Assembly (NCBI RefSeq): GCF_000422425.1 | Contig: NZ_AULT01000028.1 | Location: 1 to 64,000 of the forward strand | DNA length: 64,000 nucleotides | From: Oceanospirillum beijerinckii DSM 7166 | GTDB lineage: Bacteria; Pseudomonadota; Gammaproteobacteria; Pseudomonadales; Halomonadaceae | Reading direction: 5' to 3' | Part shown: positions 1 through 64,000 of the stretch, piece by piece | How positions within the stretch are numbered: position 1 is the stretch's first letter | Layout: every line of letters starts with the position of its first letter | Notes under the pieces: generated by a model | Seen by the model: only the letters and a program-made list of their open reading frames with translations | Told to the model about the DNA's origin: nothing | Database searches by the model: none | Position numbers and translations under genes: made by a program

Positions 1-1
1 A

Positions 2-286
2 CAAGTAGCGGCCTATTTGGGTTTAGTGCCTCGTATCCAGCAATCAGGGCAATGGAAAGGAAGAAGCCGTTTAAGTAAGCAGGGGCCAGCCAAAATAAGA
101 GCAAAGCTCTATATGGCAGCAGTCAGTTGTTTACAACATAACCCAGATATTCGACATCAATTTAAGCGTTTAGTAGAGAAGGGTAAAAGTAAAATGCAGG
201 CCCTGTGCGCAGGTATGCGCAAGCTTGTTCAAATTTGTTTTGGTGTTGTAAAGCATCAAAGCGAATATCACCCTCAATCAGCCTAA
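2..286 (+). mobile_element. IS110-family transposase, C-terminal part (cut by window start)
   Basis: The frame is open from the first bases of the window and ends at a TAA, so the 5' part of the gene lies outside. The visible residues match the C-terminal Transposase_20 domain of IS110/IS116/IS902 elements: a GLVPRIQQSG stretch, a RLSKQG motif, LYMAA, and a terminal MRKL segment followed by YHPQSA. IS110 enzymes are DEDD-type recombinases that lack classical terminal inverted repeats, so the element boundary downstream cannot be set by eye. The element directly borders the radical SAM/NRPS locus. Whether the copy is intact depends on sequence upstream of the window. Confidence 0.8.
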
Positions 287-626
287 AAGAGCTGTTGAAG
301 GTGATTTGGAGAGATGGTATCTACAATATTTATCGGGATTGGTATTAGAAGCCCCCAAAACCCCCTCTAATCACAAATCCTAAAAAAACATCCCCCCTCC
401 TTCTTAGGGCAAACCACCTATACTTTGCACAGAAACTTGAACTATGCCGCACAAACCTTTGTTGGCAATGCCATAAAAAAGTGGCACTTTTAAATATGTC
501 GTAACAAATTGATCCATCGAATGATCCAACCAGAGTTGTTGAGCTCAACAATGGTTTGAGAAACGTTAGTCAATTTGTTGTAGCGCTCATTTGTCGAGCC
601 GTTGAAATAATAAGCCGAGTGTTTTT
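287..626. other. Non-coding gap: IS110 right flank and upstream region of the radical SAM/NRPS operon
   Basis: No convincing gene is seen here. The left part presumably holds the IS110 end. The right part should contain the promoter of the following operon and includes a perfect palindrome listed separately. I could not recognise a clear -35/-10 pair. Confidence 0.5.
536..551. promoter_or_regulatory. Perfect 16-bp palindrome, candidate operator
   Basis: TTGTTGAGCTCAACAA is a perfect inverted repeat 75 bp upstream of the radical SAM start codon. Its length and symmetry fit the binding site of a dimeric regulator such as a TetR-, GntR- or LysR-type protein. It is not followed by a T-tract, so it does not look like a terminator. 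No regulator gene is adjacent, so the role is inferred only from position and symmetry. Confidence 0.35.
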
Positions 627-2318
627 ATGGAAAACCCTATATCTGTTCAAGCCCAGCAAAACTCAAGTCAGAAACCATCCCGTTTTGGCATTTTGCTCAT
701 TAAACCCTCCCGTTATGACGACGATGGCTATGTAGTGCAATGGTGGAAGAGTATCGGGCCTGCTCATAGCCTGGCTGCGGTTTGGGGAATCGTTGAAGAT
801 GCAGCCAACCGCCAGGTGATGGGTTCCAGTGTAACGGTTGAGATCAATGGAATTAATGAAATGACCACCCGTGTTGACACTAAAAAACTGGGCAAACAGC
901 TTAAATCCTATGATAGGGCTTTGGTGATGATGGTTGGAGTACAGACCAATCAGTATCCACGCTCGATTGATCTGGCTCGACAGTTTATTACACAGGGTAT
1001 TCCTGTGGCTATTGGTGGTTTTCATGTCAGCGGTACAATGGCTCTCACGCCGGATTGGGAATACGGCGCTCTTAAATCCGCTCAGGATGAAGGTATTACA
1101 CTGTACGCTGGTGAACTGGAAACCGGTGTCGATGAACTCTTGCGTGATGCCTTGAACGGTACTTTAAAGCCGATGTATGACAAGGGCGACGACCTGGCAG
1201 ATATGAGCAAGGCCCCTCTTCCCAAGCTGTTAACGCCAAAACAGCGCAAGATGAAAATCGATGTCGCCACAATGGATATGGGGCGGGGCTGTCCTTTTAA
1301 GTGCTCTTTCTGCTCAGTGATTAATGTATCCGGTAATAAGATGCGTTCGCGGGACCCGGCAGCGATTGAGGTTTATCTGCGTCAATGTATTGATCAGGGC
1401 ACTCACCGCTTGTTATTGGTGGATGATAACTTTGCCCGCTTGCGTGAGTGGCGAGAGATTCTGGATGTTTTTATTAAGCTGCATAAAGAGACAGGTATTG
1501 AGTGGGATTGCTTTGTGCAACTGGACACTCAATCTCACAGAATTCCAGGCTTTGTGGAAAAAGCCAGGGAAGCGGGCTGTACTCGGGTGTTTATCGGAAT
1601 AGAAGCTGTGCGTAGCGATAATTTGCTCGCCGCAGGTAAAAAACACAATAAAGTCCAGGCGATGCATGACATGGCAATGGCATGGAAAAAAGCCGGTATC
1701 TTTATCTTTGGCACCTTAATCATAGGATTTGATCACGACACCCCTGAGCTGATGAAACAGGATATTCGTTTTATTCAGGAAAATGTGCCCATCGATATTC
1801 TGATTACTACCGTTTTGACTCCCCTACCCGGTTCAATGGACCATAAGCACGCCGTTGAAGCGGGAGTAAAGCTGGACCCAGACCTGAATGAATATGACAC
1901 CACGCACGCGGTATTTGATCACCCTCTGATGAGTAAAGAGGAGTGGAATCAGACCTATCTGGATCTTTATGACTGGTTTTATACTCCTGAACATATCGAG
2001 AAGATTTTCACCCAGGCGCTGGAAAATGGCATCAGTGTGAAAGAGTTGATTCAGGTAATGATGGCATTCTACGGTTCACCTCGCTTTGAAAAAAGCCATC
2101 CTTATGTTTATGGCCTGGTGCGCTTCAAATCCCGTATTGATCGCCGCCCTGGCCGAAAGATCGAACCGGTCTGGAGTTTCTATCCCCGCCGGGTATGGGA
2201 GGTCAGTAAATCCCTTGTCGGCCACATAGGGCTTTATATTCATCTAGTAAGAATCGCACGACGTGCCCGCAAAGCAGTGAAGCGCCGCAGTCCTTTGATC
2301 AAAGTGGAGCAAATTTGA
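627..2318 (+). CDS. Cobalamin-binding (B12) radical SAM protein
   Basis: This 563-residue protein has the layout of B12-dependent radical SAM enzymes. The N-terminal part (about 20-200) resembles a cobalamin-binding Rossmann domain, with the segment VGVQTNQYPRSIDLA followed by IPVAIGGFHVSG. The radical SAM core begins at C222, with C226 and C229 forming the CxxxCxxC that binds the [4Fe-4S] cluster. Such enzymes often methylate unactivated carbon or phosphorus, or rearrange carbon skeletons. The C-terminal 150 residues are basic and of unknown function. The stop codon is 3 bp before the NRPS start, so the two are almost certainly co-transcribed and the enzyme may tailor the NRPS product or its precursor. 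The ribosome-binding site before the ATG is weak. The family is clear; the substrate is not. Confidence 0.8.
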   Translation: MENPISVQAQQNSSQKPSRFGILLIKPSRYDDDGYVVQWWKSIGPAHSLAAVWGIVEDAANRQVMGSSVTVEINGINEMTTRVDTKKLGKQLKSYDRALVMMVGVQTNQYPRSIDLARQFITQGIPVAIGGFHVSGTMALTPDWEYGALKSAQDEGITLYAGELETGVDELLRDALNGTLKPMYDKGDDLADMSKAPLPKLLTPKQRKMKIDVATMDMGRGCPFKCSFCSVINVSGNKMRSRDPAAIEVYLRQCIDQGTHRLLLVDDNFARLREWREILDVFIKLHKETGIEWDCFVQLDTQSHRIPGFVEKAREAGCTRVFIGIEAVRSDNLLAAGKKHNKVQAMHDMAMAWKKAGIFIFGTLIIGFDHDTPELMKQDIRFIQENVPIDILITTVLTPLPGSMDHKHAVEAGVKLDPDLNEYDTTHAVFDHPLMSKEEWNQTYLDLYDWFYTPEHIEKIFTQALENGISVKELIQVMMAFYGSPRFEKSHPYVYGLVRFKSRIDRRPGRKIEPVWSFYPRRVWEVSKSLVGHIGLYIHLVRIARRARKAVKRRSPLIKVEQI

Positions 2319-2321
2319 TTT

Positions 2322-5300
2322 ATGTATTGCTCATCCCCGCCTCAGCCTCAACCGGACTTAGATAGACCCGGCACGGAGAACAAAACAATCGAAGACAATC
2401 AGGACATTAATTGCCACCAGGCCAGCTTTCAGGCACATCTACACCCAATGACAGCTGGGCATCAGGCAATCTGGCTGGATCAATGTGCTCATGCAGACAC
2501 CCCCCTGTACAATATGGGTGGTGGTGCTTTTATCGAAGGCCCATTAGATAGGGCTTTATTATGGCGGGCACTGGATCTTGTAATTCAGGAAAGTGATGCC
2601 CTGCGTATGGTGCCTCAGGGCGGAAAAAGCTTTTTGCTACTGGACAAAATCACACCTGATATTAAAGAGATTGACCTGAGCAAAGCACAAGACCCAGAAG
2701 CTGCAACTCTCGCATTATGGGAGCAGCACTCCGCTCAACCGTTTGACCTAACACTGAAAACGCCTCCGTGGAAAATCATTCTGACCCGGTTAAGTGAAGA
2801 GCGTCATGGCATACAAGCCTTGTATCATCATCTATTAATGGATGGCTTTGGCTCAACTCAAATCATGCATCTTTGGTCAAATATATACACAGCTTTAACT
2901 CACGGCCAAGACACCCCATCATCAACCACTCCCAGCTATTGCAACTATTTGGCGGATAGTCAAACATATTACAATAGCCTGCAATTCGAAAAAGACAAGG
3001 CCTTTTGGCAAGAACATCTGCCAGAACTACCGGAACCTATTATCCTCCCCAGGCAGAATATCGCTATCCAGGCAGTCTCAGCTAAAGCGACACGCACTCA
3101 CAAAGACTCACTCACTCCAAGCCAGCTTCAACAAAGGGGGAATACCTCAGAAAAGCTTAACCCTTCTGTTATTCGTCAACACACGATTCCCCGGAAATTG
3201 TATGATCGTATCGAAGAAGGCGTCAGCAGCTCGGCTCCGGTTTTTCTGGCCGCATTAGCCCTGTATTTCTCTAAAGTCAGCGGGCAAAAACAGGTTGTGA
3301 TCGGAGTCCCGACCTTAAATCGCTGGGGCAAGCGCTATAAATTCACACCGGGCTTGTTTACCAATGTGATACCAGTCCCAATTAACGTTGATCCTGATGC
3401 CAGTTTGACTGATCTAGTGAGCGCCGTAAGCAGGAATCTCAGAGCATGCTATCGGCACCAACGCTTTCCTCTATCCGAAATAACACGCCAGTTAAAAGCA
3501 CTTAAGGAAGGCCGCACCGCGATTTTTGACCTTGCCTTCTCCTTTGAACGCCAAATGCTTGGTATATCTTTTGGCCAGGCCACCCTAAACAGTACTCGCC
3601 AATTATTTTCTGGGGTATCCCGTTACCCCATTATTCTGTCTCTGTGTGAATTCTCCGCTGACGATAATGTGGAAATGGTACTAGAAGGAGATCAGAACTA
3701 TCTGTTTGACGGTGAAGCCGAACTATTGCTGAAACGATGGTTTCAGATACTCCAGACGATTGTCGATGCGCCGGATACTTTCTGTCGTGATATTGAGCTG
3801 GTACCTGAAACTGAAAAACAACAGCTACGTAAACTGACGGTGCTGACAGCACTTACACCACCTGCTGATACTCTTTTGGTTTCCGGTGAAATGCCCCTTG
3901 CCTCATTAGCCAGTCCTCAGCAGAAATACGATACAGTTATTCATGCTTTTCTGGATCAGGCTAAAAACAAGCCCAATACCATTGCGCTTATTAGCGATGA
4001 GAGTCGTGTAAATTATGCTGAGCTGGAATTATGGAGCAGACAAATAGCTTTACAGCTGAGAAAAATGGCTACTCAGCCCATTGAACCCGATTCAATAATT
4101 GCCTTTGCTGTCAAACGCTCACCTGCAATGATTGCGGCTATTTTAGGTATTCTACGTTCTGGCGCAGCTTTTATGCCCCTTGACCCGGATACACCTGCTG
4201 ACCGTCTACAACATATGCTGGCTGAGGCAAATATCAGCACAGTCATCGTCGATGGAAATACCACCCAACAACTGACTGATCTGGAAATAAGCACATCGGT
4301 TAATTTTTTTGAACTTAATTCACCCGATAGAAAAAAAGAACAAGCTCTCGACTCTACCCTATCACTCGATCTACCCTGTGCAAATCAGCTGGCCTATCTG
4401 CTCTATACTTCCGGCTCCAGCGGTCTGCCTAAAGGGGTTATGATCGATCACAGCGCCCTGATGTCTCGCATCGTCTCCACTTACGGCTCAGTACCTTATG
4501 ATCGCAGCTGTCAAGGGACTCAGATCACCTTTGATCCAGCGATGGTGGAGATTTTTGCCCCACTTTGTCAAGGTGGTGCGATTATTTTACCGCCACCTGG
4601 ACGCCAAACAATGGAAGTGATCGCACAAACCATTTTGCGTCATAAGGCAAGTTTCGCCATCTTTGTACCATCAACGCTACCTCACTTCCTGGATGCGATT
4701 GAAGGCAAAAAGGATCTGCCTCTCCGCCTGGTTTGGTGCGGTGGTGAGATTCTCTCTCCAAGTCTGGCACAACGTTTTCTAATGCTCACAGGAGCGCGCT
4801 TAATCAACTGCTATGGGCCAACAGAAGCCACAGTTCTGGCTTCCAGCTGGGAGTGCACCTCGCAAAAGATGCCAGCGGTTCTGCCTATTGGCAAAGCAAT
4901 TAAGGATAGTAGTATTTATATTCTTGACGCTTATGGTCAACAACTGCCTCTGGGCATCACAGGCGAGATATACTTAGGAGGGCCAGGCCTGGCACGGGGT
5001 TATCGTAATCGACCAGAACTGGATACTGAGCGCTTTATTTACGCACCATTTGATTCAGAACTGCGTCTCTATAAAACGGGTGACCGTGGCATGATGATGC
5101 CAGATGGCGTGGTATATTTCTCAGGTCGAGCGGACCGTCAGGTCAAAATACGAGGTCATCGTGTTGAACCCGACGAGATTGAAACCGTGCTATTGGCTCA
5201 CCCGGATATTACCAACGCCGCAGTTAAAGCCCAGCCAGATAATAATTCACAGAGCTTACATGCCTGGCTAGCCAGCCAATCACTGGATGAAACAGCCGTG

Positions 5301-6392
5301 CGTGATTACCTGCACAGCAAACTACCTGACTATATGGTACCTGGTTTTATTAAGGTGATGGATGCTTTACCAAACAACTCCAGCGGTAAAGTTGATTGGC
5401 AGGCATTGCCTGAAATTACTTGCAGTACTGAAACCCATCAGTATCAACCCCCTTCAACTCCACTGGAGATTGAGCTGGTTACGTTCTGGGAGGATCTACT
5501 CAAACGCAGCCCCATTGGTATTCATGATAACTTCTTTGCCTTAGGCGGTGATTCACTATCGGCAATGAGTTTCTTATCGGGTCTGGATACCCTATCAGGT
5601 AAGGAAACTACGGTATCACTGTCCTTTTTTATCCATCACCCAACGGTTGCTGAGATCGCTCAGGCTTTTTCAAAGTTTGTCGGTGATAAGCCTGTTGCAG
5701 TGACATTGAGCGACAACCCCATGACCCCTACTGTCTTCATAGCGGCTTCAGGTCATGGCGATGCAGCCCGTTTCCAACGTCTTGCCGATGCCTTGGGGAA
5801 ACAATGTTCCCTGGTGATGCTACAACCACCTTTAACGACATCGGATGATCCTCTGGAACAACGAAACCTTAATCTGGCACAACATTATGCTGATGCCATT
5901 GAAGCCAAAGCGGACAGAGAATTTATTCTGGGCGGTTTTTCCATTGGCGGTATTGTGGCTCTGGAAACAGCAAAAGAACTCATCCGCCGTAATCGGGCGC
6001 CACAACGTACACTGCTGCTTGAAACCGTTTACCCCTGCCCTATCTTAAACAGTGCTCGTATTTGGTTAGCCTTTGTGAAGTTGGTTAAAGGGCTAAATAT
6101 TCTGAACATTAACGTGAATGGTCGCCGTTTAGGTACCATGCTGTCTGACCAAGGATTAACAAGCCAGATTGAAGCGATGAAAATTTATCGTGCCAGTTCA
6201 TTTGATGGCCCAGTGGATCTGATTATCTCTAATGGTTTGAACTTGCTCAGTCCTTTGTTATTTCGTCGCTGGAAAAGCCAAGTATCTAAGCCACCTCGTA
6301 TCATGCGCGTCAAAGGCTGTCATGGCTCTATGTTTTCTGCCAATAATGTTGCAGATCTTGCTAAAGCTATTGAAAAAAGTTTACATAAATAG
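2322..6392 (+). CDS. Single-module non-ribosomal peptide synthetase, C-A-T-TE
   Basis: The 1356-residue protein has EntF-like architecture. The condensation domain (about 40-480) carries an intact HHxxxDG site (H169, H170, D174, G175). The adenylation domain (about 525-1030) shows A3 near 694 (YTSGSSGLPKG), A5 NCYGPTE near 828, YKTGD, the GRADRQVKIRG core and the catalytic Lys of NSSGKVD at 1023. The carrier domain has LGGDSL with S1078 for phosphopantetheine. The thioesterase has GFSIGG with S1207 and a C-terminal H1334. It should activate one amino or aryl acid, condense it with an upstream acyl or peptidyl donor, and release the product. No other module, phosphopantetheinyl transferase or siderophore gene is nearby. 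The A-domain pocket read by eye (D, P, V, F, V, C, C, V, L, K) matches nothing I know. Confidence 0.9.
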   Translation: MYCSSPPQPQPDLDRPGTENKTIEDNQDINCHQASFQAHLHPMTAGHQAIWLDQCAHADTPLYNMGGGAFIEGPLDRALLWRALDLVIQESDALRMVPQGGKSFLLLDKITPDIKEIDLSKAQDPEAATLALWEQHSAQPFDLTLKTPPWKIILTRLSEERHGIQALYHHLLMDGFGSTQIMHLWSNIYTALTHGQDTPSSTTPSYCNYLADSQTYYNSLQFEKDKAFWQEHLPELPEPIILPRQNIAIQAVSAKATRTHKDSLTPSQLQQRGNTSEKLNPSVIRQHTIPRKLYDRIEEGVSSSAPVFLAALALYFSKVSGQKQVVIGVPTLNRWGKRYKFTPGLFTNVIPVPINVDPDASLTDLVSAVSRNLRACYRHQRFPLSEITRQLKALKEGRTAIFDLAFSFERQMLGISFGQATLNSTRQLFSGVSRYPIILSLCEFSADDNVEMVLEGDQNYLFDGEAELLLKRWFQILQTIVDAPDTFCRDIELVPETEKQQLRKLTVLTALTPPADTLLVSGEMPLASLASPQQKYDTVIHAFLDQAKNKPNTIALISDESRVNYAELELWSRQIALQLRKMATQPIEPDSIIAFAVKRSPAMIAAILGILRSGAAFMPLDPDTPADRLQHMLAEANISTVIVDGNTTQQLTDLEISTSVNFFELNSPDRKKEQALDSTLSLDLPCANQLAYLLYTSGSSGLPKGVMIDHSALMSRIVSTYGSVPYDRSCQGTQITFDPAMVEIFAPLCQGGAIILPPPGRQTMEVIAQTILRHKASFAIFVPSTLPHFLDAIEGKKDLPLRLVWCGGEILSPSLAQRFLMLTGARLINCYGPTEATVLASSWECTSQKMPAVLPIGKAIKDSSIYILDAYGQQLPLGITGEIYLGGPGLARGYRNRPELDTERFIYAPFDSELRLYKTGDRGMMMPDGVVYFSGRADRQVKIRGHRVEPDEIETVLLAHPDITNAAVKAQPDNNSQSLHAWLASQSLDETAVRDYLHSKLPDYMVPGFIKVMDALPNNSSGKVDWQALPEITCSTETHQYQPPSTPLEIELVTFWEDLLKRSPIGIHDNFFALGGDSLSAMSFLSGLDTLSGKETTVSLSFFIHHPTVAEIAQAFSKFVGDKPVAVTLSDNPMTPTVFIAASGHGDAARFQRLADALGKQCSLVMLQPPLTTSDDPLEQRNLNLAQHYADAIEAKADREFILGGFSIGGIVALETAKELIRRNRAPQRTLLLETVYPCPILNSARIWLAFVKLVKGLNILNINVNGRRLGTMLSDQGLTSQIEAMKIYRASSFDGPVDLIISNGLNLLSPLLFRRWKSQVSKPPRIMRVKGCHGSMFSANNVADLAKAIEKSLHK

Positions 6393-6508
6393 TTGGCATC
6401 TCTCTGATTTTTTTATAAAAATCAATGGCCACTGTAATTAGCCAACCCAACAACTGCTCGAACCAAGATATTCCAGCTTGATCTGAAGCATACAAAGGAA
6501 AACGCTTT

Positions 6509-8764
6509 ATGCTCCCAAAACATCCCAACGATTCGATGGAGCCCGATGAGATCATCGCTCTGCTGGCGACACTGGATGTTTTTAGAGGTCTGGAGCAGAG
6601 TCTGCTTACTCGGGTTGCTCAAGTGCTTGAACCTATGTCATTCACTTCTGGCAGTTATCTCTTTGATCGGCATGATGTGGCTCATACTGTTTTTATCATC
6701 GTATCAGGCAACGTGCGTCGAGTGGCATCATCAGCTAATTGCTCCAGTGTATTATCTGAGCATAGCCGGGGAGATATTCTTGATTTAGCTGTTCTGGGTG
6801 GCCAGATGACCCGCTCTTCTGCAGCCTTAGCCATATCTGAAGTACAACTTTATCAGCTATCCAGAAGCGCATTTAAGCAGCTGCAAGCTCAATACCCCAC
6901 CCAATTTTCCGCCTTGATCCGCCGTTTAACACAAACCATTGAGATCATTCACCTCAAAGCAGCCCTACAGGAAAGCGCTCTTTTTTCCGATTTAAGCGAA
7001 GATATTCTGGATCATCTCAGCCACGAGATGGAACTAAAAGTGGTTCCCAGCGGCATGCAGCTGATCAAAAAGGGAGATCCGTCTGATTATATCTATTTTG
7101 TAGTCAGTGGCCGTTTCTTAGCAGTTGATGAAATCGATGGCCAAGAAATCCCCTTAAGAGATGTAGATCGTGGCGAAGTACTGGGTGAGATAGGAGTTAT
7201 TCTCGAAACCAGCCGCGCAGTGCATGTTCGTGCAGTACGGGACTCAACGGTAGGCAGGCTCAGCAAAACGGTGTTTGAAACACTGTTTAATAATCATCCT
7301 GTAGCAGTCCATAAAGCCACCACCAAGATGATTGTTGACCACCTTATATCACCTTCACGGCCCCTTGGTGCCACCATCCCACGCACCATCGCCATACTTC
7401 CCATCTCCACAGGAGTTCCTATCAGTGAGATCGCCAGGATGTTGGGAATAGCCCTGTCGAGTCGAGGCGCAACTTTAACAGTTGATAGTCAGCTGATCAC
7501 CAGTATGGGAGGTCTCAATGATCAATCCCTGGCCCCATCCGATGAAGCCTCCAGGGGCTCCATCGTTAATGCACTGAATGACCTTGAACGCTCTCATGAG
7601 CACTTAATTCTTGTGAGCGATACGGGCGATACCCCTTGGACACAACGCTGTATCAGGCAGGCTGATGCAATACTGCTACTGGCTGACACCTCTGCTGATA
7701 CCTCAGTGACACCCCTTGAGCAACAGATCAAAAAAATCAAAACAGATGGCAGGATAAAGCCCCATCTGCTTCTGTTACAGAAAGCAGAAACATCGGTTGC
7801 CCGTAATACTGCAGCATGGTTGGCACACAGAGATTGTGTAATGCACCACCATCTACGTCATGGAAAAAAAGATGATATTCAGCGCCTGGCCCGCTTTTTA
7901 ACTGGCGAAGCAATTGGTTTGGTTCTAGGAGCTGGAGGAGGACGTGGCCTGGCTCATATTGGCGTATTTCGTGCGATGAAAGAACTCAATATTCCCATTG
8001 ACTATATCGGTGGTACCAGTGTCGGCGCCTTTATCGCCTGTCAGATTGCATTAGGCTGGTCACCAGATAAAATACTTGAGCAGAGTAAACGCATTACAAG
8101 TTCATTTGCAGATCTCCCCACTCTGCCCATTGTGTCGTTGTTTTCTGGCCGCAAAGCCTGCAGGGTAACAGAGCAGGCCTTTGGCGATATCTTGATCGAA
8201 GACTTATCCACAAAATACTTTGCAGTGTCCTGCAATATCAGCCATGCCGGTATGAAAATCCATAACCGCGGCCCCATGGTTGAAGCCGTGTTAGCGAGCA
8301 ACGCAGCACCGGGCATTTACCCGCCCTATCCTCATCAGGATGGTTTACTAGTGGATGGTGCCGCACTAAACAGCCTGCCTGTGGATGTGATGGCTCAAGC
8401 TAACCCCGGTGGCATTGTATTAGCCGTCAACGTGAACCCTAAAAATGATGCTCGCGATCCAATTGAATACGACGGGGCTTTATCGGGTTGGAGCGTGCTG
8501 TTTAGCCGCCTGAACCCGTTTAGAAAATCGATTAACGTGCCCAACATGGTTGAAGTATTGATGCGGGTCTCCAATATTGGTGGCACGCTGGAGCAACGAA
8601 AAAACCAAGCAGTCTATACAGATCTATATCTGGAGCCCCCACTGACGGACTTCTCCGTAGTCGATTATAAAAAAATTGAGCAACTGGCAAACATTGGTTA
8701 CGACTACGCTAAGCCGCTTCTCGAAAAATGGAAGCAAGAGAAAGAAAAGGAAAAAGGAAATTGA
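6509..8764 (+). CDS. Two cyclic-nucleotide-binding-like domains fused to a patatin-like phospholipase
   Basis: The 751-residue protein resembles bacterial neuropathy-target-esterase relatives. Two cNMP-binding-like domains occupy about 10-130 and 150-270. A middle region of about 200 residues follows, containing ISTGVPISEIARMLG. The patatin domain starts with the oxyanion motif GAGGGRG (474-480), has the nucleophile in GTSVG (S504) and the dyad Asp in DGA (D616). It is predicted to hydrolyse phospholipids or lysophospholipids, probably at the membrane face, with the N-terminal domains as regulatory modules. An AAGGAAAA ribosome-binding site precedes the ATG. It lies 116 bp after the NRPS on the same strand, so it may share the operon. 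A lipase next to an NRPS could supply or remove an acyl chain; this is inference. Confidence 0.85.
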   Translation: MLPKHPNDSMEPDEIIALLATLDVFRGLEQSLLTRVAQVLEPMSFTSGSYLFDRHDVAHTVFIIVSGNVRRVASSANCSSVLSEHSRGDILDLAVLGGQMTRSSAALAISEVQLYQLSRSAFKQLQAQYPTQFSALIRRLTQTIEIIHLKAALQESALFSDLSEDILDHLSHEMELKVVPSGMQLIKKGDPSDYIYFVVSGRFLAVDEIDGQEIPLRDVDRGEVLGEIGVILETSRAVHVRAVRDSTVGRLSKTVFETLFNNHPVAVHKATTKMIVDHLISPSRPLGATIPRTIAILPISTGVPISEIARMLGIALSSRGATLTVDSQLITSMGGLNDQSLAPSDEASRGSIVNALNDLERSHEHLILVSDTGDTPWTQRCIRQADAILLLADTSADTSVTPLEQQIKKIKTDGRIKPHLLLLQKAETSVARNTAAWLAHRDCVMHHHLRHGKKDDIQRLARFLTGEAIGLVLGAGGGRGLAHIGVFRAMKELNIPIDYIGGTSVGAFIACQIALGWSPDKILEQSKRITSSFADLPTLPIVSLFSGRKACRVTEQAFGDILIEDLSTKYFAVSCNISHAGMKIHNRGPMVEAVLASNAAPGIYPPYPHQDGLLVDGAALNSLPVDVMAQANPGGIVLAVNVNPKNDARDPIEYDGALSGWSVLFSRLNPFRKSINVPNMVEVLMRVSNIGGTLEQRKNQAVYTDLYLEPPLTDFSVVDYKKIEQLANIGYDYAKPLLEKWKQEKEKEKGN

Positions 8765-8827
8765 TTGAATGTGCCACTAATCAAGCTTTGTACAACTGAT
8801 ACTGAAAACTGTTTAAATCAAATGTAA

Positions 8828-8854
8828 AAAGCGGGCCATTATTTGGCCCGCTTT
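8828..8854 (+). terminator. Rho-independent terminator-like hairpin after the patatin gene
   Basis: AAAGCGGGCCA and TGGCCCGCTTT form a perfect 11-bp stem with a 5-nt loop. The trailing T-run is short on the plus strand, and the A-rich left flank gives a T-run on the minus strand, so it may serve both the patatin gene and the converging fadL gene. Confidence 0.7.
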
Positions 8855-8965
8855 CGTATTAATCTAATATACTGGCGAGATGTATTAACCAACTGACTCC
8901 AATGTGCTTGTTAGACCTAGCCAGATTTAACAAGACATCAGTAGCAGCCACTCAAACTCAACGCA

Positions 8966-10315
8966 CTAGAAACTCATATTAAAGCCCACGGAAAACACAT
9001 GCGCTTCAGTGTCGTAGTCCGCATTAACACTGCCTCGTGAAGCATCTTCCGCCAACTGACCCGTACGATTCAGATTCACCTTATCAACATTCACATAGGT
9101 GTAAGCTAAATGAATACGACTATCAGGTGACAACTGATAACTACCGCCCAATGACATCCAGGTTCTGTCTCCATCCGGTGTACGGGCTGAACGATACTCC
9201 TCTTTCACAGGAGAATTATCTTTAGCAAAGCCGGTCCTTAAGGTCAGCTTATCGGTAGCCTGATAAGTAGCGCCAATCGAGTAGAACCATTGGTCTTCAA
9301 AATCAAAGGTGAGTACCGAATCCGGTTGTTTAACCTTATCTTCACCGGCTGCAAATGCGATCCTTAGCTCATCCATTGAACTCCAACCCGTATGCATTGC
9401 CGTCAGCCCCAACGTCACTTTTTCATTCATATCGTGCTCAAGGCTTAATGTGGTTACTGACGGAAATTCAATTTGGTCAAACACATAGGCATTATCGACT
9501 CCCAATGCCGCCATAGTTGGAGGAACATTTTCGTAAGTTGCATCGCCTTCAAAGGTAAAATCGATTTTACTACGATGACCAAGACCTAAACGTGTCCCAG
9601 GAACAGGTTCATAAGCTAAACCAAAGGCATACCCTACTGAAACATCATCCCCTTCAATCTCACCATAGCCTTCACCTCCAATACTATTACCCCCATTGAA
9701 ATCTGTTAGCGCAGACGCCAGAAGAACATACCCTCGATGCACCTGAACACTACCGCCAACTTTCAGTTCTGACGATAATTTATGAGAAGCACTTAATGCC
9801 AGGGTTAATACCTGCACCTCAGTTTCCGCTGAGTGATAACGTCCTGCCCAATTTTTACCATATTGTCCAGCGAGCCCAAAAGGTACATTAAAAGATACGC
9901 CAAGAGTGGTCTTTGCATCCAGCGCATAGGCATAATGCAATGAAGGTACAAACGAATTATCGACGACATCGTTTGCTTCACCGGTCATAGGATTGCCAAC
10001 GGGATCTGCTGCTGAGTTCACAGTCACATCCATATCGGGCAAGATTAGGGCACCACTGGTATATACTGCACTTCGGGAGCCATTGCCGTTACTATCCAGA
10101 CTATTACCGTTATCCAACAGCGCTGGATTCCAGAAACTAAAGGACATATCCGAATTGCTTGCAGCAGCACCAGCCAGAGCATTACCAGATGCCGTAGCGC
10201 TGTGGTCATTTAAGGCGAAACCTGCCGATAGAGCACTCTGGCTTACGACCAGGCCCGAAGCCGCCAGAATAGTTGCCTGAATGCTGCGAGACAACACACT
10301 TGTTTGAAGTTTCAT
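8966..10315 (-). CDS. fadL: FadL/OmpP1/TodX-family outer-membrane long-chain fatty acid transporter
   Basis: The 449-residue protein begins with a signal peptide ending near SQSALSA and continues with GFALNDHSATASGNALAGAA, the typical FadL N-terminus that folds into the hatch domain. The remainder is rich in alternating polar and aromatic beta-strand segments and ends in Phe (VGFNMSF), as outer-membrane barrels do. FadL proteins let long-chain fatty acids and other hydrophobic compounds diffuse through the outer membrane. A GGAGAA ribosome-binding site precedes the ATG. The gene lies 54 bp downstream of the VolA-like lipase, an arrangement known from Vibrio in which the lipase releases fatty acids that FadL imports. 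Substrate specificity cannot be read from sequence. Confidence 0.88.
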   Translation of the reverse strand: MKLQTSVLSRSIQATILAASGLVVSQSALSAGFALNDHSATASGNALAGAAASNSDMSFSFWNPALLDNGNSLDSNGNGSRSAVYTSGALILPDMDVTVNSAADPVGNPMTGEANDVVDNSFVPSLHYAYALDAKTTLGVSFNVPFGLAGQYGKNWAGRYHSAETEVQVLTLALSASHKLSSELKVGGSVQVHRGYVLLASALTDFNGGNSIGGEGYGEIEGDDVSVGYAFGLAYEPVPGTRLGLGHRSKIDFTFEGDATYENVPPTMAALGVDNAYVFDQIEFPSVTTLSLEHDMNEKVTLGLTAMHTGWSSMDELRIAFAAGEDKVKQPDSVLTFDFEDQWFYSIGATYQATDKLTLRTGFAKDNSPVKEEYRSARTPDGDRTWMSLGGSYQLSPDSRIHLAYTYVNVDKVNLNRTGQLAEDASRGSVNADYDTEAHVFSVGFNMSF

Positions 10316-10369
10316 AATAATTCTCCGTAATTCTTTTTGTCAGAGAGAAGGTTCAACGTGTTGCCTCGA

Positions 10370-12679
10370 TTACTGAACAACGTTGCTATTGGTGATACTT
10401 ATGGCAGTACCCTGACTCTTAACAAAAGAGATCACTTGTGTCTGCATCTCTACAGTCGCAGCTAATGCTGATGTAGCATCCTGGGTAACACCGACCTGTT
10501 CAGATGGATCCAGCAATGAGGAATGCTTGCCCAACAAGAAATTAGTGTAAACCTTCAAACCTGTCGCATCGGCCGTCGAAGCAGAAGCTTGTGTTAAACC
10601 CAGCTCACTGATTAGACCTGAGGTACCGGCCAGTGGGAATCCCTTCTCCACGATGGAGTTCGGAACCACTTGGTCAGATAGATTGATCCCATTACCCACA
10701 ACCTGAGTCACCAATACAGGAGTATCACTATTGATCTGAGATGCCCAGGCGCTGGAATCTCCGCTATCAACCACTTGCTGAGCACCCGCAATAAAGGTCT
10801 GGATAAAACTTGGGTAAGCAATATTAGACAGACTGTCGTAGGTCGTTGGATCTGTAGTGCGCAAAGCAATAAAATCACTTGCACTGTATCCCAGGTTACC
10901 CGCTACCGCTGCAGCAAAAGAGTCATTGGCTTTAAAGGCTGCTTTAACAATAGGTCCAAAGGTGTTGGAGTATCCCATCACCGCTGCGGCTTGACCACTG
11001 GCGACTGTTAATGCCGCCGCATTAAAGTCAAATGGATTATTAGCATCACTTTCAGCTAAGCCATCACTATCGCTGTCATAACTGTCCGCAACACCTACAA
11101 CACCAGTACCAATAATTGAGCCCAGTGATACTCCAATTAATGATACGGAGTCCCCATCCAGGTCAACAGCCGCTACTGGTTGAACATTACTATCGGTATA
11201 AACAGGTGTGTTGGTCAGTGCAGCGCGCAGGGTCAGCATATCGGAAATAGACTGACGCAGGTTATCACGTACCGTACGCAAGGAACTGAGATTAGCAAAA
11301 ACCAAAGAGCTACCATTGGCATAAGCAGCGCTGGTAGTTGAGTCTGTGCTGGTTAGCTCATAGATACCATCACCATCCATATCGATACTACGGCTGCCAT
11401 GCAGGGGTAAATCAATAGCAACGACTGCGATGCCCTGGGCAGCCAGATTACCGGCCATTGCTGCAATGGTTTCTTTATGGGAGGTAATACCATGCACATA
11501 AAGAGCGACCGGCCATCCATTTTCTGGTTTAGTTACCCCTGCCGGTAGATTATTTTCATCAGGTACAGAGATAAAGACTTGAACAGTATGGTCACTTTGT
11601 TTTTCAGGCGAATAGTTGCCAGGACGTAGTATGCCATCAGCGCCATCGTCCGCTACCCAATGACGGCCTAATGCTGTGCAACTGCCTGTTGTGCTTAAAT
11701 CAACCGCACAATTAGCTGCAGTTGGAGTTTCCAAAAAGTACGGTAGCTTAACACCTGCATAGTAGATCAAAGGATCATGTGCCAGAGTAGCCGTTGCTGC
11801 CGTAGTACTATCCTGACCTAAGCCCATTAGATACGAACTCAGCTTATTATCTGCAATTGTCACACCTGATGCTGCCAAAGCCATTTGTGCACTGGTAACA
11901 CTGCCAATCATAGGTGCTTCAGCAACGATCCGGTCCATGACCTCCTGCATTACAGGCTTGATTTTCTGAGCAGTAAAGCGAGTGGAGTAGATAATATTAG
12001 AGTCTGCAGAAACAAAATTACTTAAAACAGGGTTAATTCCAGTCAAAAGAGTCTGGATGCCCTTTAGCTGAGCCTGTTGAGACGCGTCAGCAGTGAGAGT
12101 AGTCACATCGGTACCACTGTTAGACAACAAGGAATACATCTGGGATGGCGCCAGCTTACGACCTAGAGAGTCTTTAACCGTATCAGTTACTGCAACCAGA
12201 TATTGATTGCCCGGCTTAAAGGTTTTAAGAGGAACAAGGGTGAGGCCCGATGAAGAGGCTTTAACGATATAGTCCACACCATAGGTCAGCTGATTCATAC
12301 GGGTCAAATCAAACAGCACAACTGAATCAGCACTTTCAACCGTACTTTCATCTAAAGCAATGGTGCCATACTCGCGGCTTGGAAAACTGACCCCCAGTGA
12401 GATTGGCGAACCTAAGCCCCAACCGTCCAGAGAGCTTAATGACTCATAGATATCTCCCTGCTGAGGAATTGTGACTAAGCCAGTCGCTGTACTGATCAAA
12501 AGATCTGTGGGTGTAGAAAGTTCAGCGGTGGTGGGATTAAAGGTAACGCTGGAAGCAGGAATATCATTTATTGATGGTGCAGCGGAGCTATCTACACTAT
12601 CGGAGTCAATTCCACTGTCGCTACAACCAGACAGTGCAACTGCCGCCGCGATAACCGAGGCTAGTATCGTTTTCTTCAT
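10370..12679 (-). CDS. VolA/Pla-1-like surface lipoprotein (lyso)phospholipase
   Basis: The 769-residue protein starts with a lipoprotein signal peptide whose lipobox is LSGC, so C19 should be lipidated. The N-terminal region matches the Pla-1/VolA virulence-factor lipase domain (SSVTFNPTTAELSTPTDLLI). An alpha/beta-hydrolase part follows, with the strand ALYVHGITSHKET and the nucleophile elbow GVSLGS (S518). VolA of Vibrio cholerae is a surface lysophospholipase that cleaves lysophosphatidylcholine, releasing fatty acids imported by FadL. The same partner gene lies directly downstream here. Several Asp-rich stretches such as DLDGDS and DSDSDGLAESDAN could bind Ca2+. The family assignment is good; the exact substrate is inferred. 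Confidence 0.82.
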   Translation of the reverse strand: MKKTILASVIAAAVALSGCSDSGIDSDSVDSSAAPSINDIPASSVTFNPTTAELSTPTDLLISTATGLVTIPQQGDIYESLSSLDGWGLGSPISLGVSFPSREYGTIALDESTVESADSVVLFDLTRMNQLTYGVDYIVKASSSGLTLVPLKTFKPGNQYLVAVTDTVKDSLGRKLAPSQMYSLLSNSGTDVTTLTADASQQAQLKGIQTLLTGINPVLSNFVSADSNIIYSTRFTAQKIKPVMQEVMDRIVAEAPMIGSVTSAQMALAASGVTIADNKLSSYLMGLGQDSTTAATATLAHDPLIYYAGVKLPYFLETPTAANCAVDLSTTGSCTALGRHWVADDGADGILRPGNYSPEKQSDHTVQVFISVPDENNLPAGVTKPENGWPVALYVHGITSHKETIAAMAGNLAAQGIAVVAIDLPLHGSRSIDMDGDGIYELTSTDSTTSAAYANGSSLVFANLSSLRTVRDNLRQSISDMLTLRAALTNTPVYTDSNVQPVAAVDLDGDSVSLIGVSLGSIIGTGVVGVADSYDSDSDGLAESDANNPFDFNAAALTVASGQAAAVMGYSNTFGPIVKAAFKANDSFAAAVAGNLGYSASDFIALRTTDPTTYDSLSNIAYPSFIQTFIAGAQQVVDSGDSSAWASQINSDTPVLVTQVVGNGINLSDQVVPNSIVEKGFPLAGTSGLISELGLTQASASTADATGLKVYTNFLLGKHSSLLDPSEQVGVTQDATSALAATVEMQTQVISFVKSQGTAISITNSNVVQ

Positions 12680-13148
12680 CTTTGTACCTACTTTATTGTT
12701 GTTATTACTGATAATTCATAACTGTTCAGAACACACTCAATCAGTCACTGACGGATTAATGTGAGTGGCCATTTTATATTCTGCTGGCTGAGATTTTTAA
12801 AGAACTTCCAACAGCCCCTCCCTATAAAGCGTTACAGGCAAGAAGCTCCAAGGAAATCTTTTTTTAGTGAGATACGGCTGATTTACCGCATTAGCCAGCT
12901 CAAAATAAAACAGATGTTTGATTAGAGTCACAGTACTAACGCCAATTGTCAATCCTGAAACGTATCTCACTCAGACAAATAAAGCTCAATTACCCTATAG
13001 GACTCTACTTCAAACACTTTTATCAAGAATATTCCTTTAAAAACAATACGATAAGGTCTTTTTGAAACGCAGCAATTTGACCAACCAGTCACGCAAGCAT
13101 CAAACTCATAAAACAGTTTTGTAACACACTGTTATCTAAGGATAAAAT

Positions 13149-13241
13149 ATGAAGCCAGCAGATCAAAATAGTGAGCTAGACCAGAAAGAGATGGCAACTA
13201 TCTTGACAAACACCGCAACAAAAAAGGGCTCTACCTTTTGA
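13149..13241 (+). CDS. Possible 30-residue small protein
   Basis: An ATG preceded by AAGGATAAAAT, a good ribosome-binding site, opens a frame for MKPADQNSELDQKEMATILT and ten more residues before TGA. The peptide is hydrophilic, without a signal peptide or membrane segment, and I do not recognise it. Its 3' end overlaps a hairpin that looks like a terminator for the opposite strand, which argues against it. It could be chance; conservation in relatives would decide. Confidence 0.2.
   Translation: MKPADQNSELDQKEMATILTNTATKKGSTF
13219..13239 (-). terminator. Terminator-like hairpin after the TAXI gene
   Basis: On the minus strand a 6-bp stem (AAAAGG/CCTTTT, 6-nt loop) runs directly into a T-tract, 55 bp past the TAXI gene stop. 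The stem is short, so strength is uncertain. Confidence 0.45.
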
Positions 13242-13293
13242 CAAGCTTGCATACATAGCAAGTGATCCGATTAAATCCTGTTCAGAGGCCTGC

Positions 13294-14370
13294 CTACTCA
13301 TCGTGGGTGAAGAACTTTTTAGCTCCAGGGTGCAGAGGTACAAGAGGCATTTTATCGGGTACCATAATGCTCCAATCCAGTGACCTTAGGGCTGGATGCA
13401 ACGCTTTGAATTGATCAAGATGAGCGAATACTGAACGAGTGATCTGAAATCCTTGCTCCGTACTTAGACTAGTATTTGTTACAACAGAAGCACGGACCTG
13501 AAAAGTTGAGATGTCTTTATCTGTACCGCGATACATACCTCCGGCAATTTCAGCAGACTGGTAGAAGGGATACTGTTCGGTAAAGCTCTGAATTAACTTG
13601 CCCGGTAACGGCACCAGCTGACTATCACAGAACGTGGTTGCTTCACGAATAGAGGTATTAGGGTGCCCCACCATATAGATAAAGGCATCAATGGCTCCAT
13701 TACACAAAGCTGCAGCCATTTCCGACGGTGGCAGCTCCGTGGCTAAAGCAAAGTCTTTCTCACTCCAACCAATGCGGCGCATAATCAGCTCCATCGTTTT
13801 GCGATGACCTGAGCTGGGGCTGCCAATATTCACTCGCTTCCCTTTCAAATCACTGAAACTGTTAATCTCGCTATCCTTGCGTGCCACAACCGTAAAGCTT
13901 TCACTATGCAGGTTAAACAACAATCTCAGAGAATCATCGGCACCATTCTCTGAAAAGATAGAGCTGCCGCGACTGGCATGATAAAGCCAGTCTGCCTGAA
14001 CTATTGCCAGATCAAACTCATTTCTTCGTAATGAAAATAGATTGTAAGCAGAGCCCTCGGTACTCTCTACAGCGCAACGCAGGCCGTGCTGCTCTTTTTC
14101 CTCATTGATCAGACGACAAATTGCCCCCCCAGCAGGATAGTACACACCGGTAATGTCACCTGTACCAATAGTGATAAAGCTGGAATCACCGTGACTCACT
14201 GCAACTGAAAAACTCAAAAAATACGCTACTAAACAATGAGTTAAAATTTTCCCCAGGGGGCCAAAAACTTTTTGATTGCACTTTGACTGCTTGCTGCACC
14301 ATAACTGTTTTCTGCTCTGCAGCAGTATGCTCAGTTTTAATGTCATAACACTTTCCCAATGATTTGGCAT
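13294..14370 (-). CDS. TAXI-family TRAP transporter solute-binding protein
   Basis: The 358-residue product contains the TAXI signature region FITIGTGDITGVYYPAGGAI, followed by CAVESTEGSAYNL and the ligand-site segment FDLAIVQADW. It is preceded by a hydrophobic export segment near residues 40-60. TAXI proteins capture organic acids such as glutamate or 2-oxoglutarate in the periplasm and hand them to a fused TRAP permease. No TRAP permease gene adjoins it, so the membrane partner must be encoded elsewhere or the protein acts as an orphan sensor. The start is uncertain: an ATG nine codons in (14346) is also possible, and the N-terminal extension before the signal segment is unusually long. 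Confidence 0.82.
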   Translation of the reverse strand: MPNHWESVMTLKLSILLQSRKQLWCSKQSKCNQKVFGPLGKILTHCLVAYFLSFSVAVSHGDSSFITIGTGDITGVYYPAGGAICRLINEEKEQHGLRCAVESTEGSAYNLFSLRRNEFDLAIVQADWLYHASRGSSIFSENGADDSLRLLFNLHSESFTVVARKDSEINSFSDLKGKRVNIGSPSSGHRKTMELIMRRIGWSEKDFALATELPPSEMAAALCNGAIDAFIYMVGHPNTSIREATTFCDSQLVPLPGKLIQSFTEQYPFYQSAEIAGGMYRGTDKDISTFQVRASVVTNTSLSTEQGFQITRSVFAHLDQFKALHPALRSLDWSIMVPDKMPLVPLHPGAKKFFTHDE

Positions 14371-14482
14371 TCAGTGTATGAAAAAATAGACACTTTTGGG
14401 AAAAAGATACGTAAAAAAACGTAAAAAATACAACTTTCACCCAATAAAAAGAATAACCAAATTCGAGCAACAGGCAGACACT

Positions 14483-14518
14483 AAAAAGCCGGTGCGCTTT
14501 TAAAAAGTACACCGGCTT
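14483..14518 (-). terminator. Rho-independent terminator after nfuA
   Basis: On the minus strand AAGCCGGTG and CACCGGCTT form a perfect 9-bp stem with a 15-nt loop, followed immediately by a T-run. It lies 34 bp after the nfuA stop. Confidence 0.8.
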
Positions 14519-14551
14519 CTATCAACCAGACTGAGCTTTTAAATAGCAGTC

Positions 14552-15142
14552 TTACTTAAAGTAAGCGTTATCCGTGACGGTATGGTCAGTGGAGTCCTTC
14601 ACACCTTTCAGTTGAGGGATCTTCTCCATCAGCGTTTTCTCAACACCGTCTTTCAGCGTCAGATCAACGGCTGAACACCCCTGACAACCACCACCAAATT
14701 GCAATACAGCGATCTCATCATCAATCAAATCAACCAGCTTCACTTCACCACCGTGAGCCGCCAGGCCTGGATTGATATCAGAGTACAACACATAATTGAT
14801 CTGCTCTGCCAGCGGGCTATCCGCGCTCACTTTTGGCATCTTGGCGTTAGGTGCTTTAATGGTCAGCTGACCACCCATACGATCCGGGTTAAAGTCAACC
14901 ACCGCTTCTTCCAGGTAAGCTGCACTGGTTTTATCCAGATAGACAGGGAATGGAGAACCTTCCTGCAGAATATCCTCCACTTCTTCCTCTCCTGGACGGC
15001 AGTAAGCCAAACAGGTTTCTGCATACGGCGTACCCGGCTGTGTGACAAAGACACGAACACCAATGCCTTCAACATCTTGTTTGCCGAGCAGTTCGCCCAG
15101 ATAGTTTTCTGCGTTTTCAGTAATATCAATAATGCCGGACAT
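14552..15142 (-). CDS. nfuA: Fe-S cluster carrier protein NfuA
   Basis: The protein (196 residues from the chosen start) has the two-domain NfuA layout: an N-terminal degenerate A-type carrier domain ([20 protein letters not shown]) and a C-terminal Nfu domain with the cluster-binding CxxC at C153 and C156 ([17 protein letters not shown]). NfuA delivers [4Fe-4S] clusters to apo-enzymes and protects them in oxidative stress or iron limitation. Length and sequence follow E. coli NfuA throughout. I chose the ATG at 15142 ([15 protein letters not shown]) because homologues begin there; an upstream ATG at 15199 would add 19 residues with no counterpart. It is monocistronic, with its own terminator. 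Confidence 0.93.
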
Positions 15143-15541
15143 AGATTCCAAACCTGGGTTAACAATGAATTGCTGCCATTTTATTGCAATTTTACACATT
15201 TGGAAATGCCCTAGTCTTTTAATCAGGTTTATTATTGCTTTAACCAGAATTTAAATAGGGATAAAGCATAAGCTCTTGAACTCACATGTTTATTACTGTA
15301 ATTGGCCAGCAGATAATTGTTAGATGGTTGGTTAGATAGATTCATAGGTTATTCGCAACACCAGACGTTGCAGGAACTTATACCTGGGCATGATGAGTGA
15401 ATTTCAATTCATTATGCAAAGCTCTCATGTCGTTATAAGCAACTATTCTCTTAATCCATTACATTTTTTGCTAAAATGTGAAATTCGCTAAAAAACAACT
15501 AATTACCCTATTGCTTCTGTAATACCGGAGACCCGAAGAGC
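15143..15541. other. Divergent upstream region of nfuA and metH
   Basis: About 400 bp of A/T-rich DNA between divergent genes. I looked for a cobalamin riboswitch (B12 box), SAM and SAH riboswitches and saw none. A small hairpin (GCAAC/GTTGC near 15356) and an imperfect MetR-like inverted repeat (TGAA-N6-TTCA at 15398-15411, one base longer than the MetR consensus) are present. Promoters for both genes must lie here but are not obvious. Confidence 0.4.
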
Positions 15542-18500
15542 ATGAATTTGGATACCCGTATCGCCACACTGAAACAAGCCATTCAAGACCGAATCCTGAT
15601 CCTGGACGGTGGTATGGGCACCATGATTCAGGGCTATAAACTCACCGAGGAAGACTTCCGTGGTGAGCGTTTTAAAGACTGGCCCTCCGATATTCAGGGC
15701 AATAACGACCTGTTAGTGCTGACCCGTCCAGACGTGATTAAAGCCGTGCACCTGGCTTATCTGGATGCTGGTGCCGATATTCTGGAAACCAACACCTTTA
15801 ATGCCACCCAACTGTCTCAGTCTGACTACGGCATGGAAGAACTGGTTTATGAACTGAATGTTGAAGCCGCGCGCCTTGCCCGTGAAGCAGCGGATGAAAA
15901 AACGGCGCAGGAGCCAGAAAAGCCACGTTTTGTGGCCGGAGTCTTAGGCCCAACCAGTCGTACCGCGTCTCTGTCTCCCGATGTAAACGATCCGGGTTTC
16001 CGTAATATCGATTTTGATACCCTGGCAGAAAACTACCGCGAGTCCACAAAAGGTCTGATCGAAGGCGGTGCCGATATCATCCTGATCGAAACCATTTTTG
16101 ATACCCTGAACGCTAAAGCCGCCATCTTTGCGGTACAGGATGTATTTGAAGAGCTGGGCATTGAACTGCCGATTATGATCTCAGGCACCATTACCGACGC
16201 CTCCGGTCGTACCCTGTCCGGCCAAACCACAGAAGCGTTCTGGAACTCGATTCGTCACGCCAAACCACTGTCTGTGGGCCTTAACTGTGCACTGGGTGCG
16301 ACTGAACTGCGGCCTTATCTGGAAGAACTGTCTAACAAAGCGGATACCTATGTTTCTGCGCACCCGAATGCGGGCCTGCCGAACGAGTTTGGTGAATACG
16401 ACCAATCCGGTAAAGAGATGGCGGCTATTATTGATGAATTTGCCGCCAGTGGCTTTGTAAACATTATCGGTGGTTGTTGCGGTACTTCGCCAGAACATAT
16501 CTCTGCGATCGCGAAAACCGTAGCCAAACACAAACCGCGTCAGATTCCGACCATTGAACCCGCTTGTCGCCTGAGTGGTCTGGAGCCATTCAACATTGAG
16601 AAAAACAGCCTGTTTGTGAACGTGGGTGAGCGTACCAACGTGACCGGTTCTGCCCGCTTTAAGCGCCTGATCGTGGAAGAAGATTACGATACCGCACTGG
16701 AAGTGGCTCAGGAGCAGGTGGAAAATGGTGCTCAGGTGATCGATATCAATATGGATGAAGGCATGCTGGAATCTCAGTCTGCCATGGTCACTTTCCTGAA
16801 TCTGGTCGCCTCCGAGCCTGAAATCTCTAAAGTGCCGATTATGATCGACTCCTCTAAGTGGGAGATCATTGAAGCGGGCCTGAAATGCGTACAGGGTAAG
16901 CCTGTCGTTAACTCTATCTCTCTGAAAGAGGGTGAAGAAGCCTTCCGTCATCACGCCAAGCTGTGTATGCGCTACGGAGCGGCCATTATTGTGATGGCCT
17001 TTGATGAAGAAGGTCAGGCAGATACCTTTGAGCGTAAAGTTGAGATCTGTAAGCGCTCCTACGACGTACTGGTCAATGATATCGGTTTCCCGGCAGAGGA
17101 TATTATCTTCGACCCTAATATCTTCGCGGTAGCGACCGGTATTGAAGAGCATAACAACTACGCCGTTGACTTTATTGAAGCCACCCGCTGGATTACCGAC
17201 AACCTGCCGCACGCCATGGTGTCTGGCGGTGTATCTAACGTGTCTTTCTCTTTCCGTGGTAATAACCCGGTGCGTGAAGCGATTCACTCGGTATTCTTGT
17301 ACCACGCCATTAAAGAAGGCATGACCATGGGAATCGTAAACGCCAGTCAGCTGGCGGTTTATAATGATCTGCCTGAAGAACTGCGCGAATACGTGGAAGA
17401 TGTAGTCCTGAACCGTCGTGAAGACGGCACAGATCGCCTGCTGGAAATTGCCGATAAGTACCGTGGCAGTGGCGCAGAAGAGAAAAAAGAGGATCAGGAG
17501 TGGCGCTCCTGGCCGGTTAATAAGCGTATTGAACATGCACTGGTTAAGGGCATTACCAACTTTATTGTTGAAGATACCGAAGCCGCCCGTCTGGAAGCAG
17601 ACCGTCCGATTCAGGTGATCGAAGGCCCGCTGATGGATGGTATGAACGTCGTGGGCGACCTGTTTGGTGCCGGTAAGATGTTCCTGCCACAGGTAGTAAA
17701 ATCCGCCCGTGTAATGAAACAGGCTGTTGCACATCTGGTGCCTTTTATTGAAGCGGAGAAATCCGGTGCGGTAGAAAGCAACGGCAAGATCATTATGGCC
17801 ACCGTTAAAGGCGACGTACACGATATCGGTAAAAACATCGTGGGCGTGGTTCTGCAGTGTAACAACTACGAAGTAATCGACCTGGGCGTAATGGTACCGG
17901 CAGAGAAGATTCTGCAAGTGGCCAAAGAAGAAAACGCTGATATTATCGGCCTGTCTGGTCTGATCACTCCGTCTCTGGATGAGATGGTGCATATCGCTAA
18001 AGAGATGGAACGTCAGAACTTTACCATCCCTCTGATGATTGGCGGTGCAACCACCTCCAAGGCTCACACTGCGGTTAAGATCGACCCTCAGTATAAAAAA
18101 GGCCCCGTGATTTATGTCACCGATGCCTCCCGTGCGGTAGGTGTCGCTAGTCAGCTGCTAAGTGACGAGTTACGTGATGACTTTATTGCCGGTCGCCGCA
18201 AGGAATACGAGGAGACCCGTATTCGTAACGCCAACCGTCGGGCTAAAGCGGATCGTATCAGCTACGAAAATGCAGCGGCTAATAGGCTAAAACTGGACTG
18301 GGATAACTTCACACCGGTGACACCCGAAGCAAAAGGCATCACCGTATTTGACGATTACCCGCTGGAAAAACTGGTAGAGCGTATCGACTGGATGCCCTTC
18401 TTTATGACCTGGGATCTGGCGGGTAAATTCCCGGCGATTCTGGAAGATGAAGTGGTTGGCGAAACCGCTCGCAGCCTGTTCGAAGATGCCAAGGTGATGC

Positions 18501-19240
18501 TGAATAAGATCATAGACGAGAAACTGATTAAAGCACGTGGCGTGATTGGTCTGTGGCCTGCCAATACTACGGATGCTGATGTGGTTGAGGTTTATGCCGA
18601 TGAGAGTCGCTCTGAAGTGATCTCTCGCTTCCACCATATTCGTCAACAGACGCCGAAACCCGATGGTAAGCCAAACCTGAGCCTGGCTGATTATATCGCA
18701 CCAAAAGACACCGGCCTGAACGATTATGTCGGTGGCTTTGCGGTGAACGCCGGTATTGGTGCAGATGAACTGGCGAAATCCTATGAAGAGGCCGGTGATG
18801 ACTATAACTCCATTATGGTTAAAGCCCTGGCGGACCGTTTGGCGGAAGCTTTTGCCGAACACCTGCATGAACGCACCCGTAAAGAGTTCTGGGGTTATGC
18901 TGCTGATGAAGCACTGGAAAACGAAGCCCTGATTAAAGAGCAGTATCAGGGTATTCGCCCTGCTCCAGGTTATCCGGCTTGCCCTGATCATACAGAAAAG
19001 GAAACGCTGTTTAAACTGCTGAACGCCACAGAGAACACCGGCCTGGAACTGACCTCCAGCCTGGCGATGTCTCCAGCGGCAGCCGTATGTGGCTGGTACT
19101 TCGGCCACCCGGAAGCGAAGTACTTTGGTACCGGTAAGATCGACAAGGATCAGGTGGAAAACCTGGCAGAAGCGAAAGGCAGAAGCACTGAAGAGATGGA
19201 ACGCTGGCTGATGTCGGTCCTGTCTTACGATCCAGAGTAA
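15542..19240 (+). CDS. metH: Cobalamin-dependent methionine synthase MetH
   Basis: The 1232-residue protein has all four MetH modules. The homocysteine-binding barrel carries the Zn ligands in GLNCALGA and [11 protein letters not shown]. The methyltetrahydrofolate domain starts around 355 with [16 protein letters not shown]. The cobalamin domain contains [11 protein letters not shown], with H760 as the lower axial ligand, matching the E. coli ligand His759. The C-terminal SAM-binding reactivation domain includes [15 protein letters not shown]. It transfers a methyl group from methyltetrahydrofolate via cobalamin to homocysteine. The start ATG has an upstream GGAGACC. A clear terminator follows. 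Codon use looks more biased than in its neighbours, in keeping with a highly expressed housekeeping gene. No activating flavoprotein lies beside it. Confidence 0.97.
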
Positions 19241-19336
19241 AAGCCTGAACAGTTGCAGAGTAAGACTCTGGACAAAGCAGCCTGCAGCGGATTTCACTAA
19301 AGACCTCGCTACAGCATTTGTCGTATAGTAAGCACG

Positions 19337-19368
19337 AATCCCTCATATCTTAGGATTGAGGGATTTTT
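19337..19368 (+). terminator. Rho-independent terminator after metH
   Basis: AATCCCTCA and TGAGGGATT form a perfect 9-bp stem with an 11-nt loop, followed by a TTTTT run. It sits about 100 bp past the metH stop and before the MATE start, which supports placing that start at the downstream ATG. Confidence 0.8.
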
Positions 19369-19445
19369 GCGTAAAAAAGCCCACAACACTCCAGGACGAT
19401 ATAACCACCTTGGCGACCTCCCTTAGCACCCGACTATTTCCTCCC

Positions 19446-20759
19446 ATGGATCGGTTAAAAGCGATTTTAAAGCTCGCCCTCCCTATCATGGGCGGTATGC
19501 TTTCTCAAAGTTTGATCAATCTGGTGGATTCCGCCATGGTTGGAGCCTTGGGCAGCACCTCTCTGGCAGCAGCAGGGATCGGCGGTTATGCAGCGTTTGT
19601 GGTTACGGCGTTGATTCTGGGTTTATCGTCAGGCGTGCAATCCACCACGGCTTTTCACTTTGGTGCAGGCTGCAAAAAATCCCAAGTGGATACCCTGCAT
19701 GCGGGTTTGATCCTGGCATTTCTGCTCTGTTTACCAATTATCATCCTCTTCTACCCCTTTATTGAATATGCATTATCGTTACTTAATAGTAATGGTGCAG
19801 TGGTGGAACTGGCGATTCCCTATCTGGAGTGGCGTATTATCGCTCTACTGGGTGTCGGTATTAATCTCGCTTTTCGCGGCTACTGGAATGGCATGCATCA
19901 TTCCGGGGTCTATCTGAAGATAATCCTGCTGATCCACCTGAGCAATATTCTGATTAGCTACTGCCTGATCTATGGCAAACTGGGCCTGCCAGCTATAGGC
20001 GTAGAAGGCGCAGGTTTAGGCACCTGTATCTCTATCTTTTTAGGTTCTTTGGCATGGCTGATCTATACCCTGCGCAAGATCCACCGTCAGGGTTTTCTGC
20101 GACGCCTACCCAATCTACCTATTAGCTGGCGGCTATTAACCCTATCTCTACCTAATTCTTTGCAACAAACCCTATTTGCCATGGGCTACCTGAGCCTGTT
20201 CTGGATTATCGGCTTAATTGGGCCTTTATCCTTGGCTATTGGTCATGTACTGGTCAACCTGTCGCTATTGATGATTCTGCCAGCCGTTGGCCTGGGCATG
20301 GCTGCTACCAGCATGGTAGGAAAAGCACTGGGGCAACAGAAAGATCTGGAAGCGCAACAATGGGGGCTGGATGTGGTAAAAGTAGCTGTTGTCCTGCTCT
20401 GCCTGATTGCTATTCCCCTGGTAGTTTTTCCTAAAGAGATTTTATCGCTATTCATTATCGAAAATTCGGGTATAGAGTATGGCGCTCCGTTGTTGCAACT
20501 GACCGCGGTGATGGTGATCATTGACGCCGCCGCGATTGTGCTGACCCAGGCCCTGCTTGGAGCCGGAGCCAGCCGCCTGGTGATGATGGTGTCGGTTACG
20601 CTGCAATGGGCATTTTTCCTGCCCCTGGCCTTTGTTTTCGGGCCTTATCTGGGTTTTGGCCTGGTCGGTATATGGTCGGTACAACTGGCCTATCGCGCCT
20701 TAAATGCCTGCACCTTTATCTGGCTGTGGCGGGTAAAAGCCTGGACGCTGACCTCCTGA
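19446..20759 (+). CDS. MATE-family multidrug/metabolite efflux transporter
   Basis: The protein (437 residues from this start) is strongly hydrophobic, with about 12 membrane segments in two similar halves. The N-terminus LALPIMGGMLSQSLINLVDSAMVGALG is typical of MATE exporters (NorM/DinF type), which move cationic or other organic compounds out in exchange for Na+ or H+. I chose the ATG at 19446 because homologues start just before this helix. A frame extending 30 codons upstream would begin inside the metH terminator. The ribosome-binding site is weak. The transported compound cannot be predicted. Confidence 0.88.
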   Translation: MDRLKAILKLALPIMGGMLSQSLINLVDSAMVGALGSTSLAAAGIGGYAAFVVTALILGLSSGVQSTTAFHFGAGCKKSQVDTLHAGLILAFLLCLPIIILFYPFIEYALSLLNSNGAVVELAIPYLEWRIIALLGVGINLAFRGYWNGMHHSGVYLKIILLIHLSNILISYCLIYGKLGLPAIGVEGAGLGTCISIFLGSLAWLIYTLRKIHRQGFLRRLPNLPISWRLLTLSLPNSLQQTLFAMGYLSLFWIIGLIGPLSLAIGHVLVNLSLLMILPAVGLGMAATSMVGKALGQQKDLEAQQWGLDVVKVAVVLLCLIAIPLVVFPKEILSLFIIENSGIEYGAPLLQLTAVMVIIDAAAIVLTQALLGAGASRLVMMVSVTLQWAFFLPLAFVFGPYLGFGLVGIWSVQLAYRALNACTFIWLWRVKAWTLTS

Positions 20760-20930
20760 CATTTTCGAGCTAAAGCATCGTTATTTATTATTCTATTTTG
20801 AAATAAATATATAGATATAAATTCATTTTAATTATAAGGCAAGACTGATATCTTGCCCTCATTCAAGCTGCCATTATTCGTTTTCGCGCAGCCAAACCGT
20901 GGTTAAAGCTACCTAGTCGTAGGAAAAAGA

Positions 20931-22577
20931 ATGTACAAGTACGACGATTACGATCATAAGTTAATTGCAGAGCGTGTGGCCCAACACAGGGACCAGACAC
21001 AACGTTATCTGGACGGTAAACTGGAAGAGCTGGAGTACCTGCCTCTGCGTCTTCAAAACGGTATCTATATTCAACGTCATGCACCTATGCTGCGTGTCGC
21101 GATTCCGTATGGCATGTTACGTGCTGAACAGATGCGCAAACTGGCGCACATTGCTCGTACTTACGACAAAGGTTATGCCCACTTCACAACGCGTCAGAAC
21201 GTACAATTCAACTGGCCTAAACTGGAAGACACCCCGGATATTCTGGAAGAGCTGGCAACCGTTGAAATGCACGCTATTCAGACCAGCGGTAACACCATCC
21301 GCAACACCACAACCGATGAGTTTGCCGGTGTGGCCCGCGATGAAGTGACAGATCCGCGCCCTTGGTGTGAGGTGATTCGTCAGTGGTCTACTTTCCACCC
21401 TGAATTCCACTTCCTGCCACGTAAGTTCAAGATCGCTATTTGTGCGTCTGCAAATGACCGCGCGGCGATTCGTGTACACGATATCGGCTTGCAACTGGTT
21501 AAAAATGAAGACGGCAGTATCGGCTTTGACGTATACGTCGGTGGCGGTCTGGGCCGTACGCCTATGATCGGTGATCTGGTACGTGAAAACTTGCCAGCGA
21601 AACACCTACTGACCTATCTGGAAGCGATTCTGCGTGTTTACAACCAGTTTGGTCGCCGTGATAACAAGTACAAAGCCCGTATTAAGATCATGGTAAAAGC
21701 GCTGGGTATCGAAGAGATCGCCGAGCGTGTTGAAGCCGAGTGGGAACACCTGATCGATGGTCCATCGACTTTGACCGAAGCGGCAATGACTAAAGCTCAA
21801 AGTTTCTTTATCGATCCGGATTACGAAGTTTCTCCAAGCGAAGGTGACTTTGAACAGCAACGTGCTGACAACAAAGCTTTCTCTCGCTTTGTGACCAACA
21901 ATACCGTTGCGCACAAGCAAGACGGTTATGTGGCGGTAACGATCTCGCTGAAGAAGACCGGCGTCCCCCCAGGTGATATTACAGATGCTCAAATGGATCT
22001 GGTTGCAGATCTGGCTGAGAAATACAGCTACGGTGAACTGCGCATCAGCCATCACCAGAACATCGTACTGTCTGATGTGAAAAAAGCCGATCTGTTTACC
22101 CTATGGCAGATCCTGGAAGAAAATGGCCTGGCCACGCCGAATATCGGTAAACTGACCGATATGATCTGCTGCCCTGGCGGTGACTTCTGTAACCTGGCAA
22201 ATGCACGCTCCATCCCGGTAGCAGAAGAGATTCAGAGCCGTTTCGACGATCTGGATTACCTGTACGACCTGGGTGAGATAGAGTTTAATTTCTCTGGTTG
22301 TATGAATGCCTGTGGTCACCACCACGTCGGCAACATCGGCCTGCTGGGTGTAGACCGTAAAGGTGAAGAGTTCTACCAGCTGTCACTGGGCGGTCGCTCA
22401 GGTACAGACGCTAACATCGGTAAGATCTTAGGCCCTGCACTGAAACTGGAACGTGTTGCCGACGCGATCGAAACCGTAATGAAGGTTTACGTTGACAACC
22501 GCATTGAAGGCGAAACCTTTGTAGAAGCTTACCACCGTATTGGCCAACAGAAATTTAAGGAGGCGGTATATGCCTAA
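20931..22577 (+). CDS. cysI: Assimilatory sulfite reductase haemoprotein (nitrite/sulfite reductase family)
   Basis: The 548-residue protein has the duplicated sirohaem reductase fold and the four cysteines that bind the coupled [4Fe-4S]-sirohaem centre: C414 and C420 in CCPGGDFC, and C457 and C461 in FSGCMNACGHHH. It reduces sulfite to sulfide for cysteine synthesis; a nitrite-reductase role is less likely given the downstream partner. An AGGAAAAAG ribosome-binding site precedes the ATG. The 3' end overlaps the next gene by 8 bp, indicating translational coupling. No cysJ flavoprotein lies next to it, as in Pseudomonas-type clusters where ferredoxin or another reductase may be the donor. Confidence 0.92.
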   Translation: MYKYDDYDHKLIAERVAQHRDQTQRYLDGKLEELEYLPLRLQNGIYIQRHAPMLRVAIPYGMLRAEQMRKLAHIARTYDKGYAHFTTRQNVQFNWPKLEDTPDILEELATVEMHAIQTSGNTIRNTTTDEFAGVARDEVTDPRPWCEVIRQWSTFHPEFHFLPRKFKIAICASANDRAAIRVHDIGLQLVKNEDGSIGFDVYVGGGLGRTPMIGDLVRENLPAKHLLTYLEAILRVYNQFGRRDNKYKARIKIMVKALGIEEIAERVEAEWEHLIDGPSTLTEAAMTKAQSFFIDPDYEVSPSEGDFEQQRADNKAFSRFVTNNTVAHKQDGYVAVTISLKKTGVPPGDITDAQMDLVADLAEKYSYGELRISHHQNIVLSDVKKADLFTLWQILEENGLATPNIGKLTDMICCPGGDFCNLANARSIPVAEEIQSRFDDLDYLYDLGEIEFNFSGCMNACGHHHVGNIGLLGVDRKGEEFYQLSLGGRSGTDANIGKILGPALKLERVADAIETVMKVYVDNRIEGETFVEAYHRIGQQKFKEAVYA

Positions 22578-23058
22578 GATCATCCTGAACGGCGAGATTG
22601 TAGAAGATCAGTGGCAACTGGTTGGCCTGGAAGATGAGCTGCCAGCCTCCGGTAAAGTACTGCTGCCTTACCCGCTGTGGCTGTCTGGTGAGTTTGATGC
22701 GACTGCTTTTGAAGCAGTAGGTGTTTGGGTTCCAAACGACACCGTATTCGACGAGCAAGCCAACAAACTGCAAGAGCTGGATGTTGTCGCGGTAGATTTC
22801 CCGGTATTTACTGATGGTCGTGGTTACACCCTGGGCCGCCAGCTGCGTGATCGTTTTGGTTTTACCAACGAACTGCGCGCGGTAGGTGATGTACTGCAGG
22901 ATCAGCTGTATGCCATGGGCCGCTGCGGCTTTAACAGCTTCGCCCTACGCGCTGATAAGAACATCGAAGAGGCACTGAGGTCACTGAAGCCGTTCTCTTA
23001 CTCTTATCAAGCGGCATTGGATAATCCTAAGCCTCTGTTTGCAGAGCGCTGGACATAA
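22570..23058 (+). CDS. DUF934 family protein, CysI partner
   Basis: The 162-residue protein belongs to the DUF934 family, usually found directly after cysI in gamma- and betaproteobacteria. Conserved elements include the TDGRGYTLGRQLRDRFGF stretch and the GRCGFNSFALR motif. The family is described as an oxidoreductase-linked component of sulfite reduction, but its biochemical role is not established. The chosen ATG at 22570 has a perfect AGGAGG upstream and overlaps the end of cysI; an in-frame start 30 bp earlier lacks such a site. A strong terminator follows. Confidence 0.88.
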   Translation: MPKIILNGEIVEDQWQLVGLEDELPASGKVLLPYPLWLSGEFDATAFEAVGVWVPNDTVFDEQANKLQELDVVAVDFPVFTDGRGYTLGRQLRDRFGFTNELRAVGDVLQDQLYAMGRCGFNSFALRADKNIEEALRSLKPFSYSYQAALDNPKPLFAERWT

Positions 23059-23090
23059 TCCACTTTTGATTGCTTTATCGCATTAGAAGC

Positions 23091-23124
23091 AAAAGGCACC
23101 TGGCTTTAAAGCAGGTGCCTTTTT
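23091..23124 (+). terminator. Strong rho-independent terminator after the cysI operon
   Basis: AAAAGGCACCTG and CAGGTGCCTTTT form a perfect 12-bp stem with a 9-nt loop, ending in TTTTT. The A-run on the other side means it may also terminate transcripts from the opposite strand, such as the small membrane protein gene ending at 23145. Confidence 0.9.
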
Positions 23125-23144
23125 GGTTTAAGCCTCAATCACTT

Positions 23145-23375
23145 TTACTGCTTTTCAAAATTTGACTGATTTCCAATTCTGACCTCTGCTGCGACCATTG
23201 CACAGGAAAAGATCAGCACTGCCCAGGTATTGACAAAGGGCGATGCATCGATAAAGAGAGATACCAGATCAGTGAGCAAGGTATAGCAACCAAAGTGCAG
23301 CAGGATTAGCAGCACGAGACCTTTAGTGCCATGGCGATTGGTGAGCTTGGTTAAATCTGCGTAAAGTCCTTTCAT
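23145..23375 (-). CDS. Small two-helix membrane protein, unknown
   Basis: This 76-residue protein has an excellent ribosome-binding site (AGGAGGAGG, 6 nt before ATG), which makes it a convincing gene. It has a basic N-terminus (KGLYADLTKLTNRHGTKG) and two hydrophobic segments, about 19-42 and 49-66, so both ends should face the cytoplasm. I recognise no family. It lies downstream of the LodA/LodB-like operon on the same strand but 226 bp away and has its own translation signal, so membership in that operon is unproven. Confidence 0.65.
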   Translation of the reverse strand: MKGLYADLTKLTNRHGTKGLVLLILLHFGCYTLLTDLVSLFIDASPFVNTWAVLIFSCAMVAAEVRIGNQSNFEKQ

Positions 23376-23601
23376 TTTGACCTCCTCCTGAGGTTTGTAT
23401 TTTTACGGGAAGAATTTATGTGGTCAATATCCGGCCGGAAATGAGGGTTAACCGTGACCAAAAACATCATCCAAGCTATCAATACCGACCCCGCTAAAAC
23501 ACTCGCCAAATAATATCACCCTCACGATACCTGCCAAGAGGTAACCTCCAGATAACCTTGAAATTATCTGGAACCCTTATGCTTAACCCATTAAGCCCCG
23601 A

Positions 23602-24768
23602 TCAGAAAACACGTTGCGACCAATAACGCTGACCGGCAAAACGCGTTTCACTGGCATAAAGCTGAGAGCGTAACCCAACATACTGGTTAAAATCATTAAA
23701 TACCTGATCCTGATAACCGGATAAAGCATCCATACTTCCCCCTGCCCACTCAGAGATTGCACTACTCGCCCGTTCGCTCTGCAACAAGGCTTTGGTGATT
23801 CCTGCAGAAGAGATAGGATCAAAGCCACAAGCTGCATCACCTACCGCCAACCAACGCTCACCAATAACATTAGACATAATAAAAGAGGTGGCCGCACGGG
23901 TGATAATAGTGGTTTCACTCATCTGCTCAGCTATCTCTGCCATAGGTATGCGACTCTGCAACCAACTTGTTTGCTTGAGCTTTTCCAACCAGAATTCTGC
24001 CTGATCACAGGCACTGAGTTTTACATGTTCAGCATCAGTACAAAAAGTGACCATTAATCTATTGTGTGGCAAACGAGCGGAATACCACCAGCCATCAGAA
24101 ACCGCTTCGACCAGAGTATGATCGAGCATATCAATGCTGTCAGGCAGATCAAATTCAGCACATAGAAACAGTACCGAATCTAAGATGTTACGTGCCACAC
24201 CTAACTTGCGGGTAAAAAATGAGCCAGCTCCAGAGGCATCCACTACAAAATCGGCATCCCATTGTTGATTGCCTTCTGCGGTGGCGAACTCCAGTGTAAA
24301 ACCAGAGTTGTTTGGCTCTATATTGCACAGGCGGTATTGATCATGACAAACAACACCAGCCGATAGCACTCGCTGTTTTAACTGCTGTTCGAAAAGTGTG
24401 CGGTTTAGATGGTAACCTGCGCCGTCCAACTCAAAGATAAAGTCGTTATGGCCCGGCGTATCACTGCCCCAGAGAGAGATACTACCGGGGCACTCCAGAT
24501 GTTCAGCAAATATAGACTTGAGCTGCTCACCAAATAGTTTTCTTAATACAGGCGTGGCTGCAGGAGGAATGCTCTCTCCCACCTTGAGTTTGTCTTCTTT
24601 CTGACTATCAAATAACAGAATAGAGCAATCCGCTGACAATTTACTCCGCAGAAAGATCGCCGAGGCAAGGCCCGCTGGGCCACCGCCAATAATGGCGATG
24701 GTCAGCGGTGCTTGCTGTTCGGCACTGATATGCCGTGCAGCGGTATTAAGATCAGTCATCATCAGCAT
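23602..24768 (-). CDS. LodB-like FAD-dependent oxidoreductase (quinocofactor maturation)
   Basis: The 388-residue protein has the FAD-binding motif IGGGPAGLASA near the N-terminus, the KVGESIPP segment and a second FAD motif VGDAACGFDPISSAGITKAL, as in LodB/GoxB and the related tryptophan-halogenase fold. LodB flavoproteins are needed to create the cysteine tryptophylquinone cofactor in their LodA partners. The gene overlaps the LodA-like gene by 17 bp, so the two are translationally coupled. No lysine characteristic of halogenases is evident, so maturation of the neighbour is the best prediction. The start ATG lies within the end of the upstream gene. Confidence 0.85.
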   Translation of the reverse strand: MLMMTDLNTAARHISAEQQAPLTIAIIGGGPAGLASAIFLRSKLSADCSILLFDSQKEDKLKVGESIPPAATPVLRKLFGEQLKSIFAEHLECPGSISLWGSDTPGHNDFIFELDGAGYHLNRTLFEQQLKQRVLSAGVVCHDQYRLCNIEPNNSGFTLEFATAEGNQQWDADFVVDASGAGSFFTRKLGVARNILDSVLFLCAEFDLPDSIDMLDHTLVEAVSDGWWYSARLPHNRLMVTFCTDAEHVKLSACDQAEFWLEKLKQTSWLQSRIPMAEIAEQMSETTIITRAATSFIMSNVIGERWLAVGDAACGFDPISSAGITKALLQSERASSAISEWAGGSMDALSGYQDQVFNDFNQYVGLRSQLYASETRFAGQRYWSQRVF

Positions 24769-26830
24769 TCAATGCTGCGGTCGGCCAGGGCTGAACAACA
24801 TCACCAGGGCCTTTGAACTGGCTAGCCACCTCCAGGAACTTATCCTGGCCATAGTTACCGCCATGTTCATCCGCAATCTGAATACCCTGAATAATAAAAC
24901 CGGTTCGGTGCCAGTTTTCCAGGAAATCCATATAGTTCTGGTAACGACCGACATTCTGAGGCAGATAGGTATGGGTTAAGTTTTCTTCACCTTCCCCATC
25001 ACCACGCACACTGAATAGCTGCCCACCCAAATTCCAGACTTTATTTTCCTCATCATAGGTACAAAGACCTACCGGATGCACCTGAACAGGACGTTGAGCC
25101 GGCCATGACCAATACAGCGTATTGTTATATTCCGGGTTCGGTGATGGTTCGTGTACCGCACAACTGTTGTAATCGGTATGCCATGGCTGAGACATAAATT
25201 TGCTCAGATCACCAGGTTCCACCGGAGCATTACGCAGAGGCACATACCCCTCCTGAAGGAATGGCTTAGCTTGGGTTGCGGTACTGTAATCCATAGCCTG
25301 CAGGTTAATACGGAAAGGACCGGTTTCACCGCGCCAGTTCTGATTAAACAGATTTACATCACGTACAATAAAGGTGAGATCAATACCTGGAGAGAAACGG
25401 CCACCCAAACAGTTTAGCAGTACAACCCGGTCCAGCTTCTCACCTTCACCTAATACAGGACCGTAAGGCTCGCTCTGGCCTTCATACCACTGCTTCAATA
25501 AGAAATACTGTGTACGGGACAACGACAAAAAGCTTCTCTGCGCATCGCCCAGTGCCAAAGGCATTTTTACTCCCTGACCATCTTGCTTAGGGTCATTAGG
25601 GTCACGAATCAAGGCATCAAAGTTTGGAATTTTAGCTTTTGGATCATCTGCGGGCTTAATCTGGGCCACCCAATTATGCCCACTCACGCCTTTACCTGGT
25701 AGGTTAGTGTTCCAACGCTGCAAAAACGCACCATGGAATACAGGCAGAACATCTGCGTAGAAAGCCGACTTATAGTCCGTCTGATACTTTCCGTCTTTGA
25801 ACAAACTTGGAATCAGATCCAACTCCTCAACCCAAGCACTGAACATATCATCCCAGGTGGAGACTACATTACGGGTTTGTGGTGCGTAGGAAGGGTCAGT
25901 ACAGACAAACCAGCCTGCAACGACATCACTGGTTGAGCCATCATCAAAGACTACAGTAGCATTCACAGGCCCATCTGATACATCATCAAACCACCCATCA
26001 TTATCAATCGCGTGATCTAATTTAGGGTCTTTGCCGTCTGCATCCTTAAAAGCAAAGGTATTACCGTAGCCGCCGGTCACTATCAGACGTCCACTGCCCT
26101 CTTCAATCTGCAGCTCGCCCAAAGTTTCTATGGTGCCATTCTTAGTATTAACATTTTCAAAATGATCACCTGGGAAACTTATAGGGTAATCAGCCACGGG
26201 CTGAACAACACCATTTTGTCCAATATGGCTCGCCTGCGTATTCCTGTTAAAGTCCACCACCTGATCAGAAGCAGCAGACGATACAATTGTACGTGGACCG
26301 GCATCAATCACCAGTTTCCTAAGCCGCTCTGGAGCACCTAGCTCTGGACCATAACTCGGATTGCGGATCGGCGGGGTATTACCATTTTCGTATGGGGCAA
26401 CCCCCTCTTCTTCACCGATCACCTTACCTGAACTGTCTTTAATCGGGCTGGCAATCTGGTAGTTATTATTTTTCTTGTTAGCCAGATGCACCATCCAAAT
26501 AATATCTTTAATGGTTTTGCCACCCACCTGATCACCGATCTTAACTTCACGACCCGGATCTTCCGATGGGTAACTATTTTGTAGCTGATCGTAAGCAAAA
26601 ATCTTAAAACGTGCAGCCTGACGCTTTACCTGACCTTTAGCATCACGGAAGTCTTCAGCTGTGATCGGGGTATTTTCAGTACCCGGCTTGGTTGGCAAGC
26701 CGCCAAATAAACCCGTGTTTTCATCAATTACTTCACCAGCAGCGGTTTCCGGGGCAATGTAATACTCGGGACTGTTACCTACCCGTGCAAAGTTAATCGC
26801 CGGATGAACACGAAAAATTGTTTCAGTCAT
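24752..26830 (-). CDS. LodA-like cysteine-tryptophylquinone (CTQ) oxidase
   Basis: The 692-residue protein begins with RVHPAINFARVGNSPEYYI, the signature N-terminus of LodA-type L-amino-acid oxidases. Candidate CTQ residues are C474 in NCLGGRFSPG and W550 in PWHTDYNSC, 76 residues apart; in Marinomonas LodA they are Cys516 and Trp581. Characterised relatives oxidise the epsilon-amino group of lysine (LodA) or the alpha-amino group of glycine (GoxA) and release H2O2. No signal peptide is visible, as in LodA, which is nevertheless exported. Substrate is unknown: the family has several groups. It is the middle gene of a haem-motif protein/LodA/LodB operon. Assignment of the two CTQ residues is by eye. 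Confidence 0.87.
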   Translation of the reverse strand: MTETIFRVHPAINFARVGNSPEYYIAPETAAGEVIDENTGLFGGLPTKPGTENTPITAEDFRDAKGQVKRQAARFKIFAYDQLQNSYPSEDPGREVKIGDQVGGKTIKDIIWMVHLANKKNNNYQIASPIKDSSGKVIGEEEGVAPYENGNTPPIRNPSYGPELGAPERLRKLVIDAGPRTIVSSAASDQVVDFNRNTQASHIGQNGVVQPVADYPISFPGDHFENVNTKNGTIETLGELQIEEGSGRLIVTGGYGNTFAFKDADGKDPKLDHAIDNDGWFDDVSDGPVNATVVFDDGSTSDVVAGWFVCTDPSYAPQTRNVVSTWDDMFSAWVEELDLIPSLFKDGKYQTDYKSAFYADVLPVFHGAFLQRWNTNLPGKGVSGHNWVAQIKPADDPKAKIPNFDALIRDPNDPKQDGQGVKMPLALGDAQRSFLSLSRTQYFLLKQWYEGQSEPYGPVLGEGEKLDRVVLLNCLGGRFSPGIDLTFIVRDVNLFNQNWRGETGPFRINLQAMDYSTATQAKPFLQEGYVPLRNAPVEPGDLSKFMSQPWHTDYNSCAVHEPSPNPEYNNTLYWSWPAQRPVQVHPVGLCTYDEENKVWNLGGQLFSVRGDGEGEENLTHTYLPQNVGRYQNYMDFLENWHRTGFIIQGIQIADEHGGNYGQDKFLEVASQFKGPGDVVQPWPTAALNADDD

Positions 26831-26912
26831 CGTTATATACTCTCTAATCTGAATTCATTACTGAAAAATCAAAGTTAATGCGTGAATTTTTGTCCTAAGC
26901 GCTCAGAGTTGA

Positions 26913-28313
26913 CTACTTGTCTCTCAGCTGCATCTCCTGGGACCAGAAGTAGATATTCATAAACGCATGGCTGATATTCAGATTGGTTGCTTTAAGTGGC
27001 TGAAGATCTGTATTACCGGATGGTGGCAGGCGATACTGAGTGTTATGACAACGGAAGCAGTTGTCCATCGTATTGGCCCGCTGGGTAAAGGTTTCTATGG
27101 TTGAGTTGGACAATTTCAGAGAACCAATCAACAACTGGTGTTTTGGTGAGCCCACAGGATAATTAGAATCTGTATCCTCGGCCAGATCCATGCCCGGTTT
27201 TAAGCGATTAGCACCTTTAAACCAGATAGCACCTACTTCAAAATAGTTTGACCAGACGTCACTCTTATCCAGATTCGCCAGCACGCTCTTATTCAGTTGC
27301 TGAATCACTTTAATATTGGTTGGTACTGAAAAGTCCGTCTGGCTTGGGTCATTACCGTAAGCATACTGTCGACATACCTGGGTAATGGGAGATAATGTTT
27401 GCTGTTCTTCATTCAGGACTAATGATGGCGAGTTGGCAGGATTGACATTACAGGCATAGAAGGGGGTACCTGCTTTATAAAAAGTCCAGTCTTTATCTGA
27501 CACGACTGTATCTGGCTCTACCTCTGTGCGTATACCTTTGGCAAGAACATCTGGAGCGTTATCTTTATGCTCAAAAGTCGCCCAGATCATCTCAGGATGG
27601 CCTTTTACCACGCCACCGATATGGAAACCAACCATTGCCAGAGTGACATCAATTTTCTGGGTATTATCAACGATAATCTTACCGTTTTTGTTTACCAGCT
27701 TATAAACAGAAGACTTCATGGTGAAGAAATCAGAAGCGTCTTCACCCTCCTCCACTATTTTCCAGGATGCTTTCAGCTCAATAGCATCAACAGGGAACTC
27801 CGTTTCAGGATCAAGTTTTTGCACACTCTGAGGATCTGTCAGTTTTTTCTCATTAATAAAGGTAACAAACTCATCATTTAGATACTGATTGTAATAAATT
27901 GCCCGACCATTCTGATCGATCATTATTCCTTCAGTTCCCGCTTGTAAATACTCATCCATAGAGTGAGGTGTTTGGGATTTATTCAATACTGGCTGTAGGC
28001 TCTCACGGTCTTCCATACCCAATACATCATAAGGTGACTGCATATTGACGAAAACGGGTTCGCCGTTTTTATCTTTCTGTGTTAGCCATAAAAATGTTTG
28101 CCAGGCCCAGCGGTGAAATTCACAGTTAGTTTTACCATCGAAATCACGACCATCAGGGATTGGAGTCTGACTATGAGGGAACCAACTGGCATCAGCCTTA
28201 CAATGAGTATCGGAAGGAGTAGAGCTGGTGGTTGAGTTTTCGCCAGCATGAGCATGCAGTGTTGCTGACAGCATGACGGGCAGCCAGAACTTTGCCGGTA
28301 ATTTGATTTTCAT
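26913..28313 (-). CDS. Secreted protein with a C-terminal single haem c motif, linked to the LodA-like enzyme
   Basis: The 466-residue protein has a signal peptide cleaved near AHA (residue 23) and a single CxxCH motif, CFRCH at 419-423, close to the C-terminus. The rest does not resemble any cytochrome c I know; conserved-looking parts include CEFHRWAWQTFLWLT and AFMNIYFWSQEMQ. One covalently bound haem in the periplasm is predicted. It lies 82 bp upstream of the LodA-like gene on the same strand, with an AAGGAT ribosome-binding site, so it is likely the first gene of the operon. It might accept electrons from the quinoprotein or be an independent haem sensor or enzyme; this is inference. 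Confidence 0.7.
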   Translation of the reverse strand: MKIKLPAKFWLPVMLSATLHAHAGENSTTSSTPSDTHCKADASWFPHSQTPIPDGRDFDGKTNCEFHRWAWQTFLWLTQKDKNGEPVFVNMQSPYDVLGMEDRESLQPVLNKSQTPHSMDEYLQAGTEGIMIDQNGRAIYYNQYLNDEFVTFINEKKLTDPQSVQKLDPETEFPVDAIELKASWKIVEEGEDASDFFTMKSSVYKLVNKNGKIIVDNTQKIDVTLAMVGFHIGGVVKGHPEMIWATFEHKDNAPDVLAKGIRTEVEPDTVVSDKDWTFYKAGTPFYACNVNPANSPSLVLNEEQQTLSPITQVCRQYAYGNDPSQTDFSVPTNIKVIQQLNKSVLANLDKSDVWSNYFEVGAIWFKGANRLKPGMDLAEDTDSNYPVGSPKHQLLIGSLKLSNSTIETFTQRANTMDNCFRCHNTQYRLPPSGNTDLQPLKATNLNISHAFMNIYFWSQEMQLRDK

Positions 28314-28512
28314 GATAATCCTTATCCATCAAGAAAGAGGTTCAGAGCGTTGAAGAGGTCAACGATGAAATGCTAATACCGGGGCTCTATTGAGAGTATT
28401 ACACTCAATTACAGAATATTACATAAGGCCGTAAAGGCTAAATAACATCAGGGTAGGATAAGGCTAATACTCTATAGGATTGATTAGTAATGATAATAAT
28501 GACAAGGAGCCA

Positions 28513-29607
28513 TTAACCCCCTGTCATATTCATAAAGCGCAACACTTGCACATCGCCATCGGTACTAAAGTGATGGCGCTCAGGTTTAAGATCCATCGCT
28601 TGAATAATGGCTTGTTTAACCGGTTCGATCTCGCCTGGATTAGCTCTCAAAATAGCTCTTAGATCAACGGAGTGCTCATTCCCTAAACACAGCAGCAAAC
28701 GCCCTTCAGCCGTTAAACGCACTCTGTTGCAGGTATCGCAAAAGTTATGGCTATGAGGTGAAATAAAGCCCACACGTGTGGCTAAACCTGGAATCTGATA
28801 ATAACGGGATGGCCCTTGAGTATTTTCGGTAGTAGGTACCAATTTGTAACGTTGCTCAATCACCTCACGTACTTCATCACTGGAACAGTACGTCTCTTCC
28901 CGTTTATGCTCACTGATCTGCCCCAGAGGCATCTCTTCAATGTAACTGATATCGATACCGCGTTCGATCGCAAACTCTAACAGCGGCAAGATCTCATCAT
29001 CATTCCGACCTTTAAGCACGACTGCATTGAGCTTAATACGTTTAAAGCCTTGCCTGGCCGCAGCATCAATGCCTTTGATCACCTGCTGCAGATTTCCGGT
29101 ACGGGTCAAACTGCGAAATCGATCTTCCTGCAGTGAATCCAGACTGATATTAATACGATCCAGGCCCGCTTCCTGCAAATCATAGGCTTTTGATTCCAGC
29201 TGAGAACCATTGGTAGTAATCGCAAAATCGTGAATTTGCTCCATACCGCCAATATGTTCAATTAGCTGCATAATATTACGTCTAACCAAAGGCTCACCAC
29301 CGGTTAAACGAATTTTACGCGTACCCAGCTCTGCAAAAGCCTGCGCGATCAATGCTAACTCTTCCAACTCCAGAACCTGAGCTCTGGGCAGGAAGGTCAT
29401 ATTTTCACTCATACAGTAAACGCAGCGAAAATCACAGCGATCCGTTACGGATATGCGTAAATAAGTCACTTGGCGGCCAAAACGATCCACCAAAATATCA
29501 CGACCTGTGTCATCTTTTACCACTAAGGATTGATCTAGCTCAGCAGCTTTAATGCTGGTCTTTTGATCACTTGTCTGCGCAGGATCAAAAAGCTCAGGCC
29601 GATTCAT
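28513..29607 (-). CDS. moaA: GTP 3',8-cyclase MoaA
   Basis: The 364-residue radical SAM enzyme carries the N-terminal cluster motif in [10 protein letters not shown] and [12 protein letters not shown], and a C-terminal second cluster region ([21 protein letters not shown]). It ends in the double glycine MTGG that is essential in MoaA. It converts GTP to 3',8-cyclo-GTP, the first step of molybdopterin synthesis, together with MoaC. About 30 extra residues precede the usual start, possibly an artefact of start choice. The 5' end overlaps moaE by 14 bp, so it is the last gene of the moaCD-moaE-moaA run. Confidence 0.95.
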
Positions 29608-30115
29608 GATTCACCTCCTGAGCCTTGCTATTGACGTGTTCCGTTGTTTCAGTGTTTTCTACCCAACGAGCAGCGGCATTCTGGTCTGACTCCCTGGCAC
29701 TAACCCAGTAATCACCATAATCCGTGTTCTCTTTTTTCCAAAATGGCGCTTGGGTTTTCAGGTAATCCATAATGAAAGCACAGGCATCAAAAGCCGCCAG
29801 ACGATGAGCCGAAGCAGTCACCACCAAGACAATAGGATCACCTGGTGTTAAACGCCCAACCCGATGAATCACCCGCACATCCTGTAAAGGCCAGCGTTCG
29901 CAAGCCTGCTGGATAATATTATCCAGGGCGGATTCCGTCATTCCCGGATAATGCTCCAGCGTCAATGCCGTCACATCGGGCTTTTCATTGAAATCCCGCA
30001 CCAAACCCGTAAAACTTACAATAGCCCCGATATCGGTGCGGCCCTCACTGATATCGGCACTGATCTGGCCAATATCAAAACTTTCACTTTGGACAGAAAC
30101 ACTGAAACGACTCAC
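29594..30115 (-). CDS. moaE: Molybdopterin synthase catalytic subunit MoaE
   Basis: The 173-residue protein has the MoaE core, with [37 protein letters not shown] and the C-terminal FWKKE segment containing the active-site lysines. It inserts two sulfurs into precursor Z, using thiocarboxylated MoaD as donor. A C-terminal tail of about 25 residues goes beyond the typical 150. The gene starts 3 bp after the moaC-moaD fusion, which provides its MoaD partner, and overlaps moaA. The tail includes the overlap region, so the extension may simply follow from the overlapping reading frames. Confidence 0.93.
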
Positions 30116-30118
30116 AAC

Positions 30119-30967
30119 TTATCCCCCTGTTACCGGTGGGAAAAAGGCAAGTTCATCCCCTTCATTAATACCTGCATCACCTTTGACCATATTCTGATTA
30201 ACCGCTGTCAGCAGGCTTTTCTGAGTCAGAAAGGTATCCCAATTAGGGTGCTGTGCCAGCAACCACTGCTTCACACCAGCCACGGTATATTTTTCCAGCT
30301 GGTTCATCGGCACTTGGTATTCGTCCATACCGACCTGCTCCCTGAGCTGAGCAAAGAACTTGACCTGAATGGTTGGTGAACCTTTTCTTACTTCAGGCTC
30401 GAAGATCTCTTGTGGAAGTACTGATGTGACAGCAGGTTGAGTTTTTCTCTCTTCTACAGGCGCAGAGGAATCACTCTCCAGCACCCAATGGCCGGACTTA
30501 CCACCTTTTTTCTCCAGCACTTTTGTACCTGAGATCACCATGGTTTTATCCACGGCTTTACACATATCGTATAAGGTGAGTGCCGCAACAGAAGCTGCAG
30601 TAAGCGCTTCCATCTCAACACCAGTCTGCCCCGCCAGCTTACAGATCGCTTCGATACGAATGCGATCACGCTCTGGCTCAGGAGTGAGCTCAACACCCAC
30701 CTTAGTCAGCATTAAAGGGTGGCACAGAGGGATCAAATCACTGGTACGTTTAGCTGCTTGAATACCAGCAATGCGAGCCACAGCCAGTACGTCACCTTTT
30801 TTATGTCCACCAGACACAATTAACTGCAGAGTTTCAGGCTGCATCTGCACATACGCTTCGGCAACAGCTTCTCGTTGAGTCACGGCTTTTTCCGTCACAT
30901 CCACCATACTGGCATGACCTTCATCATCCAGATGGGTAAAGCCTGGGGTTAACAGCTGATCACTCAT
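30119..30967 (-). CDS. moaC: MoaC-MoaD fusion: cyclic pyranopterin monophosphate synthase plus molybdopterin synthase small subunit
   Basis: One uninterrupted 282-residue frame encodes two proteins that are usually separate. Residues 1-165 are MoaC ([18 protein letters not shown], the PLCHPL motif, [10 protein letters not shown] and DMCKAVDK). A polar linker of about 33 residues follows ([16 protein letters not shown]...). Residues 199-282 are MoaD, a ubiquitin-like fold starting [12 protein letters not shown] and ending exactly in the required Gly-Gly (FFPPVTGG), which is adenylated and thiocarboxylated. No stop codon, internal ribosome-binding site or frameshift is visible between the parts. 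MoaE lies 3 bp downstream. MoaD-MoaE and MoaC-MoaB fusions are well known; MoaC-MoaD is one I do not recall being described. Confidence 0.92.
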
Positions 30968-31086
30968 TCTTTATTCTCTTTATCGTTATTTTTAAGCTGC
31001 GTTGATCGACACATAAAGAGACCAAAACAGCTTTAATCTCAACTTATTCAATTCCAATGCGCTTGCACTGTACACGCTGAATCAGA

Positions 31087-32376
31087 CTAAATCAGGTCCG
31101 AGAAAGGCTGAATCATCACCTTCTCACCCGCCCGAATGCCCTGTTGTTCATCAGGAATCTCAATCAAACAGTTGGCCTCAACCATGGAGCGCAAAATACC
31201 AGAGCCCTGACTTCCGGTTGTCCGCACCACAAGCTGACCACTGGCATCCACGGAAAAAATACCGCGATGAAAATCAGTACGCCCCTGACGGCTGCGCATC
31301 GTTTCCTGGGCAAGTGCAGGAATAGGAGTCAGTTGCCAACGGCTCTCACCGGCTAACTTACGCAATGCAGGCTGCGCCAGTTGCAAAAAAGTCACCATCA
31401 CTGCGACGGGATTCCCCGGCAAACCAAAAAACAGTGCTTTTTGCTCATCTTTACCCAAGCGGCCAAAAGCAAAAGGTCTACCGGGGCGAATATTTAAACG
31501 CCAAAAACCGATCTCCCCCACCTGGGCCAATGCTGATTTGATGTAATCTGCATCACCAACGGAAACACCACCGGAAGAGATCACTACATCATGATTTTCT
31601 GCCGCTTTAGACAGGGTATTAACCAAACTGGTTTCGTCATCCTGAATAATGCCCAAATCGGTAATATCGCATTGCAAGCCATTTAGCAGTCCTTGCAGAG
31701 TAAAACGATTGGTATCATAAATGCTGTTTTTTGGCAGAGGCTGCCCCCGCGCGACCACCTCATCACCAGTGGAAAACAAGGCAACCTTAAGTGGGCGTAT
31801 CACTTTGACTTCACTGAACCCCAGAGAAGCTAACAAGCCCTGATGCTGAGCAAAAATGCGTGTACCCTTACTCAGCGCTAAACTGCCTTGAGCTAAATCT
31901 TCACCAGCCTGACGAATATTATCATTCAACGCTACTGCATCGGGGCGCTGCAGCTTGATAAAACCCTCTGCAACATTAACAAACTCTTTCATCACAACAG
32001 TATTTGCACCAGAAGGTAAAGGCGCACCTGTTGTGATCATCACCGCCTCACCCTCGGCCAGCTCAGCGTCAAAACCATGTCCAGCTAAAGCTTGCCCCAC
32101 CAGTTTGTATTCACTGGGATAGGGCAGGCTTATCTCATTACCCAGGCTTGGTTTACGATTGGGTAGGTGAATCGCAAAACCGTCCATCGCTGAATTGGTC
32201 TGGGCCGGTACATTTACCGGTGAAATAATATCTTCTGCCAGGACTTTACCGACCAGCTGTTCAATCGAACAAAACTGATGTTCAGTAATAGGCTGCATCT
32301 CATCAAGCAAGGCCTGTTTTCCCTGCTCAACGCTCATCTGTGCCGGAGCATCAAAACAACTGATGGATTGATTCAT
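31087..32376 (-). CDS. moeA: Molybdopterin molybdenumtransferase MoeA
   Basis: The 429-residue protein shows MoeA features: the N-terminal QTNSAMDGFAI segment, VMITTGAPLPSGANTVVMKE, the substrate motif SSGGVSVGDADY and FGLPGNPVAVMVTF. It inserts molybdate into adenylylated molybdopterin. The start overlaps mobB by 4 bp, so the two are translationally coupled and should be read from the candidate sigma54 promoter at 33074-33088. The downstream moaCD gene begins 119 bp later with no clear terminator, so the entire mobB-moeA-moaCD-moaE-moaA block may be one transcript. Confidence 0.95.
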   Translation of the reverse strand: MNQSISCFDAPAQMSVEQGKQALLDEMQPITEHQFCSIEQLVGKVLAEDIISPVNVPAQTNSAMDGFAIHLPNRKPSLGNEISLPYPSEYKLVGQALAGHGFDAELAEGEAVMITTGAPLPSGANTVVMKEFVNVAEGFIKLQRPDAVALNDNIRQAGEDLAQGSLALSKGTRIFAQHQGLLASLGFSEVKVIRPLKVALFSTGDEVVARGQPLPKNSIYDTNRFTLQGLLNGLQCDITDLGIIQDDETSLVNTLSKAAENHDVVISSGGVSVGDADYIKSALAQVGEIGFWRLNIRPGRPFAFGRLGKDEQKALFFGLPGNPVAVMVTFLQLAQPALRKLAGESRWQLTPIPALAQETMRSRQGRTDFHRGIFSVDASGQLVVRTTGSQGSGILRSMVEANCLIEIPDEQQGIRAGEKVMIQPFSDLI

Positions 32377-32963
32377 AGCTCTGCTCCAGAGGCATTTGAA
32401 CCGGCTGCCTGCTTACCCGTCGCTAACAGCTGCTTTTGGCGTTCAACTTCAGTACAGACAAAATCAGCCAGCTCAGTAATATTGTTCAGATCCAAGTGGG
32501 GCAGTTCAGGCTTAACACTGCTCACTTTCTCGATATCATCGGTCGCAATAGCGATAATATTTGGATCACTCAGCGCTAACACCTCTTTTTCCATCACAGG
32601 GCGATGCAGCTCAATCTTATTGAAAGGCACATGCTTAAACCCCTCGACCAATACACAATCCAGTTTATGCAGTGGTAGATAGTCGATCATCTCCGTCAAA
32701 GAGGGATCTTTTACCTCATCAAAATCCATCATCATCGCCATACGCTGGCTGGAAGTGATCAGCATAGGTGCAGCCCCAGACTTACGTAGCTCATAGCTGT
32801 CCTTGCCTGGCTTATCGGTCTCAAAGTTGTGGTGGGCGTGTTTCACCACTGCCACCCGAATTCCCTGCTGTTTCAGCACTGGTAACAGCTGTTTCAGCAA
32901 TGTTGTTTTACCTGTACCACTAAAGGCGGCAAAACCTAAAACAGGTAATGGAAACTCTGGCAT
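32373..32963 (-). CDS. mobB: Molybdopterin-guanine dinucleotide biosynthesis adaptor MobB
   Basis: The 196-residue GTP-binding protein has the P-loop GFAAFSGTGKTTLLKQLLP, the VAVVKHAHHNFETDKPGKDSY motif and DCVLVEGFKHV. MobB assists MobA in adding GMP to molybdopterin. It is first in the operon, coupled to moeA by a 4-bp overlap. Upstream lie a candidate sigma54 promoter and a GGGTCA-AAA-TGTCCT site, listed separately. The C-terminal 20 residues (ATGKQAAGSNASGAEL) are a low-complexity tail. Confidence 0.93.
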   Translation of the reverse strand: MPEFPLPVLGFAAFSGTGKTTLLKQLLPVLKQQGIRVAVVKHAHHNFETDKPGKDSYELRKSGAAPMLITSSQRMAMMMDFDEVKDPSLTEMIDYLPLHKLDCVLVEGFKHVPFNKIELHRPVMEKEVLALSDPNIIAIATDDIEKVSSVKPELPHLDLNNITELADFVCTEVERQKQLLATGKQAAGSNASGAEL

Positions 32964-33073
32964 TAATCTCTACCTTTCTTCTTATACGTCATTTTGCTCA
33001 GCATAGCGCCGAAGCTATTGGGCTCACAATATGAACAAGATGTCATAATTTATTTCTTATGGTTATTAAAATG

Positions 33074-33088
33074 GCAAAGAGTGTACCA
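33074..33088 (-). promoter_or_regulatory. Candidate sigma54 (-24/-12) promoter of mobB-moeA
   Basis: The minus strand reads TGGTACACTCTTTGC. It has GG and GC exactly 10 nt apart and TTGC at -12; the sigma54 consensus is TGGCAC-N5-TTGC. Transcription would start near 33062, about 100 nt before the mobB ATG. A matching element stands before tupA, and an NtrC-type activator gene lies 4 kb away, which supports the call. Confidence 0.6.
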
Positions 33089-33166
33089 AAGCAGACCTGA
33101 ACAAAGTCAAAAAAGCTCTAAAATGTTCCATAAACACTGAGGCACCGTTCGATTTTGGGTCGCCAC

Positions 33167-33182
33167 GGGTCAAAATGTCCTA
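33167..33182. promoter_or_regulatory. Candidate activator site upstream of mobB-moeA
   Basis: GGGTCAAAATGTCCTA matches the perfect palindrome GGGACAAAATGTCCC found upstream of fdhD at 13 of 15 positions, and on the minus strand (TAGGACATTTTGACCC) resembles the site upstream of tupA. It lies about 105-120 bp upstream of the predicted start, the usual place for an NtrC-type enhancer. A further half-site GGGACA occurs at 33197-33202. The remaining bases of this 552-bp gap show no gene. Confidence 0.5.
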
Positions 33183-33515
33183 AGAAAAAATATTTCGGGA
33201 CACATTGGGGCTATTCAGAAACGCCACCAACAAGAAATGAGATTACGGTAAAAAGATTTGGCTTCTGTAAAACAGATAAGAAGGTATCAAAACGTAAAGA
33301 AGACAGGCTAAAAGTGGAAAAGAGCAACGAGTGCGGCTCTAGCAGAGAAGCTGGCACTCAAACAGCCCAATGCAGTATGAAAGCATCCAAAAAACTAAGG
33401 CCCAATCAAGTGCCACTTCTGATTAAGCCTTAGCATGAATCTATTTTAACTCTCTAGCTCAATTTCAGCGGCTAATAAGCTCGTTATGAGTAGATGTTAG
33501 CTGTTATTTCGCCAA

Positions 33516-34109
33516 TTACGCACATAACGGCGATTCATTCTGCTTCAAATCGACCGGGGTATTAAGGTTCATAAAAACCTCTTGACCATGTTCAAATGGC
33601 ACTACAATCATTTTGTGCTGCATAAACCAGCGATCAATTTTTCGCTTACCCTCTTCCAGCCATACTTCCAAGCTTGGCAACAGTGATTTATGCAATAAAG
33701 CAATTACCGGCTGCAAACGTTCGCCATCATGAGCAACCGCAATATCAGCACCGCTCTCTTTTGCTGCATTGAGGAGTTGTTCTGCCAAGTCCGAAGGTAA
33801 CGCAGGTGTATCGCAGGGCACAAATAAAACCCAGTCATTTGCAGAGTGTTTGAGACCCGTTAACATACCCATCAGAGGACCGTGAAACCCCTCAACACCA
33901 TCTTCAATAACAGGATGACCTAAGGCCTGATAACGCTCAAAACTACGATTCGCATTAATGATGATATGATCAACTTGGGGGTCAATCTGTTCCAGAACAT
34001 GCTGAATCATAGGCTTTTCACGAAAAATAACCCAGCCTTTGTCCTGCCCCCCCATTCTCTGACCCCGACCTCCGGCCAGAACTACTGCAGTAACCCTTTG
34101 CTTTGTCAT
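33516..34109 (-). CDS. mobA: Molybdenum cofactor guanylyltransferase MobA
   Basis: The 197-residue protein carries the nucleotidyltransferase signature AVVLAGGRGQRMGGQDKGW, the NANRS motif and the metal-binding VPCDTPALP segment. MobA transfers GMP from GTP to Mo-molybdopterin, producing the MGD cofactor of DMSO-reductase-family enzymes such as formate dehydrogenase. It stands alone between mobB and tupC, with gaps of about 550 and 220 bp. A short hairpin lies just upstream. Its ribosome-binding site is weak. Confidence 0.93.
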   Translation of the reverse strand: MTKQRVTAVVLAGGRGQRMGGQDKGWVIFREKPMIQHVLEQIDPQVDHIIINANRSFERYQALGHPVIEDGVEGFHGPLMGMLTGLKHSANDWVLFVPCDTPALPSDLAEQLLNAAKESGADIAVAHDGERLQPVIALLHKSLLPSLEVWLEEGKRKIDRWFMQHKMIVVPFEHGQEVFMNLNTPVDLKQNESPLCA

Positions 34110-34134
34110 AATGATCTCGCTTGAAAGTTCTACT

Positions 34135-34153
34135 AACAGGCTGACAGCCTGTT
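34135..34153. repeat. Hairpin upstream of mobA
   Basis: AACAGGCT-GAC-AGCCTGTT is a perfect 8-bp stem with a 3-nt loop, 26 bp upstream of the mobA ATG. It has no T-run on either strand, so it may be an operator or a 5'-UTR structure. A weak copy of the TGTC-containing site (AAAAATGTCAT) is at 34211-34221. Confidence 0.3.
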
Positions 34154-34333
34154 AATCCACATAAAGTAGAAGATCCCTTCCCAGCTTATACCCAGTTATC
34201 GGAAAGAGGTAAAAATGTCATAAAATAACATCTTTATCTTTTCTTAATGAAAAGGCCATACGCACGTTGCACAGGGCTTTCTACCATTTTAGATATCTGC
34301 AACACTATTTATTCTAATCCGCTCAAAGCTCAA

Positions 34334-35035
34334 TCAAGCATAAAGCAGGCCATTCTCAATCTGCCATGCATGATTACAGAGAGAAGTAAGATCGCAATTT
34401 TGATGGGAGCTGAGCATAATATCAGTATTTTTTTCTAATAAATTCAATACAATATGCTTCATTAGGGTTACAGACTTATGATCCAGATTAGCTGCAGGTT
34501 CATCTAAGAGTAACACTCTGGGCTGAAGTAACCAAGCCCGTAAAAGGGCAAGCCTTTGCCTTTCACCACCAGAAAGAGTACTCGCATCTTGCTCCACTAA
34601 ATGAGTCAGCGCCGCCATCTCTAAGCCATGCTCCAGACGCTCCAGCGCCTGGGCCCGCCTTTTTCTTGGCAGATTATTCAAGACGAAATCAAGATTTTTC
34701 TGAACTGTACCAGCAAACAAATAAGGCGTTTGATGGAGGTAACAGATCTGTCCTCGCCCTCTGGCACGAAGCCAGCCTGTATTATGCCAGGGAAAGCTCA
34801 CAGCTCCCTGTTGAACACCTTCTAATCCCGCCATCAAGCGCATTAAAGTGGATTTACCAGTACCATTTTCTCCCTGTAACCATACCACTTGACCTTTAAG
34901 CCAGATCGCATCATCAATATCAAACAGCACTCGATCACGGTTCCAGGCATGCTTGAGACCTTTAATATGAGCAACAGCTGTCACCTTGAGTCGATTTTTC
35001 GGATCAGCCAACTCCAGGTTTAACTCACTTGTCAT
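34334..35035 (-). CDS. tupC: Tungstate ABC transporter ATP-binding protein TupC
   Basis: The 233-residue ATPase has Walker A (GENGTGKSTLM), signature LSGGERQRLALLRAWLLQP and Walker B (VLLLDEPAANLD). It powers oxyanion uptake with TupB and TupA. It follows tupB after 53 bp on the same strand. Assignment to tungstate, rather than molybdate or sulfate, rests mainly on the TupA partner. Confidence 0.88.
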   Translation of the reverse strand: MTSELNLELADPKNRLKVTAVAHIKGLKHAWNRDRVLFDIDDAIWLKGQVVWLQGENGTGKSTLMRLMAGLEGVQQGAVSFPWHNTGWLRARGRGQICYLHQTPYLFAGTVQKNLDFVLNNLPRKRRAQALERLEHGLEMAALTHLVEQDASTLSGGERQRLALLRAWLLQPRVLLLDEPAANLDHKSVTLMKHIVLNLLEKNTDIMLSSHQNCDLTSLCNHAWQIENGLLYA

Positions 35036-35088
35036 AACTTAGCCACCGCTCCTATATTACGCTTCTTTAACAACCTGACTGTCCTATG

Positions 35089-35805
35089 CTACCTATTTCT
35101 CAACTGGCCCCGCCCTCTGAGAAGTGCCATCCCAAGATTTAGCACCATAGCCAGCAGAAACAGCACCAGCCCCAGAGCAATCCCTTGAGCATACTCTCCT
35201 TTTAGAGTCTCCAGAGCAATCGCAGTGGTAATGTTTCGGGTATAATTCAAAATATTACCACCGACCATCATGGCACAGCCGACCTCAGCGATAATGCGGG
35301 CAAAAGCCGCAACCAAGCTGGCAATCAAGGCGTAACGCACTTCATGCATCAATACCCATAAACAGCGTAATGGATGACCACCCAACATGCGTGCCGTTTC
35401 CCAGGCCCGCTTATCCGCACTCTGAAAAGCGGTATGAGTCATAGATACCAGCAAAGGCAAACAAAGCAAGATCTGACCGATAATCATAGCGTCTTGCGTG
35501 AACAGCAGCCGCCAATCTCCTAAAGGCCCACTGCGAGAGAGCAGCATAAACAGAATCAACCCTACCACCACCGTCGGCACAGCCATCAATGTGTGCGTCA
35601 TTGAGAGCAGAAGCCAACGCCCTGGAAAACGCCAATAGGCCAATACAAAACCGATCAAGGTTGCGGGAATTGCTGCTGTCATAAGCGCCAGCAGAGAGAC
35701 ACGAAACGAAACACCGATGATCGTCCAGAGCTTCTCATCCCCAGAGACCAGCAGCTCAAGCGCATGTATAAAGGTTTCTGTCAAACTAGCCAAAAAAAAT
35801 TCCAA
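35089..35805 (-). CDS. tupB: Tungstate ABC transporter permease TupB
   Basis: The 238-residue membrane protein has five to six hydrophobic segments and the ABC permease EAA-type loop (ETARMLGGHPLRCLWVLMHEVRYAL). Homologues begin shortly before an LLVSGDEKLW-like segment. No ATG exists in frame near that point, so the start must be non-canonical; the TTG at 35805 is the best candidate. No good ribosome-binding site precedes it. The long gap and weak hairpin after tupA, plus this start, should make permease synthesis much lower than that of the binding protein. Confidence 0.86.
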   Translation of the reverse strand: MEFFLASLTETFIHALELLVSGDEKLWTIIGVSFRVSLLALMTAAIPATLIGFVLAYWRFPGRWLLLSMTHTLMAVPTVVVGLILFMLLSRSGPLGDWRLLFTQDAMIIGQILLCLPLLVSMTHTAFQSADKRAWETARMLGGHPLRCLWVLMHEVRYALIASLVAAFARIIAEVGCAMMVGGNILNYTRNITTAIALETLKGEYAQGIALGLVLFLLAMVLNLGMALLRGRGQLRNR

Positions 35806-36033
35806 ACAAATCGAAGAACGGCTCTGACGTTAATACCGGCAACAAACAGCTCAATTAACGACCTGTATTAATCATTACCGTATCAATGTACTCAAGTGAA
35901 TTGCAATCAAGCCATTACTAAAACAAACAAATCTCAGACACTATTGCCATTAAACCAAATCTGGCCAAAATCAATAGCACTGAGATCGTTTAAACACTTC
36001 AAAATCCTCACTTATTAGCCATCACTTAATAAC

Positions 36034-36062
36034 AAAAAAAGACCTTCTGTTATTCAATAACA
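36034..36062 (-). terminator. Weak attenuator-like hairpin between tupA and tupB
   Basis: On the minus strand TGTTATT-G-AATAACA is followed after a few bases by a seven-T run. The stem is A/T-rich, so it would act at most as a partial terminator that lowers tupBC expression relative to tupA. The rest of the 267-bp gap shows nothing recognisable. Confidence 0.4.
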
Positions 36063-36072
36063 AGCCAATAAA

Positions 36073-36888
36073 TTAGTCTTTAGCATTAGCTACAAACAGC
36101 TGCTCACCATGCAGGCGGAAGTTGTTAATTTTATCTTGGGTTTTATCTGACACTAACCACTTACTTAAAGTTTCTGCGCCTTTAGTATTAAGATCTTGAT
36201 GACGTTTAGGGTTTACGATAATAACCTGATAAGGATTAAAAAGGCGTGCATCGCCTTCAGATACAATTTCCAGATCTACTTTAGTTTTATAGGCCAGCCA
36301 AGTACCACGATCAGTCAGCGTATACCCCTGCAGTTCAGAGCTAATCTGTAGCACCTTACCCATACCTTGACCCACTTCACGGTAGCCATCAAATGGCAGT
36401 TTTACCCCGGTTTGCTTCCAAAGATTCAACTCTTTCTTGTGGGTACCTGAGTCATCACCGCGGGACACAAACAACGCGTTATTCGCAGAAACCTTACCCA
36501 GCGCCTGACTGATATCCTGAGAACCCTTGACACCTGCAGGATCACTCTTCGGGCCAACTAAGACAAAGTCGTTGTACATCAAACCACGAGGATTAACACC
36601 ATATCCCTCGTTAACGAATTTCTCTTCTGCTTTTGGCGCATGAGTCATAACAACATCCACATCACCATCACGCCCCATACGCAGCGCTTTACCGGTACCG
36701 ACAGCAATAACCTGAATTGTCGCACCGTGCTCTTTCTCAAAGTCAGGGAGCAAGTAATCCAATAAACCTGAATTATAAGTACTGGTTGTTGTTGCCAAAC
36801 GTACGATACCTAAATCTTCCGCCATCGCTTGAAACGATGCACTGGCAGTAATAACCGCTGCTGCGAGTAGACGTGTAAACTTTCTCAT
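36073..36888 (-). CDS. tupA: Tungstate-binding periplasmic protein TupA
   Basis: The 271-residue protein has a signal peptide (cleavage near QAMA) and then LATTTSTYNSGLLDYLLPDF; the TTTST element is the tungstate-specific signature of TupA. Other landmarks are GTGKALRMGRDGDVDVVMTHAP and FVSRGDDSGTHKKEL. TupA binds tungstate with very high affinity and prefers it over molybdate. It is transcribed divergently from the regulator at 37413. A sigma54-type promoter and two GGACA-containing sites lie upstream, so its expression is probably activated by that regulator. Tungstate import fits a W-containing formate dehydrogenase elsewhere in the genome. Confidence 0.93.
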   Translation of the reverse strand: MRKFTRLLAAAVITASASFQAMAEDLGIVRLATTTSTYNSGLLDYLLPDFEKEHGATIQVIAVGTGKALRMGRDGDVDVVMTHAPKAEEKFVNEGYGVNPRGLMYNDFVLVGPKSDPAGVKGSQDISQALGKVSANNALFVSRGDDSGTHKKELNLWKQTGVKLPFDGYREVGQGMGKVLQISSELQGYTLTDRGTWLAYKTKVDLEIVSEGDARLFNPYQVIIVNPKRHQDLNTKGAETLSKWLVSDKTQDKINNFRLHGEQLFVANAKD

Positions 36889-36953
36889 TTTTTATTAAAC
36901 CCCTCTAATATGCCCCAAAGTGGATAATTTGTTATCATGGCTACCCCACAAGA

Positions 36954-36968
36954 GCAAAATGGATGCCA
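36954..36968 (-). promoter_or_regulatory. Candidate sigma54 (-24/-12) promoter of tupABC
   Basis: The minus strand reads TGGCATCCATTTTGC followed by TC: GG and GC exactly 10 nt apart, with TGGCA and TTTGC as in the consensus. The predicted start is near 36942, about 54 nt before the tupA ATG. This is the best -24/-12 match I found in the window. Confidence 0.65.
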
Positions 36969-37052
36969 TAGTGGGAAAGCAGCGCTATAACGTTGTTGAA
37001 TTAAAATTAAATAGCCCCATTTACCGTGACAGCATTTTTCCGGGGGCTTCAA

Positions 37053-37068
37053 TAGGACAAAATGACAC
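37053..37068. promoter_or_regulatory. Candidate activator site upstream of tupA
   Basis: TAGGACAAAATGACAC matches GGGACAAAATGTCCC at 12 of 15 positions and lies about 111-126 bp upstream of the predicted tupA transcription start. A half-site in the opposite orientation, TGTCCTA, follows at 37094-37100. The spacing is nearly the same as at mobB. The gap between tupA and the regulator (about 520 bp) otherwise shows no gene. Confidence 0.5.
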
Positions 37069-37412
37069 AACCCATCAACACCCTGTATCTTTATGTCCTA
37101 TCAATAAAAATTAAAGTGGAGAGAACAAAACTGGTTAAACTAATGTGGAAAAGAGTTTAAGCACCTGAACACAAGTAGTAGCCCAACAACATACGGTGTT
37201 CATTCATTGCTATAGTATAGACAGCAGAACATCAGAGTATTTTTGCTCAAACACAAATTTAAAAACCGAGCAAACAACTGGAATTGCTAGAAATAAACCG
37301 ACAAGCTCTTAAACCGATGTACCAATATTTTCCGAGCGCCTCTTGGCAAATATAAGACATTTATCCAGCCAATCTGCTTAAAGTAACTAGCTTGATAACG
37401 AATAAAAAAATT

Positions 37413-38840
37413 ATGACCTCAAAGGAAACCTCCCATCAGAGCGACACACAGACACTGTCTCTGTGCAATCTGCCCGCAGTGTCTGTACTGATTGTCGATG
37501 ACGAACCCGGTATGCGCAATTTTCTGGTCAAAGCGTTAAGTAAGCGCTTTGCCCTGGTTGAGTCCGCCGACAGCATTGAAACCGCTGAAGAGATTCGTAA
37601 ACGCTGCCACTTTGACCTGCTGATCTGTGATATCAAACTGCCAGGCCGTTCAGGTATCGAGTGGCATGAGGCCATTGATGAAGGAGAAAAGCGCAGCGAT
37701 ATAATTTTTATGACCGCCTACGCCGATCTGGAAACGGCTATAGAAGCCCTACGCGCCGGTGCCAGCGATTTTATCCTGAAGCCTTTCCGTCTGGAGCAGA
37801 TGACTACGGCCATTGATCGATGCCTCGAGCGTCGCTTGCTAGCCAGAGAAAACTTTGTCCTGCGCCGGGAGGTCAACTCTGTCTATAGCTCCGGCAGCGC
37901 CATGTTGGGTGAAAGCCAGGCTATTCAGGAAGTTGATAGCATCATCCGACGTGTAGCACCCACTCCTTCTGCCGTCTTGATAGAGGGTGAATCCGGCACG
38001 GGTAAAGAGCTTGCCGCTCGTGCATTACATCAGTACAGCGGGCGCACCGGAGCCTTTGTTCCCATTAACTGTGGAGCCATTGCCCCGGATATTCTGGAAA
38101 GTGAGCTGTTTGGTCATACCAAGGGAGCCTTTACCGGTGCACAAAAGGCCCGCGAAGGCCTGTTTACCTTTGCTAACGGTGGCACTCTGTTTCTGGATGA
38201 GATTGGCGAGATGCCTTTAGGCATGCAAGCCAAGTTATTACGGGTACTGGAGCTGAAAGCGGTACGTCCCGTAGGTGGCGAACAGGAAGTCAGTATAGAT
38301 GTGCGTATTGTCGCAGCAACCAACCGCAATCTGGAAGAGGAAGTCAAAGAAGGTCGCTTCAGGGAAGACCTTTACTACCGTCTCAATGCACTCACGCTAA
38401 CGCTGCCACCGCTGCGTGATCGTCGTGAAGACGTTCCAACACTGGTACATAATTTCTCACGCAAACTCTCCCGAGAGCTGGGCCTGCCTCCCGTACCATT
38501 TGCCCATGAAGACCTGGAAGCCATGATGGCTTATGGCTGGCCAGGCAATATTCGTGAACTGAAGAATTTTGTCGAACGCTGCATCCTTTTGGGCCGCCTG
38601 CCCATCGACAGTTTTCCGGAACAGAATAAAGTAGCCATGGAATCCCCCCCTAACCAGCCTTCTGGTCGAGGCTTCCCAAGCGAATGGCCGCTGGAAGAGG
38701 TTGAAAAACATCATATTTTACAGGTCCTGGCAGACCACCAAGGCAATAAATCAGCAGCAGCCCGCCAGTTAGGCATTTCTCGAAAAACTTTGGATCGAAA
38801 ATTGCAGGCTTGGGATGAAACCAGTCAATCAGATTCCTAA
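37413..38840 (+). CDS. NtrC-family sigma54-dependent response regulator
   Basis: The 475-residue protein has a receiver domain with phospho-acceptor D73 ([10 protein letters not shown]), an AAA+ domain with Walker A GESGTGKE (192-199) and the sigma54-contact loop GAFTGA (238-243), and a Fis-type DNA-binding C-terminus ([20 protein letters not shown]). It should activate -24/-12 promoters when phosphorylated by the sensor kinase encoded 149 bp downstream. I chose the ATG at 37413; a TTG seven codons upstream is possible, and neither has a clear ribosome-binding site. It is divergent from tupA and near mob and fdhD genes, whose upstream regions share a palindromic site, so a role in Mo/W or formate metabolism is inferred. 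Confidence 0.9.
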
Positions 38841-38989
38841 GAGGCTTTTGTTGTTAGCACACTCACTGTTGGCACACGATCAGTAACACACAAGTTATTT
38901 GCTCACTGGCCCAGTTACAGCTGATCATTACGATCACTCAACACATTAACGACAAGATGTAAGGGAATTTTTGCATAACCCGGAGCACC

Positions 38990-41092
38990 ATGCGTACATC
39001 GATCCGCCTTAAAATACTGGGGTTAACACTAACCCCAGTCGTCCTTATTCTGGTCACCTTAATCGGTATGACTACATACTGGGCCAGTACCTACTCTGCA
39101 GACCAGCTGTATCGAAAGGTACAAGCAGATCTATCGGTAGCTCAGGGCATACTTAATATTCTGGAAGAAAAAGATCTCAGCACTCTTAATCAACTCAGTC
39201 AAAGCAGACGCTTAAAAGAATCGCTGAAAAATAGCGACAGTATGCGTATCGCCCAACAGCTATATGACTACAAGAACCTGCATAAAGTAGACTTTATTCG
39301 CCTTTTACCAGTAGAAGGTATGGGGGATCGACTCCTTAAAGAAAATAGCCTGGCTAAAATTGCTGCTGAAGTGATGCAAGGTCAGGCTCAGGTGGGGTTA
39401 CAACTGATCGATCAGGACGAGATCGCCATGATTGAGCCCGACCTTATTCCAACGATGCAGATCAAGCTTCAGGTGACACCACGAGCTCTGCCGGTAAGGA
39501 AATCTCATGAAACACGGGGTATGTTTATTCGCGCCCTGCAGCCAGTGGTCAACCTGCAAGGCGAAGTCATCGCTGTACTGGATACGGGTCGGTTACTGAA
39601 TCGTAATAACGACTTCGTGGATCAGATTCGAGACTTGGTTTATCGCCCAGGCACTTTGCCCGCAGGTGGTATTGGTACCGTCACCCTGTTTCTGGATGAT
39701 GTACGCATCAGTACTAACGTGCCTCAGGAACCCGGCATTCTTGAACAAGGTGGTTTGACGCGGGCCCTGGGGACCAAGGTGTCTTATGATGTGCATCGAA
39801 AAGTATTGATAAAGGGTGAAGGCTGGGTGGACCGTGCCTTTGTAGTTAATGATTGGTACATCTCTGCCTACAAGCCCATTGAAGACCTGTCTGGTAAGCG
39901 CATCGGTATGCTATATACCGGATTTCTGGAGCAGCCTTACACCAGTATCTACCACCAAAACCTGATTGAGTTGATCGGCTCAATTGCAGTCGTAACCTTT
40001 ATATCCTCTATTCTGGTGCTGCGCAGTGCAGGACTGGTCATTCAACCCGTACGCCGCATCCATAGCGTTGTAAAAGCGGTAAAAGCTGGACAGCGTAAAC
40101 GCATCGGCATGATGGAAAATCATGACGAACTGAGCGAGTTAGCCGAACAGTTTGATACTATGCTGGACCTTCTTGAAGAGCGTAATCGCCAGATTCAGCA
40201 AGCGGCCGAATTCCTCGAGCAAAAGGTGCAGGAGCGCACTCAATCCCTGCAAGATAAAACCCGGGAGCTGGAAGAACACATCCGCCTGCTACAAGCGACA
40301 CGGGCGCAGCTCGTCACCAAGGAAAAGCTCGCAGCTCTGGGAGAGCTGACCGCAGGTATCGCTCATGAAATCAACAATCCGGCTGCGGTCATCCTGGGCA
40401 ATATGGATCTGCTCCAGGCAATGCTGGGTGACGATGCAAAACCCGTGGAAGAAGAGATTGAACTGATTATTCAGCAAGTTTATCGTATTCGCGCATTGAT
40501 CAACAATCTTCTGCAATATAGCCGCCCTGGTGAATACACCCAGTCCACGGCACCGCTGGATATCAATCAAGTGGCCCAGGATATGCAGGTTTTAGTACGT
40601 CATACCTTAGAGAAGAAAGCACTTCATCTGGAACTGACTCTTAACGCTAAAACTTTGATCGAAGGCAACACTCAGCAACTGCAACAAGTACTGGTGAATC
40701 TGGTAATGAATGCAGCCAATGCGAGCACAGGCCCCGGTCATATTTGGCTAAGAACCTCTAATTGGTATGAAGCAGGCCAACTACGTGGCGTTTTGATCGA
40801 AGTAGAAGACAAAGGCAACGGTATTGATGCAGATACCCTACCTCATATCTTTGATCCGTTCTTTACCACTCGCGATAATGGCACTGGCCTTGGCCTATCC
40901 GTTTGCTACGGCATTATTCGTCGCTATGGTGGTGATATTCAGGTGGTCTCAACACTGGGTAAAGGCACTACCTTTACAGTATATTTATTATCGGAAGCTA
41001 AGTTTACTAACTCCGATCAGTCCACCACGGAACAACTGTTAGCCTCTCTGTCCGAGGTACAAAGAAGCCAACAGAAAACAAATAACGGATAA
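38990..41092 (+). CDS. Membrane sensor histidine kinase, partner of the NtrC-family regulator
   Basis: The 700-residue kinase has a first membrane helix at about 9-30, a large periplasmic region of about 290 residues that looks like a double Cache domain, a second helix near 325-350, a HAMP segment, a coiled coil (about 385-440), the H-box GELTAGIAHEINNP with H459, and a catalytic ATPase domain with FDPFFTTRDNGTGLGLSVC. The ligand is unknown; its Cache region suggests an organic acid or similar small molecule in the periplasm. A GGAG ribosome-binding site precedes the ATG. A terminator follows. Confidence 0.9.
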   Translation: MRTSIRLKILGLTLTPVVLILVTLIGMTTYWASTYSADQLYRKVQADLSVAQGILNILEEKDLSTLNQLSQSRRLKESLKNSDSMRIAQQLYDYKNLHKVDFIRLLPVEGMGDRLLKENSLAKIAAEVMQGQAQVGLQLIDQDEIAMIEPDLIPTMQIKLQVTPRALPVRKSHETRGMFIRALQPVVNLQGEVIAVLDTGRLLNRNNDFVDQIRDLVYRPGTLPAGGIGTVTLFLDDVRISTNVPQEPGILEQGGLTRALGTKVSYDVHRKVLIKGEGWVDRAFVVNDWYISAYKPIEDLSGKRIGMLYTGFLEQPYTSIYHQNLIELIGSIAVVTFISSILVLRSAGLVIQPVRRIHSVVKAVKAGQRKRIGMMENHDELSELAEQFDTMLDLLEERNRQIQQAAEFLEQKVQERTQSLQDKTRELEEHIRLLQATRAQLVTKEKLAALGELTAGIAHEINNPAAVILGNMDLLQAMLGDDAKPVEEEIELIIQQVYRIRALINNLLQYSRPGEYTQSTAPLDINQVAQDMQVLVRHTLEKKALHLELTLNAKTLIEGNTQQLQQVLVNLVMNAANASTGPGHIWLRTSNWYEAGQLRGVLIEVEDKGNGIDADTLPHIFDPFFTTRDNGTGLGLSVCYGIIRRYGGDIQVVSTLGKGTTFTVYLLSEAKFTNSDQSTTEQLLASLSEVQRSQQKTNNG

Positions 41093-41148
41093 CGCACTCG
41101 AATACCATCAGATGACAACACTGTTGCTTGTCTAAACTCTATCCCCTG

Positions 41149-41172
41149 AAAGCCGACTTTGAGTCGGCTTTT
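41149..41172 (+). terminator. Rho-independent terminator after the sensor kinase
   Basis: AAAGCCGACT-TTG-AGTCGGCTTT is a perfect 10-bp hairpin with a 3-nt loop ending in TTTT. It lies 56 bp after the kinase stop. Confidence 0.85.
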
Positions 41173-41179
41173 CTATCAA

Positions 41180-41312
41180 GTGGGCGGCCGGGTGTTAAAA
41201 TATTTTAGCGACCAGATTTCTCAATGTATACGCAAAACCGATACTTTTGGCCGCTGGGGCGGATACCGCCATGTATGACGCGAAGAGAAATGATCGCAAT
41301 CAGGTATACGTG
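41180..41312 (+). pseudogene. Remnant of a GGDEF (diguanylate cyclase) gene with an internal deletion
   Basis: One frame reads VGGRVLKYFSDQISQCIRKT and then DTFGRWGG, the part of a GGDEF domain that leads into the GG(D/E)EF motif. At 41258-41264 the coding sense jumps to another frame that reads ADTAMYDAKRNDRNQVYV, the characteristic C-terminal end of a GGDEF domain. The catalytic motif and roughly 70 residues normally between these parts are missing. The junction falls on the bases GGCGGA, which both sides would share. The fragment has no start and no catalytic site, so it is a pseudogene. Confidence 0.75.
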
Positions 41313-41382
41313 CCACGCATAGCCACTTTTTATCCGACCATTTTTGCCCGCCCAACGAAAGATTATGCAGAAGTAGAGCCGT

Positions 41383-42291
41383 TTAATCAGCCCCATTCCA
41401 AACCAACTTACCGCAGTCCGACATATCGTACCCACCCAGTGAACGCGCTAATTCTAAGCCTTCACTACCCTGCATATAATCAAACAACTGCTGGAACAAA
41501 CCACGGAAATAAACACTGCGGGGTACAACCAGATCAAAGGCTTCTTCACACACCGGCACAAACTCCAAACCGTATTCCCGTGCAGCACTTAAGCTACCAG
41601 GGCCAATATCTGCTTCACCTCGGCAGATCATGGAAGCCATCTCTCGCTCACTAAAAGCTTCAGCAGAAACATTCAGTTCATCCAGTTGAGTTTGGAAGCC
41701 AGACAACCACTCCTGCAGAAAACGCTGTGACCCGGCCCCCTCCTGACGTACAGCCCAACGCAGACGATTAATAGCGATATTGTCCGGATCTTTATAATCA
41801 TAATGATCCGAGCGGATAATTAGACCCTGGGTACGACGAAAGGCATGCACCAGCACCCACTGACGATGGTGAGAAAACTGACGGATCAAACCGGGATGAC
41901 GCAGATGGCTTTCTTCAGCTCTGCCCCAGTGAATAGCCGCCACATCCGCATGCCCCTGAGACAACAGCCCCAACCCCATACGGCTGCCTGTCACGCTATA
42001 GCTATACAGCGCTTTATTACCGACAACATTGGGCAAACGCAACATAATTGCCTGTAAAAAGGGGTCATCACTGCCCGTTAACAACAGACGGTCCGCCATT
42101 AAACCACTGTGGCAGGATTCCAGTAACCAACGATCCACCAGCTTTTTGGGGAACAGCCACTTACCCGTGACCTTAGTGGCTGGGATTTGGCCTTCGCTGG
42201 CCAGAGCATAAACTTTTTTCTCGTTTAAATGCAGGTATTCAGCCACCTGTTTAACGTTCATAAACAGGGTATCAGCAATCATTTCAGTCAT
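41383..42291 (-). CDS. Helix-turn-helix protein with a periplasmic-binding-protein-like ligand domain
   Basis: The 302-residue protein starts with an excisionase-type helix-turn-helix (MNVKQVAEYLHLNEKKVYALASEG and GKWLFPKKLVDRWL). A domain resembling PBP-like (PF12727-type) oxyanion/molybdate-binding regions follows, with LLTGSDDPFLQAIMLRL, DVAAIHWG and GEADIGPGSLSAAREYGLEF. Such proteins act as one-component regulators sensing molybdate, tungstate or a related ligand. The ATG at 42291 overlaps the end of fdhD by 8 bp, so it is translationally coupled to fdhD; the frame is open further upstream inside fdhD but without a reason to start there. Ligand and targets are inferred from context. Confidence 0.83.
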   Translation of the reverse strand: MTEMIADTLFMNVKQVAEYLHLNEKKVYALASEGQIPATKVTGKWLFPKKLVDRWLLESCHSGLMADRLLLTGSDDPFLQAIMLRLPNVVGNKALYSYSVTGSRMGLGLLSQGHADVAAIHWGRAEESHLRHPGLIRQFSHHRQWVLVHAFRRTQGLIIRSDHYDYKDPDNIAINRLRWAVRQEGAGSQRFLQEWLSGFQTQLDELNVSAEAFSEREMASMICRGEADIGPGSLSAAREYGLEFVPVCEEAFDLVVPRSVYFRGLFQQLFDYMQGSEGLELARSLGGYDMSDCGKLVWNGAD

Positions 42292-43246
42292 GAACAGCTT
42301 CTTTCTTCTTGGTGTTTTTAATCGTTTTAATTTTCTCTTTATCAAGGCTGGCTTCGGGTTTCGCATCCCAGACAAAACGCCTTTCCCCGTGGTAGAGCAA
42401 GAAATGTTTACCCTTGGCACGGGCAATCAGCATAATGCCCAGTTGCTTGGCCAGTGCCAGCCCCATAGCGGTCACACCCGAGCGGGATAACAAGATTGAG
42501 ATCCCCATCCTGGCCACTTTAATCACCATCTCAGAGGTTAAACGTCCCGTGGTATAGAACACCAACTGTTCACCTTTAAGATCCTGCAACCACTGTTTAC
42601 CGGCTAATGTATCGACCGCATTATGACGACCAACATCTTCCGAAAAGGCCAATACGCTGGCTTGAATGCCCGTGTCAGTCTTATCCAGACTGCATAGAGC
42701 ACAGCCGTGGACCGCACCGGCTGAACGGTAGGTTTCGTTATAGGCATTTAATGCTGATAGCAACTGATATACAGCGCTTTGCTGCATGTTTTGCTGAGGC
42801 AGATCTATCTGACTCAGGTTATCCATCATGGCACCGTACTGAGTCCCCTGACCACAGCCTGTAGTAACGGTTTTATGAGCCAGCTTCTTTTCTAACGCGT
42901 CATGATCTGTTTCAGCGACCACCACAGCAGCTTCTACTTCCCAATCCACCTGAATTGCCCGCAACTCTGACAGATCATTGATCATGCCCTGGTTTCTGAG
43001 ATAACCCAGCACCAGCGCTTCGGGCTCAGCCCCCAGAGTCATCAGGGTGACAATCTCACGTTTATTCAGATAAAGGGTTAATGGCCGCTCACCGGCAATT
43101 GCCACATCGCGCAACTGACCATACTCATCCCATACCTGAGCAGCATCGGTTAGCTCAACCTGAGCATCACTGATCTCAAAGTTCTTCTTCTCTGGATTAA
43201 TGCTCATATCAGAGAGGTCTGCATCAGGTGTCACTTGCTGCCCCAT
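42284..43246 (-). CDS. fdhD: Formate dehydrogenase sulfurtransferase FdhD, with a single cysteine in the CxxC loop
   Basis: The protein (320 residues from ATG 43246) contains FdhD landmarks: RPLTLYLNKREIVTLMTLG, CALCSLDKTD and AFSEDVGRHNAVDTLAGKQWL. FdhD carries sulfur from IscS to the Mo/W centre of formate dehydrogenase and is required for its activity. The sulfur-relay loop, CxxC (Cys121 and Cys124) in E. coli, reads C131-G-Q-G here, so the second cysteine is missing. The ATG at 43246 has AAGGA upstream; a TTG six codons earlier is less likely. A weak sigma54-like promoter precedes it, and the DNA-binding protein gene is coupled downstream. No formate dehydrogenase genes are in the window. 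Confidence 0.9.
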   Translation of the reverse strand: MGQQVTPDADLSDMSINPEKKNFEISDAQVELTDAAQVWDEYGQLRDVAIAGERPLTLYLNKREIVTLMTLGAEPEALVLGYLRNQGMINDLSELRAIQVDWEVEAAVVVAETDHDALEKKLAHKTVTTGCGQGTQYGAMMDNLSQIDLPQQNMQQSAVYQLLSALNAYNETYRSAGAVHGCALCSLDKTDTGIQASVLAFSEDVGRHNAVDTLAGKQWLQDLKGEQLVFYTTGRLTSEMVIKVARMGISILLSRSGVTAMGLALAKQLGIMLIARAKGKHFLLYHGERRFVWDAKPEASLDKEKIKTIKNTKKKEAVHD

Positions 43247-43366
43247 AGGAATATCCTTACACAATTAACATTTTTACGACAAATAAAGTCTCTAATGACG
43301 ATAGAGAATATCTGAAGCCATCAAGGAGCGCAGTCAGCACTGTATGTCGTAGATAAAAGAGTTAGA

Positions 43367-43381
43367 GCAATAACCATTCCC
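43367..43381 (-). promoter_or_regulatory. Weak sigma54-like promoter upstream of fdhD
   Basis: The minus strand reads GGGAATGGTTATTGC followed by TC. GG and GC are 10 nt apart and the -12 half (TTGCT) is perfect, but the -24 half is TTGGGA rather than TGGCA. It lies about 120 bp before the fdhD ATG. Accept only with the enhancer-like site upstream in mind. Confidence 0.35.
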
Positions 43382-43517
43382 AAAGTGGAATTTGACGAGA
43401 AAAAGCTCGATTAAGAGTTGATAAAGCAAAGAAACACGGTATTGGCGTAGAAATCCGTTAAAGTCTAAAAAATTCCGTAGAAAGGAAAAAGAGCATCAGA
43501 AAGAGAAAAAAACGGAC

Positions 43518-43555
43518 AAAAAAGACCAGCTTGGGACAAAATGTCCCAGACTGGT
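43518..43555 (-). terminator. Terminator of the AhpC/TSA gene containing the perfect GGGACA-AAA-TGTCCC palindrome
   Basis: On the minus strand, arms ACCAG/CTGGT and TGGGACA/TGTCCCA form a stem with a 3-nt loop and a two-base internal mismatch, followed by a C and six T's. It lies 43 bp beyond the stop of the gene ending at 43598. Its core, positions 43532-43548, is a perfect palindrome TGGGACAAAATGTCCCA that resembles the candidate activator sites at mobB and tupA, so it may serve fdhD as an enhancer in DNA and the upstream gene as a terminator in RNA. Confidence 0.75.
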
Positions 43556-43597
43556 TTCTAAGGAGAGGTTAAGCGGTTAAATTTGACTCATAACGGC

Positions 43598-44128
43598 CTA
43601 AACAAGTTCACCACGAGCCGGATAATCGTTCTTCAGTACGAAATCAATTGCACCAACAATTTCTTTAAAGTGCGGACGAGCAAATGGCATGGCGCTCACA
43701 TTTCCCCAATACAGAGTACCGTCAGGACGTACCAGATAAACCGCAGGCTCACTGAACTCAGCAGGCTCTTCAATACCGATAGAAGTTAAACCACGACCCG
43801 CAGAACGATACAGCCCCCAGGCATCAGCCTGCTCTTTACTTAGACCGAAGCCGACTGGAATGTTATCCAGCCCCCACTCCTCAAGAGCTTGCGCTGCACG
43901 CTCCTTAGAATCACTACTCAGCGCCAGAATACTGACACCACGCTCAGCGAGATCACCTGCCAGACGATTCAACTCTGTCAGGTAGGTACGACAGATTGGA
44001 CAGTGAAGACCGCGATAGAACACTAGCAGAGTAAAGTTTTCAGCCTGGCTATCCGCCAGAGACCAACTAACGTTCAGGGTTTCAATATCCAGCGCAGGTA
44101 CAACTTGTCGAGGTATTAAAGGTTGCAT
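43598..44128 (-). CDS. AhpC/TSA-family peroxiredoxin-like protein
   Basis: The 176-residue thioredoxin-fold protein has FYRGLHCPICRTYLTEL, where the CPIC sits at the position of the peroxidatic cysteine, and ILALSSDSKERA. It is predicted to reduce peroxides or act as a thiol oxidoreductase. The CxxC form resembles the DUF899/AhpC-TSA-like group rather than typical 2-Cys AhpC. An AGGAG ribosome-binding site precedes the ATG. It is monocistronic, with a terminator downstream. Whether it belongs functionally with the H2O2-generating LodA-like enzyme is not indicated by position. Confidence 0.82.
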   Translation of the reverse strand: MQPLIPRQVVPALDIETLNVSWSLADSQAENFTLLVFYRGLHCPICRTYLTELNRLAGDLAERGVSILALSSDSKERAAQALEEWGLDNIPVGFGLSKEQADAWGLYRSAGRGLTSIGIEEPAEFSEPAVYLVRPDGTLYWGNVSAMPFARPHFKEIVGAIDFVLKNDYPARGELV

Positions 44129-44755
44129 ATCAACTCCTAAGATATTTTTTCATCAGAACTTGATAGCAGTTTAGACTGCAAAATAGAACGATCGATACAC
44201 AAAAAACGCATTATTTATAGCCAATCGTTCAAAATAGTGATTACCAATATATTTTCCAACCCATGAGTTGAGGTCATAGCTCTTGATTTAAAAAAGCTGA
44301 ATGTCATGGAACCTAAAGCTGAAGATAAAGTCTCAAGTCAGGTAAGTGCCTATGGTTAAACGAATATACAGAGTCTCTGTTCAGACTTCTTAATTCAAGG
44401 CGGCTTAGTAAGTACCTGAGTACCTGAAGTACCTGCATAAACGTTTTTCGACGCTTATACCCTTGTCCTCTCCGGTCGCTGGTCTGAGAGGACAGAAATA
44501 TTTATGTTGGTACGCTTAAAAGGTGTTCATTCTATTATATATAGTACTCACACACTCATAGCCCCTACATTTACTAAGGATACTTATCTATATATCTTTG
44601 TATACACACTATTAACAACATATTTTTGAGAAAAAAGCTGACTTGGAAGTTGAAAAGCTTGCTTTTACACAATAAACCTGTTGTATTGAACTATCAGGGA
44701 TTGTGTTTTCTAACACCAACAGCCCAAGGACTAAATTCCTAAAGGAGGAAATAAC
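44129..44755. other. 627-bp non-coding gap with short repeats
   Basis: This gap between divergent genes contains three near-tandem copies of GTACCTGA/C (44412-44436) and a perfect 8-bp hairpin GTCCTCTC/GAGAGGAC (44465-44493, 13-nt loop) without a T-run. It is otherwise A/T-rich. No tRNA or recognised small RNA is seen, but a regulatory RNA around the hairpin is possible. Confidence 0.4.
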
Positions 44756-45064
44756 ATGAGGATTAAAGAACTTAAAAACCTGGTTGAGAGCAACGCAGAC
44801 GTTAGCACCCGGATTGAAACCCATGCGACACACAACCAATATAACGTTGTAGTTGCCCATGGTGGTGCTGAATATGCAATAACTAACTGGCGAAATAAAC
44901 CTTTGATTTTCCGTAGCTTGGACCAAGCGACTGAGGCACTTGCCCGTGCAGGTATTTTTCACTCAGTACTGGTACAACATGACGGCGATAAGAAAATACT
45001 GGAAGTAGATACTCATCCACAGCTGTTCTTAGGCTCAACTCCAGTTTCTGTGCAGCTTGGTTGA
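44756..45064 (+). CDS. Small conserved-looking protein, unknown function
   Basis: The 102-residue soluble protein has a strong ribosome-binding site (AAAGGAGG) 8 nt before the ATG, so it is a convincing gene. The sequence MRIKELKNLVESNADVSTRI, then VVVAHGGAEYAITNWRNKPLIF and FHSVLVQHDG resembles DUF6482-type proteins of Pseudomonas and marine relatives, but I am not certain. It has no cysteines, membrane segments or catalytic motif. A hairpin terminator follows. Its 5' region is unusually long and A/T-rich, so regulation may occur there. Confidence 0.65.
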   Translation: MRIKELKNLVESNADVSTRIETHATHNQYNVVVAHGGAEYAITNWRNKPLIFRSLDQATEALARAGIFHSVLVQHDGDKKILEVDTHPQLFLGSTPVSVQLG

Positions 45065-45138
45065 GTAGCTGATATTTTAATTAGTTAATACCAGCGCTAT
45101 AAGCTAAAAAAATAACCGTAAAGATATTCAGGATATAA

Positions 45139-45170
45139 ACCGCTGACGTAAAAATACAACTGTCAGCGGT
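45139..45170. terminator. Bidirectional terminator-like hairpin
   Basis: ACCGCTGAC and GTCAGCGGT form a perfect 9-bp stem with a 14-nt loop between converging genes. Flanks are A/T-rich; the minus-strand side has TTTATAT. It probably ends both transcripts. Confidence 0.6.
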
Positions 45171-45203
45171 ATCATCACAAAAAGCCACTGTAATGAATAG
45201 CAG

Positions 45204-46070
45204 TTAGCTAATCATATCTTTCTTTTCAAGTTCCTTAAGCAAGTCTTCCCGAAGATCGAGATAATCAACATCGGGAAGCCCCAAATACGCCAGCACCAGT
45301 GGCAACTCCATCAAGGGCTCCTTATTATCGTAAATACGCCAGAAACGTCGATAGATAGCACTGACCTCTTTTGCCAGCGTCAAAACACAGATGAGTGTCT
45401 TAGTTTTATCATTGCACTCGACTTTCCCAGATAGTACGTCTATCAAATCTACCTGTAACTCAATGGCCTGACTGATTTCGTGGGGCATATACCACTCGTC
45501 TGCCATTTCACCTCCAATGGTAAAATGATTTGCAGAAAATTGCTGTTGCTCTATTCGCTTTATCTCCAGAGGCTTATTACCATTACCCGTACGAAGAAAA
45601 GCCTTGTAGTCACTAAAGGCTTCCAGCATTACAGGAATGCCGCAATCATGCATCATGCCAAGGGAGTAAGCGTCGTGCGGGTCCAGATCAGTAAGTTTTT
45701 TAGCCAGCAGAGCACTCAACTCTGCTATCTCTGTCGCACTGTCCCAGAAGCGATCCAGGCGCTCTACTTTCCCCAAACTATTTTTTAATGCGGCTAATCG
45801 CACAATAGCAAACAGCCGATCCAGGCCCAGCAACGTAATCGCATGAGTCAAATCAGTGATTTTTTTACGCAAGCCTAAATGAGGAGCATTCACCTCGGAC
45901 AAAACACTGGCATACAAGCAGACATCCTGTTTCAAAATTTGAGCAATCTGATCAGCATTCGGCTCTTTACGCTGCATAAGCTCGACCATTGAGAGCAGCG
46001 CCTCAGGCCTGGCCGGAAGTGTGTATGGCCGTTTTGCTGTACTTATGGGTCGGGCTGCTTTTTTGCTCAT
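45204..46070 (-). CDS. HDOD-domain protein
   Basis: The 288-residue protein has an HDOD domain from about 20 to 220: LPARPEALLSMVELM, a segment LRKKITDLTHAITLLGLDRL typical of the family, and AYSLGMMHDCGIPVMLEAF. HDOD domains are catalytically degenerate HD relatives found in signalling and surface-motility proteins. No other output domain is fused to it. It is monocistronic and has no close functional neighbour here. Confidence 0.85.
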   Translation of the reverse strand: MSKKAARPISTAKRPYTLPARPEALLSMVELMQRKEPNADQIAQILKQDVCLYASVLSEVNAPHLGLRKKITDLTHAITLLGLDRLFAIVRLAALKNSLGKVERLDRFWDSATEIAELSALLAKKLTDLDPHDAYSLGMMHDCGIPVMLEAFSDYKAFLRTGNGNKPLEIKRIEQQQFSANHFTIGGEMADEWYMPHEISQAIELQVDLIDVLSGKVECNDKTKTLICVLTLAKEVSAIYRRFWRIYDNKEPLMELPLVLAYLGLPDVDYLDLREDLLKELEKKDMIS

Positions 46071-46234
46071 AGCTTATTTTTCATATTATTCAATTTATCT
46101 ACATTTTAGAGAGTGCCAGTCAATTATGAAACATTTTTTATATTGGGGGTTAATTTAATGAATCCTATTTCTTCTTCAAGGACAATAAACCGCTTCCAGC
46201 CGATGTTGAGTATAGACGCTTTACACTAACCCCT

Positions 46235-46291
46235 TACGTAAAAGTACGTAGTGGTCCTGCGTATAAACTGCAACGTTCTTGCGTAGTGATG
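46235..46291 (+). promoter_or_regulatory. Candidate operator repeats upstream of the TRAP operon
   Basis: The stretch contains the near-palindrome TTACGTAAAAGTACGTAGTG and, 30 bp on, a second copy of its right part, TGCGTAGTGATGCG; a TGCGTATA lies between. They lie 120-175 bp before the TRAP binding-protein start. The pattern suggests a regulator with TACGTAGTG-type half-sites. The rest of this 340-bp gap holds nothing recognisable. Confidence 0.35.
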
Positions 46292-46410
46292 CGAATATAT
46301 TTGACGCCTCCAGACTGACATTATTTCTCCACCGAAACCGGCTTAACGAGTGATAGAAAAATATTACTCGCTGAGTGATAGCCCTTCATACGCTTAGGAT
46401 GATAAAAATA

Positions 46411-47502
46411 ATGTTTAGCGCCTTGAAAAAACTCTCTTTTGGCAAAAAGGCTCTGGCAGCGGCAACCTGTCTGAGTTTTCTGGTTTCACCTGCAATGGCA
46501 GATGATAAAGTCTATCGTCTGAAAATGGCGGAAGGCTGGCCAACCAACTTTCCTATCTTTGGTGATGCCCCTCGTAATATGGCCGCTATGGCTGAGAAGA
46601 TGTCCAATGGTCGTCTAAAGATCAGTATTGACTCGTCTAACAAACACAAAGCACCACTGGCCATTTTCGATATGGTTAAGGGTGGTCAATACGACATGGG
46701 CCACACGGCCTCCTACTACTGGAAGGGTAAAGATCCAAATACGCTGTTCTTCACCACTATGCCGTTTGGTATGACGGCACCAGAACAATACGGCTGGTTC
46801 TACTTCGGCGGCGGTATGGAGCTGATGGAGAAGGTCTACAAGCGTCATCGCCTGATGTCGTTCCCTGGCGGTAATACCGGCGTTCAGATGGGCGGTTGGT
46901 TCAAAAAAGAGATCAATAGCGTTGAGGACCTGAAAGGTCTGAAGATGCGTATTCCAGGCTTTGCGGGTGAAGTATTGGCAGAGCTGGGGGCTAAGCCGAC
47001 TAATATCGCAACGGGTGAGCTGTATACCTCTCTGGAACGTCGCACCATTGATGCACTGGAATGGGTTGGTCCATCCCTGGATCTGCGTATGGGCTTCCAC
47101 AAAATCGCCCCTTACTACTACACCGGTTGGCATGAGCCTGCCACTGAGCTGCAGTTCCTGATCAATGAGCGCAGCTGGAAGGAACTGCCGGAAGATCTGC
47201 AAGAGATCCTGCGTGTATCCATGCGTACTGCGGCTTACGATATGTATATCCAGTCCACACACGCTTCCGGCGAGAACTGGGCCACTATGAAGCAGGAATA
47301 TCCAAATATCGAAGTGAAGCGTTTCCCAAGTGAAGTAATTGAGGCGATGCGTAGCGCTAACGATAAACTGCTGGCGGAAAAAGCGGCTTCAAACCCAATG
47401 GCAAAAGAGATTATCGAATCTCAGGCAGCTTATCTGAAACAGGTGCGTGGCTGGACCAATATTGCGGATAAACAATATTTGGACTCCATTGCGGGCGAAT
47501 AA
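46411..47502 (+). CDS. TakP-like TRAP transporter solute-binding protein (DctP family)
   Basis: The protein (363 residues from this ATG) has a signal peptide ending near SPAMA. It closely resembles TakP of Rhodobacter sphaeroides in FPGGNTGVQMGGWFKKEIN, GLKMRIPGFAGEVLAELG and TIDALEWVGP, and shares its YYWGKDP-like segment (YYWKGKDPNTLFF). TakP binds pyruvate and other 2-oxo acids with Na+, so a monocarboxylate or 2-oxoacid is the likely substrate. AGGA lies 10 nt before the ATG; an ATG 12 bp earlier is possible. The two permease genes follow after a hairpin that should lower their expression relative to this protein. Confidence 0.92.
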   Translation: MFSALKKLSFGKKALAAATCLSFLVSPAMADDKVYRLKMAEGWPTNFPIFGDAPRNMAAMAEKMSNGRLKISIDSSNKHKAPLAIFDMVKGGQYDMGHTASYYWKGKDPNTLFFTTMPFGMTAPEQYGWFYFGGGMELMEKVYKRHRLMSFPGGNTGVQMGGWFKKEINSVEDLKGLKMRIPGFAGEVLAELGAKPTNIATGELYTSLERRTIDALEWVGPSLDLRMGFHKIAPYYYTGWHEPATELQFLINERSWKELPEDLQEILRVSMRTAAYDMYIQSTHASGENWATMKQEYPNIEVKRFPSEVIEAMRSANDKLLAEKAASNPMAKEIIESQAAYLKQVRGWTNIADKQYLDSIAGE

Positions 47503-47511
47503 CCCCCTAAT

Positions 47512-47546
47512 AATCAGAAAAGAGCCGAACGCTCTTTTCTGATTTT
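47512..47546 (+). terminator. Strong hairpin between TRAP binding protein and permease genes
   Basis: AATCAGAAAAGAGC and GCTCTTTTCTGATT form a perfect 14-bp stem with a CGAAC loop, then TTC. It is a terminator or attenuator that would favour the binding protein over the membrane subunits, as often seen in such operons. Confidence 0.85.
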
Positions 47547-47710
47547 CTCTTTACCTAGGGCTAGACCTAAAACCAGGCCTGCCTCCAGGCAAAGTCAACA
47601 AGCATTAAGACGGTATTGGTTTCTATCCGACGTACCACTGAACCACCGTTACACAAGCTATAACAATTCTCAACGCCTACACCCGACACCTAACCCGTAA
47701 GGATAAGCAT

Positions 47711-48262
47711 ATGTCCACGACATCTGTGCCTGCCCTGGTACGGTTGGAAAATATCCTTAATTGGATTTCCGACCGACTGGGCACCTTCTCTGCGCTGATT
47801 TTTCTCGCGATGCTGGTTAACGTCTTTTACGACGTACTGGCACGTTATCTTCTGAATGATGTATCCATTGCCCTGCAGGAGCTGGAGTGGCACCTGTTTG
47901 CAGCCACCTTTCTGTTTGGTGTGCCCTTTACCTTAAAAGCCGGTGGTCATGTACGTGTTGACCTGATCTACGAACGCCTCTCCCCTAATGGCCGCGCCTG
48001 GATCGATCTGTTTGGCACTATCGTTTTTCTACTGCCGTTCTGTGGTTTGGTGACCTGGTTTGGTATCGACTTTGTGAAAGAAGCTTATGAATTAGGTGAA
48101 AGCAGCGGTGATCCCGGTGGCCTGCCCCATCGCTGGATTATCAAAGCAGCCATTCCGGTTTCCTTTGGTTTTATGGCCATCAGCGGCCTGGGGCTGCTAC
48201 TGAATTCAGTGAATACCCTACTGGGTTATCACAAACCTATTTACCACAAAACCGAGCTGTAG
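47711..48262 (+). CDS. TRAP transporter small permease (DctQ family)
   Basis: The 183-residue protein has four hydrophobic helices and the DctQ signature region ALQELEWHLFAATFLFGVPFTL followed by GGHVRVDLIYERL. It forms the small membrane subunit of the TRAP carrier with the DctM protein encoded 9 bp downstream. An AAGGAT ribosome-binding site precedes the ATG. Co-transcribed with the large permease and functionally paired with the TakP-like binding protein. Confidence 0.92.
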   Translation: MSTTSVPALVRLENILNWISDRLGTFSALIFLAMLVNVFYDVLARYLLNDVSIALQELEWHLFAATFLFGVPFTLKAGGHVRVDLIYERLSPNGRAWIDLFGTIVFLLPFCGLVTWFGIDFVKEAYELGESSGDPGGLPHRWIIKAAIPVSFGFMAISGLGLLLNSVNTLLGYHKPIYHKTEL

Positions 48263-48271
48263 GAGGCCAAC

Positions 48272-49558
48272 ATGATCGGTATTTTAATGTTCGCAACCGC
48301 TCTGGTTTTGCTGCTACTGGGTTTCCCTGTAGCCTTTACCTTTGGTGGTGTCGCCCTGATCTTCGGTGTTTTTGCCGAAGGCATGGATATGTTCGCCTTT
48401 ATGCCATTCCGTATTATGAGCATTATGCAAAATACGGTAATGATGGCGATCCCGCTGTTTATCTTTATGGGTCTGGTGCTGCAGAAAACCCGTCTGGCGG
48501 AGCAACTGCTGGAATCTATGGGAACCCTATTTGGCCAGGTGCGCGGTGGTATTGCGATCTCTACGATTCTGGTTGGCGCATTGCTGGCTGCCTCTACCGG
48601 AGTTGTCGGTGCATCTGTAGTGGCTATGGGTCTGATCTCACTGCCTGTGATGCTGAAATATCAGTATGACAAACATCTGGCCTGCGGCACCATCTGTGCG
48701 TCCGGTACCTTAGGGCAGATTATTCCACCCTCGATCATTCTGATTATTCTGGGTGATGTGATGGGTATTCCTGTGGGGGATCTATTCCAGGCCGCTGTAG
48801 GCCCTGGCTTCCTGCTGATTGCTGTCTATATCATCTATATTCTGGTTTACACTTGGATGAAGCCCGAAATTGCACCTGCGATGCCGATGGATGACAGCAT
48901 TGATCGTAAGGTTCTGTATTTTAAAGCGATCAAAGCCATTGTACCGCCACTAGCACTGATTCTGATCGTACTGGGTTCTATCTTTGCCGGTGTTGCAACA
49001 CCAACTGAATCTGCTGCTCTCGGTGGTGTGGGTGCCGTGATTCTAGCCATCTTCTATCGCCAGTTTAGCTGGAAGATGATCATGGACAGCGGTATTGAAA
49101 CGGTTAAAGTTACCGCAATGGTGTTCGCTATTTTGCTGGGGGCGACCGCCTTCTCAATGGCTTTCTCATATACCGGTGGTGAAGAGATTGTTGAAGAAGT
49201 GCTGCTCAGCCTACCCGGTGAGAAATGGGGCTTCCTGGTGCTGTCGATGATGGTAATCCTGATCCTGGGCTTCTTTATCGACTTTGTAGAGATCTCTTTT
49301 ATTATCGTACCGATTCTGGTGCCGATTGCTGAGATCCTGGGCATCAATATGACCTGGTTTGCGATCCTGATCGCTATGAACCTGCAAACATCCTTCCTGA
49401 CACCACCCTTTGGCTTTAGTCTCTTCTATCTCAAAGGGGTCGCACCGGATGGAGTCTCGACGATGGATATTTATAAAGGGGTGCTGCCATTTATCGCCTT
49501 ACAAGTACTTGTCTTGGCTCTGCTGTTATTCTTCCCGGAAATGATGGGGTTTGAATAA
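48272..49558 (+). CDS. TRAP transporter large permease (DctM family)
   Basis: The 428-residue protein has about 12 hydrophobic helices and DctM features: FPVAFTFGGVALIFGVFAEG, GGIAISTILVGALLAASTGVVGASV, CASGTLGQIIPPSIILIILGD and LGFFIDFVEISFIIVPI. It is the Na+-driven transport subunit. AGGAGG lies directly before the ATG. It completes the transporter with the two preceding genes; a hairpin terminator follows. Confidence 0.95.
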   Translation: MIGILMFATALVLLLLGFPVAFTFGGVALIFGVFAEGMDMFAFMPFRIMSIMQNTVMMAIPLFIFMGLVLQKTRLAEQLLESMGTLFGQVRGGIAISTILVGALLAASTGVVGASVVAMGLISLPVMLKYQYDKHLACGTICASGTLGQIIPPSIILIILGDVMGIPVGDLFQAAVGPGFLLIAVYIIYILVYTWMKPEIAPAMPMDDSIDRKVLYFKAIKAIVPPLALILIVLGSIFAGVATPTESAALGGVGAVILAIFYRQFSWKMIMDSGIETVKVTAMVFAILLGATAFSMAFSYTGGEEIVEEVLLSLPGEKWGFLVLSMMVILILGFFIDFVEISFIIVPILVPIAEILGINMTWFAILIAMNLQTSFLTPPFGFSLFYLKGVAPDGVSTMDIYKGVLPFIALQVLVLALLLFFPEMMGFE

Positions 49559-49565
49559 AGAATGT

Positions 49566-49600
49566 TAGCCTGCTATTGATAACGGATAGCAGGCTATCTA
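49566..49600 (+). terminator. Terminator after the TRAP operon
   Basis: TAGCCTGCTA and TAGCAGGCTA form a perfect 10-bp stem with an 11-nt loop, 8 bp after the DctM stop. The T-run is poor (TCTAATC). Confidence 0.65.
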
Positions 49601-49645
49601 ATCGGTTGGTTTGGTTGCTTAAAAAGCTAACACAACCAACCGATT
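49600..49645 (-). terminator. Hairpin at the end of hypE
   Basis: AATCGGTTGG and CCAACCGATT form a perfect 10-bp stem with a long (26-nt) loop that overlaps the hypE stop codon. It may help end the hup-hyp transcript, which converges on the TRAP operon. The loop is large and the T-run weak. Confidence 0.4.
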
Positions 49646-50694
49646 TAACAGATCCGAGGCAATTGCTCACCAATCAGCATATCCAGAATACGACCGCCGC
49701 CTAAACCTGTTTGTAGCGTTACACGGCCTTTTGGCCCCTCTTCCACTTCACCGATTATCGCCGAGCCCTGACCTGCTGGGTGATTATTCATCGCTTCAAC
49801 CAATGCTTCCGCTTTGTCAGCAGGAACAATGGCGACCAGCTTACCTTCATTGGCAAAGTGCAGCGGATCTAAACCCAGAATCTCACACACCCCTCGCACT
49901 TCATTACGTACCGGAATTGCTGATTCCTGCAATCGAATAGCGACCTCAGAGCTTTCAGCAAATTCATTCAGAACAGTTGCAACACCACCACGGGAGGCAT
50001 CACGCATACAGTGAATATCGGGGCACACCTCACGCATCACATCAACCAGGCCATTTAACGGCTGGCAGTCGGTTTCCAGTTCAACTTCCAGCATCAGATC
50101 ACCACGGGCATTCAGAATTGCCGCGCCATGGTCACCCACATAGCCGTTCACAATCACCTTATCACCTGGTTGAGCGCGACCGGCTGAGATCTGAGCATCA
50201 GTGGGAATCACACCCACACCTGTAGTATTGATAAACAACTTATCGGCTTTGCCTCGATTCACCACCTTGGTATCCCCGGTGACAATCTGCACACCCGCTG
50301 CATCAGCGGCCTTACGCATATTAGTCAAAATACGACGCAGGGTTTCAATCTCCAACCCTTCTTCGATAATCAGACCACAGCTTAAATACAAAGGCTTAGC
50401 ACCGCTCATAGCGATATCATTCACCGTACCGTTGACCGCCAAGGTGCCGATATCACCACCCGGGAATTCAATGGGATCAACCACATAACTATCCGTCGTC
50501 ATTGCCAAACGATTGCCCTGAGTCGTCAATTCAGCCAGATCAATACGGGCCTGATCTTCCAGAGCAGCCAGCTCAGGGTTATAAAAAGCACCCAAGACCA
50601 CATCTTCAATCAGATCACGCATCGCCTTACCACCACTGCCATGAGCCATGGTGATTACATCGCCTTTTACCGTTCTTTTTGGGCTATAAGTCAT
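49645..50694 (-). CDS. hypE: Hydrogenase maturation protein HypE
   Basis: The 349-residue protein has the AIR-synthase-like fold with MAHGSGGKAMRDLIEDV near the start and ends in PRIC. The terminal cysteine is carbamoylated by HypF and dehydrated to a thiocyanate that becomes the CN ligand of the [NiFe] active site. The intact terminus argues for a functional system. It is the last gene of the maturation operon but separated from hypD by a 333-bp gap rich in repeats. Confidence 0.95.
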   Translation of the reverse strand: MTYSPKRTVKGDVITMAHGSGGKAMRDLIEDVVLGAFYNPELAALEDQARIDLAELTTQGNRLAMTTDSYVVDPIEFPGGDIGTLAVNGTVNDIAMSGAKPLYLSCGLIIEEGLEIETLRRILTNMRKAADAAGVQIVTGDTKVVNRGKADKLFINTTGVGVIPTDAQISAGRAQPGDKVIVNGYVGDHGAAILNARGDLMLEVELETDCQPLNGLVDVMREVCPDIHCMRDASRGGVATVLNEFAESSEVAIRLQESAIPVRNEVRGVCEILGLDPLHFANEGKLVAIVPADKAEALVEAMNNHPAGQGSAIIGEVEEGPKGRVTLQTGLGGGRILDMLIGEQLPRIC

Positions 50695-50824
50695 AATGTT
50701 CTCTTTTCTTATTCTATACTTATTTCCACTGTGCTAAAGAAACCATCATATACATGACATCTATCCCTAAATGCTTCACAACAGCAGAAACGACAAATAT
50801 TTTTAACTCAGAAGCTGACCGCCT

Positions 50825-50917
50825 GCAGAGGGTCTTTGCTACATTCGGCCATGGATGGCCGTAACACCTTGTCCAGCGCAGGGATGCGCTGCAAGGTGGT
50901 AGCAAAGATCTCTGCGA
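50825..50917. repeat. Nested inverted-repeat element in the hypD-hypE gap
   Basis: Outer arms 50825-50843 and 50900-50917 (core TCTTTGCTAC/GTAGCAAAGA) enclose ACCTTG/CAAGGT and two inner hairpins, GGCCATGGATGGCC and AGCGCAGGGATGCGCT. Together they could fold into a cross-like structure of about 93 nt. Both inner loops contain GGATG. It looks like a short interspersed palindromic repeat or a miniature element inserted into the operon. Confidence 0.6.
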
Positions 50918-50942
50918 GGCTTTTGTGCTCAGTGTTCGTCAA

Positions 50943-50990
50943 GATGGTTGTCGGAAGGCGCCTTGCGGCTTTTCCGACCTACAACAGCTT
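50943..50990. repeat. Interspersed repeat, copy A
   Basis: About 47 bp that recur, with roughly 8 differences, at 59797-59843 in the same operon and orientation. The shared core is TGCCTTGCGGCTTTTCC or GCGCCTTGCGGCTTTTCC, flanked by GTCG and ACAACA. In this copy CGGAA/TTCCG forms a hairpin. Both copies lie between genes of the hup-hyp operon. Confidence 0.6.
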
Positions 50991-51027
50991 CTTTGGGTTG
51001 GTATAACAGTTATCCAAAGGCCAATGA

Positions 51028-52173
51028 TCAGCTCACTTGCTCAGCAGGGATTTGATCATCCTGATTCACCTTGCCGTAGGTAAAATAAGCAGAACATGAA
51101 CCTTCACTGGACACCATCAAGGCACCCATGGGTGTCTCTGGCGTACAGGCTCGGCCAAAGACCTTGCACTCCCACGGCTTGATCACACCTTTAAGCACTT
51201 CACCACACTGACAGGACTTAGGGTCCGCAATCTTCACATTAGGTAGGCTAAACTTCTTTTCAGCATCCCAAGCTCTGTAACTATCACGCATACGCACACC
51301 AGAATGATCAATGGAACCTAAACCACGCCATTCAAAAAACTCACGCAGTTCAAAGACCTGACTTACTGCCTGCAATGCCTGACGATTACCATCGGGTGGC
51401 ACGATACGACCATACTGATTTTCAACCTCACAGCGGCCTTCATCCAGTTGCTGAAGAATCATCCACACCGATTGCAACACATCCAAGGGTTCGAAACCGG
51501 CGATCACCATAGGGCGTTTATACTGCTGGGCGACAAACTCATAAGGACGGGTGCCGATAATCATACTGACATGACCCGGCCCCAAGAAACCATCTAGATG
51601 CAGATCCGGTGAATCCAGCACAGCCTTAATGGTAGGAATAATGGTGATATGGTTACAAAACAGGCTGAAGTTGGTGATGCCCTCCTTCTCTGCCTGCAAT
51701 ACAGTCAGCGCCGTACTCGGCATAGTGGTTTCAAAACCCAGACCAAAAAACACCACTTCTTTATCTGGATTCTTTTTCGCCAACTGCAGTGCATCCAGCG
51801 GCGAATACACCATACGGATATCCGCACCTTGGGCCTTGGCCTGTAACAGACTCTTTTTCGAACCTGGCACCCTCATCGCATCGCCAAAGGTAGTGAAAAT
51901 AACATTGGGTTGTTCCGCAATGGCAATACAGTCGTCCACCCGTCCCATGGGCAGTACACAGACCGGACAACCCGGGCCATGCACCAACTCAACCATCTCG
52001 GGCAGTAACTGCTCCAGACCATAGCGAAAGATCGCATGAGTATGACCACCACACACTTCCATCAGCTGTAGAGGCCGTCCCAACTGCTGAACTTTTTTAT
52101 CAACCAGAGGGCGAATACGCTGTAACAGAGCTTCAGCCATCTGAGGGTCACGGAATTCATCAACAAAACGCAT
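51028..52173 (-). CDS. hypD: Hydrogenase maturation protein HypD
   Basis: The 381-residue protein has the HypD motifs MEVCGGHTHAIFRYGL, ELVHGPGCPVCVLPMGRVD, FGLGFETTMPSTA and the C-terminal cysteine-rich part (CQCGEVLKGVIKPWECKVFG). HypD holds a [4Fe-4S] cluster and, with HypC, assembles the Fe(CN)2CO unit of [NiFe] hydrogenase. An AAAGGAGAA ribosome-binding site precedes the ATG. It lies 24 bp after the SIS-domain gene. Confidence 0.95.
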   Translation of the reverse strand: MRFVDEFRDPQMAEALLQRIRPLVDKKVQQLGRPLQLMEVCGGHTHAIFRYGLEQLLPEMVELVHGPGCPVCVLPMGRVDDCIAIAEQPNVIFTTFGDAMRVPGSKKSLLQAKAQGADIRMVYSPLDALQLAKKNPDKEVVFFGLGFETTMPSTALTVLQAEKEGITNFSLFCNHITIIPTIKAVLDSPDLHLDGFLGPGHVSMIIGTRPYEFVAQQYKRPMVIAGFEPLDVLQSVWMILQQLDEGRCEVENQYGRIVPPDGNRQALQAVSQVFELREFFEWRGLGSIDHSGVRMRDSYRAWDAEKKFSLPNVKIADPKSCQCGEVLKGVIKPWECKVFGRACTPETPMGALMVSSEGSCSAYFTYGKVNQDDQIPAEQVS

Positions 52174-52197
52174 CGCGTTCTCCTTTAATGACTGAAG

Positions 52198-52920
52198 TTA
52201 GAAAGTGATTTCGCGGGCAACACGATGATTCGCCAGCAGGGTATGCACCAGATCCCATAATATGTGATAGGCCACCAGATGACTCTCCTGAATGCGATGT
52301 ACAGAGTCGCACTCCACTACCAGACTATGAGTCAGCTTGCCGGATTTATGCAGCTCTCCACCATCAAGCCCCAGGAAACCTACTGTTTTGATACCCAGCT
52401 CAAATGCTTTCTGATTCAGTGCCATCAGATTGTCGGAATTACCGGAAGTAGAGAAAATTACTAACACATCGTTCGGCATTACCTGAGCCAACAACTGACG
52501 CACAAATACATGCTTATAGCCCACATCATTGGCCACTGCAGTAATGGTTGATATATCACTGGTGAGATTCAATGCCGGTAACGCCTGACGCCCCGCGGTT
52601 ACGGGATGCAGAAACTCCAACGCCAGATGAGCCGCATCACAGCTGGAACCACCGTTACCTACGGTTAACAAACGGCCACCGGCTTTATAGGCATCGGCAA
52701 TGGTGCGGCTGATTTGCACCAAAGTGTCGCCATAATCGGTGAAAAACTGCTGTTTAGCGGCTAAACTTTCCTGAACCTTGATCTGTACAGAGTTCAACAG
52801 ACCATCATCGGAAGCTTCTTTAGCACTCTCTGGCTTCATACCGGGATAAAAAGCCGCCAGCAGATCATCATTTTGCCCCAGAGCTGTTCTGCTGCTGGTT
52901 TTATCGGCTTTATCGTTCAT
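52198..52920 (-). CDS. SIS-domain (GmhA-like) protein within the hyp operon
   Basis: The 240-residue protein has a sugar isomerase (SIS) domain: GNGGSSCDAAHLALEF, FSTSGNSDNLMALNQKA and a C-terminal helix region, as in phosphoheptose isomerase GmhA. GmhA makes a precursor of LPS core heptose, but copies inside hyp operons are recurrent and their role in hydrogenase maturation is unknown. Its start overlaps the hypC stop by 4 bp and it is followed by hypD, so it is transcribed and translated with both. A 45-residue N-terminal extension precedes the usual fold. Confidence 0.88.
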   Translation of the reverse strand: MNDKADKTSSRTALGQNDDLLAAFYPGMKPESAKEASDDGLLNSVQIKVQESLAAKQQFFTDYGDTLVQISRTIADAYKAGGRLLTVGNGGSSCDAAHLALEFLHPVTAGRQALPALNLTSDISTITAVANDVGYKHVFVRQLLAQVMPNDVLVIFSTSGNSDNLMALNQKAFELGIKTVGFLGLDGGELHKSGKLTHSLVVECDSVHRIQESHLVAYHILWDLVHTLLANHRVAREITF

Positions 52921-53216
52921 GATGCAGACTCCTCGGAACCCGCCACACTGGCCTTAATAGCATCCATCTCTTCATTGAGCTCGTCCAACTCAGCCAATAA
53001 TGCCAGGGTACTTTGTGCCTCTGCTTCATCAATACGGCTCATGGCAAAACCCACATGAACCAAAACCCAGACTCCAATCAGGCTCTCAGCTGCAGCGCCC
53101 TCTTCCAGCACACAGGCGTAATTCACTTGCCGCTTTACACCGCATACATCCACCGATGCCAGCTGTGCAGCTGCATCAACAATGGCCACCACCTGGCCGG
53201 GAATTCCTAAACACAT
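52917..53216 (-). CDS. hypC: Hydrogenase maturation chaperone HypC
   Basis: The 99-residue protein begins with MCLGIPGQV, whose Cys2 becomes N-terminal and binds the Fe(CN)2CO unit. It partners HypD and escorts the large-subunit precursor. GGAGAAGG precedes the ATG. The acidic C-terminus is typical. The operon also contains the paralogue HupF, as in rhizobial hup clusters. Confidence 0.93.
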   Translation of the reverse strand: MCLGIPGQVVAIVDAAAQLASVDVCGVKRQVNYACVLEEGAAAESLIGVWVLVHVGFAMSRIDEAEAQSTLALLAELDELNEEMDAIKASVAGSEESAS

Positions 53217-53242
53217 ATGCCTTCTCCAGATAGACCAGATGG

Positions 53243-54775
53243 TTAATTGGGTTGATCGATACCGTAACGTTCGATTTTGCTGCGCAGACCAACACGGGAA
53301 AGGCCCAGCTCATTGGCGGCACGGCTTTTGTTCCAGCGAAAACGCAATAGGGTTTCTTTTACGATGCGGGCTTCCAGGGCTTCGATACGGTCTTTTAGCG
53401 TGCCTTCCATACCGCCGAGCATGGTTAACTCACGGGCCTGTTGCTCATCTTCCGGTGCGGCACGCAATACATGAGGCGATAGCAACTCCGCCCCCAGTTG
53501 ATCTTCTTTCGCCATCACCAACATACGGCGCACTTCATTTTCCAACTCACGTACATTGCCGGGCCAGTGATAGGCCTGCATACAGGCAAGGGCGGAATCG
53601 GTAAAACCCTGCACAGGCTTGGCAAAGTCCTGCTCTGCCTTTTGCAGGATTTTCTCGGCTAAAACAGAGATATCATTGCCACGATCTCTTAACGGCGGTA
53701 GTGTCAAGGTAACTTGGGCAAGACGATAGTAGAGATCCTGACGGAAACGCCCTGCCTGAACCTCTTCCTGCAGATCCCGGTTGGTTGAAGCAATCACACG
53801 CACATTCACTTTGCGGCGGCGATGACTACCGACAGGACGCACTTCCCGCTCCTGCAGTACACGCAACAGTTTGACTTGGAAAGCAGGCGTGATTTCACCA
53901 ATCTCATCCAGAAAGATAGTGCCGCCATCCGCTTGCTCAAACAGACCAACATGATCGGCTATTGCCCCAGTAAACGCGCCTTTTTTATGGCCAAACAATT
54001 CACTGGCCAGCAACTCATCAGGCATGGCACCACAGTTTTCCACCACAAAGGGTTGATCAGAACGATGACTGTTATAGTGCAAGGCACGAGCAAACAGCTC
54101 TTTACCAGTACCGGACTCTCCTGTTACCAACACGGCGATATCATAAGGGGCAATCTGAGCCACTTCATCGCACAAAGCCTCCAGTGGGCTCTGCTCACCA
54201 CGACAGATACCCTCCAGTTGAAAGTCAGCTTTCAGCTTTTGTTTATGGCGTAGAATTTTGCCCTCGGCCACATCTGCTGTTAGCCGCATCTCATTAGCCA
54301 GCAGCTCATTTTGTTGCTGTAGTTGCCACAATTTTGCCGCGTTATTAACCGCCAACAGCAACTGATCCGGGTGCCAGGGTTTAGTGAGATATTGATAGAT
54401 TCCGGCTTCATTGATACCGGAGATAATATCTTCAGAATCCGTATAACCGGATAGCATCAGACGGATTGTTTCCGGCCAGCGTTGACGGACTTGAGTCAAA
54501 AACTCCACGCCGGTCATTCCCGGCATACGCTGGTCACAAACGATCACCTGAATCGCACACAGATCCTGATCACTGCACTGCTCCAGCAGGGCCAAAGCAT
54601 CGGTGGCGCTGGAAGCGGTGAGCACATCAAAGGACTCATCCAGAATACGCTCCAGGGTTTCCAAAGAGCGAATCTCATCATCGACCACCAGCACCTTAGG
54701 GCGCGTTTTTATAGAGACGGTTTCGCTGCTACTTTCCTCAGACAGCGAACCGAGAGGGGTTGAAAAGTGGTTCAT
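53243..54775 (-). CDS. HoxA/HupR-like NtrC-family hydrogenase regulator
   Basis: The 510-residue protein has a receiver domain ([18 protein letters not shown]; acceptor in [11 protein letters not shown]), an AAA+ domain with Walker A GESGTGKE (K225) and the sigma54 loop GAFTGA, and a Fis-type C-terminus ([20 protein letters not shown]). It resembles HoxA/HupR, which switch on hydrogenase operons from -24/-12 promoters. It sits between hypB and hypC, where hypF stands in rhizobial clusters. No cognate kinase (HoxJ/HupT) or H2-sensing hydrogenase is in the window. The ribosome-binding site is weak. Confidence 0.9.
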
Positions 54776-54835
54776 GGTTTTATCAGCCTCAGCCCGTTTT
54801 AACGGGTCTTGTTGTCATTTATGAGTGTTTTTCTG

Positions 54836-55870
54836 TTAAATCGCTTCTAATTGACGTTCCAGACTAGCGACCTTTTCTTTTAGTTCGGATAGTTGTTGCT
54901 CCAGACCTACTCGGCGTTGTTGGTAAATCCAATCCAGCCACTCATCCATGCCCTCGCCACTCTTGGCAGAGACCTGAATCACCTGAATCTCAGGGTTCAC
55001 TCGACGGGCATATTCGATACAGGCTTCCACATCAAAATCCAGATAAGGCAGCAGATCGACTTTGTTTAACAGCATCAGATCTGCGGCATGGAACATATCC
55101 GGGTATTTGATTGGCTTATCTTCGCCTTCAGTGACCGACAGGATCGCCACCTTGCTGTTTTCACCCAGATCAAAGGCGGCAGGACAGACCAGATTACCGA
55201 CGTTTTCAATATAGAGAATGCCATTTTCCAGCTCGTCCAGTTGCTCCAATGCATGGCCGACCATATGGGCATCTAAATGACAGCCCTTACCGGTATTGAC
55301 CTGAATCGCCTTAGCACCGGTTTCACGAATACGATCTGCATCGTTAGCCGTCTGCTGGTCACCCTCAATCACCGCGACAGGAATACGCTCCAGCTGGCGT
55401 TTCAGGGTTTCGGTTAACAACGTGGTTTTGCCGGAACCCGGGCTGGATACCAGATTCAGCACCAGAGTATTTTTCTGCTGAAAACGGGCACGGTTTACGG
55501 AAGCATAACGATCGTTTTTGCCCAGAATATCCTGCTCAATCTGCACCATACGGCTTTGCGTCAAACCCGGCGCATGGGCTCTGGCAGCCCCCTGACCAAA
55601 GTGCAGATCACCGTTGTTTTGTTCCGGCTGGAATTGAGTCGCCGCTGCTTTGTCTTCACCGTGTGAATGACTATGAGAATGGCTATGGCTGTGTGAATGA
55701 GGTTGGGCATGATCGTGGCTGTGATCATGATCGTGAGAATGGTCATGATGATGTCCGTGCTCATGAAAATGACTATGCCCATGAGAGTGATCATGGCTGT
55801 GGTTATGAGAAGGGCCGTGCTGACCTTCGATACTTACGTTGCCTTCAGCGCAACCGCATACTGTACACAT
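54836..55870 (-). CDS. hypB: Hydrogenase nickel-incorporation GTPase HypB, with a very histidine-rich region
   Basis: The 344-residue protein has the high-affinity Ni site MCTVCGC at the start, about 26 histidines between residues 18 and 75 in HS/HD repeats, the P-loop [11 protein letters not shown] (K148), the GKGCHLDAH metal motif and [11 protein letters not shown]. It binds Ni, hydrolyses GTP and with HypA loads nickel into the large subunit; the His tract can store Ni or Zn. The C-terminus has an added coiled coil (about 310-344). The start directly follows the hypA stop. Confidence 0.96.
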
Positions 55871-56212
55871 CTATTCCACCTCTAACTCTTTTATTCTTAG
55901 TTCTTCGCCACCGGTGACCTGCACCTGATAGCTACCGCAGGCCGGACACGCCTGATAACGCTGTTCTACTTCAATAGACTGACTGCAACCTAAACACCAA
56001 CCGCTGCCGGGCAGTTCTATAATATGTAGCAAGGCGCCCTCTGCCAGGGTATTGCGTGTGCAGGCATCAAAACAGAAACGTAATGCCTCGGTTTCGACGG
56101 CGGCCAATGGCCCTACTTCTAACCAAACCTGTTTTACTTTTTGATAGTTTTGCGAAGTGGACTGGTCTTCAAGTACCTGCACCAGGCCTTCGCAAATCGA
56201 CATCTCATGCAC
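55871..56212 (-). CDS. hypA: Hydrogenase nickel-incorporation protein HypA, GTG start
   Basis: The 113-residue protein starts with GTG to give MHEMSICEGLVQ; the second residue His is the nickel ligand, so this start is required for function. It is backed by a strong AAAGGAGAG ribosome-binding site; an ATG ten codons upstream would bury the Ni site. The Zn domain has two CxxC pairs (CLGCSQS, CPACGS). HypA works with HypB, encoded immediately downstream. Confidence 0.94.
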   Translation of the reverse strand: MHEMSICEGLVQVLEDQSTSQNYQKVKQVWLEVGPLAAVETEALRFCFDACTRNTLAEGALLHIIELPGSGWCLGCSQSIEVEQRYQACPACGSYQVQVTGGEELRIKELEVE

Positions 56213-56249
56213 CTTGGCTCTCCTTTGAATCTGTCTCGACAAAGACCAT

Positions 56250-57491
56250 TTATTCTCTACCTGCCTCTTCTGCGCCCACCTCAGCTATTTCCGCTTCAGC
56301 TATGTTTACCTCAACACAGGCATCCAATAGCAGTGCCAGTACTTCTAACTGTTGCCTGCTTCTGGTTTTCCCCTGTCGAGCCAGTAATTGCCACCAGCGC
56401 TGTAACACACCGTCTACAGCAAAGTTACGTTCTGTTGGCGCTAGGATCTTGTAGTTCAGGATCTGATGATTCTGGTCCAAAGTGACAAAGTGCAATAAAG
56501 GGCCGCGTGCCGTCATCACCTGAGCCACTCGACCAGACCGTTCCCCGCAAGATAGCTCACTGTTTATACTAACTTTAGTTTCCAGTAGCGAAAAATAACT
56601 TTCCATTTCAGAAAAACTGTTTTCCAGCAATTGTTGTATAACTTGTTCCACATTGCCCCTAAGCTGGGTCAACGTATTCGTAATTATTTGTTTATCTTTA
56701 GTATTTCCCAACTTTACAGGATAAGAAAAGCGACAACTCAAACCCTGATCAATCTGTGCTAATGGCCAATCAGTGACAGGAAACCGGCTATAATCCTGAT
56801 AACAGACTAACCACTGATGCAATAAGCTCTGAACATCTCCAGATTTACTTTTTTGCGGACTTTCTAGGCCATCACCCGAGATAACAGCAGACTTGGCATC
56901 TTGAGCTACATGTCTTCGCAACCCAGAGCTTTCTTCAAAAAAATCAAAGGGTTGCACTTTATTTAAACATTCCGACCAAAAGCTTTCTGAAAACTGTTGC
57001 TGATACCAGTTCTGACACTCTTTCAGCAGTTGTTTCTGTTTCTCTGCTAACTGCAGCCTCGCAAGCTGTGGCTGAATATTATTTCCCTTTACTAACGTGC
57101 TTTCCAAATACTCGCTTAACGCCTGCTGACAACTTTGTTTCCACTGATTAAACCAACTTAGCAACCATTTCTTAGCTTCCAGCTGTTCTCTTGCGTCTAT
57201 CAATAGACACCAGCTTTGCCACTGCAATAGAGATAACAGCTGCTCTCTTAATGCCTCGCCTTGTACCACCCAAAGACTGTGTTGAGCCTGATGCTCAACC
57301 AGGTCACCGGATAGTAACTTTACAGCGGACTTATGAGCCTCACCGCATAAACTAAATAAGCCAGGAATCACACTTTCGGCTTCAGCCAGTGTTTTACCTT
57401 TTAACAAGCGATCAATCGGTAACTGGCCTCTGGGCTGAATGGTTAAATCACCTTTCTGATCCAGTATCAAACCGATCTGCTGGTTAAACAT
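56250..57491 (-). CDS. hupK: HupK-like, hydrogenase large-subunit-related maturation protein
   Basis: The 413-residue protein has remote similarity to [NiFe]-hydrogenase large subunits: FSLCGEAHKSAVKLL near residue 50 recalls the L1 region, and ARGPLLHFVTLDQNHQILNYK followed by APTERNF recalls the large-subunit C-terminal half, but the four Ni-binding cysteines are not all present. HupK is viewed as a scaffold in large-subunit assembly. The middle part is poorly conserved and Gln-rich. It overlaps the preceding gene by 8 bp, and hypA follows after 37 bp. Confidence 0.78.
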   Translation of the reverse strand: MFNQQIGLILDQKGDLTIQPRGQLPIDRLLKGKTLAEAESVIPGLFSLCGEAHKSAVKLLSGDLVEHQAQHSLWVVQGEALREQLLSLLQWQSWCLLIDAREQLEAKKWLLSWFNQWKQSCQQALSEYLESTLVKGNNIQPQLARLQLAEKQKQLLKECQNWYQQQFSESFWSECLNKVQPFDFFEESSGLRRHVAQDAKSAVISGDGLESPQKSKSGDVQSLLHQWLVCYQDYSRFPVTDWPLAQIDQGLSCRFSYPVKLGNTKDKQIITNTLTQLRGNVEQVIQQLLENSFSEMESYFSLLETKVSINSELSCGERSGRVAQVMTARGPLLHFVTLDQNHQILNYKILAPTERNFAVDGVLQRWWQLLARQGKTRSRQQLEVLALLLDACVEVNIAEAEIAEVGAEEAGRE

Positions 57492-58305
57492 TTGTTACCT
57501 CTACAGCATCCATCTCGGCTGTGCTTTTTCCCTTGCCAGCTTTGCTACCAAAACCAAATAAACGGCGTCGGGATAGATCAACCTTTTCTGTTTCTTCCTC
57601 TTCTTCCTCCGCTTCTTTTGCTCCGGTGTTGTCTACTTGCTCAGATTCCATTAAAGATATGGATGCATTCCACGCTTTGTTGTTATCCATCTGTTTATCA
57701 ACCATTGGACTGCTACCTACCGATGGAAAAACCTGCCCTAACACTTCAACGGCAACCTGACGAGCAAACGCTTGAGAGTCAAACTCAGCCATAGGGGAAA
57801 ACAGTGAACAGCTATAAAACAAACCCGTTTCCTGCTGGTAGTTGGCGATCATTTCAAAATCACCACCGGGAAGAGACAAACTATATTTTTCACCAGCCAA
57901 TTCTCGTTGATCGTTATGCTGTTGTGGGAAAAAGACCAGACTCATAAACCAGGGGGTGATCAAAACACCAATGTGTCCGATTCCCAGACCTGCATCATCA
58001 TTACGTTCTACTGTTCCCAGCTCAGCAGCACTTTTTCTCTGAGCAACAACGGTATTCTGTGCAACATTGACTTGTTGTCCTTCCCCACTCTGTCTGGCAC
58101 CCTCCCTCTGCTGCTCCTGCTGAGCAACCTGATTTTTCTGATCCAGCCATAAACGAAAACCCACGGCTTCAACCACTAGCTGATGGTTATAAAACGGCAA
58201 CTCCACCATACGCAGTGCTGCCTGGCGGTAAAAACCGTTCAGTAGATCCAGACGCTTTTGCTCTTTTTCATCTTGTTGCTGTTCTGGTGGTAACTCAGTT
58301 TCCAT
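57484..58305 (-). CDS. hupJ: HupJ/HybE-type hydrogenase assembly chaperone with insertions
   Basis: The 273-residue protein contains the HybE core: GFYRQAALRMVELPFYNHQL, VLITPWFMSLVFFP, and LPGGDFEMIANYQQETGLFYSCSLFSPMAEF. HybE/HupJ proteins guard the small or large subunit during maturation. It is about 100 residues longer than usual, because of a Gln/Glu-rich insertion at about 56-108 and an acidic/basic tail of about 65 residues. An AAGGATC ribosome-binding site precedes the ATG. The 3' end overlaps hupK. Confidence 0.85.
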   Translation of the reverse strand: METELPPEQQQDEKEQKRLDLLNGFYRQAALRMVELPFYNHQLVVEAVGFRLWLDQKNQVAQQEQQREGARQSGEGQQVNVAQNTVVAQRKSAAELGTVERNDDAGLGIGHIGVLITPWFMSLVFFPQQHNDQRELAGEKYSLSLPGGDFEMIANYQQETGLFYSCSLFSPMAEFDSQAFARQVAVEVLGQVFPSVGSSPMVDKQMDNNKAWNASISLMESEQVDNTGAKEAEEEEEETEKVDLSRRRLFGFGSKAGKGKSTAEMDAVEVTNV

Positions 58306-58421
58306 TTATGATCCTTATCATAGCCCTGCCGACATTTAGCTCTGCTGGTATCCGTTTTGTCAGTATTCGACAGGCTGATCTATTGCTTCTATTACACGTT
58401 ATCACAGCAGAGAGGCCCTAC

Positions 58422-58646
58422 TCAGCACTCATTATCCAGCACCATAAACTGGTCTTTTTCACCATCACACTCAGGACAGCGCCAATGATCCGGTAACTGG
58501 CTGAACGCTGTTCCCGGCGCTATTTGCCAGAAATCATCCCCCTGACCAGGCTCGTAGATATACCAGCAGATCTTACACTCCAGGCGGGTATCGTCGGCCA
58601 ATTTTGAGTTATCTCCCAGATAACTACCTTCAAATTGTTGCTTCAT
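58422..58646 (-). CDS. hupI: Rubredoxin HupI
   Basis: The 74-residue protein has the two rubredoxin iron-binding pairs, CKIC near residue 24 and CPEC near residue 58 (HWRCPECDGEKDQFMVL), and the GTAFSQLPDHW stretch. HupI-type rubredoxins occur in hydrogenase operons and help keep the enzyme's Fe-S small subunit intact during oxic assembly. It starts with an about 20-residue extension, as in hydrogenase-linked rubredoxins. Confidence 0.92.
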   Translation of the reverse strand: MKQQFEGSYLGDNSKLADDTRLECKICWYIYEPGQGDDFWQIAPGTAFSQLPDHWRCPECDGEKDQFMVLDNEC

Positions 58647-58664
58647 TCTCTTTCACCCCTCTCT

Positions 58665-58754
58665 CTAACCCTTAACCTGTAAGTCGTTAAGCCTTTAAGC
58701 AGCTAACCCTTAAATTGCTAAGCTCTGAATCATTAAGCCGTAAATCGTTAACAG
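58665..58754. repeat. Degenerate 7-8-bp tandem repeats with TTAA/CTAA cores
   Basis: About 12 irregular units of 7-8 bp, each starting with TTAA, CTAA or TAA (TTAACCTG, TTAAGCCT, TTAAGCAG, TTAAATTG, CTAAGCTC, TTAACAG and so on), fill the gap between hupI and hupH. Each unit supplies stop codons in several frames. Origin and role are unknown; slippage expansion is plausible. Confidence 0.6.
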
Positions 58755-58759
58755 CCAGA

Positions 58760-59764
58760 TCAGGCCGTATCCTGCTTGTAAGCCTCAATAATCTCCTGCA
58801 GACGTTCGATGCTGTCCTCGAAATCCTCATTGGCGGCCAAAGCCACTTCAGGTACAGCACAGATTTCCAGCGTGTTCAGAATCAGCTGATCACCAGAGTT
58901 GTAGTACTGCACCCACCAGGTATTCGGCAGTGCTGTCGCGGTAATACGGCAGTTACCGTAACCACGGGACAGTATGGTGATGGGGCCAATGCCCAGTCTT
59001 TCGTTGATATAGTCCAGATCCAGCGGAGATATCGGTAGCAGGCTCAGGTTGACTACATGAGGGACTTTCTGTTGTTCGATAGTGTCTTTTAGCTGATCGG
59101 CCTGATCTCGCAGTTCAACCAACACCATCGGCGCATTTATCACACCTTGAGGCTTTTCACCTGCAAACCATTCGGTTTGATCAGGAATACGAGCCTGCTC
59201 AAAGGCTTGCTGGCGTACTAATTGAGGAATATCGGCTACTTCCAGTAGATCACTGATAAGCTCCCCGGTTTCGTTTTGGCACTGAATACGCCAAACCCCT
59301 GCCAATACGGTTTCCTGAATCTGCCAACGCTGTTGGGATGGAGTATCACCAGCCATTTCACTCCTGGTTGCTCCTTGAGAAATAGAAACGGTATCCACAA
59401 GAATACTCACCTCGCCCTCACCTAGAATCTGGTTCAACAGCTCAACCGCAGGCTTGGGCCATTTCAGCAGATCCAACTGCTGATTTTCACGACTGTTGCT
59501 ATATCGGCCCAATTGATCCAACAACGTGTGCAGCAGCTGTTTCAGTTCGGGTACGCTTTCAACCAGATCATCTTCAGGCAGAATCGGCATATCGTAGGCT
59601 GCCATCTCCTTTGGCATCGGCATATAGTTCAGTACTTCACCATCTTCAGATTCATCCTGACTGCCTGGGCCCATTGGCATATTGAACGCGGGGATTTGAC
59701 CATCAAACATCATCACACCTGTTTTGTTATTGTTTCTTAGAAGCTCTTTAAGCTTTTGATCCAT
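58760..59764 (-). CDS. hupH: Hydrogenase expression protein HupH/HyaF
   Basis: The protein (334 residues from this start) carries the family's N-terminal MPMGPGSQ motif near residue 28, and in the C-terminal half LLPISPLDLDYINERLGIGPITILSRGYGNCRITAT and NTWWVQYYNSGDQLILNTLEI. HupH/HyaF helps mature the hydrogenase small subunit. I chose the ATG at 59764 because the 22 codons upstream overlap an interspersed repeat (59797-59843) and have no homologous counterpart. The ribosome-binding site is weak, so the start could be later, near the ATG pair 16-17 codons on. Confidence 0.88.
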   Translation of the reverse strand: MDQKLKELLRNNNKTGVMMFDGQIPAFNMPMGPGSQDESEDGEVLNYMPMPKEMAAYDMPILPEDDLVESVPELKQLLHTLLDQLGRYSNSRENQQLDLLKWPKPAVELLNQILGEGEVSILVDTVSISQGATRSEMAGDTPSQQRWQIQETVLAGVWRIQCQNETGELISDLLEVADIPQLVRQQAFEQARIPDQTEWFAGEKPQGVINAPMVLVELRDQADQLKDTIEQQKVPHVVNLSLLPISPLDLDYINERLGIGPITILSRGYGNCRITATALPNTWWVQYYNSGDQLILNTLEICAVPEVALAANEDFEDSIERLQEIIEAYKQDTA

Positions 59765-59796
59765 ACCAATTATTAATGCTGGCTTATACCATTCCC

Positions 59797-59843
59797 GATG
59801 CTGTCGAAAGATGCCTTGCGGCTTTTCCAACCAACAACAACTT
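59797..59843. repeat. Interspersed repeat, copy B
   Basis: Second copy of the element at 50943-50990, about 8.8 kb away and in the same orientation, between hupG and hupH. The core GCCTTGCGGCTTTTCC is identical in both. Confidence 0.6.
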
Positions 59844-59856
59844 ATCTTGATGGGTA

Positions 59857-60312
59857 TTAACTCAAGCTGGCCAGTGGGATATCCCCACCAGGGTTTGCTG
59901 CCGCAGGCTTGGCCAAAATAGCCGGAATCTGACGTAAATAATCATCCCAGTTCTGAATACGGCTGATCTGCCCCAGATAAGCACCCTGTTTCAGAAATAC
60001 CAGGGTTGGCCATTCACGGAAGTGGTAACGTTGTTGCCACTCTTTTTCGATCTCGGTACTGACCACAGCGCCTTGAATATCAACCCCTTGATTCTGCAAG
60101 CCAGTCAGCAGTTCTGGCAGTACAACGGCCACATCCAGGGTTTCTGGAAAACGATGAGGCTGCTCACCAAATAGCAGTATCTGAAACTCACTTTGAGCCG
60201 CCAGGGCATCCAGATCAGCTTGATCGTTTAATACTGGATAGCGACTTGCCACCAGCTGTTGAATCAGTGGGTGTTGTAAAAAAGGGATCGGTTTCTCTTG
60301 TTCAAACTGCAC
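59857..60312 (-). CDS. hupG: HupG/HyaE-type thioredoxin-like hydrogenase chaperone
   Basis: The 151-residue protein resembles HyaE: a thioredoxin fold in which the CxxC is absent (ILLFGEQPHRFPETLDVAVVL, then FREWPTLVFLKQGAYLGQI). HyaE binds the twin-arginine signal of the hydrogenase small subunit and prevents premature export. Position between hupF and hupH matches rhizobial gene order. Confidence 0.88.
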   Translation of the reverse strand: MQFEQEKPIPFLQHPLIQQLVASRYPVLNDQADLDALAAQSEFQILLFGEQPHRFPETLDVAVVLPELLTGLQNQGVDIQGAVVSTEIEKEWQQRYHFREWPTLVFLKQGAYLGQISRIQNWDDYLRQIPAILAKPAAANPGGDIPLASLS

Positions 60313-60358
60313 GCTTCTATCCTCTGTTTCTCGATCTATCTCTTATTATTTTTCTGAA

Positions 60359-60685
60359 CTAATTGTTCTGTTTTTGTTGATCAAATTGCGCTTGCAGATG
60401 CGGTGGTAACTGAGGCTCCCGCTCTGTGAGATCAGCAAACAAGGCTTCATCAAAACCCTGGCCCTGCATCACTGCCGACATCGCCTTTAATGCTCGATTC
60501 ACCTGCTCTGCCCGTTCCTGTGAGATCACCTCACGGGCGGCCTCAAGAAATACCAACAGCCATTGATCTGTCGTTACCGGTTCTACCAACTGGATATCGA
60601 TCCAACGGCTATTACCATCAATATCGCGACATAAGGCACGACCAAGATTGATCTGCTCAACCTGCATAGGAATACCGATACACAT
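60359..60685 (-). CDS. hupF: HupF, HypC-family chaperone
   Basis: The 108-residue protein starts MCIGIPMQV with the Cys2 typical of HypC/HupF. In rhizobia HupF stabilises the uptake hydrogenase large subunit, particularly under oxygen. It is longer than HypC through an acidic/Gln-rich tail. It follows hupD after 3 bp and is distinct from the second HypC-family gene in the same operon (52917-53216). Confidence 0.92.
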   Translation of the reverse strand: MCIGIPMQVEQINLGRALCRDIDGNSRWIDIQLVEPVTTDQWLLVFLEAAREVISQERAEQVNRALKAMSAVMQGQGFDEALFADLTEREPQLPPHLQAQFDQQKQNN

Positions 60686-60688
60686 CGG

Positions 60689-61372
60689 TTAATCCTCTTG
60701 TGTCGTAAACTGACGATTTAAAAAGCGGGCATCGCCGCCGCGGAACGCTTCCTGTTCAGAAGGACGTTCGCCTTCATAGCGGGATTGCTCCAGTTGATCC
60801 GGTGCCAGCAGTTCCTCGTCAGGTAACGGCTGTTCACGTTTCGTCGGAAAGATGTTGTACTGGGCAAGAAATTCCAGTGCGACATCTAAAGAGGGTTGAA
60901 CCTGTTGCTGCACAGGTTCGCGCAGGCTGCCACCAAAGTCTTCCAGCTCTTCCGGCTGCACACCTACCAGTAGCAAAGCTTCAGGATAACCACCGGTAAA
61001 TTCCGCCATAGCCAACACTTCCTGAAAACCGGTTTGATGCAGACTCATCTGCTTGGCCCCCATAAACTTAGGCACATCATCATCACGGACAATTTTCATA
61101 GTGCCCGGCTTCAAGCCATAATCGATGGCATCAAAAACCACCAGAACATCCGCTTCCTGGACATGTTGCACCAAGTAGATGCCTTGCGTACCGCCATCCA
61201 TCAGCTGCACATTGTCAGGAAAAAGATAATCACGATGCAGCACCTGTACACAGCGCACACCAAAACCTTCATCAGCCCATAACACGTTGCCAATACCCAA
61301 AATGAGTACTTTTGTCTCATCGGAACAGTCAGTTGTTGCAGCAATAGCAGTTGGATTGTTGTTATCTGTCAT
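60689..61372 (-). CDS. hupD: [NiFe]-hydrogenase maturation protease HupD/HyaD
   Basis: The protein (227 residues from this start) has GIGNVLWADEGFGVR with Ni ligand E35, VFDAIDYG with Asp near 81, and a third ligand His in MSLHQTGFQE (H112), as in HybD/HyaD. It cleaves the large-subunit C-terminus after nickel insertion. A C-terminal extension of about 40 polar residues is unusual. I chose the ATG at 61372: a TTG 14 codons upstream overlaps the candidate sigma54 promoter. It is the first gene of the maturation operon; in rhizobia the structural genes hupSLC would precede it, but BrnQ is found there, on the opposite strand. Confidence 0.92.
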   Translation of the reverse strand: MTDNNNPTAIAATTDCSDETKVLILGIGNVLWADEGFGVRCVQVLHRDYLFPDNVQLMDGGTQGIYLVQHVQEADVLVVFDAIDYGLKPGTMKIVRDDDVPKFMGAKQMSLHQTGFQEVLAMAEFTGGYPEALLLVGVQPEELEDFGGSLREPVQQQVQPSLDVALEFLAQYNIFPTKREQPLPDEELLAPDQLEQSRYEGERPSEQEAFRGGDARFLNRQFTTQED

Positions 61373-61409
61373 TGTTATGCCCAAACCTGAGTTTTTGACA
61401 GATCTATTA

Positions 61410-61425
61410 ATCAAGGAACGTGCCA
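61410..61425 (-). promoter_or_regulatory. Candidate sigma54-like promoter of the hup-hyp operon
   Basis: The minus strand reads TGGCACGTTCCTTGAT. The -24 half TGGCAC is perfect and spacing is right, but -12 has TTGA where TTGC is expected. Transcription would start near 61400, about 28 nt before the hupD ATG. A HoxA-like sigma54 activator is encoded in the same operon, which raises the odds. Confidence 0.45.
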
Positions 61426-61860
61426 GTCACCAAAAAGCCCTTGGCGCTGGGTGTTACAGCAGGGGTTACAGCAGATCGAAAAAGTCAAAGTGGAAAGCTA
61501 ACTTCCACTTAGCCAGAGAAGTGCAAACTCTTTTCAGCGAAAAAAGTAGATCCCTAAACCGCTAGAAATAACCAGCATTAATCGGCTAAGACAGCAGTGC
61601 TTTTTATCATTATGCGATTCCGGCTTATGAGAAATTTATCTGCATAAACCTGACCAGATAAAATTAATCAAAAACGCTGTTCACACCGAAAACACATTTA
61701 TTCATTACATAAATATTTCAATAAATCAGCAATATATAGATTTTCTATCTACCTATAAGTAGTTTTACTTGAAGATCAATTTTGTCTGATGTTATAACCC
61801 TCCGCTTGCCCGAAAGGGATACACTTTTTTCTGTTGTTCTTATTTATTTTTGGGGTTGTT
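61426..61860. other. Gap between hupD and brnQ
   Basis: An A/T-rich intergenic region that should contain the enhancer side of the hup-hyp promoter and the brnQ promoter. No hydrogenase structural gene, tRNA or repeat is recognisable. Confidence 0.4.
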
Positions 61861-63180
61861 GTGACTAAACAGCTAACAAAGGCCGACATTTTTGGCCTGG
61901 GTTTTATGACTTTTGCGTTTTTTCTTGGGGCAGGCAATATTATCTTCCCACCCAAAGCCGGTATGCTGGCAGGAAGTGAGGCTTTGCCTGTGATGTTAGG
62001 CTTTCTATGTACGGCGGTAGGTTTGCCCTTATTGGGGCTTTTTGCTGTCGCCAAGGCCGGGGGTGGTATCTCCAATATGACCCGCCTGCTGCCACCGGCT
62101 ATTGGTGTCACTATTTCGGTGGCTATTTTTATTATTATCGGCCCCTTAATTGCGGCTCCCCGTACCGCACTGGTCGCCTATGAGCTGGGTGTTCAGCCTT
62201 TTGCTGTGGTCTATGATGATCTTCTTCTACCACAATGGCTCTATTCTCTGGCCTTTTTTGCTATAGCAACACTGCTTTCCCTCTTTCCTGGCAAGCTGAT
62301 GGACTCTATAGGTAAGATACTTACCCCTCTATTGATCCTTCTGCTGGCTGTACTGGCTATTTCAGTATTGTTTGCTCAAGGAGGCACCGTACAACCAACG
62401 GACCCGGCTTATGTCGCCTCCCCATTTACTAAAGGTGTACTGGATGGCTATAACACCATGGATGCTCTGGCTTCCATTATGTTTGGTATGCTGATCATTG
62501 ATCTGTTACGTAAAAAAGGCATCACCGATTTTCAACAACAATCGCGTTATCTGGCCATTTCAGCTGTCATTGCCGCTGCTGGCTTAGCCTTTGTTTATAT
62601 TTCGCTATTTGTACTGGGCGCTAACTTCGGTATTGCCGGTACAAGCAACGGTGGTGAGATCCTGGTACATTATGTTCAGGACAAATTCGGTCTGGTGGGC
62701 ATGATCACTTTGGCAGGCGTGATTACACTGGCGTGCTTAACGACTGCAGTAGGTCTGCTTAGTGCCTGTTCCGATTATTTTGCCAGCTTAAGTAAACACT
62801 TATCCTACGGCCACTTTGTGCTTATCAATGCGGTTTTCTGTATGATGATGGCTAATCTGGAACTGGGTTTATTAATAGAGCTGAGTATTCCGGTTTTGGT
62901 CGCGGTGTATCCAATCGCAATCGCGCTGATTCTTTACACTCTGTACAGCCCACAGATCACAAACAAAAAGCCTGCTTTAATCGCCATCCTGTCCGTCGCG
63001 ACTATTTTCGGCGCTATTGAAGGTATTAAGGCCGCAGGTGTGGCACTGGATGCCCTATCTTTCCTGCCACTCTATGATCAAGGTCTGGCCTGGTTACTGC
63101 CTGTGATGAGCATTCAACTACTCTTTATGGTGACAGGTAAAGCCACTCGCAGAGAACGCGGCGAGGGTGCCAGCCTTTAA
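61861..63180 (+). CDS. brnQ: BrnQ-family branched-chain amino acid transporter
   Basis: The protein (439 residues from GTG 61861) has about 12 membrane helices and LIVCS-family landmarks: LTKADIFGLGFMTFAFFLGAGN, IIFPPKAG, GPLIAAPRTALVAYE and GVLDGYNTMDALASIMFGM. It takes up Leu, Ile and Val with Na+ or H+. I chose the GTG because homologues start two or three residues before LTKAD; a TTG nine codons upstream also is open. It is divergent from hupD and unrelated to the hydrogenase genes. Confidence 0.92.
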   Translation: MTKQLTKADIFGLGFMTFAFFLGAGNIIFPPKAGMLAGSEALPVMLGFLCTAVGLPLLGLFAVAKAGGGISNMTRLLPPAIGVTISVAIFIIIGPLIAAPRTALVAYELGVQPFAVVYDDLLLPQWLYSLAFFAIATLLSLFPGKLMDSIGKILTPLLILLLAVLAISVLFAQGGTVQPTDPAYVASPFTKGVLDGYNTMDALASIMFGMLIIDLLRKKGITDFQQQSRYLAISAVIAAAGLAFVYISLFVLGANFGIAGTSNGGEILVHYVQDKFGLVGMITLAGVITLACLTTAVGLLSACSDYFASLSKHLSYGHFVLINAVFCMMMANLELGLLIELSIPVLVAVYPIAIALILYTLYSPQITNKKPALIAILSVATIFGAIEGIKAAGVALDALSFLPLYDQGLAWLLPVMSIQLLFMVTGKATRRERGEGASL

Positions 63181-63269
63181 CTCAATTTTCAGCAGAGATG
63201 AGGCTGTTCACTATTTTTAGTGCCAGCCCGCTCTCTGTACTGATGACACGCCCCATAGGACGGTAATCT

Positions 63270-64000
63270 ATGTCCCGGCAGACCTCTGCTGTTACACGCT
63301 CTAATGCATTAGCGCTAGCCAGTTTATGTCTGGCTACTTTCTTAATTCCGCAAGCGATGTCGGCTGTAAATATTGCCCTGCCTATGGTCGCAGAAGAGCT
63401 GGCAGCTGATGCAGTAGCCATCAGTTGGCTATCAACCATCAATCTGTGGGGCAGCGTGGTGCTTATGCTGCCTGCGGGTCGGCTGGCGGATATGCTGGGA
63501 CGCAAACGGGTTTATCTCACCGGCACACTGTGCTTCACTCTGGCATCTCTGTTGGTGTTTCTGCCTCAAAGCGTTGAATCTCTCTTAGTGATTCGCTTGT
63601 TACAGGGGTTATCCAGCTCTTTGGTATTTGGTACTGCGTTAGCTATGGCCAGTGCCCTGGCCAGCGATAAGAATCGTGGCATGTCGCTGGGTTTTGTTTC
63701 TACTTCGGTTTATCTGGGGCTAACCTGCGGCCCGACTCTCGGCGGCTGGCTGACCGAGCTATTGGGCTGGCGCAGTGTTTTTTGGGCCCCTACTCCCTTG
63801 TTAGCGTTGGCAATTACCTTCGTATTGCTAACCATTAAAGGCGATTGGAAAAGCGAAAAGCCGGGCAAATTTGATTGGCGCGGCAGCCTGCTGTTTGTTA
63901 GCTGGACCTCCGCACTCTTCTTCGCGCTATCAGGGTTACCAGATTGGCCCTATCTATTGCTATTGGCTGTAGGTTTTTTACTGTTGGCATGGTTTATCCA
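63270..64000 (+). CDS. MFS transporter, N-terminal part (cut by window end)
   Basis: The frame from ATG 63270 stays open to the last base, giving 243 residues. Seven or so hydrophobic segments are visible, with the DHA2-like start LCLATFLIPQAMSAVNIALP, motif A GRLADMLGRKRVYL and motif C-like GLTCGPTLGGWLTE, which suggests a drug/proton antiporter of the 14-helix group. AGGAC lies 9 nt before the ATG. The 3' end and hence the subfamily are not visible. Confidence 0.85.
   Translation, partial: MSRQTSAVTRSNALALASLCLATFLIPQAMSAVNIALPMVAEELAADAVAISWLSTINLWGSVVLMLPAGRLADMLGRKRVYLTGTLCFTLASLLVFLPQSVESLLVIRLLQGLSSSLVFGTALAMASALASDKNRGMSLGFVSTSVYLGLTCGPTLGGWLTELLGWRSVFWAPTPLLALAITFVLLTIKGDWKSEKPGKFDWRGSLLFVSWTSALFFALSGLPDWPYLLLLAVGFLLLAWFI

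Follow-up and report, generated by a model that had tools for sequence, protein, structure and literature searches.

The 64,000-nucleotide stretch of the Oceanospirillum beijerinckii DSM 7166 genome that we analyzed (positions 1 to 64,000 of contig NZ_AULT01000028.1; hereafter the window) encodes a two-component system of the NtrC type that in our reading (probability roughly 0.75) senses extracellular formate and controls formate dehydrogenase (FDH), the uptake of tungstate or molybdate, and the cofactor genes. According to this proposal, which we derive from comparative sequence analysis, the kinase would sense formate outside the cytoplasmic membrane via its sCache_3_3 module and phosphorylate the NtrC-type regulator; the latter would bind a 13-bp site (GGWCA-N3-TGWCC), often paired two to four helical turns apart and usually located about 60-200 bp upstream of sigma54 promoters. 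Activation of the tupABC-mobA-mobB-moeA cluster, of fdhD and its neighbor, and of the FDH operon would then, once formate appears, increase the enzyme in concert with the import of metal, the assembly of the cofactor and the insertion of sulfur. The enzyme may contain tungsten rather than molybdenum.

The genes and control elements concerned are compiled in Table 1. All site and promoter strings named in the first-pass annotation were recovered at their places in the window, as were the NtrC-type regulator with GAFTGA and the Cache sensor kinase that it had reported between tupA and fdhD. The regulator joins a receiver, an AAA+ domain with GAFTGA and a Fis-type HTH, and it has a partner histidine kinase; rpoN is present in the genome, and the upstream sites are conserved at enhancer distance from the -24/-12 elements of the targets, all of which are traits of NtrC-type, sigma54-dependent activators. 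In the kinase, the PF17202 (sCache_3_3) module comprises residues 203-323, and the HAMP match (24.1 bits) is slightly below the 25-bit cut-off. The TupA-type protein does not reach the 400-bit cut-off of its model; it is a homologue that may bind tungstate or molybdate.

Table 1. Genes and predicted control elements of the proposed circuit in the window
Feature	Position	Strand	Remarks
moeA	31087..32376	-	named from sequence; homologues in same order in relatives
mobB	32373..32963	-	
mobB candidate sigma54 element TGGTACACTCTTTGCC	33073-33088	-	sigma70 reading possible
mobB candidate upstream site GGGTCAAAATGTCCT; 13-mer GGACATTTTGACC	33167-33181; 33168..33180	-	
mobB weak second site CCCCAATGTGTCC	33198..33210	-	exactly 30 bp above mobB site
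mobA	33516..34109	-	
tupC-type ATPase	34334..35035	-	
tupB-type permease	35089..35805	-	
tupA-type substrate-binding protein	36073..36888	-	NF041772 match, 249 bits
tupA sigma54 -24/-12 element TGGCATCCATTTTGCT	36953-36968	-	
tupA upstream site AGGACAAAATGACAC; 13-mer TGTCATTTTGTCC	37054-37068; 37055..37067	-	~98 bp above -24 element
tupA second site GGACATAAAGATA	37086..37098	-	half-matching; 31 bp above first; read by eye
NtrC-type response regulator	37413..38840	+	receiver, Sigma54_activat with GAFTGA, Fis-type HTH with SRKTLDRK
Membrane histidine kinase	38990..41092	+	extracytoplasmic sensor, then HAMP-like, HisKA, HATPase_c
HTH_17 + PBP_like regulator	41383..42291	-	start overlaps fdhD end
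fdhD (FdhD-NarQ family)	42284..43264	-	TTG start listed; ATG at 43246
fdhD weak -24/-12-like element GGGAATGGTTATTGCT	43366-43381	-	
Perfect palindromic site GGGACAAAATGTCCC	43533-43547	.	upstream of fdhD

Neither motif exceeds shuffled sequence within the window (18 dyads with up to three mismatches against 20.7 expected; 44 -24/-12 elements with up to two mismatches against 44.3 expected), and window-only statistics were not used as evidence for this reason. The genome-wide scan proposed in the first-pass annotation did not, on its own, rise above its control: the composite of site and promoter yielded seven matches in the GACA form versus eight in the reversed control, while the GTCA form gave seven versus one. 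Since the GACA-form composite is not above its control and the GTCA-form figures are plain match counts, we claim no further regulon members in this genome. Among the near matches of the palindrome listed on other contigs, eight regions were taken up, and L016 (the FDH operon) and L017 were read; at L017, the site lies above a gene that by eye resembles a malate:quinone oxidoreductase. It is only the comparison across genomes that lifts the sites above chance.

In this comparison, orthologues of the regulator were found to adjoin tup, mob and fdh genes, and the regulator-kinase pair lies next to tupABC-mobAB-moeA and/or fdhD in many Gammaproteobacteria, often with an FDH operon. An unbiased search for dyads, applied to 35 tupA/regulator spacers, ranked GACA-3-TGTC first (12 of 35) and GTCA-3-TGAC second (eight), the largest count in 100 shuffles being six. 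Across loci L055-L124, the core GWCA-N3-TGWC precedes tupA in 25/35 and the regulator gene in 32/60 cases, the spacer being common to both, and it occurs upstream of fdhD (16/38), DUF3305 (10/17), the Fe-S gene of the FDH operon (8/18) and moaA (7/21), with shuffled expectations of 0.2-1.4. In the same loci it is absent upstream of tupB (0/31), tupC (0/34) and fdhA (0/25). The core is seldom found before moeA (2/30), mobA (1/33) and mobB (1/32), and upstream regions of torD show it in 4/28 and a sigma54 element in 7/28 cases. Where sites are paired, 18 of 24 pairs are spaced by 30-34 bp. For these promoter comparisons across loci, the sigma54 cut-off was 13, scored with a hand-typed matrix; here and in the Fe-S gene comparison below, genes whose match started far into the protein or close to the end of a locus were dropped. 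Among the rows left out was also locus L122. A sigma54 promoter for the regulator gene itself was considered and rejected, a strong element being present in only 2 of 60 upstream regions. The co-occurrence of the motif with regulator orthologues, which the first-pass annotation had suggested checking, was thus found. Because related sequences are not independent, the p-values and shuffles reported here overstate significance.

Genomes with and without the kinase differ at tupA. In the window's family, the sigma54 element is present in 29/29 kinase-bearing versus 2/21 kinase-less genomes (p 7e-12; score cut-off 12, same hand-typed matrix), and the core in 22/29 versus 0/21 (p 1.8e-8), the exact core being absent from seven of the 29 kinase-bearing regions. 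This comparison covers 29 of the 30 genomes with a tup-type kinase, with the first 20 kinase-less genomes in list order plus L223 as controls; the TupA proteins of most of these controls share only ~38-45% identity, which makes them a distant control.

Whether FDH operons carry the motif had also been raised, and that of O. beijerinckii itself (L016, on another contig) does, in the form of a perfect 13-bp site. The FDH operon encodes an Fe-S protein, a TorD-like chaperone and FdhABC, to which relatives add DUF3305-DUF3306 and moaA. Its beta subunit (NF038355, 332.9 bits; cut-off 240) and gamma subunit (TIGR01583, 178.8 bits; cut-off 115.85) score as FDH3-type, and the best model of the alpha subunit, TIGR01591, gives 488.8 bits, which is under its cut-off of 666. 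Upstream of the Fe-S gene, the core was detected in 27 of 42 regions, and each of these 27 promoters has a GG-N10-GC element 82 or 83 bp downstream of the core; the next commonest offsets occur once each. This geometry holds for 23/23 promoters without loci L143-L146 and for 27/27 with them restored (duplicate loci L135-L142 left out), and the spacer between core and GG-N10-GC is less conserved. In the window's family, the Fe-S gene carries the core in 13/19 kinase-bearing (six of the 19 regions being without the exact core) versus 1/20 kinase-less genomes (p 3.7e-5), as judged from 19 of the 30 tup-type kinase genomes and the first 20 kinase-less ones in list order. Outside this family, the Fe-S gene is often without the core (L071, L075, L087, L098, L101, L103, L105, L113, L116 and L124). 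An FDH Fe-S gene was matched in 30/30 tup-type kinase genomes (six partial) versus 89/171 others. The core before DUF3305, taken alone, does not differ by kinase presence in the window's family (p 0.23), and the window genome has no site within 400 bp of DUF3305, with one at -490 that is without the outer bases.

The promoters of mobB and fdhD deserve separate consideration. The sigma54 promoter annotated for mobB is present as a string with the correct spacing, but the promoter itself is not secured. Some window promoters, that of mobB above all, could be ordinary sigma70 promoters with chance matches to the motif, which would confine the regulon to tupABC and FDH. The mobB site is found in one of six Oceanospirillum genomes, the window's own, and not in the five others; furthermore, a TTGACY block, possibly part of a sigma70 promoter, lies just above the -24/-12-like box in five of the six, with TTGATC in the sixth. 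However, the GG-N10-GC box is kept in all six genomes, and the weak partner of the mobB site sits at exactly the commonest pair distance. In loci L081, L084 and L086, which are without tupABC, the motif and a sigma54 element directly precede mobA or mobB, an arrangement that supports the mob genes as regulon members. On balance, we regard the sigma70 alternative as doubtful, yet worth keeping in mind for mobB. Upstream of fdhD, the annotated perfect site and weaker -24/-12 element are both present; the weak element stands at variable distance, the position of the site wanders, and for fdhD taken alone the core does not differ by kinase presence in the window's family (p 0.41).

Next to fdhD, the HTH-PBP gene offers a different candidate for the protein acting on the dyad: a molybdate/tungstate-sensing regulator might bind it, with the two-component system acting elsewhere. 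This gene was matched in 12/12 kinase-bearing regions showing fdhD (L179-L190, two genera) versus 0/20 kinase-less ones. Loci L125-L134, however, have no HTH-PBP match, yet their transporter promoters keep the core, and the sites, which are often paired, are spaced from sigma54 elements as enhancers would be, so that we consider this explanation highly improbable. Two of the three checks suggested beforehand, motif co-occurrence with the regulator and the site at the FDH operon, favor the scheme of the first-pass annotation, in which one sigma54-dependent circuit built around the regulator covers the uptake of tungstate, the Mo/W cofactor and FdhD.

Its guess that this circuit responds to formate gains independent support from the family and the residues of the sensor domain. 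The PF17202 match scores 98.7 bits, and the only PDB sequences matched below E 0.01 are 8py1 and 8py0, both titled as formate complexes. They also rank first by Z score (15.2 and 14.8), a lead over double-Cache sensors (14.4) that is below 1 and counts as a tie by the rule of the tool. A literature search on 8PY0/8PY1 returned no paper. The sensor keeps the R-x2-T-x12-T pattern of formate receptors, for which R142, T145 and T158 are given as the formate residues of PacF (PMC12501870). A PacF-like Arg is present in 79 of 81 loci and the Thr pair in all 81, the Thr being partly built into the search pattern; the spacing of the second Thr is 13 in 70 loci, and the remaining 11 exceed this value, the window with a spacing of 20. 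Since the Arg-to-Ala variant of the formate receptor Atu0526 is described as still binding formate while chemotaxis is lost (PMC8698456), conservation of the Arg is no proof of formate sensing.

The same regulator, site and sigma54 circuit could also serve a sensor whose ligand is a different small acid, for instance lactate, oxalate or pyruvate, or a different kind of signal; FDH would then be one output of several. The kinase contains a second, CitA-like module. Moreover, a sister clade of kinases (11 rows, on one side of a branch with support 100 in a tree that left out kinases that were short or contained stops) adjoins a transporter whose best NCBIfam match is an L-lactate MFS transporter and whose second is the oxalate/formate antiport family, and its promoters share the core in 9/11 cases. 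Against such a different ligand stand the closest solved relatives by sequence, which are formate complexes, the retained formate triad, and the company of FDH that the tup-type kinase keeps in all 30 genomes. A ligand other than formate thus appears unlikely to us, and we retain formate as the predicted signal.

In Escherichia coli, the FhlA-sigma54 regulon employs an AAA+ activator that responds to formate, and a formate dehydrogenase is among the products of the genes under its control, as are accessory functions. The circuit described here works like this regulon, with formate as the predicted signal, but is differently built. FhlA acts in the cytosol as a one-component activator that has no receiver, whereas here a membrane kinase is paired with a response regulator, and what they would control is a respiratory FDH along with the uptake of metal and the cofactor genes. 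By the features of FhlA-type proteins (no receiver, a GAF sensor), our regulator stands apart, as a receiver is present and no GAF match was obtained at E 0.001. DctB/DctD-type systems likewise combine a Cache kinase with an NtrC-type regulator and sigma54 promoters with upstream sites; sensor subfamily, site and targets differ. Mo/W regulators such as ModE and TunR also have cofactor genes and the uptake of tungstate/molybdate as their targets, but they sense the metal oxyanion, whereas the signal predicted here is the substrate of the enzyme. With the formate chemoreceptors (PacF, 8py0, 8py1) the kinase shares the fold and R-x2-T-x12-T pattern of the sensor module, which in our case is part of a histidine kinase, behind a CitA-like module and beside a transcription regulator. 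Sigma54 promoters have already been predicted for formate dehydrogenases, namely for 32% of 176 members of one COG (PMC12316311); the main text of that report has no words starting with tungst or oceanospirill, and its passages on this prediction name neither a regulator nor a site or signal, and do not connect the promoters with tup or mob genes. No title or abstract start in the literature searched describes such a regulon, most subscription papers being outside the scope of the search.

We think it rather likely that many Gammaproteobacteria possess an undescribed formate-responsive two-component sigma54 regulon that switches on metal importer, cofactor assembly, FdhD and FDH in one step, and that in a sister branch, seen in Alphaproteobacteria and in a single genus from the window's family, the same site controls a transporter of a monocarboxylate or oxalate/formate family. 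With its predicted site, the spacing of 82-83 bp and the Arg-Thr-Thr residues, the circuit lends itself to direct tests in harmless marine laboratory strains. If true, it would supply the control logic for a respiratory FDH operon that also carries DUF3305, DUF3306 and a TorD-like chaperone. It would account for the many genomes in which an NtrC-type regulator has metal uptake and cofactor genes as neighbors, and it would connect transcription with a family of formate-binding domains that was described only recently.

The gene pair located between tupA and fdhD encodes an NtrC-type regulator, with a receiver, a Sigma54_activat domain carrying GAFTGA and a Fis-type HTH, and a histidine kinase possessing PF17202 sCache_3_3, a HAMP-like stretch scoring slightly below the model cut-off, HisKA and HATPase_c. 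All strings that the first-pass annotation had quoted are present in the window sequence. In the window alone, neither the dyad motif (18 vs 20.7 in shuffles) nor the -24/-12 motif (44 vs 44.3) exceeded the shuffle level, so a comparison across genomes was needed to settle the question. The genome (5.3 Mb, 99 contigs) contains one match to the sigma54 family; judged by the kinase, its closest named relatives are Oceanospirillum multiglobuliferum and O. linum. The window also encodes a second NtrC-type regulator, 37% identical to the first, with a DctP-type TRAP transporter gene starting within a few kb of it.

Features and their coordinates in the genome of O. beijerinckii DSM 7166
Feature	Location	Coordinates	Strand
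Possible -35 element above mobB box	window	33090-33140	-
NtrC-type regulator	window	37413-38840	+
Histidine kinase	window	38990-41092	+
CitA-like module of kinase	window	39062-39600	
HTH-PBP regulator gene	window	41383-42291	-
fdhD	window	42284-43264	-
DctP-type TRAP transporter	window	46375 (start)	
Second NtrC-type regulator	window	53264-54742	-
FDH operon (iron-sulfur protein, TorD-like chaperone, FdhA, FdhB, FdhC; preceded by DUF3305 and DUF3306)	contig 53		
AGGACAAAATGTCTC	L017 (another contig)	7550-7564	

We compared gene order in 80 loci retrieved by their match to the kinase. In many of them, mostly from Gammaproteobacteria, tupABC-mobA-mobB-moeA diverges from the regulator-kinase pair, and in many the gene for an HTH_17 plus PBP_like regulator (HTH-PBP) lies near fdhD and a formate dehydrogenase (FDH) operon; not all parts are visible in the short loci and in some longer ones. 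The conserved order was found in Neptunomonas, Neptuniibacter, Marinobacterium, Sedimenticola, Thiodiazotropha, Thiothrix and MAGs. Unbiased dyad discovery in the tupA/regulator spacers returned GACA-3-TGTC as the top 4-base dyad (12/35) and GTCA-3-TGAC as the second (8/35), with a maximum count of 6 in 100 shuffles. Most site pairs in these spacers (18 of 24) are separated by 30-34 bp. Across loci L055-L124, the core GWCA-N3-TGWC occurs upstream of tupA (25/35), the regulator (32/60; the spacer is shared), fdhD (16/38), DUF3305 (10/17), the iron-sulfur (Fe-S) gene heading the FDH operon (8/18) and moaA (7/21), compared to 0.2-1.4 in shuffles, a control that ignores shared descent. In the same loci it is absent upstream of tupB (0/31), tupC (0/34) and fdhA (0/25) and rare before mobA (1/33), mobB (1/32), moeA (2/30) and torD (4/28), with shuffles at 0.3-0.8. 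Strong sigma54 elements precede tupA (33/35) and DUF3305 (13/17), but the regulator in just 2/60 cases.

Within the window's family, 34 of 201 genomes encode the kinase. Four belong to genus g20, and in none of the four was TupA or the Fe-S gene matched; the two inspected (L153, L154) have a transporter-type kinase without tup genes nearby. The Fe-S gene was matched in all 30 remaining kinase genomes (by its C-terminal part only in six from genus g6) vs 89/171 other family genomes. When 19 of these 30 were set against 20 genomes without the kinase, taken from the top of the list, the core preceded the Fe-S gene in 13/19 vs 1/20 (p 3.7e-5). TupA is encoded in 121/201 genomes; among 29 with and 21 without the kinase, the tupA promoter has the core in 22/29 vs 0/21 and the sigma54 element in 29/29 vs 2/21, with 20 of the 21 kinase-less TupA proteins being distant (about 38-45% identity). 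Genome L223 lacks the kinase, its TupA is 65% identical to that of the window, and both the tupA sigma54 element and the site are missing, which makes it a telling case. In the family comparison, the core did not differ significantly by kinase for DUF3305 (2/19 vs 0/20, p 0.23) or fdhD (2/16 vs 1/20, p 0.41).

The first-pass annotation had proposed looking for the site at FDH operons, and the one in the window genome carries it. Besides the fdhD copy, a genome search found, among the matches listed, a palindrome on contig 53 with its inner 13 bases perfect, 228 bp upstream of the gene for a 609-residue iron-sulfur protein. FdhB scores above the NCBIfam cut-off of the FDH3 beta model and FdhC above that of formate dehydrogenase gamma; the best model for FdhA is formate dehydrogenase alpha, with a score under the cut-off. 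This is the sole close FDH of the genome, with one distant homologue at 32%. Elsewhere in the genome, AGGACAAAATGTCTC lies about 150 bp above a gene resembling malate:quinone oxidoreductase by eye. The core is present in 27 of 42 regions upstream of the Fe-S gene (from the window's family, Neptunomonas, Neptuniibacter and Marinobacterium), and in all 27 GG-N10-GC starts 82 or 83 bp from it, the next most frequent offsets occurring once each; an earlier count without four of these genomes was 23/23. Pairwise identity in those 23 regions is 0.83-0.92 in the core, 0.62-0.69 in the box and 0.42-0.47 in the spacer. Degenerate boxes beyond matrix detection occur, e.g., GGGTATCTAACCTGCA. In tupA and DUF3305 promoters the core-to-box distance is variable.

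For mobB, a sigma54 promoter with an upstream site had been proposed. The GG-N10-GC box is kept in 6/6 Oceanospirillum genomes; the site is found in the window species only, where a weak partner lies exactly 30 bp away. About 17 bp above the box, five of the six genomes have TTGACY and the sixth TTGATC, possibly the -35 element of an overlapping sigma70 promoter or the site of a further factor. In the tupABC-less loci L081, L084 and L086, site and sigma54 element stand immediately before mobA or mobB. The fdhD site was compared in four of the six genomes: the window, L147 and L149 have a strong copy, at differing distances from the weak box, and L151 a degraded one.

The kinases of eleven loci (L125-L130, L132-L134, L153, L154), from Alphaproteobacteria and genus g20, fall together on one side of a branch with a support of 100. 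They adjoin an MFS transporter gene, whose best NCBIfam model is an L-lactate transporter, followed by the oxalate/formate antiport family (two proteins tested). The core is present in 9/11 of these transporter promoters, five of the 9 having two copies spaced by 42 or 22 bp; a strong sigma54 element accompanies several of the promoters. The sister clade keeps the core although the HTH-PBP gene was not matched in L125-L134, which links the site to the regulator and not to the HTH-PBP protein. Of the 81 loci, 71 have the recognition helix SRKT[LIM][DE]RK. The HTH-PBP gene overlaps fdhD by a few bases and travels with the kinase (12/12 kinase-bearing regions showing fdhD, from two genera; 0/20 kinase-less). 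Since its product matches the C-terminal part of a model for a molybdopterin biosynthesis protein, with a score under the cut-off, it may be a molybdate or tungstate sensor and form a second arm of the circuit.

When an alignment of 37 kinase sensor domains was used as a profile, two PDB sequences fell below E 0.01, 8py1 (0.0011) and 8py0 (0.0075), both titled as chemoreceptor sensor domains complexed with formate. They also led by Z with the predicted sensor model (pLDDT 89.6; 15.2 across 151 residues and 14.8 across 136, both with an rmsd of 2.4). Since double-Cache sensors follow at Z 14.4, a difference that the tool treats as a tie, and two other Cache domains come out on top in Foldseek, the fold alone cannot name the ligand. 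The formate-triad residues say more. PMC12501870 states that changes at R142, T145 and T158, the pattern R-x2-T-x12-T, affect formate binding by PacF. The Arg is present in 79/81 kinase loci, and both Thr in 81/81, a count partly built in, as only sequences with TN and RA-GT could match the search pattern; the second spacing is 13 residues in 70, with an insertion in 11, the window among them. The kinases of L087 and L107 are natural variants with Ser in place of the Arg. A gut survey assigns formate to one sCache_3_3 receptor having the reported residues (PMC12415202). Caution against over-reading the Arg comes from Atu0526, whose Arg-to-Ala protein is described as retaining formate binding and losing chemotaxis (PMC8698456). 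The sensor has two modules: one resembling CitA, with conserved residues (kinase residues about 25-200), is followed by the formate-type module. The transporter neighbors in the sister clade widen the ligand question to small monocarboxylates.

Sigma54 promoters for FDH genes are already predicted in PMC12316311; our literature searches found no publication describing regulator, site and gene set together. The sequences themselves show the site, the sigma54 elements, their geometry, the co-occurrence and the sensor family. Binding of the site by the regulator, formate as the signal, activation as the direction of control and tungsten as the metal are inferred; the window TupA reaches 249 bits where the cut-off is 400, and ModA is also present. 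The best reading of these data is a circuit for extracellular formate: formate outside the cell would activate the kinase, and the regulator would bind the sites and, with sigma54, switch on metal import, cofactor assembly, FdhD and FDH. Such a circuit would be alike in function to the FhlA regulon of E. coli and in build to a DctB/DctD-like system, but with a formate-type sensor.
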